From Clavelina lepadiformis (taxonomy: Eukaryota > Chordata > Ascidiacea > Aplousobranchia > Clavelinidae), in contig NC_135245.1 in NCBI RefSeq assembly GCF_947623445.1, positions 16,313,501 through 16,377,500 on the forward strand: a stretch of 64,000 nt of DNA, in the 5' to 3' direction. The position numbers and the translations under genes are program-made. The notes beneath the pieces are model-generated. The model worked only from the letters and a program-made list of their open reading frames with translations, searched no databases and was not told where the DNA came from. Below, piece by piece: positions 1 to 64,000 of the stretch (position 1 is its first letter; each line of letters opens with the position of its first letter).

Positions 1-962
1 CGTCAACGTACTGGTAATTAAGATGCTTTTTTACCGACATTCAACTTCTGTTATTAACGTCTTTGCATTCGTTAGGTTTTATTACATTTTGAATACTGAT
101 GAAAGTCATTGCAACTACATTCTTTGATATCAATTTCTTAATCTGAAAACAATAAGATCAATGACGCTTGGAAGTGTCTCACTGGGTTGATTTCTCAACC
201 ATGTTTCAAAACGATTGCTTTAATATAAAAAATGCTTCGACAGGGGTATGGTTAACTTTTTCACCAAACAAAGCGTCTTAGCTGCTTGTGTTGGTTACAA
301 GGCGCTGTATTGTTATTTCGCTATAGACTTTTAAGTTAAAAAGTTGAATACAATGCCATGTATAGCGGCAATAAAGGACTCTGACATGTGCAGAACTACC
401 AGACTTAAACGATAGCACAGCACATAGATTTACAACTGTGTTAAATTACCATGTCTTCAAAAGCGAAGGATAGCTAGTTAAAATAAGACTGGTTATGATA
501 GTTCGCTATTTAACACATGGCTATCTTATACACCGATATATATTGTTTCGATCTGAGTAGACTTCTTTTGTTAACAGAGCTAGTGAAAGGCGGAAAAGCA
601 ATTTCAGAAAAAAGTAAAAGTCTACCACATATATACAAAATACATATTTATACAAAACGTCGACCGATGCATAAGTAAAGTTTAACATCGGCATCGGTAC
701 GTCTCTATTGTTGATTTACCCCTATTTTTTCGGGGATGAGCTTTGTATTTATATGCATGAAAATAAGTTACGCCTTTACTTTTTGGAATAAAATGTTTTG
801 AATCTAGAACTTTGAACAACAACAAAATAAGAACGCTGACTTTCTTGTTTTTAATTGAAAAGGGAAAGGTAGATAAAAATCATGCCACAAACAAATTATT
901 GTTACACTCACAACTTTTTACACAATAGTCGTTGCAAACTACCATAGTCAATTTTTCGGGTC

Positions 963-1049
963 TAGTATACAAGTGCAGAACCACAAGATGCCTTTGTGTG
1001 CTATACCCGAGCTACTCCAATTGTCATCTGGTTGTGTACTTGTATACTA
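963..1049 (+). mobile_element. Short TIR element (MITE), family copy 1
   Basis: The ends are inverted repeats: TAGTATACAAGTGCAGAACC on the left, mirrored by GGTTGTGTACTTGTATACTA on the right, in an element of about 87 bases. The paralogous copy in unit 2 (about 17913-17984) has lost its right end. A third, unlinked copy lies upstream of L2HGDH at 35170-35264. No coding capacity. The transposase family cannot be assigned. Confidence 0.6.
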
Positions 1050-1649
1050 AACCCAATTGTTCTAAATCTTTGTATGTGTCATCTAGCATAGCAAAAAGTC
1101 TTGTTATTTGTTTTTGCATTTACAAAATAATTTTTGTGTATATTTGTTATATATATTATTTCCAGAAAATAAAACGCAAGGAATAAAAAGGCAACATAAA
1201 TTAATTATCGACTCTTATCTGAGTTACAGTTGCCGTTTTGGTTTGGGTGGTAAGATTTTTTCAATCGTTTATACTTAACCATAGAAATTGTCGTCCTACA
1301 TTAATGCTTTTTTAAATTGCAAGCTTTCTGTACATCAGCTTGTAAAGATTTCCCTTATGTGAGTACTGTATTAATTTTTTTTGAAAAATGTTGCCTAGGT
1401 ATTTTACAAAATTTTGAATCCTGCGCTTTGGTTTTATTTGATATGACTTAACAATTCGGCAAGCGATTTGCACTTTTTTCTGATTAAGATTCGCAATAAT
1501 CATAATGGTAGCTTATTCTAATAAAAGCAGATAAATACCTTGGTTTAGAAATGCGTTTGGCAAATGCTAATAACATATTTTATTAAATTTAAAGTGTGTG
1601 GTGAATTTGAGATACTAAAAGCTTAAAAAAAATATAGAAAAAGTGCAAA

Positions 1650-4600
1650 ATGTCTGAACAGTGCAAAGTTTTTTTGGGAAACCTTTCTTATGATGCAAAT
1701 GAGGATGAAGTGATGGATTTGTTTGGGAAGAATTTTTCAGTTGTAGATGTGGCCATAATCAAAGACAGAGACACTGGTAGACCTCGTGGCTTTGGATTTG
1801 TCACCTTTAGCTCTCCAGATGAAGCCCAGTCAGCAATCAAGGAATTCAATGGGACAGACTTCATGGGACGGGATCTCACTATACGGGAGGCGGAATCACG
1901 AAAAGGAGGAGGAGGTGGTGGTGGAAGAGGAGGTTATGGCCGAGGTGGCGGAGGAGGAAGACACGGTGGTGGTGGATATGGTGGACGAGGTGGAGACTAC
2001 GGAGGCGATGGATATGGTGGTGGTGGTGGTGGCAGTTATGGAGGCGGAAGATCATATGGTAAACTCACACTAACATTTATACCTATCATTTTTACCAGCA
2101 GATATCTTCAATTGCAAAACAGTGTTTTACCGTTTTGCAACCTATGAAACGGTTTGCACTAATGTATGGTCAAATGTCCTAATTAGGCGCACTCTTTTGG
2201 AAACTATCCAGTTACACATTTGCTTGGGCATCAACCTGCAATAAGTCATGCTTAGGTGAAAGGTTGTACCTACCTACACTAGTTAATAATAACATTTTTA
2301 ATAATAGCAACTACTTTTCATATAAATAACAATTTGCACTCCATTTTTGTTGCGGGCAAAAAACATCAAAGGGTATCGCAATAGTTTGCAAATAGACTGA
2401 CTCTGTGAGTATAGATGTTAACAAAAATGATTCGCTCAATCTGTTTCACTAAGCATGTGCTAAGTAAACAGACGTTGCACAACTAATTACAATGACATAC
2501 AACTGTACTTTTTGACTATTCTCCCCACATTAACTAGCTAAGAACTTAATTAGTCACTCTGATTAGTCTGAAACTATCCTTGTTTACAACCTCGTAGGGC
2601 TAATGCTATTAAGTTTCAATGCCACTTGTGGTTCAAATTAAGAATCACTGCTTTTTGTTAATAATGTGTGTTATGTATGGCAGGGGGACGGTTTCCCCTA
2701 GGAAATTGTCCATTAGTAGTCTTTGTAAACAAGATTAATTTGGATTAGCCCAACTCTTACACTCAATTTAAAAGAATTAAACAATAACGCATATAATGGT
2801 AATTTTCTGAAATCTCATCGGTGATACTGATATTTTTAAAAATATAATTGAGCTATTCTGTTAACCCTATAATTCCATCTGACATACGTCATAGCATTTT
2901 TGCTTTGGTCTGGAACAGCGTGGTCCAACTGCAGGCCCGCGGGCCAAAGTTGGCCCGCGAACTGATAGTCAGCTTTGATAGTCGCTATTGTCGAGGAAGA
3001 ACCTCGACCGCAGATGTCACATTGATCAGCATTTAATAGCTAAATTTTGAACTATTCGAATTTCAGTTCTAATATCAATGTCACATTGTTCTTCAGTTCT
3101 AATTTCACATTTTTTCAGTTCTAATTTAAAAACATTGGCCCGCAAGATAAAAAATTTTTTTGATTTTGGCCCGCGATGAAAATAAGTTGGACCACGCTGG
3201 TCTGGAAGATTCATTTACAGATGAATGTTGGAGGTTAAGATTAGCCTACCAGATCAATGCGACTAACGTTTTAAAATTTGATGGATGTGACTGCAACACC
3301 CAAAACGTTTAATAAACATTTTCAAAGCTTGTGTATTAGCAAAGCCAACAGTGATGAACAATGCCTGTTATGACATCATAATTGGTCATTTAAGCATCAT
3401 AATGTGGACAATACTTGCATATTCCAGGATTTTTCAACTAAATGAATACAGTTTAGGTTTAAATCAACTTGTTACACTTAATTTAAGAGCGCGTTGTGGT
3501 ATGCAAATTGACAGTTTAAATATAGCCTTGGAATTCTTGTAGTTCACTTATATTTAAAACCTAGTCACTAACTTGATATATACTACTGACGTTTTGCACT
3601 GGACATGGGTGGAAATAACCTGCTTCATGAAACATATTTCAAATGTAAAACAAAGCTTAACATCTAACAAGGCATCAAAGAAAAACGGAAAAAACTTTAG
3701 TCACGTAAAGAATTGGAATTTAAGTCCAAAGATTCGTCTCAAGACCGCTTACTTGACCTATGTTTTTTTCTGTACAAACTTCAAAGTGCATACCAAATCC
3801 AAGTGCACGTTATTACTTCTAACTCTGCAGAAGGTTTTTACAATCTTTTACATTTCACCAATAATATTATAACATTTAAAAAATATTTACATTGATCGTG
3901 CCACAACAAATGTCAGAAAACCAATGCGAAAAATGTTATTGGCCTAACACCAGGATCGGATCTGGAATTTTTTTAGTGGGATGTTCTAAACGTCACAATT
4001 TTTGAATATGGGGATTCATCAAGAAGTCAAGATATGGGAATTTTTTCAAGTTTTTTTGATGCAAGTTTACATTTTTTCTTTTCCCCATCCATAGTGTATA
4101 TGTCAGTGAACTAAAAATATTAGTGCTCTTTTTGAAAAGACTAAATTGTTCTGAGCCGAGCTTACTCCATTGCAAGGGTTGTGGGTTACCAAGGGGTAAC
4201 CCATGTCATTCAACACGTTGCTCGTAGGTCATTAATACTTAGCAAAAATTGAAACGTGTTCATTAAGAATACCTGAACACGTTATTCAAAAAAGTGATTT
4301 TTACATCACATCTCCCACGATGCTTTAATGCACACGGACGCATACAAGTGCAAGGCAATATCTGTATTTCACCATAGCCTTTGATGTAAGGTGTTTAAAA
4401 AAAACAGAAAATCAGGTAACGTCTCAGAAATTACGTAAAAAAACTTACTTGCAAAAAATAAAACGCAAGCAATAAAGAAGTCTACATATATGTTTGTGTG
4501 TAATATTGACATTTGAGCTGTTTTTCTTTGTTTGTGTTAGTCATTTTTTCAGCTTAGCCTGTCGACATTGGTAACAACAACAACACAAACTGTATACGCA

Positions 4601-7600
4601 ACTGCTTTCATTAATAAATTAAAGCACTCCTCGTTATAGTAAAACGACATGTTCTAGGCACGTCTAATCTTTTTTTGCTAATGGTTACTAAAAAACGATA
4701 TGAGCCACTGACACGCTTTGTGCGGGGAAATTTTTTAATTTTCATTCCCACCAAGGCATTGTTGGTAGTACCAATGTGGTTTCAATTCCAGCGGGCTGCG
4801 TTCAAACCAGATGCGAATTTTTGAAAGAGAGAAAAGAAGAAATTGGGCAATGGGCAGAGAGAAAGGCGAGAAACTGGACAGAGGAAAATATGCTTGCCTC
4901 TTGTCATTAAAACATCTTAAAAAATGCACTATGCCGCATGTTTGCATTGAAACGAACTACTGCTTGTTTTTAACCAGAAAAGTAAACAGTATTTGCCAAA
5001 ATTATTTTAATTACTGATGATGGTGTTTCAACGCCTCAACACCGCGGCTGAATCCACCTCTGCCTGAAAAAATATGATAAGGTCAGACTGCATGCAGTGA
5101 GCTTATCTTAGCGTGTTAGATGAAAGATAAGTCAACGAAAAGACATAAAAGCGATATTTTTATAATAAACGAAGTGCATTTTTTGTTTATGTATGTATGT
5201 CTTGTAAAATTAAATTCTCTTTAGGAATCTTGATATTTTTGTTGATGTTTACATAGATCTATATAGGTTTTCTTAGTCATATTTTTCAGTAAGTATTTTT
5301 CTATAACTTAGTATGTATGGTTGCTTTTAGTTGTAAAGATATACATTTTTTTCAGAAATGGTTTCATATCTTTTACACGTTTTAAAACCAGTTAAAAATC
5401 CGTTGAAAACCAAAGAACTGTTGTTGCAGATTCATTTGCAGCATTCGTGTGCCATGTGCTAATCTGTGTGGGCACGGCACACACACACACGCAAGCAATT
5501 GCTAAATGAATCTACTATTTCACCGTACATAGCTCATGCATCCTGTTGTTAAAAATAGGCGGTTAGGGTAGGAGAATGGGTATACAAAAGTTGATTTTAG
5601 CAATCTATGGTTTGTTTGGAGTTGAATTTAAATTAGGTTACTAAGCTATAACACAAGTTACATTAGGTCAACAAGAAACTGTAAAAAATAGCTTCGAACG
5701 CACGATTTTTTCCACTGAAATAGTGCAACCATCACTAAAAAACAGTCCTAGATGACTACAGCGCAGCTGCCATTAATTAGTTAGGATTTAACAATTGCGA
5801 GTAAAAAAGTTTGCAAATTTTCTTAGGCATGGTTGAATCATTTGCTTCGTTCCAACTTTATTGCGGTCCCGGCCTGGTTACTGGAGTAGTCACGTTGGCG
5901 AAGCAGAATGTTATACATTGTAATAGAGGATATTCCGTGCCATGTTGAAGTGATCGTGATAACTGAATGTTCGCGTTATCGGGTGTTGTCATTAACCGGG
6001 GTTCCATTGTATATATACATAGGCGCCTACTTAAAATATTTGGAGGGCAAAACACAAATAATATCAAAATAGTGAATAGGTTTAAAGTTAATTAAACAAA
6101 TTCAAAAACTTTAAATTTGCACATCACAGCACGTACATAAGTTAAGCATAACAGACTGATTTAGGCGTAAACTGTCTCTATTTAGTCATATTAAGCCCGA
6201 AACATGCTCGCATTGTTGTCTTATGGTGTCTCAAATGATCATTTATGATATCATAACAGGCGTTGTTTGTTCCCATCTGCTTTCCTAATACAGTAGTTTT
6301 GAAATTGTTTATTAAATGTTTGGTTTGTTGCAGATAGTTATGTTATGTTTAAAACGTTGAAATCGGCTTTATATGTAAGTCTTAACCTCCCACATTCAGT
6401 TGTAACAAATACTCCTGGCAAAATCAAAAATGCTACAATGTAAATCAAATAGAATTAAATGGCTAACTTTTGGTATCACATAATGGGAACTACTATCATA
6501 CGCATGATTACTGAATTAAGGCTGATTGCTTGAGTTAGACTAATCCAACTGAATCTGCTTTCTAAGTTAATAAGTTGTTAGTGATCATGAAAACTTGTTC
6601 GCCCAGTTCATACAGGGGCTGGTCACCCTTGCCTTGAAGTAGGCTCCCATGTAATTAGCAGTTGGCACGAGCAACACTCCTTTTCAAGGGTTATTTGCTT
6701 CTCACTTAATGCACAAAATGGATACAAATGGTTGGATTGAAAAAAAAATTAGAATTTTCGACTGCCATAAAACCATAATTTTATGTAGTGAATAGATAAT
6801 TGAATTATCAATATGAAAACATGAACAATGAAATAAATGAATGTTTTGATAGTAGTTTCACGCACAATTTTTGCTAAGCAGAAGTTAATGGCGAAAATTG
6901 AACAATACAATTTGCACATCAGAACCATGTTACGGTGATTTGGTTTGAACACTTTTTTTGCTGATATCAATGAGCTGAGTTGTTATTGTGATGTTGTAAT
7001 TTGCTTCAAGTTGCTGTTATTTTTATAATTTAGCGGATTTATACTTTCAGTATAAATTATACTTATATTTATATTATTATATTTATACTTTAATCTTTTC
7101 TGCTACCATTCACATTTTGTATGGTAATACTGTGATATCATTGTTGTTCCTTGACAAAGCAGGTTTCAAGCAGCATATGACGGATTCACCGGTATATGGT
7201 TGTTTATGATCGATGTCCAGATTAAAAAAATTTGCGTTTTTTATGGCATTCACTAGAACTTTCCTATAAAAAAATCGTCTTTTTGTCTTGTTTTTTTTGT
7301 TTAAAGGCAAACTGAAATGTTGAAAAGTTAAAAATAGGTTACATATTATAGTCGTTATTAGTTCGACTTTTATCTGACAAACATTTTTTCCAATCGTAAT
7401 TGCTTATTGTAACTTAATCGAAATCATGTGTGGTCAACAACAACTCAATTTATGGTAAAAAAATGATTATTACGTCAAATCGCAAACTGCAACATACAAA
7501 TGTGCCCGAGTGAAAATATGTTTTAATAGTTACAAAAAAGAGGGAGAGTGACATTACGAGTGCACTCAATTCTTTATGCAAGAGCAAAAGCATGAGCCAT

Positions 7601-8109
7601 GCTCTTTTTCATCGGTGAGCAACGCTCTTTTTGAAAACATTGCCCGACTGCTTGTATACACATACATATAATATATTTACATAATTATTAGGTTTTCTAC
7701 AGCAAGCATATTTTACTCTCAAGACACTACATTTAAGTAAAACAAACAATACAATAAATACAATTAAACAGTACCTTTTTAACCAGTTAAATCATTTATG
7801 AGTTGTATTTAAGCAACAATATTCAAAATCCAAAGTATACCGTTTGTTAATATAACCATGAATCATCTTTAAACTCGATTCAATCATGTGCGCTCTATAT
7901 TTTTGTTCAGTTGATGCATTCTAAAGTGTGTATCATTTTTGGCTTAAAAGTTCACAAATCTACAATGATCCGCATACACATCTTGTAGGCATTTTGTGTT
8001 AAACAGTGTGCTTTTTGTCAAATATTTTTATTAAATATATACTCCTCTAGGTGGTGGCAGTGGCGGCGGCGGTGGATATGGAAGAGATAGATATAGTGAC
8101 CGCTATTGA
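1650..8109 (+). CDS. Glycine-rich RRM RNA-binding protein (CIRBP/RBM3-like), unit 1 copy
   Basis: Two coding exons, 1650-2058 and 8051-8109, join across a 5,992-base GT/AG intron to give 155 residues. The single RRM (about residues 5-84) has RNP2 VFLGNL at 7-12 and RNP1 RGFGFVTF at 46-53, with the aromatic RNA-stacking positions present. Residues 88-155 are a Gly/Arg/Tyr tail ending GRDRYSDRY, the layout of cold-inducible RNA-binding proteins, which bind and stabilise mRNA in nucleus and cytoplasm. The ATG follows an A-rich leader, and a poly(A) signal sits 232 bases after the stop. If the exon-1 donor is not used, the frame stays open to 2147 and would give a different C-terminus. This copy keeps the conventional family sequence; the unit 2 copy does not. 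The family call is firm; the orthologue is not assigned. Confidence 0.9.
2916..3199. mobile_element. hAT-like non-autonomous element, unit 1 only
   Basis: This 284-base insertion is absent from unit 2, where the host sequence reads straight through. It is flanked by the exact 8-base duplication GTCTGGAA (2908-2915 and 3200-3207). Its ends are inverted repeats, CAGCGTGGTCCAACT and AGTTGGACCACGCTG. The inside repeats GGCCCGCG and is GC-rich against the AT-rich intron. An 8-base target duplication with CAG...CTG ends fits the hAT superfamily. It lies in the intron of the RNA-binding protein gene. Confidence 0.85.
3903..4343. other. Intron tract almost identical between duplicate units
   Basis: Against 21481-21920 this 441-base stretch shows two substitutions and one single-base indel. 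The next 190 bases show roughly 20 differences and the preceding 160 about six. It has an open frame of 60 codons on the minus strand (3993-4175), but the conservation also covers its non-coding surroundings. Recent gene conversion or constraint on an intronic element would both fit. Confidence 0.75.
5754..6340. other. Segment present in unit 1, missing from unit 2
   Basis: Unit 2 joins its equivalents of 5753 and 6341 directly (about 23932). I see no inverted ends or clear target duplication, so a deletion in unit 2 is as likely as an insertion here. No gene recognised inside. Confidence 0.6.
6966..7377. other. Segment present in unit 1, missing from unit 2
   Basis: Unit 2 lacks about 412 bases here (join near 24639). 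The segment is AT-rich with a run of TATA-type repeats at 7040-7090. No terminal repeats or coding region recognised. Confidence 0.55.
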
Positions 8110-8340
8110 TTGCCAATCCTTTGTACATATGAACCAATACCAATACGATTGAAATGCTATTCATACTTCCAGCCAACCAAGTCAACCGTTTTTTGATCAA
8201 AACAACTTCATTAACAACAATGACCTGCTCTAGACAAGCTTTGAAACTTTTGAACTTCATCGTTATGACTGATGTATATGACCTTTTGGGAAAATATTTT
8301 GTAATAGGTGTTTGTTAGATTTCAAATTCAGCACTTGTAA

Positions 8341-8346
8341 AATAAA
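8341..8346 (+). promoter_or_regulatory. Poly(A) signal of the unit 1 RNA-binding protein gene
   Basis: AATAAA lies 232 bases after the stop codon. It is conserved in unit 2 at 25553-25558. Confidence 0.6.
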
Positions 8347-9502
8347 GTGGATTGTACTGTAACATTAAACCATGTTTCAGTTGTTTATCGGAATGGACTA
8401 TTTTTGCATTTTTTTAAATGTGTGGACAACATGTAAAATTAAAAAATCTGCCAAGAAATTGCATTAAAAATAAGTATTGTAAATTCATTGAGTCTCATTA
8501 TTTAGGCAAGTGTGAACATTTAAAGAGTTTTGGGGTACAGTAATTTGTAGGATGTGTGTTCCATATTCAATCACAAGGCTGCGGCAGCAATTAACTGTTT
8601 TTATTTTAAATGAAATTTTTCTCTGGGACGCCCACTCTTGTGGATATGTTTCTACAGAACTAACCATGAAAGTGGGCTAGCATGTCATGTCCTTGGAGTA
8701 GGATGTAACTAACCAGCAGATGGCGAATGCCTATAAGTGATTAGTATTATTTTCAACTTGAGATAAGAAGATATAGGAATAATTTAATTAATGAACATTG
8801 TGTACAAATAATTGATAAAGTCGATTCCCTAAGCATCGGTCGTAAATTCAGGTCAATATACAATTATAGGCATTTGTATACCGTACGTAATATTTAAAAT
8901 CAAAACTGCTTTACTCCGTTTCTACTCGAGTACCGGGTATTATGACGTAAAAATATCGCTTGACTCATCGCAATTATTTCCATCAACAACCTTGTATTCC
9001 CAGCGTTTTTCTATGTATTCTCTTCTTGTTAGTAAGTTTTCCCTAAACCCGAGGAAAAACGAGAACCGCAATTGCAAAATTTGATCGAAAAAGAGCATTT
9101 TTACATAAGATCAATCGCTGACTTTTTTGTCAGATGGTAAAGTTACACTGCTTCAGATGGAATATTGTTTTCCCGTAATTTTTTTTACACACGTAGTTTT
9201 AATAAGTGTTTATAATGGTAGTAGTATAGTTACTCAAATAAAAGTAGGCCAGTTTCCAATTTGAATTGGTTTTACATTAAACCTAGGCCATTACACTAAC
9301 GATAATGACAATATTTACTCGAACATAGTAGACGAATACTTCAACTTTTCGCCCGTTTTTACTGGTTTGGGTTGATCAGGGTTTAAATGACGCAACGCCC
9401 TATCAGAGAAATGTGATCCGCAAACCAATTTGGCTTTATTAATGTACAGAACTGTGCCCACATGGAGATTGCTGGAGAGTGTTGATTAACTTTGTTTGAC
9501 TT

Positions 9503-10173
9503 GCAGAGGTTAATTTATCTGTCTTAACTTATGTTACGTTAACTTAATTAACCTGTTGAATTGTTATCTGACTCTATTGTTGCGTGCGGTTAAAATACGC
9601 TAACCTCTTTTCAGCCGAAAGTTTTTAATATTACAACAGAAATAATTTACAAGAAAGGGTTTTTATTGTAGGTGCTGTGCACTTTCTCAATATTACGCAT
9701 CATCAAAAACATAGTAATATCACTGCTTATAAGATGTCTATTGAGTTGCAATCACCATGGCTATCACCATGACTATCACGATGACTAGAAAGCTCATCTG
9801 TTCGCTTCCGTGATTGTGCCTCTCTGTCTGACCGCTCGCTGGTAAAAGTGCGATCTTATAAAACTTTAAGCGATGGTAATGGGGGTTACATGTAGTTGAA
9901 GCTGACACACAGATAAATAAAATCAGTATAAAGTTAAGAAGCGGGCATTTGCAATAAAGATTTCTTATCAGCACAGATGCTGGAAACAACCTGGGAACGT
10001 ACTAAAGGGAGTGTTCACACGAAGTTATTCAGAGCAAGTTTTAAATATCAAACGACAGTTGAAGTATTATCAAAAAACCAGCTCATAAACTTCAATCAAT
10101 AACTGGAAAACACTTTTCCAAGAAATGATGTAACGGTATTAAAAGATGCCACCCGTCAGACCGCTATAGACTT
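9503..10173. other. Segment present in unit 1, missing from unit 2
   Basis: About 670 bases are bounded by the short direct repeat GACTT, one copy of which remains in unit 2 (near 27375). That is compatible with a short-repeat-mediated deletion in unit 2. It contains a threefold 12-base repeat of the form ATCACCATGACT at about 9750-9785. No gene seen. Confidence 0.5.
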
Positions 10174-10798
10174 AACCTGGTGAGCAAGCGGTTGTACCAG
10201 GGTAACCTGTTCAGTGAGTGTAATGTTTCTCACATTTGAGGTCGCAGGCATAGAACAGCAACTAAAAATTTGCTTGAGACTGAGAGCCCGTCAAGGCTTG
10301 GGCTGAGACAATCGTTTTTCATTTATCATAGTCCGGAGTGCTTCCAACTGAGCATACATTTCGTCATTACATTAAATCCATTATGTTCACGACAGTTTCT
10401 TTGTGGAGACGACATAACGGCTGTCTATGCTTGTACTAGCATATGTAGGGATAAACTGGGTCAGTCTATGCGGGATTGAGACCGCAAAGATTGCCAGTAA
10501 ATTTTTATTGCAGAATTTAATTAATTAAAATTTACAAATATTGTAAATGTAGTTCTTTTCAAAATAGTTTTGTAATGAATTTTCTTGGTTAGGGAATACC
10601 CCTTGCATAAAAACATTTAATTTGAGATTTTAATAAGACTTGAAATCGACAAGACTGCTTCACCAACATATTGTAATGTTCAAGGCTGGTAAAAAGACAT
10701 ACAAAGAGTTACATTTTTGTTAAATTTTTTATCGGTTGTGATAAATGCTGGGTTGAGTTAACGTTTGCTTACCTTCTATAAGTAAAAGGGTTAAAGCC

Positions 10799-11354
10799 TG
10801 TAATGAAAATGTTGTTTATTGTACCTTAAACTGTAAGGTTGATCCACTTCACTACTATATTTGGTTGTCGAATTATATTTTGTGGGTGATGATGTATGAG
10901 TCTCACAAAGTCGTTGTTTGCTTTTCTCACCCACAGACTTAATTGTTTAGCTTGATGAATTATAATTATTGTCTTGTGAGGTTGTCTAACTTGACACTGA
11001 TCTTCTACAAATAGAGTTAACAATTGTTACACAAGCATCACATATATAGCCGACTGATTATATTGAAGCTTCTTTGAACGAATACTTTTAGATAAAACAT
11101 TGACATAGCAGAAAGAGCATAAAGACGTCGATGTTACAACGTTTATCTTAGAAGACTGTATGCATTTGACAACTGTGTATATTAATAATACTAATGTGCG
11201 CAAGATAGGAAGCCACGACATTTATGTCACAACTCAAAACAGAAAACAGGTAGTTATCGGTATGGCATTTATATCACATTTCGTAATGCCGATTTCCGTA
11301 AACAAGTATTCTATGCGGCATTCAATTTGCAAGCTATTTCATAATATCATCAGA
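10799..11354 (-). repeat. LTR of the Gypsy element (3' LTR in element orientation)
   Basis: It begins TGTAATGAAAATG on the plus strand, like the partner LTR at 14929 (TGTAATGAAATG). The two remain alignable along their length, best over the last 350 bases. A C-rich stretch just inside (about 11380) would be the purine-rich primer site on the element strand. Confidence 0.8.
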
Positions 11355-12617
11355 TAGTATCAACATATATCAACAACTCCCCCCAGAAAATCGCTTAAAA
11401 TGCAATTTTATGATCAACATAAAAGAAATTCGCGATAGGCAATTTCAGCTATAAGACCATTGAATTATATTTCAGCATCTGGTTTTCCCAGGATAGCTGT
11501 GTGAAAATTTCACTTGGAAATAAGCTTATTACAAAATCAGTTAAATACGTTTTGTTATTGACATTCAACATAGTGTATGGGCGTTAGCCTCGGGTATGTA
11601 CGTCTTTACCTTCTGAAAACAACCGCTATGTTTAAAGCATAACAAAATAACATAGAGAAATATTTCTCTACGGCATGGCTTAACCGTTAGAGATTATGGA
11701 AATTAAGCCATCATCAATTAAGCGTAATCTGAACAATAACGCTATTATAAACGTAATATCATAATGTCAGAGATTCCTACCACAGGTCCTTTTGTTACTG
11801 GCCTTTTCCTAGTGCTGGTTCGAAGAGACCTGCAGTTAACTATAGGATTGTATATTTCATAATAGTAAAAAGTGGGCACGTCCACACAGCAGTAAAGGCA
11901 TCGGTAAAATGACATGTTCGACAACGGTCAAGGCATAATCACAATTATCAGTGCTTCTGGCCGAAGGCAGAAAATACAAAGACACGTCAAACCGAGCAGA
12001 AAACAACGTAACACTCCTCCCCCTCCAATAAATTTTTCTTCGACATTACTTGAACATCAATTAGCAAAACTGGTTATAAGCTAGGTATGTGGTAATTAAA
12101 ACGAAAAAATAGAATATAATCACGAAGAAACCGCTAGTACTTCTGTTACCTAGATGAATTTGTGAATCTTGAAGAAAATTTTCGACCACGCATGCCACAG
12201 TGGGACACATAAAAAAAGGTTTACAAAACGATTCCCCAAACACAGCAAAACGGTGCACTATAGCGAAAAAAAGTATGATTATCACACTAATAAAACAAAC
12301 AATCAAGGTACAGCATTTCTATGTAAATAATGTAAACACAAACACTACATTGAAAACCAAAGCAAAATTAAAAATAACTTGTTATAAAAGAAATTCAAAC
12401 ATATGTTGACTATACCAAAACAATAAGGTGGGTTACAAATCACGCTTCATGCCAATAATACTACAAAAGGTATAAAAACGTAAGATTGATAGCTAAAATA
12501 GACGGTATATAAACCGATCCGAAATAAAATACCATCATACTTGGTAGGCCTATGTGTGAAACTGTGGTATATAAAATACAAATCATAGGAAAATAGTCAA
12601 CAACATAACATCAAGCA

Positions 12618-14590
12618 TCACACAAATATACAATTAATACGTTTCGACGTCTGGGTAACGAATAGGGTGAAGTCGACCGATATTTCGGGAGTTACAAACG
12701 ATATTAAAATTGTTACTCTCGTGACGATTTGCATTTGATCGGTTATTAAAAAATAAGCTCCAGTCAAGGGCTTGTCCAAGTGCTGGGGAACATCTTCTGG
12801 GTGACTATCTTGACTATAGGAAGGCATCGTATGATGGTCACCTCTGCTTAGCTTTAGCCTGTTAAAATATACTCTTAACGTCCGTTCATGATTGCGAATC
12901 AGATAATTTGCCGGTGGAAAAGTTTCAACAACTTCGTAGGGGCCTGAATAAGGGAGGTGAAACTTTCGCTTTTCATCTTTTGATATGACAGTGTTTCGCA
13001 GCATGACGTTGTCTCTTACTTTAAACTCCGCTTGTCTCGATACCGACTTGTCGTAACGTGCTTTCATGGATTGCCAACGTTGGTCGAGTCTCGTTTTCAC
13101 GACTTCGTGGACAAGCCGCATACGGTCTTGTAAATCGAACATTGCCGACGATGATGGATGACTTGAAAGCTGTCCAGTCATCAAATCTTCTGGTAACCTA
13201 AATTCTCGTCCAGTCAGAAGGAAATGTGGAGAAACACCTGTCTCTTCGTGTCGACTGGCGTTATAGGTCGCACAAATTGAGGAGAGAGATTTATCCCAAG
13301 ATAGTGGATCGCATTGGACATAATTCTTCATGACGGAAAGGATGCTTCTATTGGCCCTTTCAACCGTTCCCAGAAGGGTGGTATGCGGTGGTTCTTAATT
13401 TCTTGCAGCCGAGAAGATTAATAAGCTCTTTAAACAACTGGCTCTCAAAGTTTCCTCCTCGGTCACTGTGAATACGCTCCGGAACACTATGAATCGTCAT
13501 CCAGTTATGATAGAGAACAAATGCTGTTTCTTGGGCTGTCTGTGATGCCATTGACCAAGCCTACATATATTTAGTGTACATATCAGTGGCTACCAGTATG
13601 TAACGGCTTCCTGAATGTGTCACAGGAAGTCCTCCAAGGACGTCAATCTCTATTCTTTGCATCGGCTCCAACTCATCGGAAGGTACCAAGGATGCTCTTG
13701 GTGTTCTAGAAGGAGCTTTACGTAAATCACAGAGTGTGCAACACTCACAATACTCACGGACATCCGTTTTCCAGCGGGGCTAGTAAAATCGTATTGAAAC
13801 TCTTTCAGCTGTTCTATCAACACCCATATGTCCTCCTCCAAGGGATGCGTCATGTAACTCTTTCAGGACTCTCGGACGCATTTCTTTAGGAACCAGTAAC
13901 TGAAGGCGTTTTCCTTCCAATGTGTCTTCCAGACTGCGGTACACTGGTGAATTAAAAAAATCTCCAAACAAAGACCAGTAATGTCGAATCTCACTGCTCA
14001 ATTTCAAGGGGGTCTTGCGCCGGCTCTAATCCAACCTAGTACTACGAAAAGATGTTCGTCGGACTTTTGAGCTTGTGAAATTTATCAGGAGTCCAACCAA
14101 AACCCTCACGAAGATCAATACTTAAAACACTTTCCGTCGAGGTCTTACCGGTTTTAAAGTTTTCTTCAACTTCAAACGTATACTTCTCAGGATTCAATTC
14201 GATGCTATTAGAATCACTTATTTTGCTGCTCTGTGGCCTTCTACTAAATGCGTCTGCATTGGAGTGCTTTGATCCAGAGCGATGTATTAATTTAAAATCA
14301 AAATCAGCCAATATTTCAAACCAGCGCGCACATTGACCGTATGTCTCTTTTGCTGTCCACAGCCACCGTAACGAAGCGTGGTCCGTGCGAAGAAGAAAAG
14401 GTGTGCCAAGATAACAACGAAATTTCTGCATCCTAAAAACAATTGCCAGGAGTTCCTTCCTCGTGGTGGAATATTTTCTTTCTGCTTTCTTTCTCACATT
14501 GCCGTCCTTCTTTTTCACCAACACAACTGGGCTAGACCAAGGCGACTGTGAGTGACTAATAACGTTATCATTTAACATATCCTTTAGCAA
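12618..14590 (-). pseudogene. pol remnant of the Gypsy element: RNase H and integrase segments
   Basis: On the minus strand there are RNase H-like peptides, with the TDHASLRWL and SKHSNADAFSRRP signatures typical of Ty3/Gypsy. They are followed by integrase core peptides (HSDRGGNFES, TAYHPSGNG) and a C-terminal integrase stretch. The order RNase H then integrase is the Gypsy order. The region is not intact and is treated as a fossil. Confidence 0.85.
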
Positions 14591-14928
14591 CTCATCTACC
14601 TTTCATTTGTTTTCTTCTGACATTAGGCTTTACAAAAACATACAGCAAAATAAACTATACGCTATGATAGATAGAGAATAAACAAACAAAAAATCATTAC
14701 TGAATGTCCAAATACCGATCAAGCTTCTTCACTGTACTGCCACGTCTCGTGAATGGTTCAGCGTGCGATGTTTGTCGGTCATTTTTGCATCCAAAGTTGT
14801 CTGAATTCAATGAGTCTTCGAAATTTGTAGTCGGAAATCACTAGACTTCTCTTAACCTCAATTTTAATTGTTCATAGCTTCCTCGATAAAAGAAAAGCGT
14901 AGTTCTCACCGAACTCGGCGCACTAGAT

Positions 14929-15498
14929 TGTAATGAAATGGTTGGTTTATGGTTGTTGAACTTGACTGGTTTAGCCACTCCAATACAATGTTTGATTGTC
15001 TAATTGTTTGCTGCGCTCGATGGTATATGATTTTCAAAGGCCGTTTTCTTGCTTTATCAAACCTTAGAATTAATTGTCCACCTTAGCGAATTATTGTCTT
15101 TCGAAGGTGACAACAAGGTTGTTTAACTTGACACTGATCTTCATCAAATATAGTTCTCAAAATTTATTACACAAGCATCACAACTGTATAGAGTATACTG
15201 ATTATATTGAAGCTTCTTTGAACAAATACTTTTAGATAGAACATTGACATAGCAGCAACAGCATAAAGACGTCCATGTTACAGCGTTTATCATAGTAGAC
15301 TGTATGCATTTTACAACTGTGCATATTAATAATACTACTGTGCGCAAGACAGGCAGCCACAACATTTATGTCACAACTCAAAACAAAAAACAAGAAGTTA
15401 TCGGTATGGCATTTATATCACATTTCGTAATGCCGATTTTCGTAAACAAGTATTCTATGCAGCATTCGATTTGCAGGCTATTTTATAATGTCATCACA
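14929..15498 (-). repeat. LTR of the Gypsy element (5' LTR in element orientation)
   Basis: Partner of the LTR at 10799. On the element strand it starts TGTGATGA and ends TCATTACA, a short inverted pair typical of LTR ends. It abuts host sequence AGCC shared with the empty site in unit 2. Confidence 0.8.
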
Positions 15499-15556
15499 AG
15501 CCTTTCTAAAATGAAGATCACAATAAATTGTAACATTTATTTCGTGCAATGCAGAA

Positions 15557-16188
15557 ATGGCTTTATATAGAGTTGGAGAAGTGGTTTTGTCAAAAGCCCT
15601 TAAGCAAAAGGGTTCTGTTAAAAATCTGGTATTTGCATCAAAATACAGAAATGTGAAAGAATTATATGCTCTTGTTTGTGAGACCTTAAAATATTCCAAA
15701 GTACTTGATGAAATTTTTGTGTCTAGTAACTTTTTGAAACACTGCAAAGGACTCAGCAAATCACTAGCAAAATTGCTTGTGTATGATTTATTGTTTGGCA
15801 AAGGTATACAATGTTCTGGAAAATACAAAAGGGCAGTAATGACGAATAAGTAATTATTGCAATTCACCCTGGCAAGAATCAAAATGAAAATTATTACCAA
15901 TGCTGAACTAATAACTGATCCAATAGCAAACGTTCAAATTCCAAAATATCTCCGTGTAAATACTTTAAAAACAACTCTTAAATCTTTGACCAACTGCCTA
16001 AAATGTTAGGGTTACAACTTATTTGAAGGAAACTGGAAGAAAATATGATTATCAAAGAATTCAAGATTGACGAACAAATTGATAACTTGCTTGTTTTCAA
16101 AGAAAAAGTGAATTTTCATAAACACGATTTGTACTTGAATGGTCATTTAATTTTCCAAGACAAAGCGAGTTGCATTCCAGCACAAGTT
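15557..16188 (+). pseudogene. NSUN5 5' fragment, pseudogene made by the tandem duplication
   Basis: This matches the first 212 codons of the intact NSUN5 at 28534. The frame is open for 97 codons and then stops at 15850 (AAG TAA where the intact gene has AAG TCT). A second in-frame stop lies near 16008, and a small length change sits near 16044. The match ends abruptly at 16188, before the SAM-binding motif, where duplicated upstream sequence of unit 2 begins. No catalytic motif remains, so it cannot encode a methyltransferase. The acceptor-like AG just before its ATG is kept. The Gypsy element lies immediately upstream and separates it from any leader shared with unit 2. Confidence 0.92.
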
Positions 16189-16503
16189 TGTGCTGTGATG
16201 TGCCTTTTTAAGAAAAATATTGCGCCAAAAAAACAAGAATGGACTTAAATGCCCGACCAAAAATCTGGAAAATGTTTATGTCTTATCGGCTGAATTCTGT
16301 TCATGCGATAAACAGATCACACATAATCATCTTTAAACAACAATTTTAAAGAATTTTACACGCGAAGTGAATGTTCAAGTCTGTTGACATGTTGTTGAAA
16401 ATCATGAGTGTCAACGTACTGGTAATTAAGATGCTTTTTGGCCAACATTCAACTTCTGTTATTAACGTCGTTGCATTCGTTAGGTTTTATTACATTTTGA
16501 ATA

Positions 16504-17015
16504 CCGTATTTACTTGATTGTAAGCCGCGCTTGATTGTAAGCCGCCCTTGATTGTAAGCCGCATGTGATAGTATTAAAAATTTAATGTAAGCCGCCCTTG
16601 ATTGTAAGCCGCATGTGATAGTGTTAAAAATTTAATGTAAGCCGCCCTTGATTGTAAGCCGCATGTGATAGTGTTAAAAATTTAATGTAAGCCGCTCTTG
16701 AATGTAAGCCGCATATACCAACTGTTTAAACGCAAAGCTGAAACTGTTTAAAGGTTTATTTTAACTTTCATGCTCATTATTGTCATTGTCATCATCATCG
16801 ATAAATGTCACCGAGATTACCGACAATTTAAAATGCACGTCACAACTTCACAATTGTCGGTATCAGACAATGCAATACGGAAAAACATCTATTCTATGGC
16901 AAAGTCGACAAGGAAAAAGGCAAAAATAAAAAATATAAGCCGCCCTTGAATTTAAGCTACAAACATGATGAAAAAAAAACTTTGTAAGCCGCGACTTACA
17001 ATCAAGTAAATACGG
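16504..17015. mobile_element. Tc1/mariner-like MITE with 50-base internal tandem repeats
   Basis: This 512-base insertion is absent from unit 1, where the host reads GAATACTGATG. It is flanked by TA (16502-16503, 17016-17017). Its ends are inverted repeats starting CCGTATTTACTTGATTGTAA, and the right end is the reverse complement. Three 50-base units (16545-16694) each carry GTAAGCCGC motifs related to the TIR, so the end motif has been amplified inside. The TA duplication suggests a Tc1/mariner-type transposase. No coding region. Confidence 0.85.
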
Positions 17016-18539
17016 TACTGATGAAAGTTATTGCAAGTAGCCTACATTCTTTGATATCAATTTCTTAATCTGAAAACAATAAGATCAATGACGCTTGGAA
17101 ATATCTCACTGGGTTGATTTCTCAACCATGTTTCAAAACGATTGCTTTAATATAAAAAATGCTTCAACAGGGGTATGGTTAACTTTTTCACCAAACCAAG
17201 CGTCTTAGCTGCTTGTGTTGGTTACAAGGCGCTGTATTGTTATTTCGCTATAGACTTTTAAGTTAAAAAGTTGAATACAATGCAATGTTTGGCGGCAATA
17301 AAGGACTGTGATATGGGCAAAACTACCAGACTTAAACGATAGCACAGCACATAGATTTACAACTGTGTTAAATTACCACATCTTCAAAAACGAAGGAAAG
17401 ACAGTTAAAATAAGACTGGTTATGATAATTCGCTATTTAACACATGGCTATCTTATACACCCATATATTTTGTTTCGATCTGAGTAAACTTCCTTTGTTA
17501 ACAGAGCTAGTGAAAAGTGGAAAAGCAATTTCAGAAAAAAGCAAAGGTCTACCATATATATACAAAATACATATTTATACAAAACGTTGACCGATGCATC
17601 AGCAAAAAAGGAACCGATCCATAGGTAAAGTTTAACATCGGCATCGGTACGTCTCTATTGTTGATTTACCCCTATTTTTTCGGGGATGGGCTTTCTAATT
17701 ATACACATTAAAATGAGCTACACCCATACTATTTGGAATAAAATGTTTTGAATTTAGAACTTTGAACAATAACGAAACAAGAACGCTGACTTTCTTGTTT
17801 TTAATTGAAAAGGGAAAGGTAGATAAAAATCATGCCACAAACAAATTATTGTTACACTCACAACTTTTCACACAATATTCGTTGCAAACTACCATAGTCA
17901 GTTTTTCGGGTCGAGTATAAAAGTGCAGAACCACAAGATGCCTTTGTGAGCTATACCCAAGCTTCTCAAATTGTCATCTGATTAAACCCAGTTGTTCTAA
18001 ACCTTAATATGTGTTATCTAGCATAGAAAAAAAGTCTTGTCATTTGATTTTGCATTTACAAAATAATTTTTGTGTATATTTGTTATATTATTTCCAGAAA
18101 ATAAAACGCAAGGATTAAAAAGGCAACATAAATTAATTATCGACTCTTATCTGAGTTACAGTAGCCGTTTTGGTTTGGGTGGTAAGATTTTTTCAATCGT
18201 TTATACTTAACCATAGAAATTGTCGTCCCTAATTAATTATCTTTTAAATTGCAAGCTCTCTGTACATCGGCTTGTAAAGATTTCCCTTTTGTGAGTACTG
18301 TATTAATTTTTTTGAAAATTGTTGCCTAGTTATTTTACAATATTTTGAATCCTGTGCTTGATTATGATGTGCCTTTGATATGACTTAACAATTTGGACAG
18401 CAGTTTGCACTTTTTTCTGATTAAGATTCGCAATAATTATAATAGTAGCCTACTCTAATGATAACATATTTTATTAAATTTAAGTGTGTGGTGAATTTGA
18501 GATACTAAAAGATTGAAAAAAATATAGAAAAAGTGCAAA

Positions 18540-21500
18540 ATGTCATATGATTGCCAAGTTTTTGTGGGAAACGTTTCTCATTATCACCTTGAGGAAAACT
18601 TGATGGGAACGTTTGGGGGGCATCATAGAGTTAAAGAAGTGGAAATGATCTGCGACAGAGAAACTGATATACCTCTTGGCTTTGCATATGTCACCTTTTT
18701 TGAGCCAAAAGAAGTCCAGCTGGCAATCGATGAATTCAATGGGACAGGATACATGGAACGGAAACTCATTGTACGGAAGGCGGACAGACGAAATGATAAA
18801 TTAAATTATCAACGAGAGGGCGATGGACTGGGTTGTGGCGATGACAATTATGGAGGCAGAAGATCATGTGGTAAAACTCACACTAACATTTATACCTATC
18901 ATTTTTACCAGCAGATATTTTAATTGCAAAACAGTGTTTTAACGTTTTGCAACCTATGAAATGGTTTGCACTAATGTATGGTCAAATGTCCTAATTAGGC
19001 ACACTCTTTTGGAAACTATCCAGTTACACATTTGCTTGGGCATCAACCTGCAATGAGTCATGCTTGGGTGAAAGGTTGTACCTACCTACACCTGTTAATA
19101 ATAACATTTTTAATAATAGCAACTACTTTTCATGCAAATAACAATTTGCGCTCCATTTTTGTTGCGGGCAACAAACATCAAAGGGTATCGCAATAGTTTG
19201 CGAATAGACTGATTGTGTGAGTATAGATGTTAAAAAAAATGATTCGCTCAATTTGTTTCACTAAGCCTGTGCTAAGTAAACAGACGTTGCACAACTAATT
19301 ACAATGACATACAACTGTACTTTTTGACTATTCTCGGCACATTAACTAGCTAAGAACTTAATTAGTCACTCTGATTAGTCTGAAACTATCCTTGTTTACA
19401 ACCTCGTGGGGCTAATGCTATTATGTTTCAATGCCACTTGTGGTTCAATTTAAGAATCATTGCTTTTTGTTAATAATGTGTGCTATGTATGGCAGGGGGA
19501 CGGTACCCCCTAGGAGATTGTCCATTAGTAGTCATTGTAAGCAAGATTAATTTGGATCAACCCAACTCATACACTCAATTTAAAAGAATTAAACAATAAC
19601 GCATATAATGGTAAATCTCCTGAAACCTCATCAGTAGGGCGATTATTTTTTGACTTTCAAAAATTTGTCAAATTTACAACGTTAGGGTGTCAAAAATTGT
19701 CAAAATTTTTTACAAACTGCATTTTTGTGGTTTCATCGAACTTGCACTGTAGGTGAACTTGTCAATTTACATTGTACACCTTGTAGCCTACTTTATACTT
19801 TTGTAAATGGCCCATTGTCTACTTATTGTGAATCAGCTCTTACCTTCGGTTTTGCTTTAGATAGTTCAATAACTTCATGTATCTTTAGTTTAGACCAGCG
19901 GTTCCCAAACTTTTTTTAAATTTTTGCCTGGTGGACCCTTTGCAATTATTTTCATAATTCGCGGCCCTATAAAAATCAAAGTATGCTATAGGAAAAATGC
20001 AAAAACCACACCAATGAAAGAAAAAGCATTCTCATTGCGGACCCTCTGAAACTGCTTTAAGGACCCTAGTTTAGGAACCGCTGGTTTAGACAAATGTATT
20101 GACCTGTTTTTGTTGTGTCTTTGTTGCAATTTTTTGGCATTGATTTGTGATTAGCTCATTTCCCTTTTCAGAATAGGCTAGGTCTGCGTTCAGATTTTTG
20201 CCCTTCTTTACTACAATAAATTTTAACTTTTTGTACAATAATGCGTAATTTAAATACTTGAGTTCTTGATATACCGGTATGTCAAAAAAAGTTTTTTAAT
20301 GTCAAAATTTTCAATTTTTAGGCCAAAAATAATTGCCCTACTCATCAGTGATACTGAAATTTAAAAAAATATAATTGAGCACCCCATTCGTCTACTTTCC
20401 GCCCATTAAAATGGTCCACAGTACGGGATATTTTCCCATTCCAATGGTTGAAAGTATGCCTTTCTTACCCTAGAGTAAGATATATGCTTTTGGAATGGGG
20501 AGAATTTTACTTCGGCATAAGTATGGTTTGTGAACCCCATTTGTCTATTTTTCTGCCCATTAAAATGGACCTGCTTTCAGCAATGGGGTTTCCCACAAAC
20601 CATATTTCTGCTGAAGTAAACATCTCCCCATTCCAAATGCATATATCTTACTTTAGGGTAAGAAAGGCATACTTCCTGCCTTTCGAATGGAAAAATATTA
20701 CCGCATTTTCCTCCATTTTAATGGGCGGAAAGCAGACGAATCGGTTGAATTGAGCTATTCTGTTAACCCTATAATTCCATCTGACATACATCATAGCATT
20801 TTTGCTTTGGTCTGGAAAATTTATTTACAGATGAATGTTGGAGGTTAAGATTAAAATTTGATCGATGTGACTGCAACACCCAAAACGTTTAATAAACATT
20901 TTCAAAACTTGTGTATTAGCAAAGCCAGAATGCCTGTTATGACATCATAACTGGTCATTTAAGCATCCTAAGGTGGACAATACTTGCATGTTCCAGGGCT
21001 TTTCAACCAAATGAATACAGTTTAGGCTTAAATCAACTTGTTACACTTAATTTAAGAGCGTTTTGTGGTAGGTAAATTGACAGTTTAAATATAGCCTTGG
21101 AATTCTTGTAATTCATTTATATTTATAAAAGAATTTATTTTAAACCTAGTCACTAACTTGATATATACTACTGACATTTTGCACTGGACATGGGTGGAAA
21201 TAACCTGCTTCATGAAACATATTTCAAATGTAAAACAAAGCTTAACATCTAACAAGGCATCAAAGAAAAACGGGAAAAACTTCAGTCACGTAAAAAATTG
21301 AGTCCAAAGATTCCTCTCAAGACCGCTTACTTGACCTGTGTTTTTTTCTGTACAAACTTCAAAATGCATACCAAATCCAAGTGCACGTTATTGCTTCTAA
21401 CTCTGCTGAAGGTTTTTACAATCTTTTACATTTCACCAATAATGTTATAATAATTAAAAACTATTTCCATTGATCGTGTCACAACAAATGTCAGAAAACC

Positions 21501-24500
21501 AATGCGAAAAATGTTATTGGCCTAACACCAGGATCGGATCTGGAATTTTTTTAGTGGGATGTTCTAAACGTCACAATTTTTGAATATGGGGATTCATCAA
21601 GAAGTCAAGATATGGGAATTTTTTCAAGTTTTTTTGATGCAAGTTTACATTTTTTCTTTTCCCCATCCATAGTGTATATGTCAGTGAACTAAAAATATTA
21701 GTGCTCTTTTTGAAAAGACTAAATTGTTCTGAGCCGAGCTTAATCCATTGCAAGGGTTGTGGGTTACCAAGGGGTAACCCATGTCATTCAACACGTTGCT
21801 CGTAGGTCATTAATACTTAGCAAAAATTGAAACGTGTTCATTAAGAATACCTGAACACGTTATTCAAAAAGTGATTTTTACATCACATCTCCCACGATGT
21901 TTTAATGCACACGGACGCATGTAACTATACAAATGTAAGGCAATATCTGTATTTCACCATAGCCTTTGATGTAAGGTGTTTAACAAAACCAGGAAATCAG
22001 GCAACGTCACAGAATTTACGTAAAAAAACTTACTTGCAGAAAATAACACGCAAGGAATAAAAAAGTCTACACATTTTTTTGTGTGTAAAATTGACACCTG
22101 TGCTGTATTTTTTGTTTGTGTTAGTCATTTTTTCAGCTTAGCCTTGTCGACATTGGTAACAACAACAACACAAACTGTATACGCCACCGCTTTCATTAAT
22201 AAATTAAAGCGCTAATCGTTATAGTAAAACGACATGTTCTGGGCACGTCTAATCTTTTTTTGCTAATTGTTACTAAAATCCGAAAGATGAATGCTTGTTG
22301 TGCGGTCGAGCGAAGTTTTCTTTAAAGAAAAACAAACAAATATTTGCGCAAGGACCCACCACCTGTCAATCAATTGTGGGCTATCAATCAATCAAATGTG
22401 TGTCAATCAATTGTTTAATCAAATTACCTGGACACATGTAGTATCATAATTATGATAACAATACCAAAACGATGTAATTGTGATTAGTATATATCCAGTA
22501 CAACGATTGCAGAAATAGATATATTAATTAATAAGAATGAAATGAGATAACCACAATGATTACTACTAACCAGATAATTGTATGGCAAATATTGACCTTT
22601 CGTATCCAGTTATATTTTGTTTGTGTCTCTTAGCTTTTAATGGCCTGGTAATGTTGTTGCTCATGTCTGACAGATACCACAAAAGTGTAGAGTCTTCCAG
22701 TATCGCTGAGCAATCAATGTATTGTGTTTATTGTTTATCCTGAATAATATATTTCGTTTTAATAATTATATATTTCGTATAATAAATTAATAATATTTCG
22801 TAAAGCGAAATGACGATGCGACATCTAGAAGCCGATATGAGCCACTGACACGCTTTGTGCGGGGAAATTTTTAAGTTTTCATTCCCACCAAAGTATTGTT
22901 GGTAGTACCAATGTGGTTTCAATTCCAGGGGGCTGCACTCAAACCAGATACGAATATTTGAAAGAGAGAAAAGAAAAATTTGGGCAATGGGCAGAGAGAA
23001 AGGCGAGAAGCCGGACAGAGGAAAATATGCGTGCCTCTTGTCATTAAAACATTTAGAAAATGCACTATGCCGCATGTTTGCATTGAAACGAACTACTGCT
23101 TGTTTTTAACTAAAAAAGTAAAGAGTACTTGCGTAATTTATTTTAATTACTGATGGTGGTGTTTCAACATCTCATCACCGCGGCTGAATCCACCTGCCTG
23201 CAAAAATATGATAAGGTCAGACTGCATGCAGTGAGCTTATCTTTAGTGTGTTAGATGAAAGATAAGTCAACGAAAAGACATAAAAGCGATATTTTTATAA
23301 TAAACGAAGTGCATTTTTTGGGGTGGGAAAGTTGTGTGCGCCCGTTTTTGGACATTTGACCATACATTGGAAAAGTTTCAGTACGAATGAAAATCGTTTA
23401 TGTATGTCTTGTAAAATTTTCTTTAGGAATCTTGATATTTTTGTTAATGTTTACATAGATCTATATAGATTTTCTTAGTCATTTATCAGTAATTATTTTT
23501 CTATAACTTGGTATGTATGGCTGCTTTTAGTTGTAAAGATATATATTTTTTTCAGAAATGTTTTCATATCTTTTACACGTCTTAAAACCAGTTAAAAATC
23601 TGTTGAAAAACAAGGAACTGTTGCGGATTCATTTGTAGCATGCACCGTGCCATGAACTAACTTGTGTGGGCACGGCACACGCAAGCAATTGCTAAATGAT
23701 GTTACTATTGCACCTTACATAGCTCATGCAGCCTGTTGTTAAAGATAGGCGGCTAGGGTAGGAGAATGGGTATACAAAAGTTGATTTTAGCAATTTATGG
23801 TTTGATTGGAGTTGGATTTAGATTAGGTTACTAAGTTATAACACAGGTCAACAAGAAACTGTAAAAAATAACTTCAATCGCACGATTTTTTCCACTGCAA
23901 TAGTACAACCATCCGTAAAAGACAGTCTTAGGTATGTTATGTTTAAAACGTTGAAATCGGCTTTATTTGTAAGTCTTAACCTCCCGCATTCAGTTGTAAG
24001 AAATACTCCAGGCAAAATCAAAGATGCTACAATGTAAATCACATAGAATTAAATGGCAATAAATAATAACATAAATAAATAAATAACATAAATAACTAGC
24101 ATAAATAACAGCATAAATAACAAACTATACCTTTAAATTTTGGTATCACACAATGGGAACTGCTATCATACGCATGATTACAGAATTAGGGCTGATTGCT
24201 TGAGTTAGATTAATCCAACTTAATCTGCTTTCTAAGTTAATAAGTTGTTAGTGATCATGAAGACTTGTTCGCCAAGTTCATACAGGGGCTGGCCAACCTT
24301 GCATTAAAGTAGGCTCCCATGTAAATAGAAGTTGGCACGAGCAACACTCCTTTCAAGGGTTATTTGCTTGTCACTCAAATGTACAAATTGGATACAAATG
24401 GTCGGGTTGAAAAAAATATTAGGGTTTTCGACTTTCATAAAACCATAATTTTATGTAGTGAATAGATAATTGAATTATGTATATGAAAACATGAATAATA

Positions 24501-25341
24501 AAATAAATGAATGCTTTGATAGTAGTTTCACGCACAATTTTTGCTAAGCACAAAGTTGATAGCGAAAATTGAACAATATAATTTGCAAATCAAAACCATG
24601 TTACGGTGAATTGGTTTAAACACTTTTTTTACTGATGAACATTTTTTCCAAACGAAATTGCTTATTGTAACTTTATCGAAATCGTATGTGGTCAATAATA
24701 ACTCGATTTATGGTAAAAAAATGATTATTACGGCAAATCGCAAACTTCAACGTACGAATGTGCCCGAGTGAAAATATATTTTAATAGGTACAAAAGAGAG
24801 CGAGAGCAACATAACGAGCGCACTCAATTTTTTATGCAAGAGCAAAAGCATGAGCCATGCTCTTTTTCATTGGTGGGCAACGCTCTATTTGAAAACATTG
24901 CCCGGCTTTGCTTGTATACACGTACATATAATATATTTACATAATTATTAGGTTTTTTTTACAGCAAGCATATTTTACTCTATATACACTACATTTAAGT
25001 AAAACAAACAATAAAATAAATGCAATTAAACAGTACCTTTTTAACCAGTTAAATCATTTATGAGTTGTATTTAAGCAACAATATTCAAAATCCAAAGTAT
25101 ACCATTTGTTAATATAACCATGAATCATCTTTAAACTCGATTCAATCATGTGCACTCTATATTTTTGTTCAGTTGATACATTCTAAATTGTGTATCATTT
25201 TAGGCTTAAAAGTTCACAAATCTACAATGATCCGTATACACATCTTGTAGGCATTTGGTGTTAAACATTGTGCTTTTTGTCAAATATTTTTATTAAATAT
25301 ATACTCTTCTAGGTGGTGGCAGTGGCGACGGTGGACACTGA
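18540..25341 (+). CDS. Rapidly diverged RRM protein, unit 2 copy of the CIRBP-like gene
   Basis: Exons 18540-18870 and 25313-25341 join at splice sites identical in position and phase to unit 1, giving 119 residues with no internal stop. RNP2 is VFVGNV and RNP1 is LGFAYVTF, so the RRM aromatic positions remain. Only 40 of 84 RRM residues match the unit 1 protein, and the glycine-rich tail is reduced from about 68 to about 35 residues (NDKLNYQREGDG...). Differences are nearly all amino-acid changing, while surrounding non-coding DNA is about 90-97% identical. The leader and poly(A) signal are conserved, so it may be expressed. It could be a neofunctionalised gene, or less likely a non-functional copy that kept its frame by chance. 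Confidence 0.75.
19635..20340. mobile_element. hAT-like non-autonomous element, unit 2 only, with a nested element
   Basis: It is flanked by the exact 8-base duplication CTCATCAG (19627-19634, 20341-20348) and absent from unit 1. The ends are inverted repeats, TAGGGCGATTATTTTT and AAAAATAATTGCCCTA. The length is 706 bases, or 510 without the nested insertion at 19896-20083. No coding region. The TAGGG end with 8-base duplications fits hAT. Confidence 0.82.
19896..20083. mobile_element. hAT-like MITE nested inside the 19635-20340 element
   Basis: A 188-base element with ends CAGCGGTTCCCAAACT and AGTTTAGGAACCGCTG. It is flanked by the exact 8-base duplication GTTTAGAC (19888-19895, 20084-20091). 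It inserted after its host element, which itself came after the duplication. Confidence 0.88.
20381..20747. mobile_element. Foldback (long inverted repeat) element, unit 2 only
   Basis: A 367-base insertion flanked by the exact 8-base duplication AATTGAGC (20373-20380, 20748-20755). Two arms of about 150 bases are inverted copies and would fold into one hairpin. The end motif CTTTCCGCCCATTAAAATGG occurs at both tips. A diverged third copy of the end (20534-20568) sits in the loop, so the element looks like a head-to-head composite. No coding region. Confidence 0.85.
21481..21920. other. Unit 2 partner of the near-identical intron tract
   Basis: Matches 3903-4343 with two substitutions and one indel. 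See that entry. Confidence 0.75.
22279..22832. mobile_element. Unit 2-only insertion of unknown family
   Basis: About 554 bases replace a direct join in unit 1 (near 4695). It contains repeated TCAATCAAT motifs (22355-22425) and an AT-rich right end with repeated ATATTTCGT. I see no clear terminal inverted repeat or target duplication, so insertion is inferred only from the empty partner site. Confidence 0.5.
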
Positions 25342-25569
25342 AGGGATAGATATAGTGACCGCTATTGATTTGTACATATGAACCACTACCTAGTCAACCG
25401 TTTCTTGATCAAAACAACTTCATTAACAACAATAGCCTGCTCTAGACAAGCTTTGAAACTTTTGAACTTCATCGTTATGACTGATGTATATGACCTTTTG
25501 GGAAAATATTTTGTAATATGTGTTTCTTATATTTCAAATTCAGCACTTCTAAAATAAAGTGGATTGTAC

Positions 25570-26193
25570 TGTGGCAGTCGTGATAGTATTTGCAATAATT
25601 TATGCATTGGCATTCTAAAAAATTCATTGGGTGTGTCTCCAGTTAGATTCAATGAATATTTGAAGTGCCTTCTACGTAGTTAAAGCGTACGAGTTCCATA
25701 CCGACGTAGTTGAAGTGTGTCAAGTAGCTATTGTGTTTCTCGATATAAAATCGATAGTACTATGTGAAAACGCTTAGATAATGTACAACAAAGACACGTG
25801 TTATATGTGTCATGGTAAAAGTAGCGCAGCTGTCGCTCATTGGTGGATACAGTGGTATAAAAACTAAAGTTTGGTCAAAATCGTTCTGTTTCTTCTTCCT
25901 GGTTAACTTTTCGCAGAGTATCAGTTTTACCTTCTGGACTGTTCATTACTGAATTGAAGTTATAGCTTTATTTGAATGTGAAAGGATGATGAAAATGTTT
26001 CCGATGTGAATCAACAATATTTTGGACAATATAGCAATTAGACTTTATGAATCTGGTGTTGATTTTAAGAAACAACATAGAGAAAGCAGGCGCAACGGAG
26101 TCAAAGACACAAATGTCTAGGAGTTCTAAAAGAAAGACTAATAGCCTTTGGCTTTAGGCCAACGTAAAAACAATCCACATCGCCAAACCCACA
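25570..26193. mobile_element. Candidate solo LTR (fossil), unit 2 only
   Basis: A 624-base insertion begins TGTGGCAG and ends AACCCACA. It is flanked by a 4-base duplication GTAC (25566-25569, 26194-26197), and unit 1 has the empty site. TG...CA ends and a 4-base duplication fit an LTR. A TATAAAA-type box at about 25857 would be the LTR promoter. No second LTR or internal region is seen. It lies 11 bases after the poly(A) signal of the diverged RNA-binding gene. Family (Gypsy or BEL/Pao) not decided; relatively young, since it postdates the duplication. Confidence 0.6.
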
Positions 26194-27513
26194 GTACTGT
26201 AACATTAAACCATGTTTCGGTTGTTTATCGGAATGGACTATTTTTGCATTTTTGCAAATGTGTGGACAAGATGTAAAATCAAAACATCTGCCAAGAAATT
26301 GCATTAAAAATAAGTATTGTAAATTCATTGAGTCTCATTATTTAGGCAAGTACATTAATTTGTAGGATGAGTGTTCCATATTCAGTCACAAAACTAAGGC
26401 AGAAATTAACTGTTTTTATTTTAAATGAAATGTTGCTCTGGGACACTCACTCTTGTGGAGATGTTTCTACTGAACTAACCATGAGAGTCGGCTAGCATGT
26501 CCTTGGAGTAGGATGTAACTAACCAGCAGATGGCGAATGCCTAGCCGCGTGTTTAGTATTATTTTCAACTTGAGATAAGAAGACATAGGAATAATTTAAT
26601 TAATGAACATTGTGTACAAATAATAATGGATAAAGTCGATTCCCTTAGCATTGGCCGTAAATTTAGGTCAATATACAATTATAGGCATTTGTATACCGTA
26701 CGTAATATTTGAAATCAAAACTGCTTTACTCGGTTACTATTAGAGTACCAGGTATTATGACGTAAAAATGTTGCATGACTCATCGCAATTATTTCCATCA
26801 ACAACCTTGTATTCCCAGTGTTTTTCTATGTATTCTCTTCTTGTTTGTAAGTTAAGTCATTGTAACCCTGTAAGTTTTCCCTAAACTCGAGGGTAATCTC
26901 CGAGGAAAAACGAGAAACGCAATTGCAAAATTCAATCGAAAAAGAAGCATTCTTGCATAAGATCAATCGCTGACTATTTTGTCAGATAGTAAAGTTACCC
27001 GGCTTCAGATGAAACATTGTTTTCCAGTAATTTTTTTCCACACGTAGGCCTATAGTAAATGGTTATAATGGTAGTAGTAGGCCTATAGTTACTAAAATAA
27101 AATTAGGCCAGGTTCTAATTTGAATTGGTTTTACATTAAACCTAGGCTATTACACTAACGAAAATGACAGTATTTACTCGAACCCTCTTTGCTCGAACAT
27201 AGTAGAGTAATGTTTCAACTTTTCGCCTTTTTACTGGTTTGGGTTGTTCAGGATTTAAATGCCGCAACACCTTATCATAGAAATGTCATCCGCAAACCAA
27301 TTTGGCTTTATTAATGTACAGAACTGTGCCCACATGGAATTTGCTGGAGAGTCTTGATTACCTTTGTTTGACTTAACGTAGTGAGCAAGCGGTTGTACTA
27401 GGGTACCTGTTTGGAGGGGGTGTGATGTTTCTCACACTTGAGGTCGCAGGCATAGAACAGCAACTAAAAATTTGCTTGAGACTGAGAGAAACGTTTTTTA
27501 TTTCCCGTAGACT

Positions 27514-28016
27514 CAGGGGTGTCAAACTCAATCGCACCAGGGGCCAAAACTCAAAACTTATTTAACGCCGCGGGCCGGTCAAGGATAAAATTTGATTAAA
27601 CATTTCGTGACAAGAAACATGAGTTGGAACAGGCAGCGAAACAACACCAAATTTTTGATGTTTTTGACGATTTTTGTCTGGGCTATTTTTGATTAATTAT
27701 TCTTCTCTTACATCGGTATGTTTCATTTTTCTCTTTGCAAAAGCATTAAAGAATTAACAAACAATAAAGAAAAAAGCAGCCCAGATTACAAGCGTTAGAA
27801 TAAATCGATTTATTCTGTCGTATTGTGGGGTAACTGCTGTGCTGCTGTATTTTACGATTTGTTATAACCTTGTTTCTTGCTTGAAAAAAGTAAGTTTTAC
27901 TATACAATGATCTCGCGGGCCAGAAATAGTTCTATGTATAAAATAGCATTGCGGGCCAAGTTTTAATGTAAAGCGGGCCGGATGTGGCCCGCGGGCCGGG
28001 AGTTTGACACGTATGC
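27514..28016. mobile_element. hAT-like non-autonomous element, unit 2 only
   Basis: It starts CAGGGGTGTCAAACTC and ends GAGTTTGACACGTATG, an imperfect inverted pair. It is flanked by CGTAGACT (27506-27513, 28017-28024). GGGCCGG/GGCCCGCGGGCC blocks near both ends resemble those of the 2916-3199 element. About 503 bases; no transposase seen. Confidence 0.75.
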
Positions 28017-28533
28017 CGTAGACTGTAATGCTTCCAAAAACCATGAACGTATGTTACGTTCACGGCAGTTTCTTTGTGGAGACGGCGTAAGGGCTGTGTA
28101 CACTTGTACTAGCATATGTAGCGATAAACTGGGTCAGTCTATGCGGGATTGAGACCGCAAAGATTGCCAGTAACTTTTTATTGCAGAATTTAATTAATTA
28201 ATTAAAATTTACAAATATTGTAAATGTAGTTCTTTTCAAAATAGTTTTGTAATGAATTTTCTTGGTTAGGGAATACCCCTTGCATAAAAACATTTATTTT
28301 GAGATTTTAATAAAACTTGAAATCGAGAAGACTGCTTCACCAACAGATTGTAATGTTCAAGGCTGGTAAAAAGACATACAAAGAGTTAAATCTTTGTTAA
28401 ATTTGTTATCGGTTGTGATAAATGCCAGGTTGAGTTAACGTTTGTTTACCTTGTATAAGTAAAAGGGTTAATTAAAGCCTTTCTAAAACGAAGATCACAA
28501 TGAATTGTAACATTTATTTTGTGCAATGCAGGA

Positions 28534-29904
28534 ATGGCTTTATATAGAGTTGGAGAAGTAGTTCTGTCAAAAGCCCTTAAGCAAAAGGGTTCCGTCAAAA
28601 ATCTGGTATTTGCATCAAAATACAGAAATGTGAAAGAATTATATGCTCTTGTTTGTGAGACCTTAAAATATTCTGAAGTACTTGATGAAATTTTTGTGTC
28701 TAGTAAGTTTTTCAAACACTGCAAAGGGCTCAGCAAACCACTAGCAAAATTGCTTGTGTATGATTTTTTGTTTGGCAAAGGTATACAATGTTCTGGAAAA
28801 TACAAAAGAGCAGTAATGGCGAATAAGTCTTCATTGCAATCCACCCTGGCAAGAATCAAAATGAAAAAGAAAATTATTACCAATGCTGAACTAATTACTG
28901 ATCCAATAGCAAACGTTAAAATTCCAAAATATCTCCGTGTAAATACTTTAAAAACAACTCTTAAATCTGTGACTAACTGCCTAAAAAGTGAGGGTTACAA
29001 CTTATTTGAAGGAAACTGGAAGAAAATGGGTATCAAAGAATTCAAGATTGACGAACACATTGATAACTTGCTTGTTTTCAATGATAAAGTGAATTTTCAT
29101 AAACACGATTTGTACTTAAATGGTCATTTAATTTTCCAAGACAAAGCGAGTTGCATTCCAGCACAAGTTCTAAACCCACAGTCAAATCAAACTGTAATTG
29201 ATGCTTGTGCAGCCCCTGGAAACAAAACTTCTCATTTATCTTCACTGATGAACAACACTGGAACAATTTATGCATTTGATCTGGATTTGAAACGAATCAG
29301 AACTATGAAAACTTTGTTGGATAGAGCTGGTGTTGCTAATTGTGAAGTAACACAATCTAACTTCTTGCACGTTAAAAAAGATGACCTTAAGTACAAGGAT
29401 GTGAGATACATTCTTGTTGATCCTTCCTGCTCAGGATCAGGGATGGTGCAGCGGTTGTCACATTTGACTGATAATGCAGAGAGCTCCAGTGATAAACGTT
29501 TGTCTTCATTATCAAAGTTCCAACTCCAGGTTTTGAATCATGCCCTGTCATTTCCCCAAGTAGAAAGAGTTGCGTATTCAACTTGTTCTATTCATGACAT
29601 CGAAAATGAAGACGTAGTGAAGCAAGCACTGGCAAATAACAGCAAATTCAAACTTGTCAAATGTTTACCTACCTGGACTAGAAGAGGCCACGCTCTTAAA
29701 GGATTTACTGACGAAGCAGAAATGTGTGTCAGATGTCAGCCGGAGCTGGATGGAACCAATGGATTTTTTATTGCTTTGTTTGAAAGAACTCAATCCTCTG
29801 TTATTTGTCCTGCTGAACATGTTCAAGCTAAACTGATTAGGCCGAGAAAAAGAAAGCCAAGAAAAAGCAATGGCAAAACAGACAGTAATAAAATAAAGGT
29901 TTGA
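28534..29904 (+). CDS. NSUN5: 28S rRNA cytosine-C5 methyltransferase NSUN5
   Basis: A single-exon frame of 456 residues. NSUN5 (yeast Rcm1) methylates one cytosine of large-subunit rRNA with S-adenosylmethionine in the nucleolus. The SAM motif DACAAPGNKT is at 223-232, the PC-type motif DPSCSGSG at 296-303 (Cys299), and the TCS motif YSTCSIHDIENED at 348-360, with the catalytic Cys351. The lysine-rich tail (RPRKRKPRK) could be a nuclear signal. The start is the ATG right after a plausible splice acceptor (TTTTGTGCAATGCAG), so the message probably gets its leader by cis- or trans-splicing. An AATAAA lies at 29950. Length matches animal NSUN5. The duplication breakpoint falls at codon 212 of this gene, and only this copy is whole. 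Confidence 0.95.
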   Translation: MALYRVGEVVLSKALKQKGSVKNLVFASKYRNVKELYALVCETLKYSEVLDEIFVSSKFFKHCKGLSKPLAKLLVYDFLFGKGIQCSGKYKRAVMANKSSLQSTLARIKMKKKIITNAELITDPIANVKIPKYLRVNTLKTTLKSVTNCLKSEGYNLFEGNWKKMGIKEFKIDEHIDNLLVFNDKVNFHKHDLYLNGHLIFQDKASCIPAQVLNPQSNQTVIDACAAPGNKTSHLSSLMNNTGTIYAFDLDLKRIRTMKTLLDRAGVANCEVTQSNFLHVKKDDLKYKDVRYILVDPSCSGSGMVQRLSHLTDNAESSSDKRLSSLSKFQLQVLNHALSFPQVERVAYSTCSIHDIENEDVVKQALANNSKFKLVKCLPTWTRRGHALKGFTDEAEMCVRCQPELDGTNGFFIALFERTQSSVICPAEHVQAKLIRPRKRKPRKSNGKTDSNKIKV

Positions 29905-29949
29905 TGCTTGTATTGTAATCAAAGTGATCTACATGTGCATCATTCTTTA

Positions 29950-29955
29950 AATAAA
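29950..29955 (+). promoter_or_regulatory. Poly(A) signal of NSUN5
   Basis: AATAAA 46 bases after the NSUN5 stop codon. Confidence 0.6.
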
Positions 29956-31064
29956 ATGGTTAGTGGTCATTAAAAGGCAAAAAGTGACAGTTTAGTAGTA
30001 TTTACGGGATTCTTTTGATGCTGGAACAAAATCTTTATGAATAATTTGTCAAACAACTTCGTTTGAACCAAAGCATACAATAATATACTACTAAAGTTAT
30101 TATAACTAAGCAAAAATGTTTGTATGTATTCCACAAACATGCTTACTACATTTGTTAGTTTTGCACTAAAGGTGAAGATGGGACTGAAAAGCTTCAAGTG
30201 CCACAAGTCGGACTCTAGTTGAAAAAGCGTAAACTTAAGGTGGAAAATTGCCATTTTGAACTGTGACAGAATAAATACCAACAAACTCGATACTTCTCTG
30301 TTAGCACTGTGCTTATTAAAAACTGGAATGTGAGTTTAAAGTGTGTTGTATTAATTATTCTTAATTAACGCGATGTACTGGGCACTATTTAAAAATGTGA
30401 ATTGCTCAGGGGAATGCACCCAAACAAACTAACTGGGACTCAAGTGTTGAGAAATCATCTGGTGATGAAGATTCCATTGTCATACCAGTCTTTTGTTCCA
30501 TGCCACTAGACATCTCATACACGGTGCTATTAAATATAGTAGAAAAGGCAGGTAGAAAAAGAGAAAATCACACTGGAAAACTGAATCACCTTAGGACTTT
30601 ATTCAAACTAATGTTTTTTATAAAATTTTGTATACAGCTCAATTTCTGTTGAGAAAGAACTATTCTATTCTTTATATTGCACATACCACACATGATGAGC
30701 CGGCTGCATATATTGAATCACATTGAGCTAGATTTAGCTGATAAAATACTGGAAAAGTTTTCGGTTCGGTTCTCGTACTTTGCTACATATCAAGACTACA
30801 CACAGATGCCTGTTCAGCGTTCATGCTTAAGTGCGGATTTCTATTACAAAAATAATGAGCAGTAAGTTTAACTCGCAGTCAAATTAAATACACGCTCTGC
30901 AAATTATACTACAACAAAATCACTGCATAATATTGCAACGAAATGCAGAATAAGCAGTAGAACAACACATATCATGTCGCGGTAATTAGAAAAATGACTT
31001 ATAACAATTACGAGTTAGACATTGTTTCTAACTAGAATACAGTAAAAATAGATGTAAGTGCCAC
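29956..31064. other. Intergenic, NSUN5 to L2HGDH (convergent ends)
   Basis: AT-rich sequence with only short chance frames. No terminal repeats or RNA gene recognised. This is the first unduplicated intergenic DNA to the right of the segmental duplication. Confidence 0.6.
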
Positions 31065-31070
31065 TTTATT
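31065..31070 (-). promoter_or_regulatory. Poly(A) signal of L2HGDH (minus strand)
   Basis: AATAAA on the minus strand, 75 bases after the stop codon. Confidence 0.6.
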
Positions 31071-31144
31071 GCTTAAGATTGAAAACTTCCTTAGAATGAA
31101 GTCTTGATTGAAATGGTAAGATCTAACACTGAAATGCAAAGCGA

Positions 31145-34100
31145 TTATAATTGGAATCTGTTTTCAACTTCATCTGCTATCATCTTGGCAATGGCAAGTG
31201 ATGAAGTGGCAGCGGGTGATGGAGCGTTCCTCACATGCAACATTCTTTTCCCGATGCTTCCTTTCCCACTATCAAAGATGAAATCATCGACTAAGTTGCC
31301 ATCTGCATCCAGGGCTTGTGCTCTCACTCCTGATGGTCCCCTGTGATGAGGTAAATAAATATTTTGGTGAAACATATAATGTAATAAAATGACTGTTTAG
31401 TGCGAGAGTAATTGCCAGCCTACATTTACAGCAACTGCTGGTGAGTAGTGGGGTGAAATATGATGATATTAGTGTAGTCAGGAAGTGATTCTCAACCTTT
31501 TTTCGATCACGGACCTCATGGAACAATTTTTGAAGACTACGAATTCCAATATATAAGTTTAAAAAAGTCCTTCAATTTTTAACTTTTTCAAGTTGCAACA
31601 AAAAATCATTACAATAGGTTAGTAGACTAAGCTTTCCACAAGAAAAACGCTTTTTATATATTTTACTTTCCTGTCCTTTTGCAGCACAAAATTTCCTTTG
31701 CTTTTCACACGTTGATATGTTTATTATTTCATAATGACCTTTTAGGTTATTTAATAATTGCTTTGATAAGCAATTTAAAACCTTGTTTAGCTTGATACAG
31801 TTACTATACCTAAACAAAATATCAAATCCAAGAATGAATGAAATAAATAATCTTTTTAATTAATTACTAAACCTTAACAGACCCCCTGAAACCTTTTCAT
31901 GGAACCCAGGTTAAAAACCCTTGTAATGAAGCTTACCTTGTTACATCATTGATTGTTAAATTTGGTATAAATCTTTGCAGTTTGCCAAGTTGTGCATTTT
32001 TATTCATGACTCGGTATAATTCATCGAATCCAGCAGTCAAATTGCGAAATACCAGCTTCCGTAAGCCGCTGCAACGAAAAGTCATTGTTATTTCATTCCA
32101 CAGGAAAAAATAAATAAAAGTAACATATCAAATACAGTTTTATATTTCAAATTCCTAAAGGGTTGTTGTTACACCCATACATAATGGACAATAAATATTA
32201 CCAAAGAGATCCTGCATTCACCTAAACATCAATGCCTCGGATAAGTCTTTTAAATTGAAGTCTGTAAAATTATAGCCTTCACGTTTAAATGCAAGGATTG
32301 CATTAGGCCCGAGCCATATATCGCCGTTCATACGAGGGGTGAAGTGCACGCCAAGGAATGGGAATCGAGGGTCTGGAACCTTGAAAAATTTTGTTACTGT
32401 TTTCAATCAATGACAAACCGGTAGACAATACATAAAACCTTGACCAGCAAAACAGCTACCTTGGCATGAAAATTGTTTAATGTGCATTTTATATAAAATT
32501 TAGACAGAAATGTATCTATACTGTGCTAGTGTGCTCACTGGATAAATGTTTCCATTTACTAAATGAGTTTTTTCTGGTTTCAGCACAAGGTAATCCCCTC
32601 TGAAGGGAACAATTTTTGGAAGACTCTCTGCTCCCGATATGGCTGCAAGTCTGTCTGAGTACAGACCACCACACACAATCACGTAGCGTGAATTGACGAT
32701 ATTCTGTTGAAGACCAAAATAAGACCTCATGTAACAAGTTTGCATAAATAAATACATCGTAATAACAGTAGCTGCATATTTCACTCAAGTAAATAACTCG
32801 TGACATTTACCATAGCAATGTGACTGGAGTATAATTTTGAAAGGATTTAATTTACGACCCAATGCCAGCTTAGGCTAATCTAGTCTACAAACTGTTAACT
32901 GTCAACAACAAAAAACAAAGTAAAGCTTTTTTTTTCTTTAACTTACAATAAATTGCTTAATGCTAACACGTTAATTTTACAACTTACGCTTCCATGCTCT
33001 GAATGTGTTGACACTGGATGACTTGAACCTAAAAGTTTTCGGTTGATTGTTCTGCAACTAAAATCCCACTACATCTAATGAAATGTATAATATTCTTATG
33101 TAACAAATAGCTGGAAGTTAAAATTTTAGATTTTGTTACAATCTGGCTGAACTGATTAGTACTTACTAGTATTCTCAGAAAATTTGTTTACGCAAAAGTT
33201 TGTTTGAATATTCCCACCACGGGCTTGGAATTCTTTACCATACGCTTGGGTGACCACACTATAATCAACAATTCCTGTTAGTGGAGAATGTATGGCTTTA
33301 AGTCCCTGCACCACGTATAAAAATTTGTGTAAAACTACAAACTAAAACTATGAAAAAGGTGTTTTTTCTAAATAGCTTCAATCGGAGGAATAACAAGATA
33401 ATATATTTTACGACAATGACATTACAAGACTTACTGTTGCATGTTACTATACTTCTAAATCTAAATCATGCAACGTACACTAGGAAATGCAGATAACTAT
33501 TTTCCCACCTTACAATGTGGTTCTATCTGTTTGATGTCTTTTCCTTCCACCATAGACACAGTACAACCATTTTTTAGAGCTCGTTTGTACAAGTCATCTA
33601 ACCTTCCAAGCTCTTCTTTGTCGACAGCAACAATTAACTAAAAAAAAGAAAGTAAACATAATCCAACCTCATGAGAAAGTAGTAGATTTATGCAAAGAAA
33701 TGTTTGTGACAGCTAGACAAAAAATGACCATTTAATGCAATCAAGTTGGCCGTTGCCCAGGGCCACTACGATTAATTACAGATAGTGCAGATTGCTGTAT
33801 GAATGCAAAAGTGATTTGTACCTTCCCCACTCTCTTGTAAGGTACGTGTTGCTCATCACAGTATTTGTATAGCAAATCTAGACCTTCTACACAAAGTTTA
33901 GCTTTCAGGGAACCAGGTTTATAGTAAATGCCAGCATGAATGACACCGCTGTTATGCCCAGTCTGATGCATACCTTCATCAAAAGCAAAATAAAAATATG
34001 ATTTTTTTTAACCAATACCATATACTTTGTTAACTGATGTAGCATATTCATTATTTTCACAGTCACATCTGTTAATTTCAAGTGTAAAATAGACCATATA

Positions 34101-34919
34101 TATGAAGGGTGACCAACATGCGCGATTGCCCTATTGAACCAAAAGGTACTTCAAGTCGATCGGACTCAAATAAAAAAGTTAGCATTTTTACCTACTATCG
34201 GTTTTTTGTTTTATTTAACGATCAAGAAAGCAATTTAACTGTACCTTAAACAATTCATGAGTGAAAACCATTAAACCTTTTAATAAGTAAAGTATTATTA
34301 GCTGATACAACAACTTTATTGGCCGATCATTTTAACCTGGCCATTGTAGATGTAATTCATGAGCATTGGATACCCCCGATACATATACATTTTACACAAG
34401 TAACAATACAGAAGGTAATAAAAACAACAGAGCGTTACTGATTTCCTTTTCTTTTTCTAAAACTGTAATTGATAAATCTGGTCGTCTTAGACTCAATTCT
34501 CGAGCACTTGCAAGACCAACAATCCCACCGCCAACAACCGTGACGTCACAGGTGCTATCTGAATCCGATGAATAGCTCCTAAAGAAGACATCACATTTTT
34601 TGAGCCTGTGCTTGACCTTGTTTACAAATGCACAACAGCGATCCAAACAACCTTTTGTGCATGCAGAATACAAATACGGTGATCCCAAATTTCTTGTTGT
34701 TTTCGTATATAAACTACATTCAAAGCAATTTTTCTATACAAACTCTTTTAAAATTAGGAATCCTTTTACTAAAGACGAGTTCCTGTAACTTAGTAAATCT
34801 GGTAATACTGCATACCTTTTGTGATGGCCATTGAAGTTAGAACGAACACAAAATTGGCATAACAAGCTTCTATTTCCTGAGAATCTTGGCCATAAAAACT
34901 TTGCAACATTACAAGCCAT
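31145..34919 (-). CDS. L2HGDH: L-2-hydroxyglutarate dehydrogenase, mitochondrial
   Basis: Ten coding exons on the minus strand, all with GT/AG sites: 34919-34816, 34605-34439, 33973-33822, 33637-33509, 33305-33167, 33028-32988, 32703-32539, 32379-32222, 32068-31937, 31340-31145. Together they give 460 residues, as in animals (about 460). This FAD enzyme oxidises L-2-hydroxyglutarate to 2-oxoglutarate at the mitochondrial inner membrane. Exon 1 encodes a basic, Ser/Arg-rich leader consistent with mitochondrial import. The FAD dinucleotide motif GGGIVG is at 60-65, and [16 protein letters not shown] starts at 93. Conserved blocks [28 protein letters not shown] and [13 protein letters not shown] follow in order. 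The exon 2 acceptor (GCACAG) and the 41-base exon 6 are the least certain borders. Nothing looks broken. Confidence 0.95.
31484..31923. mobile_element. Decayed hAT-like element in L2HGDH intron 9
   Basis: The left end AGTGATTCTCAACCTTTTT and right end GAACCCAGGTTAAAAACCC form a diverged inverted pair of the common hAT 'GATTCTCAACC' type. 'Cggacc' and 'gaccccct' blocks near the ends also mirror each other. No clear target duplication, so old. Confidence 0.5.
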
Positions 34920-35169
34920 TTTTCTAAAAATAACCTAAATACAAGCTAAAAACTTTTTTCTAATTTAAAAAGCAAACCTGCAAAATCCATGACTAGGAAT
35001 AACTGTCAAAAATACCAACAACACTATGTAGAAAAGTTTGTGGGGGCGGCTCATGAGAGTGATGTGAAAACTATGTTTTAGGTGGTCAGTCAATTCAAGC
35101 AATGGACGAGTAAACTCAGGGCAATTCAACTAACCTATGAACAAACCCAAGAAAAACCGGGTCTAATTC

Positions 35170-35264
35170 TAATATACAAGTGCACAACCAGATGACGTCA
35201 CAATTTGAGTAGCTGGTGTCTAGTATACAAAGGCATGCTGTGGTTGTGGACTGGTATACTTTTG
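35170..35264 (-). mobile_element. Short TIR element, family copy 3, carrying a CRE-like palindrome
   Basis: In reverse orientation this copy matches 963-1049 along its length, including the central GCATGCC and CAGCTACTC blocks and the terminal GGTTGTGCACTTGTAT. Inside is TGACGTCA (35193-35200), the full CREB/ATF consensus palindrome, 274 bases upstream of the L2HGDH start codon. The unit 1 and 2 copies lack the ACG of that site. Confidence 0.55.
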
Positions 35265-35889
35265 ACAATCATGTCATTAACGGGTATTGTTACATTAAAA
35301 AATTCTTTCCATTCAAGTTTTCCTGGCGGATTGCAAAAGTAAGAGACCTCATAACATAACTACATGAGCAGATATGAGTATTGAGTACCGTATAACTATT
35401 ATAACCATAGCCCCCTAACTACATTTTAAGCCTTTTAGGCTCATCTGAGCGGAGCCTAGCCTAACAGTTCAAGTACAACAAGCAACCTGTAGCCAACATA
35501 CCCCAAATGACAAAGTGTTTGCAAACGTGTGCTATCGTGTCAAATGACGTCAGAGAATAACACTTGTTTAACAAGTTTTACAAACTGCGAAGGCCGACTT
35601 GTCATGCTTCTGCATGTATAGCCTGCAGTATTTGTTTGAAGATAAACCCGCTCACGAATATATAAACGGCACAAGATTGACGACATAATAAATACAAACC
35701 ATAATATAAATTTTTATTGCACATACAACAACGATCAAACTCGTATTTCATCGGAATTAGGACATGACGATAAATAAGCACGAAGTTTTGCAAGTGACTA
35801 TTTCACCGTAAGTAGATCTGTTATAAAAGGTAGGAGCTGAAAACCACAAACTGTTTGGGGATATCATTTAGACATGAAGGATGTCTTAA

Positions 35890-35998
35890 AGATTAAACGG
35901 TCATTACAGAGCTGAGCCTCCTAAAGCTACTACCCTCACGAGTCGCACCTGAGTCGCACGACCCTCTTGAGAGGATGCACTGGGTCAAAAAGAGAGAA
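35890..35998. repeat. Dispersed repeat, copy 1 (partner at 63190-63275)
   Basis: The block CCTAAAGCTACTACCCTCACG ... CGACCCTCTTGAGAGGA ... CAAAAAGAGAGAAGGAAAAAT recurs at 63190-63275 in the same orientation with about 25% difference. It could be the 3' part of a SINE or another old element. No terminal repeats found. Confidence 0.45.
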
Positions 35999-37590
35999 GG
36001 AAAAATGACACTACACTCATGCTATTACTAGTCTATAATCACAAAGCAGATTATTTTTTTAACAGAGTAGTAAGATTTTTATGAACTACATTTCCAAAAA
36101 GACAAAATAATGACTTTAGATTAGAAGCTGCGGTATACAAGCCCTGTTGCAATTTGCCCAAACCAAAACCTAAAATATTGTTTGATATTTTGGGATGTTT
36201 GTGTGGTGGCGGTGATCGGAGGTCGGAAGGGGAAAGTCGGTGTCACCGACTCGGTGAATATTATGCAGTTTGTCGGCTCGGTAGCCGGGTGGTTCGAGGG
36301 CTTTCATCGCAATAAATTCTGCTCAGGTTCCGTGTTTCTCTGCCAGTGGCACCATACTGCTATACCGTTGTAATGCGTTTGTGCAAACCACTAACGAGGC
36401 TTGCTCTTGTTCAGGTGACCTGGTGCACAGTTCAAAATTCGGCTATACTATAAACAAAATAAAAAATGTGTGATAATCGGAATTGATCAAAGGCTAGGTT
36501 AGCTCGGTAAAACGATAACCCAGACTATGCACATGTGCATAGCCTAGCATGGCGCTTTTCGACGAGATTTTGGGGTGCAGGACGGCCAAAATCGAAGTGA
36601 CCTGGAGCAGGATGGCTAAGATTGAGGTGCACTGGTTGCAAAATAATGTACCAGTTGCATTTTGCAGTCTGGTAGGCAAAACGCACTAGCCTGTGGTCCA
36701 AAGTGCCATTGCAACATGTTGCAGCTGCGCGCTGAATATTTCTGAATCTACTCATCATGCCTATTTATATTAAATAAACTAAGAATAACTTGTAGTTTAA
36801 ACGCCAGTTTATAATAAAAACAAAGAATCGAGACTTCAGTGCACGCCATCACGCCAAAATTTTTGTGTTTACACCTAAAATTTCTCGTCAAAAACTGCAA
36901 TACTTTCCGGTTTGACCTGTGGACTTCGTTTTTGAGAGATAAATGTGAAATGTTCGAGTGCAGTAAACACAGATTTCTAAAATGTTGTGGGTGCACTTGC
37001 CATGCTTTCCAGTAAGGTGACTCTAACCGGAACTCGAGTAACAAGGAATTATTACTGCGTTCAAGTCGTGCAAAGACTTTCCTCAGTCCGAGGATGAACA
37101 TTATCATATCATACTGGTAGACCTATCAGTTTTGTTTAAAAAATCGTTTTAGCATTTTTGCTGCTAAATACACTTTCAGCTGTTTGTGAGCAGTGAGCAC
37201 ACTTGGTCCAATAGCCAAAGGTAAGTGTGATACCAGCATGCACAAGATTCACCAACATGCAAGCCGAATCTTTTACTCATCACACCAATTTGTCATAAAT
37301 AAACAAAGAATTAAAACTTTACTGCCATAGCGGAAAGTGTGGCAGCTGTATGTATGAGATTTATCAACGTGCACACTCAATTTTTTTTCTTTATGCCGAT
37401 CTGTAATAAAAAACAACGAAAAGCTGGTTGTTTAAATGTAAATTTATAATAAATAAGCAAAGAATTGAGGCTTTGGTGCACACCATCATGCCAAATTTGT
37501 GTCTTTGCACACAGCGTTTATTGTCGAAAATTGCCGTACTTCCCAGTCGGGCATTTGGAGAGATCACATTTACTTTTCTGTGCATCTTAA

Positions 37591-38517
37591 CCACTTGCCT
37601 TACCAATTATTTTGGAGATGGTGGTCAAAAAATGCCTATTTTTTATTGCATTTTTTGATCTAGTACATTGAGATGAAACACTGTGCAAAATTTTTTTGGA
37701 CAAAAGTGAACAGTTTTTGAGAAATTCATATTTTAATTTGGTATGTACAAAGCACACAAAGTAGTCAACAAAATCCCCAAAACAGCACAAAATCGACGCC
37801 AACATTTTGTTTTCATACAAAAAACAAGTAACATCAATAGTGATCTGATTCACTGCAGTTGGTTGTGTAATTGTTCTTAGAAAGCAGATTTTGTGTGGTA
37901 CACTTGAAAACGAGGAGACACACACAAGCCAACTTTGCACTCTGCGCACCAGTAGCGACTTTCATCTCTTTCCAGTACATCTGCAGATCTGGCTGAATTC
38001 CCAGTATAGACAAAAAGTGTTTGACTCTGTCCTTCATCACTCAATTTCATCCAACCTATTGCATCTTGTCCAGGAGTGTCATCTTCGCTGCTGTCATTAG
38101 AAGAGTAGTCACACAAAAAGGAGTCTGACGAGCCACTTTTAGACTGGGAGTCATCACTATCAGTCTCTTCAGTCGCCACAACTAGTGCAGTTACATTATC
38201 ACTACCACCGTCAAAGTTAGCCATTACAGTATATTACTCTGTGTAAAAACACAATAGTTACTCCTTCTATTCACCTGAAAACTGCTTAAAACAGTTTTGT
38301 ATTGGTTATGCTATTGGCTCTCCAGCCCACCCAGCGGTGGAAATAACAAAAAGATCGATTGTAGATGGCGCTATTGATTTAAAACTACAATTAAATAGCT
38401 AAGCGAATTCATTCGTGCATATGCGAGCGTTTTTGTCCTAGAAAAGAGTTAACTCGGGATAGTCAATTTTTTTCCGTCGACCGATTCCAAGTTAACTCGG
38501 GGAGGTAAGGCAAGTGG
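37591..38517 (-). mobile_element. Internally deleted piggyBac transposon
   Basis: A 927-base element flanked by TTAA on both sides (37587-37590, 38518-38521), the piggyBac target. It has perfect 14-base terminal inverted repeats, CCACTTGCCTTACC and GGTAAGGCAAGTGG. The sub-terminal direct repeat GTTAACTCGGG occurs twice near the right end (about 38447 and 38491). It carries one short frame (37877-38224) made of transposase N- and C-terminal parts only. Confidence 0.92.
37877..38224 (-). CDS. piggyBac transposase remnant: acidic N-terminus joined to the C-terminal zinc-binding domain
   Basis: A 115-residue frame on the minus strand with an ATG start. Residues 1-60 are Asp/Ser/Glu-rich, like piggyBac N-termini. 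Residues 87-112 read RYWCAECKVGLCV ... YHTKSAF, the cysteine/histidine-rich C-terminal domain that binds the element's own ends. The catalytic DDE core of about 400 residues is absent, yet the frame stays open across the joint. The usual second Cys of the CVxPCF motif is Arg (SPRF), so zinc binding may be impaired. Such a product could at most bind DNA. It may be an expressed micro-protein or simply a young deletion derivative. Confidence 0.7.
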   Translation of the reverse strand: MANFDGGSDNVTALVVATEETDSDDSQSKSGSSDSFLCDYSSNDSSEDDTPGQDAIGWMKLSDEGQSQTLFVYTGNSARSADVLERDESRYWCAECKVGLCVSPRFQVYHTKSAF

Positions 38518-39090
38518 TTAAGCATCCTTTGCTACCTGGTGGTATATTCTGTAAACATATTGAATTTTAGGTTGCTGGGTAAGGCCATTCCATTTACTTG
38601 TCCAGATAATTTTTAATTTTACTTATCCAATCTAATGGTAATATTACTTGGTTTTCCTCTCTGACATTACCGTTCTGCCGATAGTCCATTAGCTCATGAA
38701 TTTTTCTGTCTTGCGAGACCATGTTTATCATACAGCTGTAGAGGAAAGTTGGTCTGCAGCACTTACATGAACGAGACTCATCAAAGTGCACGCCAAACTT
38801 TTTCATCCAAAAAAACAATTTTTAATTAACAAACAAACAATTAGAGCATACCAAAATTTGCTTCTTTGCATGATTTTTAGTTGAAAATTGAGGTACTTTC
38901 CAGTTAAGTCTGTTCATAGAGATTATACAGATTTTGGCAGTTACCTGTACAAAGAAAAATAGAAAAAACTCAAAAAGCAAATATTATTAAATTAACTTTA
39001 GTTACAGTATTTTACTTCTGCTGCATGTGTTAGTGATTTTGTAAGTAGTTTAAATTCTGTTACACAGACTAAGGACAATTTGTGTGGTTA

Positions 39091-42000
39091 ATGGAGCTGA
39101 GTGAGTGGGGTTTATGTGACTGGATCCAGCCACTTGTAAAACAAGTTCTTCATGGGCCCACTGGCTTCTGTGTTGGTGGATTAAAAATTGAAGATCCTAT
39201 TAGCAGGTGAGTGGCTGGTTTTTGTATGTAATTATATTGCAGTATTGTCATCACTGATCACGGTTTATAAATTAAATCCACAAGCCCACTTTGCAAATAG
39301 GCTGGTGACAATACTTACAAAATGTGCCGTTTGTGTGTGAAGTGTGTGAAAACAGTATCAATGTACAAAATTTGCCAAAAGTCTGTTGCATTTATCACAG
39401 GCGTTAGTTTTAGCATTTCTTGTATTTTCAATATCAATGGTATTTCCACATACTTTGCACATGAACCGCTATTAAACTTGTGTTGCACTCCAACAAGATT
39501 AATTTAATAAAGTAAAAACAAAAGTTCGTACACTCGGTAGACATCTATATACACTGGTGGTTTAGATATTCTGCAACTTGCATCAACACACGTAGCGAAT
39601 TGCATTGGCACATACACACTACATAATTTGTTAATCAGTGATATCACTGCAAAATTTATTTAAAACATTGCCAATACTGACTCTTCTCTGACTTCATATA
39701 TGGTGTGTTACGTGGTTTCTCACTAAATTAATATTTTGTTTGTGTTTATTTTTTTAGCGCTGCCTGTGTTCCTCATGAAGTTTTGAAAAATGCTAATGAT
39801 ATATTCAGCATCGCCATCCCTTTAGCTGGTGATATACTTCGATGTAAGCTAGAACGCATGATTTGTGAGGCAATTTTGACCAAGGAATTTTAAGACAAAA
39901 TTCGCTCATTGCTTGATGTGATGGATACGTACAGTATATACGTCACGCTATAAGCATAATTAGAACTTTATGTAGATGTAATGTTGTGGTTTGTATATAC
40001 TCATGTAGTGATTTATATATCGATATATAGACGTACTAAGTGCTGTTAAATAAATGATGATTCTTTATAGCTTGTGTAATTGCATTTATCTGTCAACTAA
40101 ATAATCATTTATCTCGGCAGGGCAGTTTATATTTGACGGATCCAACCCTGGTAGTCCCCCTGATATTCTGTTTTCTGAATATGAAGACTTTGACCCAGAA
40201 TATGACGATATTATAAGTCTAGTGAAATGGGACCAGGAAAATGAAGAAAATCTTTTACATGTTGTAAAGGATGTTGTAGGGTGCGGTACAGATATGCTTA
40301 ACTGAAATTTAACTAAAAATTAATTTTAAACATAAAAGAAATATATTATGTGGTGTTGTATCACTTATATACACATTAAATCAATTAAAATATGTGTTAT
40401 GATTGCAGTTAACACAATTTATATATTATATATTATATAGCTTGTACAAAGATCACCACAAGTTTAAATGCTATCAACTTGGTGAAAAATTCAAGACGGA
40501 ATTAGAAGAATTGTTTGAATGTGAAGGACTCAATGTTGAAGTTAGCATTAAGAGAACTGACAGGGTATCATCAGGCTTGTAGTATAAGATAGATTATGTT
40601 TTTTCAATTCATATCAATAAATTGTATACTTTATAAGGATAGGACTAGTAAAATCCTAATCCTTGTTCAAATACTCCCATATTTACAATGTTTGGACAAA
40701 TTCAAGTATTGCCAAATGTTTTTCTTCAGGCGAAAAAAGGAGTGCTGTTACACTTCCACTACTCGTTAACAAGACAATGCAATTTTTTGCTGGTATCTCC
40801 CTTTTTAGCAAATCAAAACCTTTGTTCGTTTTGGCAGATTTTCGAAAACTAATAGCATTTGTACATTGTAATGCAGAACTTATTTTGAATTGTAATTATC
40901 GGTCATCAATACTTAAGAGAGTTACGAGATTTGTAAAGATTATGATATTTCATACTAATATTGATAAAACTCATTAGCCTGGTCTTATATCAGTGGTTCT
41001 TAACTTGGGTTCGACAGGTGTTTGACACAGTATCCTTGAATTACAAAAATTTGGCATACGTTTTTGGAAATAGTTTTTTGCAGGCTAATTAATCGTCAAA
41101 GTACAAGTAAGAACAGTTTTTAGTTCATTGCTTTAGTTTATGTAGGCTAACATGTCTACTCTTCATACGTACAGTGGGTTAAAACTGCAGCGTAGCGATT
41201 AAACTATTTTGTTTTCTTGGTAACGTTTCAATTTATCAAAGAAATTCTAAAGTTACCATCATGCAGCAAACCAAAGGGTGTTGGAAAATAAAAATAGGGT
41301 TTTGCGTGTTTGCACAGGTTTTTACTGATCTGGATGCATTTTTTAATTCAGTGTTTTTGAATTTTGAAGCATATTACGTATTGGTTAATTATGTTATATG
41401 GATAATGACATCTTTTGTTCGTCAATTGCCTACAATGGGGGTGTTCAAATGGCGGATCTCGATCCGGATCCGGATCTTTTCAACTTTTTGTGTAGATCTT
41501 CAAATCTAAACCAACTCATAATTTTTCTCACTGAAATGTACTGATCTTCCAATGTAGTCTTGCAACAATCTTGCAGCTGAAGCACACATCACTTTTGGCT
41601 TTTACAAAGTTATAAATATGTTGTTGGCCCTAAAATGTAGGGTACATTTACTTAAATAAAGCACCATAAAAATTAAAGCATGTCCAATATGTTTACTATT
41701 CGTATTTAGTGGATCATCACGTTCTCAGGTTTGGCTGCGGTGGATCATGGCAGAAATCATTTGAACACCCCTGGCCTACAACATTGCGGTTTTCTAATAA
41801 CAGGCATAGTGTCATTTTATATAACATATCTATACCCACTGCCAGTTCCTATAAATCTAAATTAAAGTTATATAAATGAAAAATAAACTGCTACCTAGTA
41901 TGGTTATGTGACAAGTCACTGTGATTATAGTAAGCCATGGTCTAGTACCAATTTTACTATTTTTGTCATTTTTGTACCATCCTTAACTTATGTTAAGTCT

Positions 42001-43416
42001 GATTTGTGATCCCCTGTGCGATAAAATTTTATGATGCGTTACACAGTCGTAAGTCTAGTGTAGTATTTCATAGTACCAACGCCACGATAATAACTAAAAG
42101 CCTTTATCGGTTCCAAGCCTTTAACTTCAAGTCTGAATTTTGTTGTTTACATGACAGACTGGCAATCAGCGAACTATGAATATACTGGTGCAGTTTCAAG
42201 CTGACTTCACAGATATCATTGAGAAAGACATTCCACTGGATGCAGTGATCCACAGTCCACTTCTGCTAATAAAATATGAATTAAACACTGGTAAAGTAGC
42301 TCCTGTTCTCTTCCTTCCATCTCATGTAGAAAGGTGAGAGAATCTCTTTGTTTCACTGTTTCTAGTCCATTTCCAAGTATATCTGTGATATAGAAATATA
42401 TCCTGTTCTGTTATCCTAAGGCAGTGATGCCGGTGCCTTTGATGTTGTTACCTGACAAAGCTCAAAGGCTTGTAAAAGTTGGGGAATGTATGCATACCTG
42501 AACAGAAATGTTCTGAATTTGTTATTTTAGAACCAGTACTGCCGGCGTTTCCAGCGTTGAAACCACATGAATAGTGCATATAGTAAAGTAGTCATAGAGC
42601 AGTCGTTTTTACATCATTAATTCAAAGTTAATTGGAAACACATATGTAATATATGTGAAATATATGTACAGTACAAAGTTGATGGACAAGACCTGTCGGC
42701 TGTTAGCCGGTTACTGACAATGAGCGTACGAACTTCCACGCCCCACAGTTTAAGAACTTCTGTCATAGAGTAACCCATTCCCTACAATATTTTTGTACTG
42801 ATGGAAGATGTCATTGTTTGCAGGGTATTGGGTGGAAGAGGAGCTCTAGGTGCCCCACCCTTCACTGTGGGACTCACTGTACTGGATTACGTCAACAGAA
42901 CAAGAGAGCGCGTGAATGAATCGATTAAAACGTTGTCAGAAAGCCACGAAAAACGTTGTGAATACATTGCCGCCTTTCTAAGTCAATTTTCAGGGTAAAT
43001 TTGAAAGATAAAAATGTATATTCTGCAACGAAAAGCCGAAGTTTCGGTGTAAAGTTCTTTGACATTGATCCTGTTGCTTTGCAGACACGTGTTGGAATAC
43101 GACGCAGAGAAGTTTTTCAAGATCAGTTTGCTTTTTAATTATCAGACTTTTTTCTTTATTATTCATGGTTAGTGTGCCTACTTCAAGCTAATCCAGTTAC
43201 ATAAACTTTCTCTTAAATTTGAGTGCATTTTTTTACTTTTCAGTAAGTTTGACAAAACTCTTTCCAAGTGAACAGCCAGTGATAACTTTTCAGTCAGCCT
43301 ATCACGTAACAAAGCGAAGTCAATTATGTCAAAGCGTGTCAAACAATTACCCATACAGTCCAAGATGGCCAGGCTCAGAAATGGCAAAACGGGCGAAGTA
43401 TGAGATTAATAACTAG
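39091..43416 (+). CDS. BABAM2: BRISC and BRCA1-A complex member 2 (BRE / BRCC45)
   Basis: Eight coding exons, phases consistent throughout, give 362 residues: 39091-39206, 39758-39843, 40121-40280, 40441-40564, 42158-42333, 42824-42994, 43085-43167, 43244-43416. BABAM2 is the UEV-like scaffold that ties MERIT40 to the BRCC36-Abraxas/ABRO1 K63 deubiquitinase, acting at DNA breaks (BRCA1-A) or in the cytosol (BRISC). Recognised blocks are WQFIFDGSNPGSPPDILF in the first UEV-like domain, KRCEYIAAFLSQFSG, VLEYDAEKFFKIS, and PVITFQSAYH followed by NNYPYSPRW and EMAKRAK in the second. The vertebrate protein (383 residues) has about 20 more residues after EMAKRAK. Here the frame ends after KYEINN, so the MERIT40-proximal C-terminus is short or an extra exon is unseen. 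Exon 3 uses the weak donor GTGCGG. Confidence 0.93.
41436..41773. mobile_element. hAT-like element in BABAM2 intron 4
   Basis: 338 bases with inverted ends TGGGGGTGTTCAAATGG and CATTTGAACACCCCTG, flanked by the exact 8-base duplication GCCTACAA (41428-41435, 41774-41781). A run GATCTCGATCCGGATCCGGATC lies just inside the left end. No coding region. Confidence 0.85.
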
Positions 43417-46400
43417 TTTTATGATCAGTGTTTCTTAATTTACATTGTATTATTCCCTTCTAGCATTTTTGTATAAATATTTGTTTAAAAGTAGCTACAT
43501 GATTTTAATTACTTTAGTATTTTATTCAGGAATGCGTGACTATATTTAAACCAGATTAATCCGGTTTAAATATAGCCACATAACTACGCAAGAGATAGCA
43601 AACATAAAAATTATGATATATTTAGTTTGGTTTGTAGTTGCGCTGTTTAAATTATTCCAGTGTTAAGATACGAAAGCTGCCCATTTGTTCTGGTTTCCCA
43701 GCGAAAGTAGGAGTTAAGTTTCTGGATTAAAAATTATTTTAAAAAGCTTCACTAGTTTTATTTAATTGCTTCCATTCATTACTACAGATTGTTTATCCTG
43801 GAGAAGATTCCACACTTCAAAGAAACATGCATACGTAGCGGTGTACTTTAGATAATCGTGTCAAGTGGTTTGTGAATTATGTTTATTGTTCGCAGCTAAC
43901 CAAATGCTTTTTTGATAAAATTATTGCACTTCTTGAAATGATTGCAGTTACTTATACCCGATGCGTGTTTCTTAGCCATTTATACAAATTGTGCTTTCAA
44001 AAAAAGATAATGATTTTTCTGTATTTGTCATTTTCTTTAGCGCCATTCTGTGATCCGATTTTATTGAGGCTAAAATAAAACAACAAACTTGCTTTACATA
44101 GGTTGTTACCATCTGTGTGCAATCTATTTGACGCTTCGGGGGCCCAACGTTTTATTACGCGGCACCTTTGCCGAGTAGGTAGCAAAATCATTGCCTTTCA
44201 TCTTTCAGTAAATGAAAAACAAACTAAATTGAGAAAGTCGACGATTCAGGTTCTGTTTTATTTTTGTCACTAGATGTCGCCAAGGACGCATTTAGTTTCA
44301 TTAGATTTGATAAAACAATGCGCCAGAAGTTCTGAGCCTTCACGTTTCAAGAGATGATTCTGACAGGCTTTACTTCAAGCACGGAACAGCCTTGATATTA
44401 CTGGATTGGATTAGAATTCCATAAATAGGCCTGTCGATTCCTTCATTCGATTCGAGTGACGTTGATAAACCCCCTGGTGCTTTGAGTCCCTACTGGAATA
44501 AATTTATTTTAACTTTCGTATTTGCTAATCCAGTCATCCATTGATAAACCCCAACGACCGCTCGCGAATTTAGAATTAATGACAGAGCGACTTAAATCGA
44601 TTTCCATTGAAAATAGTAATCTGTTAACCATTGCAATTTCAGTTAACCGCTGTAGCAAAGTAGCCTATACCAATGTACTGAATGTATGCTTCAACAATAC
44701 TAGTTAAAACAAAAAATTCTTCATTTAAAAGAGTAAACGTAACCTCTACAAACAGAATTCCAAATGCTCTTATACTAAAATATGTTACTCGGATCCAAGA
44801 TCTTAGGCTATAATACAAAGGAAAAATATTAAACATACGTTAGGTTCTAATGAACGTTTTTCTGTTATCTAGTTGGTTCTGAATAATGCTAAATTAATAC
44901 AAAATTTTGTGAAGCATTTCAGAGTGAATGAAATAGCTCACTTTAATATCTTCAACAAATGATGGTTTTACTTGGGCATAAAATGTTTAAATTATCTTGT
45001 CATGCCGTAAACGAGACCGCAAGAATTTGTACCGTCCATAAAAAGAAGTTGTGGGCCGAAATACATTGCAAAACAGACGGTTATGAAAAAATTTCCCGCA
45101 GTATTAGTTATATAACCAATATAAGAAAATATAAATGATAAGCAATAGAAACCATACTAACTTAATTAAAACTGAGTTGTATGAAAGCGCAAACCAAATC
45201 CGATGTTCTTGGGGGTCAATTGAGTGAATGGTCAAACGAGGTCAATTGAGTACGTTGGAGGTTAGCAATGACGTATTGAAAGTTGTCGCAATATGTTAAC
45301 TAGCAGGATTGTATTTCAGCACGACTATAGCTAAAGGGTGTAACGGTAAAGGTAAATTTATAGTCAATGTCGTTTCGTTTCACGTTCTTGATAGCCTAGG
45401 TGGCGTGTATGAGTTTTAGTTGCTATTACTTTAGCAAAACAACTTCAATGAAATAGAGACAATCCAAGCATTTCAGTTTATAGCTTTTGAGTTTGACTAC
45501 GACACCAGCGTAGGAACGCTGCAGGTTTTACAGAAAAAATAGTCTATAGGTATATTCGATGATGGAAAACATTCATAGAAAAGCATTTCCTTAATTAGGT
45601 AATTGCAATTATAATAATAATTTAATCAACGTTGCAAAAAACGTTAGCTTTCCAGGAACTCAAAGAGAGTTCATACAGTTTTTTTTTCAAATTAAGCTTG
45701 CTTAAGCAATTAATTGATTAACTTTTATGTGAGGCTTAGCTGCTTACGTAAATAAATAAATAAAGGTATACCAATATACGCATTGTCTTCAATGCCTTGC
45801 TGCTGTTACATCCAGCTGGTTTTACAGTGAGCTACGAAATGGTTTGATTTCATTAAAAAGTCTTTTAAAATGTTCAAAATTTTAGTTTACAGTATTAATT
45901 ATCTGATAAAATGTCTAAGCTCTGTTTGCAATTTGCAATGTTAAATTGCGAAAAATATTAATACGTCAGCCGATGTAAACCAGTTGACGAAGATATGATT
46001 GACTGTTGACAGAAAGTATTTCCCGCATACGGTTCTTGGAGAGACGAGAATTACGTTTCTAAAGTACCGGCCTTTCGTATTGTTTAGTTTTTTTTCTGTA
46101 ATTCCAATCCCAGTTGCAAAGGTTAACATTTTTGGTGTGTGCTGAATGCGCATGATTTGCCGTCGGCAGAATAACAACGTTGAGCCGTGCGCAAAAACAA
46201 ACAAAGATAAGGTCGTTTAGTCAGCAGAATTTATATTTAACTTCGTACAAATCTATAGCCATCAAATTTTCAGTCGCAAAAGTCCGGTCATTGTTTCCAA
46301 TTTTCACGCGTCGCACAGTTTCAATTTATATTAATGGCGTAATAGCATTTAACTTGATAATAATCAGCAGTTGTGGTGTGAATATAGCGCTATAGTTAAC

Positions 46401-48281
46401 ACATTTCGTGAACAGATTGGGCCTTAACTTCTTTTTATACTAGCCTAGTCTATATTCAGTGGAACATGAGTATTTGTTTTAAAGGTGCGATGTTTTAACA
46501 GGCTGCGAATGTACATTGCGTAAAGCAGTTATATTAAAGCACTAACTGCTGGTAAACATGCAAAAGACGTCACAAAACACACCTAATAAGCATTTGTTCT
46601 CCATGTGTTTTAAAACTAGAAATGAAAATTTATGTATGCTTAACAGCATAACGTTTAGCGCAGTTTTTATATAGTTTCCGAATAATAACCGATTCTAAAT
46701 ACTGTTGTTGGATTTGTTGAGTTTCCTTGATGTATGCAGTACGAAAGTAACAACTAATTATTAATACTGAAAATTTTATAAATCAAATTTTCACCAGTCA
46801 TGATGCAGCAGATGTGTGTCTTTTATTGAGTTTTGATGTCTATTTTATTTAACCTGCACCATATATGCCTCGCGTTTGTGTTATTTATCACTGGAGTTAT
46901 TTATTGATTTCGGAATTGTACAATAGTCCTCCACTAAACAGACTTTTCCTGTGGTCGAATTTTTTTTCTTGCTGTAAGAATTTGAATAAAGATATACGTA
47001 AATAATAATGAGTTCTACAATGTGAATTCTTTAAGTAAAATTTGAACACACGCTTCGACAATAAAATGATATAGTAGCTGTCTATTATGGCAGAAAACAA
47101 TGGTTGTTAGCGTAAATGGAAAACTTAAATTGATTTGAAAGCTTTATCGCAGATTTCAATGCAGTCTTAACACATGTCACAGGCAATAGGTCAGCGAAAT
47201 GATAACGTGCACGCCAGCGAATAAGTAGTACGGTTTGCTGGAATTGGTCCGAAGTCGGTTAACTGCGGTTTCTCTATAATTAGTTTTAAATGCTCTCAAA
47301 TGTTGATAAAGATAACATAGTGAACGCAGTTGACATCCAAGGGAAAGCCAATGGGTTGAAAAACGCAAAATAGAAGTACGCGAAAAAAGCTAAATGACCA
47401 ATCAAGCAGCTAAAAAAAGCCCGTTGGCTACATAATGCTTGGGCATGCTGTTCGACAAAACTAAGATATAGCATTGAGCAGAAGGAGATAGAGCCAAACA
47501 AATGGTGGTGGACGGTGACAAGATAATAATAAATTGCTGTGCTAGATACATATTGACGTGTAGTATGTTAATCTATTGTTTCTAGCTGGAAAGGCGTTGG
47601 TGTCATCATCATGGTGTATATGATAATAATATACTTATTTCTGTATTTGGAAGTGTAGTCAGTAATGCTACGGGTGCAATTAGTGGTCATACCAAGACCA
47701 TTTCCGCATTAACAAAACGATTCTAAACGAACAATTTCGGTGTGATAAGTTCATTTACTGAAAGTCAAAATTTCAAATGGCAGCGCTAAATTGTTTAACT
47801 GATGCATGTTAGCCGATTGCAGATGAGTTGGCAGTTCAACTAAAAATATAAAGTAATGCTTCAATGTAGCGGTCAAATTTACTGTGTGTACATACAGTAT
47901 AATACAAAAGTTTGGTTGATTAATGCGATTTTTCTTATTTCTGTCAAGTACAATTTAAGACTCAGGACTAAAAGATTATGTTCATAGCATTTTTCGCCTG
48001 GCTGTTATTTATGACAGAACAACTCCTTTATCTTATTGCTGGTGGTTTTGTTTACCCACTAGGAAAGGAGCGTGGCAGATTATATTAGGCATTGCGGTAC
48101 AGATATGACGTTTCACAGCGGTTACCTGCAGTTAATCGGGAGTAATGAAACGTGTTCTAATGATGTATGTTGCATATGTCGACATTTAGAAAGTCTAAGC
48201 GTAATGCCATGTCTTTACAGCTTCCCTTAGCAGAGATTGATAGCAGAAATGCGTAGTTTTGTACAGTATTTCCCTTTCCAG
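43417..48281. other. Intergenic, BABAM2 to zinc transporter
   Basis: No gene recognised. No AATAAA lies close behind BABAM2; an ATTAAA near 43725 is the nearest variant. The hairpin at 43538-43577 lies in the probable 3' UTR. The phrase TGATAAACCCC is repeated at about 44463 and 44542. All open frames are short and look like chance. Confidence 0.5.
43538..43577 (+). other. Near-perfect inverted repeat (hairpin) behind BABAM2
   Basis: CTATATTTAAACC and GGTTTAAATATAG pair around an eight-base centre (AGATTAAT or so). This could be an RNA hairpin in the 3' UTR or a small foldback relic. Confidence 0.6.
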
Positions 48282-48332
48282 AAGCAGTCAACCGTGATGA
48301 GAGCGCATGACTTACCACAGGCACTGTTGAAG
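48282..48332 (+). other. Candidate upstream exon A of the zinc transporter gene
   Basis: 51 bases lie between a strong acceptor (TATTTCCCTTTCCAG) and a consensus donor (AAG/GTAAGT). They are open as 17 codons with an internal ATG (MRAHDLPQALLK). They are placed 1.8 kb before the transporter ATG with no other gene near, so a 5' leader exon is the simplest reading. Confidence 0.3.
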
Positions 48333-48790
48333 GTAAGTATGTAAGGCGCAGGTGTACGCCTACTGAATCAAAATTCGCCGTTTACGCCGAAGTCGGTCAT
48401 AATCTTATCTTAAGATTAAGCCTACTTGCAACTGTTAACCTGACTGATTGGAATTGGTTTGTTTTTTTTTTATTTAACTGGGAGCTTAACGGTTTACTAT
48501 ATTTATTCGAAACAGATCGGCCAAAGCAAAAAGTTTAGCAGAAACTTTGTGAAACAAATGTAAATATTTTCGAAAATGCAAGTCGTAGTCATGGTTAGGA
48601 TAAACGTTTGCTGAGCTTAATGCCCTAGCTGTCTAAGTAAGCCTCACAGAAAATCCCAGTTTTATGTAACACGTCACAAACCGTTTTATGTATTTACTGT
48701 TTTCTTGTGTACGATTCTCGATCAACACTTACGTCAAGTTTTGTCAGATTATTTTTTACAACATCAACAGAGTCTATACTCTACAGCCTT

Positions 48791-49008
48791 GGGCGATAGA
48801 CAAGTTCGGTCAGTTGTATTTCTTACAACAAACCTTTAAATGGTTAACGATTGCCTGGACACGTAGTTAATCTGCCAACTAATAACGAGTCAAAACAACG
48901 GGCGATAGACAAGTTCGGTCAGTTGTATTTATTACAAGAATCCTCTAAATGGTGAACGATTGCCCGGACATGTAGTTAATCTGCAAACGAATAACGAGTC
49001 TAAGCAAT
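48791..49008. repeat. Two-copy 109-base tandem repeat
   Basis: GGGCGATAGACAAGTTCGGT begins at 48791 and again at 48900. The two 109-base copies match at about 90% through AATAACGAGTC. There are no terminal inverted repeats. It lies between the candidate leader exons. Confidence 0.85.
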
Positions 49009-49681
49009 GGGCCCCGAGGACAGATGTTTTGGAAACATCCAAGTCACCGCACGTGAGGCTATAATATTATTGGCGATTTTTTAAAGTCATTCTTGGATTG
49101 AATCACGAGGTCGACACAAACAGAAGGATTGTTTTCGGCGGTGTTTGGGTCACTTAAAAAGTCAAATTACTACGAGAGAAGAGTGGAAAATACACCAGCC
49201 TGCAATCTATGCCCAATCGATGCTGCGTTGGCATCGTAACTTTTTTTAACAGACAGCATGCTGAAAGGCGAAAAAGCTCTTTTGCACTTTTTTTGGTCTA
49301 GTTAGTTCATAGGGTCAATAGACATATTTTAGGACGCCTTTCTTTTTTGAAGAATGTTATGTATTTTGAAAAACTTTTATAATTAGTTAACAAATTACAA
49401 TCTGCCTTATAAAATAATAACTAAGTTAAACCAGATTAAACAAATGTTCAAAAACAATTACGCACGTACGTGTGATCACTCGCACATGTTGTACCTCTCA
49501 CCACACAGAAGTGTTGTTTTAACGTTGTTGGCAGAACTCGGACGACACTGCTCGATCGCATTCCCCTCCTATAGTTGCCAGAGTTCCTATAAAATTGTAT
49601 GATTCTTAACGAAGGCCCAAGCAGAATCGTTAAAGTCTGTCAGGATTATATCGATTTAAATGTAATAATTTTGGTTTTCAG

Positions 49682-49709
49682 ATAGCTGTAATTGATCGTA
49701 GGAAAGAAG
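49682..49709 (+). other. Candidate upstream exon B of the zinc transporter gene
   Basis: 28 bases lie between the acceptor TTTTGGTTTTCAG and the donor AAG/GTAAGA. A further mini-exon of 12 bases is possible at about 49967-49978 (acceptor TTTTTATTGTGACAG, donor TTTCG/GTAAGT). They can be joined in frame with candidate exon A but not clearly to the transporter frame, so they are more likely leader sequence. Confidence 0.28.
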
Positions 49710-50134
49710 GTAAGAACGACGTAAATGTTTGTCAAACATACTGCAAAGTAATCAGTTTGCCTACACCAGTGAGTGCTAACAAGCAGTCTTTAATTGGACA
49801 GCGCAGTTTCCATGCAATTTAAGCTGTTTTATGCCAAAATTGTTCAGTTAAGGTTTATACCATACTTTTACAGTTTTTCTAATTGGATATAAAAACATAC
49901 GTTGCTATCCCCAAATATAATAAATTTATTTGTGTAATAGTCGAGGCAATTCTTTTTATTGTGACAGAGAATTATTTCGGTAAGTTTTTTATGAAGTTTT
50001 TTTGCTACAAATGAGTTGCAATCTCAACTGCTAACTTTGAAAATATTAGAGAACTAATATTTTTCGCAAAGTCAACGATCTTATCCGTTAATCTACCCAA
50101 CATTTGCCATTTGCGAACGGTGGTAAAGGGCAAG

Positions 50135-53000
50135 ATGGAAATCCTGATCACGAAGATTCTAATAATTTTCGGTCTCTTCTTTTCAACCCTACTTGCGGCC
50201 TTGATACCTTGGCTATGCATGAGGCATATCAGAAGAAGGCGACACCGCCGAGAAAAATCGGTCTGGAACAGAATTCTCCGCTGTTTCAAGAGGAAGCAAG
50301 ATCAGAAAGAATTTAACGACATCGCTCTTGAAAATGACATTATCCGTACTACAGCCTCGCAGGCCAACCGTCGAAAGAGCCGGTCGAAACTCATTTTAAG
50401 TTCATTGAACTGCTTTGCTGGAGGAATTTTCCTCGGGACAAGCTTCATCGGTCTGCTTCCGGAGATTCGTGAACATTTCATCGCCTTCAATATACAGTGG
50501 CCAACATTCTATAACAGGTGAATTATTTGCATCGGATTAAGCAGTTTTAGTTGCTTTACCGTGATGTAAACTCTGTAGACCAAAATTACTAGTTTAAAGC
50601 ATCAGTGTTTAATTGTTAGTATGAGTCACGCTGTCCGCTGTTACTAACATGCGGTTAAGTTAGTGAAGGATTAAATAACTTGTTTTTAAGTTCTTGGGAT
50701 TAAATTGAAGTTAAATTCAAATTAAAATTATTCAACTTATGGGTTAAAAATAGAAAAGTAGCTCTAAAGGTAAATTTTTTGGGCGAGGTAATAACGGTCG
50801 TATATACATTAACACGTATATTGAACTTAACTTTGTATCTAAACTATAAAATAAGAACAACTATAACAGTGCTGTAACTACAGTAAGTTAACGCCAAATT
50901 TTAATTTTTTCACAATACTCAAATAAAATAAAATACCAATCAACCAAGCATGACTATTTCCGCTTACCCTAGTTAGTTATAAATAATTGCTACTTGGGGC
51001 ACTATTGTGAAAACCAATTTTGGAGGGAAGGGGACGGAATCAAACTAATATTAAGGCTTGTATTATTGAATTAGGTTTAAATCCATACATTTCTGCATTG
51101 ACTTTATTGCAATCTTGACTTTTTGGTGTTTTGTTCACGCATAGTATTGGTCATTGCAAAAATGTTTCCTGTTATTCATCATCCCTGGACTGCGTTCACA
51201 TAATTATTTTTAACTGTCTAGTTTTTGCGCCTCTAACGAGAAAATATCGGTTTTGAATTGAAACGATTTTCAGAACGTTTCAAGGTATTTTCTTTTATTC
51301 GGACGCCATGTGAGGTTTTGATGAAGTTTATTTCGCAAACAACGGTTTGAAACATTTCGATGGGAACGCACACTGGCTGATATATATATCACTACATTGA
51401 GGAATAATATCAGAAAATTTGCCATATTTCAAAATATCTTCGAATTGAAAATGCATTGAGATTTTTTTGTTTAAGACTAAATACTGTACGAAATACGTGT
51501 AGTTCCGCCGAAAGAAACGGTCAGGTGTTTTGACGTAACTACTCCATTTTATTAGTGGCACGAACACCGCCTTCCAAATGGCGTTCACTTTCACTGAACT
51601 TTTAAAGTTACAAGATGTTTGAAGCTCTACAATAATATTTGATAAAATGTAGCCCACTGTTAAAATATTTACATTCCCCATGTACTTGCCGTAAGTATTC
51701 ATTTCAACCACGACATAGTTATTGGCCAAGACAATGGAGTACTCGTGCATATTCTACATTTCTACAAGATTCATGTGACCGGGATATACAAAGTGGCCAG
51801 CGGCTTTCTGCAAAAGCTTTATCCGATCGATAATTGGATTAAGTTATATGTTTCGCGTTCTTTACTCGGATATTATGCATTAAAGACGCTCTAATGGACG
51901 ATTTGACGCGATAGCTCTTAACAAAGATAAGTCACATATGTATGCTTATTTTTTTTGTTTCAAACTTGAAAGATTGTTAATACCACAAATGGTGGTAGCA
52001 TGCGCTAGTTTGGCATGTGCAGTTGACTGCCACGTAACTGCACGGGCCATATGTAACTGTTTTGGGAATTCCTGTTTATGTTTTTGAAAGTGACATCGTT
52101 ATTAGTCGTCTCCTGGGACGAGAATTATAGGCTAACTATGGCAGTTGTTTTTGTTTTGCAGTACTTCAACGAACGTCACTGCTGAGGTGGGAGAAGAAGA
52201 AGGGGAGAATATGCCCATTGCTGAGATCATTGTGTGTTGTGGATTATTCTTGATACTAACAGTTGGTGAGTGTTTTGTCTCTTTCACTTGTTTGCGGTTT
52301 TTTATGCTTTTCTTTTGGGCGGCTAACGTGTGACGTCAAATATGGAAAAGACCGTGACGTTTATCGTTTTTCCTTTTTAGAACAAACCGCACACTCTATT
52401 AATCAGTGGAGACAACGTCGCAAGAACCCTTACAACGGGGCGAATAATCTGAAAACATCCGCATCGTTTATTGATGGACGGAGCGCATCTATCCAGACCA
52501 ACCGGCTGGAAACTCTTATCAAAGCGCATCATGATCACGCCGGGATCAGATCTCTGATGCTGGTCGCGACTCTTTCCATTCACTCTCTTCTAGAAGGCAT
52601 CGCCATCGGACTCCAGGATTCGGTTGGAAGTATTCTCGCCATATTTATCGCAGTTCTCTTCCACAAGTCCTTGATGGCATTCAGCATGGGCACCAACCTG
52701 GTCCGGGCAAAACAGACGACCAAGAAAATCGTGTCGGCCGCTTTCCTATTTTCTTTCATGTCTCCGCTCGGTATCGCGATTGGCCTCACCTTGAAAACGA
52801 CAGGAGGAGAGGAAAACATGACAACCGCTCTTGTTAACGCCGTTCTGCAAGCAATCGCCACTGGCACCTTCTTGTATATTACTTTCTTTGAGGTTTTGGT
52901 TCGTGAGTTCGAATCCAATGGCAACCGATTTGCAAAGGTTTTCTCCTTGCTTCTAGGCTACGCATTAGTTCTGGTCTCCTTTATCGCTCAACATGCGTGA
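50135..53000 (+). CDS. ZIP-family zinc transporter (SLC39A1/2/3 type)
   Basis: Three coding exons, 50135-50517, 52162-52265 and 52381-53000, give 368 residues. ZIP proteins move Zn2+ (and related ions) into the cytosol across the plasma membrane. The N-terminal membrane segment (about 5-28) is followed by a long Arg/Lys-rich cytosolic stretch (29-85), then membrane segments from about 86. A histidine motif AHHDHAG sits at 211-217 in the variable loop. The family signature HSLLEGIAIGLQ (230-241) is in TM4, and FHK (256-258) is in TM5, supplying metal-site residues. SPLGIAIGL and GTFLYITFFEVL match ZIP1-3. The basic N-terminal stretch is unusually long for ZIP1. The first ATG of the frame was chosen; an in-frame upstream extension lacks any ATG. 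Which of ZIP1, 2 or 3 is nearest is not decided. Confidence 0.92.
51328..51750 (-). CDS. Unrecognised 140-residue frame inside zinc transporter intron 1
   Basis: An ATG-initiated minus-strand frame of 140 codons, the longest unexplained one in the window. It has no signal peptide, repeat or known motif. Lysine, tyrosine and phenylalanine dominate, as expected of AT-rich DNA. With stop codons at about 7% per codon here, roughly one frame this long is expected by chance in both strands of 64 kb. It may be nothing. No adjacent splice sites or poly(A) signal were identified. Confidence 0.15.
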   Translation of the reverse strand: MHEYSIVLANNYVVVEMNTYGKYMGNVNILTVGYILSNIIVELQTSCNFKSSVKVNAIWKAVFVPLIKWSSYVKTPDRFFRRNYTYFVQYLVLNKKISMHFQFEDILKYGKFSDIIPQCSDIYISQCAFPSKCFKPLFAK

Positions 53001-53006
53001 AGAAGG

Positions 53007-53415
53007 CAGGGCTTTGGAGCAAGCGTAAATGTTAAATTACTCCAGCTCCGGAGCTCTCTTTTATCATAAATAAGGTCATTGATACCACTGCTCCTGTTCC
53101 AGCTCCGGCTCCATTACATCAAAAACTGTGCAGCTATGAACATGTGACTGCTTTGCCGTCAAATTCCCAGCAACATGGTTAGTTAGAAAAGGTGGCGCCA
53201 AAGAGGCAACAATTCTTAATTTTGTGAAGGGTTGATGTTAAATTATGTGAATTTAGCCAATAGTAGTAAGCTAGCATCTTATGAAATACATCGGAGCAGG
53301 AGGTATTTTTCAAACAACTGGCTCCAGCTCCATTTGAATCTCACGTAGATCTCTGGCTCCAGCTCCGTTGAAAATGCACGGCTCCGGGGCTCCAGGCTCC
53401 GGCTCCAAACACCTG
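53007..53415. mobile_element. hAT-like element in the 3' UTR, touching the transporter stop codon
   Basis: About 409 bases, starting CAGGGCTTTGGAGC and ending GGCTCCAAACACCTG, an imperfect inverted pair. Inside are many GGAGCTGGAGCC / GGCTCCGG repeats. CGTGAAG occurs at 52996-53002 and 53416-53422, and the first copy includes the TGA stop of the transporter. Four bases (AAGG) separate the left duplicate from the element end, so the left border is not fully clean. Confidence 0.65.
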
Positions 53416-53660
53416 CGTGAAGTTTTGTTGCGCTTGTATGTTTCGCAAAAGTAGTCTGTATTTGGGCTTCATTTGTCCCTTATAGAAGCAATACTTAATA
53501 AGCAATAATTTTTGAATTTATTTCTTTTCCCTTCAACACTCAACTTACTAATAGTTTTCGCTAGAGGGCGCTTGAACTGTTTTGGCTCGCCTCCTATCCT
53601 TTTACTTATTTTGTTCTTTGATTTTTTGTGTTGCTAGAACGTTTTGTTACTCATCATAAT

Positions 53661-53666
53661 AATAAA
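53661..53666 (+). promoter_or_regulatory. Probable poly(A) signal of the zinc transporter
   Basis: This is the first AATAAA after the stop codon on the plus strand that I could find, 660 bases downstream and beyond the inserted element. Confidence 0.4.
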
Positions 53667-56600
53667 TTGCCATTACTCAAACCGACTCTGTAGTTTGACA
53701 TTTCAAGAGAAACAGACACTTAAACCATTAGGAGGTGCAATACGCTTTGCAGCGGGTTACTGTGACTAACAAAGCGGAGCGAACATTTTGCGATTTAACT
53801 GAAGAAAACAAACCAACTTTAATGAGAACAGTTCAAAAGAGCAGGTTTCAAATACCATGCAGCCCGAGGGCAAAGTTTTTCCCAAAGCGAAATATATGTA
53901 CAAATATTTACTGCTTGTCTGTTTTATAAGTGCTCTGAGAGATAATTAAATCATTTTATTAAAAACGTCGTGAAACTCGCTTGTTGTAAACACATGTGTA
54001 ACAGCAACGTAAAGTAACTGACTTATCTGCACGAGTATTCTATACACAAATAACAATTTCTGGTTCTCAGAAGGAAATAACTAGTCTCATTTGACTCGAA
54101 CTCTGCCGCTAAATAAAATTTTGTACTGAAACATAAATATCCAGCAAAACAGCTAAGTATTTAAGAAATATAATTGACGTTAAAATACGCTTCATAAAAA
54201 TACTTGGTTTTCGACCCGTGTGACAAGGATGTTCGTAAAATATCGAAAAATAAGTCTTTATCACAAAACGTATAATGATCAAAGGCAGTGGTAGTCGTTT
54301 TTAAAAATGCATGTTTTCATAAATGCACACTTAGACTACACTCAATCGGCATTTTAACATTTCATGCATGGTGAGAGACATCGCTTGCTAGAAAACTTTG
54401 CAGGAGACTTATGTGTCCAAATGTTCCCCAAAGGTTGAGGGGGTATGTCCCCTCGGGTCTTTCTGATAAAAAGTCCGTGTGCACAGTTGACGGACTGAAT
54501 CACGAGTCCAAAAAATAGAGCTGATGACCGCTTTCATGACGCTCAAAGATTGAAATGCAAAGTGATGCCCCCTTCTCCGCACTCATTTTTGGACATGATC
54601 CAGAGACTGATGTCTTGGTGTGCTGCAAAACTCTTACACTCTGGTCTAATATTACTGCTTACAACCGTAACGGTTATGTAAGGAGTTATGCAACAACTTT
54701 CCCACCTCAATCTGTTTCCTACTAGTTGTAGTAAACAATGGATTGTGTTCAATGAAGGCGAACTTCGTATGAACGAAAGGAAATTCACTAAAAATGTCGT
54801 CAACAAAAGTGTTTGTGAAAGATGTTTACATGAACCTGATACCTCAGTGCAACAATTTTCAAAATGTGATAAAATGGAAAGTTTTCACAATACAAAATCC
54901 TTCTGTCTCTACGCCTTTAACAACTTATGTTAATATCTAAACAAAAATGGTTCAAGGTTAGATTTAGAATCTTTGAAGGCCAAAAGATAAGGAATTGAAA
55001 GCTAGGTAAACAAAAGGAATTCCTATAGATTTTACATGTTTACACTAACGGTATGATTAGCAGCGTTGTGGTGACCTATTTTGTCACCGCAAACTTGTTG
55101 TGATTGAAAGGTTGCTAGCCCCGCGGTAATGTCTTAAAATGGAAGAACCTTCACACCACAAACTTACTGGTTACAAAGCTCTCACCAGTACAGCGTTGTC
55201 AGCAGGTTAGTTTTTAAATATTTTCTGTTTTTCATCCGGAAACCTATTGCACCCGACACAAGGATCATGTCATTTCGCTCTCGGCAATTTTTGCACACGA
55301 TTTGCTGTTTTTTATGGCTTGTCACATGCTTAAATAATGAGATGATGGATCTTGTATTACTTGTCCTGGAGCGATTATTCAGTAATCACGCTGATCACCG
55401 ATCGAAATTGTCACAAACCAAGGAATGCATTAATTTTTGATCAGCTTTGTGATTAGTTTGATTCAATTTTTACGCAACTTGTGTCAGAGGTTAAAATGAC
55501 ATTTTAAAAAGCGAAGCTATGAAATCTCTTGTGTAATTTGTCCTTGATTATGATTGTCGTTTTAAAAAATGTCCTCAGAGTCCTCAATAAATGGGTCTTA
55601 AAGGGAACTTTAAGAGACATCGTTAACTGCAAGATATTGGTTTTCAATTTATTTCGCTTAGCAACAATACCGTTATATAATGCGATAAAGTATCTACATC
55701 AAAAAAGTTATCAACAATTAAAGGTTTTGCACAATTGAAGCTATTGTACAGTAAATATAGACCTACTATACATATACATTACATATATCGTTCGTAGATA
55801 GTTATTGCACATAAATTTTTAATATAAAATAGCAGAAGAATTGTACGTGCTATAGCTTGATCAGATACTTTTTCATGTGTGATAACATGTTATTGGTAAG
55901 ACGCAATGCTGTATGTTACTGGGCACTCTCACCGCTCTCCGATCTAAACGGGAATACACGGAAAACACTCAAGAACTAAGAATTGTTTTCAAGACAAAGA
56001 TAGATTAAAAATGAATACGATTTTGGATGGAAAACGTGGTCCGTTTGTAGACATATTGCACAACTTTACACAACACTCTTCGTCTCCTAACATTACCCCA
56101 ATTCATTAGACTACCAGCGAACTGTGAAATTCGACTAACAGCAAGGGGGGTGTAAAAAATTTCTAAACGCAACTTATTGTGGGCTTACTCACTGCACGAA
56201 ACCGCATGAAAAGATCAGTGTATACATAGATAACTCCTCTAAACCAAAAGAAAGCAACTGAACTTGGTCAATTTCGGAACTTTGTCATAAGGAGTTAAAG
56301 TAAAATTGGTAGTTTATGTTTGTAACGTAATTTGAAAGCAATATTGTGACCATTTTGTAGTGCAGTCGTTTATCATTTACGTATCTACTGATAGGTTCAT
56401 GCACTTCGGTCAGTGAATCTTATATAAGCTACTATTACTCACCGTATACTGTTTGACTTAAAAGAACAGTTTGTGATATTTGTTACAATCATTGTTAAAG
56501 GGTGGTTTTTGCAAAGTCTACAGGCAGTTATCGCCGATTCCATAAAAACATAATTAAGATACGACTGATATTTTGTTATAGTTAAAAATTGAATTAGTAA

Positions 56601-58707
56601 TTGTTTTGGCTGCTTTACGTATCAATGTCGTCAAATGGAATGCAGGACGACCTGACGTGACCCGACAAAGAAATTTGGTTGCCTTTTATGGGCAACATGT
56701 CGTTAGCCTTTTAGCACAATTATTTACAACGTTTTAAACAGCCAATCACCAATCTTACTTGACCACTTTAAACCTCTCCAACTACAAAATTATACCATTA
56801 CTGATGACAAGAACACGTCTTTACAATATTTAAGTCTTCTGGGAATACTAAAAGGTCAGTCGTTTTGCAAAGCACTGAACCCAAGCCTTAATTACAACTT
56901 TAATTTTGCTTTAATGAAACAGTTATGATGACGCCGTATTGTAAGATTTCCCTTACCAAGACTTTTCTTCATTCGTAATTTTTCTTTCTTCTTCGTGATT
57001 AATTAGCAGCATGTTTTTGAACAACTTGTAAATAAATGCTTCTTGGGTCGATATCAATGATTTATTATTTTCGAGCGACATTTTTTCTCAGTCCATTTCA
57101 CCATGAATATAACTTATATGTGATGTTTTAGAACGGCAACAAACTTCAAGGGACCGCGTTTTTACGTTGTTGTGTTTTTAATGGGATTTTCGACGTCGCA
57201 ACATAAATTTTACAAAATATTTAAAGTGCCCTAAATATTGTACCAACTCAATTAAGATCCTGCTTTTGTAAAGATGAATGAGTACCAATGACCCTTAAAT
57301 ACAACTTTTGCGCGACCCTGTTCGGAATTTATATTTAAAAATCCAGCCGCTAGTTGGCACCAACTAAACGGAACCTAATCTTAAACGTGCCTGCATACTT
57401 AATGCGATTCGTAGGAAAACCGTCATTTGCGACGGCTTGCGTTGCAATGAGATGCGACTTTGTATTGTATGGTTGTCCAAATATTGTAAATCTGCCAATA
57501 ATTCAATATGCAAAACAATTATACAACCTTCAAAATTCGGCGACACATTTCAACTAAAAATATATCTAAATAAATAGGAAATACAGAATACACATCATGG
57601 TTTAATTTAGTGACATGTTTGTGCTTGTTACAATGGTTTTATGTTTGGGTCAGTGTTTAGAAGAACATCGGACTTGATATATTGCTTGTTATTATATATT
57701 GGGCGATTATTCTCATTTTGGGCGGGTGGCGTGTCCGTGCATTTACCGGTGCCAGCTTACTCTGTAAGTATGTGAGTTGAAACTATAAAGATTTGCACAT
57801 ACAGTTTTGCGACACACCTGTATATAACACGGTCTTTGCGACAAGCTGGTGTATCTTTAGCTCCTGTGGCCTGCGTATAAACATGACTTTTAGTGTAGAG
57901 GAGTAGTCCAATTGTTACTGCTTTTTTTAAAGTTGTCAGCTAATGACGTCATCACAGAAGGTTGAAAATCTTTTGCCCGACACGATTGTCGTGGAACGTA
58001 CAAGATCAATGAACTTCTGGAAACTATGAGCTTTCGAAACTTCTGGCTGCTATAAACAAAATATCGTTTTGCACAGTTTCACAATCACATCATATTCTAC
58101 GAATCTACGGCATTACGTAAAATACAGTGTAACATTTATGCTCTCCAAAATATGCATTTAACTATATACGAATGAATTTTATAAGATCTATTAAAGAAGT
58201 CGCAGAAACTATGCTTTTAATCGAAAACTATAAGATTTCCATATTGGGAACTTCCTATTGGTCGTTACTTGCATAACTATACATTTGCGATCAATATCTG
58301 CTCACGATTTATTTTCTTATATTGCGTTCGGCGATCATTTTACAGATAAGATGTTTTTGGCCAAAAGGTTTCTCACTTATTTTGATCAATGGACATTGAC
58401 ATAATGGTCAATGAGATTATTGGAGAGTATCGATAACGCGTGTTTCCATTTAAAAAGGCACAATTTATTCTTTGATGGAATTTAGAATTCAGAATACGAC
58501 GTTTACTGTGGTGAGCATTTTCCTCACACTCAAATCACAAACAAATCTTGCATAAGCACCATTGTGAGATATACCTTGAAAACGGTAATTTAATCTAATA
58601 GTGTTTTGTAGGAAATGTGGGTTTTGTAGTAACAACCTAATAAACGCAAACAAAACATAACTTTCTCTACGACCAAGAAAGTAAAGTCATTTACAACATG
58701 CATAATT
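53667..58707. other. Gene-poor stretch with one candidate first exon
   Basis: Apart from the candidate exon at 55139-55205 nothing is recognisable. Open frames are at most 81 codons and lack family motifs. No terminal inverted repeats or long tandem repeats seen. Confidence 0.45.
55139..55205 (+). other. Candidate first coding exon of an unknown gene
   Basis: The ATG opens MEEPSHHKLTGYKALTSTALSA and reaches a good donor (CAG/GTTAGT) after 67 bases. The local base composition is less AT-rich than its surroundings. No matching downstream exon was recognised before the window ends. The peptide is not familiar. Confidence 0.3.
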
Positions 58708-59115
58708 TCACGTTAAGAACAAAGTAGAACGGTGGTGGTCACATTGGCAGCAAAGGGGTACATCTTGGATTTCGATCCTTCCAAACCTGAGCACTGAGGA
58801 TGTCCACAAAGGTCTCAACAAATCCTGTCCCTTCTTTGGAACAAACAAACAACACACAACTGTACTCATCGGAGATGTTCTACTTGCGTCAAATGCAGGT
58901 ATGGTTGATTTCGCTTCCGTTTGTTCATGAATGAAAGTTTTCAGCGAAATTATTTGTTCTCGATGAACATTCTGAAACAAACAGACGAGTGAGTCCATTA
59001 TTTCTAATCCAATGTTGGTCAACATATTCTAACTAAGGTAGCGTGAAATGCGGAAGTGGACTCACTGGTTCTGGAACAATATGACCAAGCTCTGTCACTT
59101 CATTTTCAATAACTC
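58708..59115 (-). CDS. Candidate 3' end of an unknown minus-strand gene, two exons
   Basis: On the minus strand, exon 59115-59066 (acceptor CTGCTTTCTCCAG, donor CA/GTGAGT) reads GVIENEVTELGHIVPEP from the second base. A 94-base intron leads to exon 58971-58708 (acceptor GTCTGTTTGTTTCAG). That exon is open for 87 codons (NVHREQIISLKTF ... STLFLT) to a TGA. Phases agree across the intron. The splice sites are among the best in this region, but the protein is not recognised and the upstream exon joining in phase 1 is unknown. It may be linked with the Mutator-like frame at 59338-59688. Confidence 0.35.
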
Positions 59116-59337
59116 CTGGAGAAAGCAGTGGTAAGCACTTACCTTTCCTTACAAACGCATTTATCATCATTTATCATCAACATTTATCATTTTTCCTACA
59201 TTTTTCCTTTTTCCTACCTAGATATTTTGGGGTTGTTCGCTGTTTTGCTGTTTCTTTTATTAGTTATGGTTGCCATTTTCAAATCGTTATTTTCAAAGTT
59301 GTTGTTTTGTCACGATTTCTGTGTTGAAGTCGCTATT

Positions 59338-59688
59338 TCAACGATCGCTCTTTTGACGATCGCTATTCTGCTCGTTCGCAATCGCAGAAGCTGTCTCAGT
59401 GTCACTATCACGTATAGTGTCTCGCAAAAGCGGAGTTGATCCATCAATTTGATGAAGATTGGGTGCTTGAACCGACGCTTCAACGTCACAAACTGATTTT
59501 GGGTTTGGTGGAAGTAATCGCCGCCGTCTTTTGTACAGCATTGAGGATTTTACTTCGGTAAAGGATACCGTTTCAGCCCCTTTAGATTCTCTTTTCCTAG
59601 ACACTTCATTGAAGACCTGTCTTATGGAATCATTAGATTGGCATACACTTCCTCTGCACTCTTCCTTGAACTCCTTGCTTAATCTTGT
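59338..59688 (-). pseudogene. Mutator-like (MULE, FLYWCH-associated) transposase fragment
   Basis: The minus-strand frame runs from a possible acceptor (GCTACAG) for 116 codons without a stop. The order RLSKEFKEECR, SIRQVFNEV, ETVSFTEVKSSMLYKRRRR, LLPPNPKSVCDV and DGSTPLLRD follows the linker found after the zinc finger in animal MULE/FLYWCH transposases. That linker reads roughly IRQIFNE..., F..V.S.MYRRRR, LPPNP. No FLYWCH finger precedes it and no DDE core follows, so it is a fragment or a co-opted exon. Assigned from remembered family pattern only. Confidence 0.45.
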
Positions 59689-60406
59689 CTGTAGCTATGT
59701 GTGCTATGTGAGTATTCTGAAAAAGATTGACCATAAACATTACAACTAAAAAAAGTATTTGGTATTATTCATAGGCATGCAAAAATACTGGTTAAAGGAA
59801 ACGTAGGCTATATATACGTATACACTATAAACAACGTGAAAAAACGAAAACTACCACGAAAGCGCAAGAGCATTTTTGGAGCATCCTTATATACGGTCTT
59901 GAATCCAATTATAAAACTTACAACTATAAAAACATGCTGAAAATTGAAGTTAAATGGCCAAAAATGTGTAAATCAAGTATGCACACAGCTGCGTGTAGAT
60001 TTTCGTTACAGATTATACAGATGAATCACATCTCGTCAAGCTGGTTAATCTGTAAAATGTCGGTTTAGCAGGTATCCAGATAAATGAAATCGAAGGAATA
60101 TCACAGTGAAATCAATTTACGTAAAATAGCATGCATTTAGGACTACACTAAGATGCATAAAAGAACTGTAGTCAAGATTTAATTGCGCCTAAACTGAATA
60201 ATGCATGTAAAGGAAAATAGATCATTGATCATTGACTGGCCCTAACACAAACAATGGTTTGTGACAAGTATAAAAATTAAGATATAAATACTTTAACATT
60301 TGACGGAACCTTGATTAACGGTTTTTTCTATTGATTTGGAAGATCCGTTTCTAGACGGCGGTGTCGGACTTGGAGAGCGAGCTTTCCGGATTAAATTAGT
60401 AAATAA

Positions 60407-60845
60407 TAGGGATGGGCCGATACGAACCCAAACCCGAATAGATTCGCCGAATATCGCCTTCATGGAAGATTCGGGCGAACACGAATACCAAAAATAGCTA
60501 ACCCAAATACAATATTACTTATAAATTTACTGACTTTTGTTAAAAATGGTGATCTAGTTTCCCGACAAAGTTGAACTAGAACTAGTTGAACTAACTCTCC
60601 AGTACTTACAATGAAGGTCGTTTTCCTAACAATTTTACTTTTTCAATCGATTTTTAAACACTATTTTTCGAAAGAAAGCGATTTGTTTATCGATTACGTC
60701 ATTTTACAAGCAAGACTTAAGAACTTTTGGATGAAATTTTATTGTTTGGTTCTAATACGAATAGATTCGGGATTCGTTCGTGTCGACCTTCATGATATTC
60801 GGGTTCGCACGAACCCGAATAATCTTCCTCGCAGCACATCCCTAG
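60407..60845. mobile_element. hAT-like non-autonomous element
   Basis: 439 bases with ends TAGGGATGGGCCGATACG and GCAGCACATCCCTA. It is flanked by GTAAATAA (60399-60406) and GTAAACAA (60846-60853), seven of eight bases alike. CGAACCCGAATA / GAATATCG motifs recur near both ends. No transposase seen. Confidence 0.75.
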
Positions 60846-60853
60846 TAAACAAC

Positions 60854-63119
60854 ATGGGAAGGAAACCATTCCTGTAATATTTTCATGTCGGATTTGGTTT
60901 GAAGGGGTTTTGTTTTTTTCGGGTTTCGGATAAACGAGGTCTAACTGAATGGGTGTATATATATGCAAATTTGAAACAAATTTTAACATATGAGTATACT
61001 TTGTAATATAGTATCTATAGATGTATAAGATATCATTTGCATTTCGAAATCTTAAGCTAAGTTAGATTTGATTCAAATGTCTAACACACTTACCATTTGT
61101 GTTAGTCTGCCTTCACTAATCTTTGCTCTGCCAGAACTAAGTTTCTCTACACAGATTACATTCATTAACTGAACACACCAGTTGGTATGTATAATTAATA
61201 GCTGTACTGTATAAAAGAAGTCAGCAATGCACCGGTAGTCGATTGCTGCATGCAGACTCGACCTGATTGTTCAATTTGATTAGGCACGACAGCTTAGCTT
61301 TCGACAAAATAAGAAACTACAACACCAAAGCAAACCTAAGATCTTGAATTAGTGATTTACTGCAAATCCTCCCAATAGGAAAATGCCCATCTCATAACAA
61401 TCAATAATTTCCTACAGCCTACAGCCCTACAAGAAAACGACTTGTTAAGGGAAAACAAAATGCAAGTATAGTTGGTAACTGATTTTCTACATTTTTATGT
61501 TTAAAATGGTTTGTACAGTAGTTGATTAGCTAGTGCGGTTTATACTTTATCACTATTATTTCAAAATAAAGATATATAAAGCATTGCTGCAATTACAGCA
61601 GATATGTGATTAATGTATCTGTCTTCAATAAACCTTTACTCTGCATAAAGTGAGCTATTTTAAGTAACTTACTATTGCAGCTTGATGTGGAACAAGCAAG
61701 TTAAAAGCAATTATTGGTAAGTCGAAAACTGTTGTAAGATTATAGCGCAACGTCATAACCACACATGTATTTCTAGTCAATTTCATGTGCATGCCAATGC
61801 TAACCCATTTTTCTGCATCGGAAGAATTCTTGCACTATTCAAAACAAGAAGCAAACGCAATTTCATATAAGGTAACCTGTTGGAGGGTTACGTTTTAAAA
61901 TCACCCAATGATGGTGCTTCATTGTGTTTATTTTTTTCCGTATGGTGGTGCTAATCGACTTTGTTTCACCAATGGCGAGCGTCCTATTCTTCGGTGCAGC
62001 TTTGTGGTTGTTTATTTAAAAAAGTCTTTCCATTTAGCTTCTTCTTTGTACCTGAAGTCGGTCTTCCATTTCACCTTGAGTTACTGTTCATCAACAGTCA
62101 CCTCATCACGGATGCAGCTTGAATCGTTTCAAATCAGTTTATTAGTTTATTGTTTTATGCATAAAACCCGGCTACATTCTTGTTGAAACAAACACGGTTT
62201 GTTTTCAATTAAAAGAACGTGCTGTTTTCGTTATGCCCCCGGCAAAGTCATTTCAAATGAAAATTTGTACATAGGTCAACAAGTCAGTTAAACCGGTACA
62301 GCACTGTTCCAATATGATTCATGAAAGGAACTCGAAAGCTCACATTTTTTACTTTCTTGCTTCTTTTCTTTTTGGTTACAGTAATACAAATTGTGAACAG
62401 GTAATATTCTCACGTGAAAAACGCATGAAGCGTTTTTTTTCCTCGTTGTGCAAATGTTTGATTGTAGTGGTTATAATTAAGTGCAGTCGCGCGGGCTGTC
62501 TTAATAGCAGTAAAATGTATCAATTTATAGAAATGGCGAATTTAGACATCTTGTGCTGCAGTCCATCGGCTCAGCGGAGCTCGGTCGATATGATTTGGTT
62601 GTACTGATGGTTACTGGCGTGGCTTGAGAGAACGTGGTATGATGTGAAACCTTTTTAAAGCCGCTTTGACTCTAGCATTTTACAACCGTGTTTTTGACAT
62701 TGACGTCGTACTTTTGCAAACGTCAGTAGTGAGCGTTTATAATGCTGTATATAACTTTAAGATTATGACTCAAGGGTCATATTATTTCAGGTATCATAAT
62801 ATTTAACATAGTAACCTAAATGCGAGAAAAAAATCCTGCTTGGTTATTCTGAGTCAGACCTCCCAGCTATGCGGAATTCGGCGGAAAAAATAACCGAATT
62901 AACTCGTTTAACTTATAATAGGTTTGCTTGCCTGTGATCTTGAATGTTAGACCCGAATAGTTTTATGTTCGGGCACTTTATATACAAGTTACTTCCTGGA
63001 AAATCCTGCTAGTTTATGCGTTCTTCAGTGCATGTTATATTTGGGTTGTTAAATCTAGTTTAAACCGGTAAAAGACCAACGGGTCGACCAAAAACCAGGT
63101 GATATAATAATATCACTGA
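60854..63119. other. Gene-poor stretch
   Basis: No gene recognised. A splice-bounded 36-base segment at about 61680-61720 (acceptor TTACTATTGCAG, donor ATTG/GTAAGT) was seen but cannot be tied to a frame. Frames of 80-100 codons at 61908 and 62314 have no motifs. Confidence 0.4.
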
Positions 63120-63189
63120 CCTGGCTTGGTCACGACTGATATTCCTATAGCTGAAATGAAAGACGTGGCAAAAGATCTCGAACTGTTCC

Positions 63190-63275
63190 GGGAGCTTCTA
63201 AAGCTGCTGCCCCCAACGACCCTCCCGAGAGGAAGACGTGGGTTTCGAAAAGAGAAAGAAAAATCTATTTGGTTA
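63190..63275. repeat. Dispersed repeat, copy 2 (partner at 35890-35998)
   Basis: GAGCTTCTAAAGCTGCTGCC ... CGACCCTCCCGAGAGGAAGACGTGGG ... CGAAAAGAGAAAGAAAAAT matches the first copy in order. An 18-base palindrome GTGATATAATAATATCAC lies just upstream at 63099-63116. Confidence 0.45.
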
Positions 63276-64000
63276 ATGAGAAAGTTAAAAACATTCCGTG
63301 TTTAACAAAAAATGCTGATTGGTTTATTTATGCCGTAAAGAACAAAGTAATTACGTCATAAAGAATTAATCAACAACTTTGAACGAACCAGTTTTACCCT
63401 CTTTGACTACAAACTTGCACCATTACAGGTAAAAACAACTTCAGCGTTTACGAAAACAATATTCTTGGAAGAACGTAAAAGTCTACTTTTTTCTCTGTCA
63501 ATGAAGTCAGCATGTGGCATCATTGGCAAGATAACTCATACATTTCGACATCTTTGAAACCTCTGTGTTTCTAAACAACTTTTGCTTACTAAAGCATTTC
63601 CAAATCAATGACGCAATCAATATACAACAGAGGATTATAATGTAAACTGGGAAATTATGATGAAAATATGATTTACATGTGAAGTAACGTTTATTTCGAT
63701 TTAACTTTTTGATAACATACTTACTGCACGACCTCGTGGGTTAAATTTGTTTTATCAACAGTCGCTTTATGATTTGTAGAAATGGTAGAAGAACTTGTAT
63801 TTTTTAACCAGTTCCGAGCTTGTTCGACAAAGTCCTGTAGATTCGGCACGCCTGGCAGGTTTTAAATGCAATTTGCCATCTAACTGCCCAGCTCATAAAA
63901 TTTGCTTAATAAAAGTAGTTAATGTTGAAGAACATCACCTTAAGCAGATTGTCTGCCGTTAAAACCGTTGCAAACGTGATAACTGGTTGTTTTGGCATCG
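63276..64000. other. Window end, nothing recognised
   Basis: AT-rich sequence with short frames only. Confidence 0.4.

What the first reader, a model, noticed from the sequence alone, without database searches (positions are those of the whole stretch)
18540..18870. Duplicate RNA-binding gene whose protein has changed far faster than its own introns
Codon-by-codon comparison of the two RRM exons (1650- and 18540-) shows 44 of 84 residues changed. Among the 40 unchanged residues only one codon differs (TCT/TCA). The leader, intron and downstream DNA of the same two units differ by about 3-10%. Amino-acid-changing substitutions are thus greatly in excess of synonymous ones, while the frame, phase-1 splice site, RRM aromatics and poly(A) signal are kept. 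Relaxed decay or conversion from a distant paralogue should also have altered synonymous sites. Strong diversifying selection, perhaps towards a new RNA target or an inhibitory partner role, is the leading reading.
Basis: partly seen in the sequence, partly recalled or inferred. Interest (0 to 1): 0.88.

Follow-up and report, generated by a model that had tools for sequence, protein, structure and literature searches.

The report
Sea-squirt gene copy remade by selection
In a sea squirt, one copy of a recently duplicated RNA-binding gene has had about half of its key domain's amino acids replaced while the DNA around it barely changed, which points to strong natural selection for a new protein surface rather than to decay.

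Summary
The window is Clavelina lepadiformis chromosome 6. A tandem duplication made two CIRBP-like RRM genes. Over the 84-codon RRM they differ at 71 nucleotides and 44 residues; 1 of 40 unchanged residues has a codon change. Shared noncoding DNA differs at 521/8338 sites, 6.25%. Codon likelihood without the introns gives dS 0.070, omega 6.65; omega = 1 is rejected (2dlnL 12.6; 0 of 1000 neutral simulations). Polarised changes: 28 unit 2, 4 unit 1. Controls are ordinary: decayed sibling copy (omega 1.0-1.3), NSUN5 fragment of the same duplication (dS 0.08). No better genomic donor was found. Unit 2 stays RRM-like beyond chance but lost the RNP1 arginine, the RG tail and the C-terminus. Best reading: a retained, neofunctionalised paralogue under strong positive selection. 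Weak points: lower bound of omega about 2, NG86 ratio 3.4, signs of conversion between units, no expression data, selective agent unknown. The kind of event is known; its extremity in a usually conserved RRM is unusual.

The parts
1650..2058 (+). unit 1 exon 1: conserved-type RRM plus glycine-rich tail; near-ancestral copy
   Evidence: Pfam RRM_1 73.8 bits; ORF and donor after base 409
8051..8109 (+). unit 1 exon 2, tail to stop
   Evidence: acceptor and reading frame seen in sequence
18540..18870 (+). unit 2 exon 1: fast-evolving RRM and shortened tail
   Evidence: 71 nt and 44 aa differences in 84 codons; RRM_1 43.7 bits; omega 6.65
25313..25341 (+). unit 2 exon 2, ending at a new TGA; protein of about 119 aa (hand count)
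   Evidence: sequence
25553..25558 (+). kept AATAAA of unit 2 (unit 1: 8341-8346)
94..16188 (+). duplicated segment, left copy (unit 1), with an LTR element inserted
   Evidence: blastn of the two halves
17016..29169 (+). duplicated segment, right copy (unit 2), ending inside NSUN5
15498..16188 (+). truncated, broken NSUN5 5' fragment; same-age control for coding DNA
   Evidence: 30 of 639 differences, by codon position 9/5/16; dS 0.08 over its first 118 codons
28504..29904 (+). NSUN5-like open frame, source of the fragment
   Evidence: Pfam NSUN5_N 108.3 bits, Methyltr_RsmB-F 117.6 bits
21524..21931 (+). intron tract nearly identical to 3946-4346; probable recent conversion tract between the units
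   Evidence: 2 of 400 differences against 6.25% overall; diverged copies elsewhere in the genome

Best explanation
Unit 2 is a functional, neofunctionalising tandem paralogue of a CIRBP/glycine-rich-RBP type single-RRM gene. After duplication of a segment of about 12 kb (about 6% neutral divergence ago), unit 1 stayed near the ancestral sequence and unit 2's coding exon took a burst of amino-acid replacements under positive selection. The RRM profile and the stacking aromatics (F8, F48, Y50) were kept while loops, helix faces and the tail were remade. Shown: the excess of replacements, its concentration on unit 2's branch, the open frame, an RRM profile kept beyond chance, a predicted RRM fold. 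Inferred: that the protein is made; that loss of Arg46 (RNP1), Arg44 and the RG tail shifted it from a general RNA-binding role to a new RNA or protein partner, perhaps in germline or immune conflict. The agent of selection is not identified.
For: ML omega 6.65, dS 0.070, 2dlnL 12.58; that dS agrees with the independent flank distance 0.065, and with t fixed to the flanks omega is 7.1-8.0, 2dlnL 134-144. Bootstrap under omega=1: 0 of 1000 reach the observed LRT or omega. Neutral simulations with multinucleotide mutation, three settings of 10,000: P(<=1 synonymous codon) 0.0004-0.0076, jointly with no stop <=0.0005. Tree: stem 0.156, siblings 0.40, unit 2 5.4 (2dlnL 10.6; 12.6 with kappa 2.8). 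Changes: 28 polarised to unit 2, 4 to unit 1, 9 unresolved, 3 ambiguous. No indel in the 252 bp; 1.5 expected at the flank rate, 7 if the raised divergence were mutational (P 0.001). RRM profile from 20 other RRMs of the genome: unit 2 44.6 bits; of decoys with 44 random residue changes 0 of 2000 and 0 of 2000 reach it (means 12), of decoys with its own replacements shuffled over the same positions 1 of 2000. The 7 changes in a 21-residue core set all have BLOSUM62 of 0 or more; core versus rest P 0.002. AF2 gives beta-alpha-beta-beta-alpha-beta; Foldseek matches the hnRNP A18/CIRBP RRM at 1.2 A.
Against: No expression evidence. NG86 gives only 0.429/0.125 = 3.4; the profile admits omega about 2 with t 0.21. 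Against a sibling copy (m244) unit 2's pairwise omega is only 0.6, since the long purified stem dominates. In a two-class fit the slow class ran to its allowed ceiling of omega 1, so this test shows no purified class. The decayed sibling also still scores 49.3 bits on the 20-RRM profile, so a kept profile alone does not prove function. Exon ts:tv 24:47 against 302:219 in flanks, kappa 1.16 against about 2.8, is unexplained. Flank windows are overdispersed (index 1.65, P 2e-4, 80 windows) with a likely conversion tract, so the flank clock may run young. Position by position, the tie to columns conserved in the 20 RRMs is borderline (P 0.051). The early stop would fit loss of function. One pair, 84 codons; AF2 mean pLDDT 66, 68-82 over residues 1-80 in blocks of ten.
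Confidence: 0.72

Rival explanations
1. Older duplication: ongoing gene conversion homogenised flanks and introns while the exon, under milder positive selection, escaped conversion, so its excess over introns is partly an artefact of a young flank clock.
For: A 400-base tract with 2 differences in repeat-related intron DNA; overdispersed flank windows; the LTRs of the element found in unit 1 only differ at 109 of 571 aligned sites (a few flanking bases included), more than the units do.
Against: Exon dS by ML is 0.070, like the flanks, and 0.08 for the NSUN5 fragment; even t = 0.145 goes with omega 3. The LTRs' latter 300 bases agree at 91%, the first half much less (by eye), suggesting a mosaic element rather than an old one.
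Confidence: 0.15
2. Relaxed decay: unit 2 is a pseudogene in the making.
For: Shortened tail and early stop in exon 2; the decayed sibling keeps 49.3 bits on the same RRM profile.
Against: Neutral change at the flank rate gives 71/252 with P 2e-27. The decayed sibling at C6:16397705 (-) has 2 stops, 6-8 codon changes among 38-40 unchanged residues and omega 1.0-1.3.
Confidence: 0.04
3. Local hypermutation of the exon without selection.
For: Changes spread over all six base-pair classes and all codon positions, shifted ts:tv.
Against: Omega = 1 rejected; no indels; the excess is confined to the coding exon: 32, 25, 32 per 100 inside, 8 and 4 in the adjoining windows, though one leader window further up has 14.
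Confidence: 0.03
4. Conversion or replacement from a distant paralogue.
For: Other RRM genes lie in the same cluster.
Against: By DNA the only other match is unit 1, 73% over 242 bases; by protein unit 1 44%, cluster copies 38-43%, the one match outside the cluster 25%. A donor should bring synonymous differences: unit 1 differs from the two sibling copies compared at 20 of 60 and 22 of 61 unchanged codons.
Confidence: 0.02
5. Assembly artefact: two alleles placed in tandem, or base errors.
For: HiFi assembly of a wild animal; 9 haplotypic duplications were removed in curation.
Against: No N in the stretch, QV 67.4, the left copy ends in a truncated NSUN5 and the right one in an intact frame. 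Alleles this different in one exon would still need selection.
Confidence: 0.04

Closest known systems
NPIP/morpheus family of apes
   Different: Unrelated protein family with many copies; here one copy of an RRM gene
sister-or-Sex-lethal (ssx), Drosophila
   Different: Signal across species of a clade, and its authors conclude subfunctionalisation, not neofunctionalisation; here a burst on one recent branch, with introns as clock
loqs2 of Aedes
   Same: RNA-binding duplicate retained by neofunctionalisation under positive selection (abstract of PMC10809485)
   Different: dsRBD, not RRM; about 31 million years old; function known in part
Hominin PRAME genes
   Same: Gene cluster, intron and synonymous rates used as clocks, selected sites on one outer face; pairwise KA/KS up to 1.73 (passages of PMC1262708)
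   Different: Lower pairwise ratio, unrelated protein
CIRBP / RBM3 / plant GR-RBP1
   Same: RRM fold; hnRNP A18 (CIRBP) RRM 32% identity, rmsd 1.2
   Different: Unit 2 lacks the glycine-rich RG tail and the RNP1 basic residue
Snake venom phospholipase A2 genes (recalled, no call)
   Same: Exons that diverge more than introns
   Different: Secreted toxins, many copies

Membership tests
RRM domain (PF00076) | profile match above the curated cut-off | tested here: met
   43.7 bits against 20.7
RRM domain (PF00076) | beta-alpha-beta-beta-alpha-beta fold | tested here: met
   AF2 strands and helices in that order, a prediction of moderate confidence; Foldseek RRMs, TMt up to 0.91 in the 50 rows shown
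RRM domain (PF00076) | RNP1/RNP2 stacking aromatics | tested here: met
   F8, F48 kept, F50 to Y; role recalled
RRM domain (PF00076) | basic residue at RNP1 position 1 | tested here: not met
   R46 to L; K/R in 17 of 20 other RRMs of this genome. Common, not strictly defining
CIRBP/GRP class (one N-terminal RRM, glycine-rich RG/RGG tail) | glycine-rich RG tail | tested here: not met
   exon 1 tail: unit 1 67% G, 3 RG; unit 2 23% G, 0 RG. Unit 1 meets it; unit 2 belongs by descent only
CIRBP/GRP class (one N-terminal RRM, glycine-rich RG/RGG tail) | RNA binding, cold or stress response | not testable with these tools
   no assay or expression data
Neofunctionalised duplicate under positive selection | omega above 1, rejecting neutrality | tested here: met
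Neofunctionalised duplicate under positive selection | open reading frame and splice sites | tested here: met
   early stop in exon 2
Neofunctionalised duplicate under positive selection | expression and a changed function | not testable with these tools

The most novel reading that the evidence does not exclude
A housekeeping-type RRM protein was recruited into a genetic or immune arms race in a tunicate: unit 2 is a fold-preserving decoy or antagonist of its siblings whose surface is being rewritten, so that more than half of the RRM codons evolved at omega near 15 (two-class fit).
Probability: 0.2. Interest if true: 0.82.

Novelty: new member of a known kind. Interest (0 to 1): 0.62.

Why it matters
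RRMs of the CIRBP/GRP class are among the most conserved RNA-binding modules (recalled), and the stem leading to these units was under purifying selection. A copy with half its RRM replaced while its introns changed 6% is a clean natural experiment: same locus, same age, one copy near-ancestral, one remade, plus a decayed copy and a same-age coding fragment as controls. It makes directly testable which surfaces of an RRM can be rewritten and what that does to RNA choice.

Tried and rejected
Relaxed decay, hypermutation, paralogue conversion and assembly error: see rivals. Multinucleotide mutation as a cause of a false signal: simulated, insufficient. Synonymous constraint as the cause of low dS: rejected, since unit 1 and two of the 8 sibling copies differ at 20 of 60 and 22 of 61 unchanged codons. 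Rfam over the window: 0 matches. A first bootstrap gave 7 of 300 null sets over the observed LRT at kappa 2.76 (0 of 300 at kappa 1.01); I judged this poor optimisation of the null because omega never exceeded 4.39 there, and the repeat with several starts gave 0 of 500 for each kappa. A first set of profile decoys (0 of 1000 at each of two kappas) had about 53 residues changed, too many; one search matched the number.

Limits of the counts. The 21-residue core set was chosen from recalled RRM topology. In one search, 14 of 84 positions were left out for lack of coverage; its 20 RRMs were picked by hand from the 140 matches. The omega tests cover the 84-codon RRM only; the gapped tail was left out; the 2 stops of the decayed copy were left out of its estimate. 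The 80 flank windows were typed over without the 3 exon windows, the window that runs into the exon start (8 differences) and 8 short end windows. Among sibling pairs two were compared (omega 0.82 and 0.40), and the partial copy gave 1.0 and 0.4. The sibling part of the tree is poorly resolved (bootstrap 19-72).

Paper searches that bore on this gene or a like case: 2 of 2 rows seen; no paper; 15 of 16 rows; 12 of 1,369 rows; no listed title concerned it. sought known cases of fast exons. That is no proof that it is not in print. Of papers, PMC10884593, PMC5550911, PMC1262708, PMC6920530 and PMC7419210 were seen as passages; PMC3292462, PMC12470439 and PMC10809485 as abstract and outline; PMC2447218 gave nothing; PMC11109543 and the rest as listings only.

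Full report
What it is. The window is bases 16313501-16377500 of contig C6 of a 209-Mb assembly of 95 contigs. The eight large contigs whose lengths were shown agree within about 0.01 Mb with the published chromosomes of the light-bulb sea squirt Clavelina lepadiformis, kaClaLepa1.1, chromosome 6 being 20.77 Mb; QV 67.4 (passages of PMC10884593). The paper's totals are slightly larger (210.1 Mb, 102 scaffolds). A cluster of single-RRM, glycine-rich genes lies there: 8 sibling copies with an open RRM exon at 16.228-16.304 Mb (3-23 of 252 bases apart), a partial one, units 1 and 2 in the window, and a decayed copy at 16397705 on the minus strand.

Check of the observation. Units 1 and 2 come from one tandem duplication (94-16188 and 17016-29169). 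In 84 RRM codons there are 71 differences and 44 changed residues; 1 of 40 unchanged residues has a changed codon. Noncoding parts differ at 521 of 8338 sites with 51 gap openings; the 84 codons align without a gap. The excess is that of the coding exon: 32, 25 and 32 per 100 inside, 8 and 4 in the windows beside it; the highest windows elsewhere are 14 and 16.

Selection tests. Pairwise codon likelihood without use of the introns gives dS 0.070, omega 6.65, kappa 1.16; omega = 1 lowers it by 6.3 log units. That dS is close to the flank distance (0.065), an independent agreement. NG86 is lower: dN 0.429, dS 0.125. The profile allows omega from about 2 upward. Two site classes fit better than one (lnL -543.6 against -547.5): 43% at omega 1, which is the ceiling set for that class, the rest near 15. 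Bootstrap under neutrality: 0 of 1000 (an earlier, faulty run is told under Tried and rejected). On a tree with the 8 sibling copies the stem has omega 0.156, the siblings 0.40, unit 2 5.4 (omega = 1 rejected, 2dlnL 10.6); unit 1's branch has too few changes to estimate. Of 44 changed residues 28 are derived in unit 2, 4 in unit 1, 9 unresolved, 3 ambiguous.

Controls. The decayed sibling shows relaxed decay: 2 stops, omega 1.0-1.3, 6-8 codon changes among 38-40 unchanged residues. The truncated NSUN5 copy carried by the same duplication has dS 0.08 and omega 0.5 over 118 codons, and 16 of its 30 differences are at third positions. Synonymous sites turn over freely in this family. Genome-wide, unit 2's exon matches only unit 1 by DNA and nothing better by protein; both searches give lower bounds.

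Is the fold kept beyond chance? Unit 2 scores 43.7 bits on Pfam RRM_1. On a profile built from 20 other RRMs of the genome it scores 44.6 (unit 1: 71.6). Decoys made from unit 1 by random replacement of 44 residues average 12 bits; 0 of 2000 at each of two kappas reach unit 2. Shuffling unit 2's own replacements over the same positions gives 20 on average, and 1 of 2000 reaches it. So the replacements were filtered for the RRM profile. The decayed sibling, however, still has 49.3 bits (its relative m244: 89.8), so this shows past constraint, not by itself present function.

What the protein looks like. AlphaFold2 gives the canonical order of elements with block pLDDT 68-82 over residues 1-80 and a low-confidence tail; Foldseek finds RRMs, among them CIRBP/hnRNP A18. 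Within a 21-residue core set the 7 changes are mild (L-V, L-V, V-L, I-M, G-A, F-Y, I-V), whereas both loops around helix 1 are remade (Y14H, D15Y, A16H, N17L; K27G, N28H, F29H, S30R). G43D, R44I and R46L remove the basic loop and the RNP1 arginine (K/R in 17 of 20 other RRMs). The exon 1 tail falls from 67% to 23% glycine and loses its RG pairs; exon 2 stops early. By general knowledge of RRMs (recalled) this should change or weaken RNA binding without loss of fold.

Interpretation. Relaxed decay, hypermutation and donor conversion each fail a test. The remaining doubt concerns the clock: a 400-base tract with 2 differences and overdispersed windows suggest occasional conversion between the units, so the flanks may understate the age. 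Even then omega stays at 2-3 or more. A second oddity is the exon's transversion excess (24:47 against 302:219), perhaps selection for radical changes; it is not explained. Expression is untested here.

Comparison. Duplicates with an excess of replacements, RNA-binding ones among them, are known (NPIP, ssx, loqs2, PRAME); that exons can outpace introns is known from venom genes (recalled). This is therefore a new member of a known kind, notable for its size of effect, for the usually conserved domain, and for its built-in controls.

Noticed in passing
window 10799-15496: LTR retrotransposon (RNase H and integrase pieces on the minus strand) in unit 1 only, with an apparent 5-base target duplication (by eye) and an empty site in unit 2 near 28471. 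Its LTRs agree at 462 of 571 aligned sites, less than the two units do, although it seems to have inserted after the duplication.
   Followed up: partly
window 15498-16188: Truncated NSUN5 fragment with stops and frame breaks; intact NSUN5 frame at 28504-29904.
   Followed up: yes
window 3946-4346 and 21524-21931: Two of 400 bases differ, far below the unit average; repeat-related intron DNA, probable recent gene-conversion tract.
   Followed up: partly
C6:16397391-16397705 (L020, L021): Decayed RRM copy with two stop codons, outside the window.
   Followed up: yes
window 1200-1450: Part of the leader of unit 1 belongs to a dispersed repeat with some 48 further matches shown in the genome at 68-81% identity.
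   Followed up: no
C6:16303782 (minus; L017): The sibling copy m303 lacks the GTAAGT donor found in the other seven siblings at the end of the RRM exon.
   Followed up: no
window 50015-50521 and 52260-53000: Exons of a ZIP zinc transporter on the plus strand.
   Followed up: no
window 34395-34733: Start of a FAD-dependent oxidoreductase (DAO) gene on the minus strand.
   Followed up: no
window 16188-17016: Spacer between the units with short tandem repeats (TGTAAGCCGC-type); sequence printed, not analysed.
   Followed up: no
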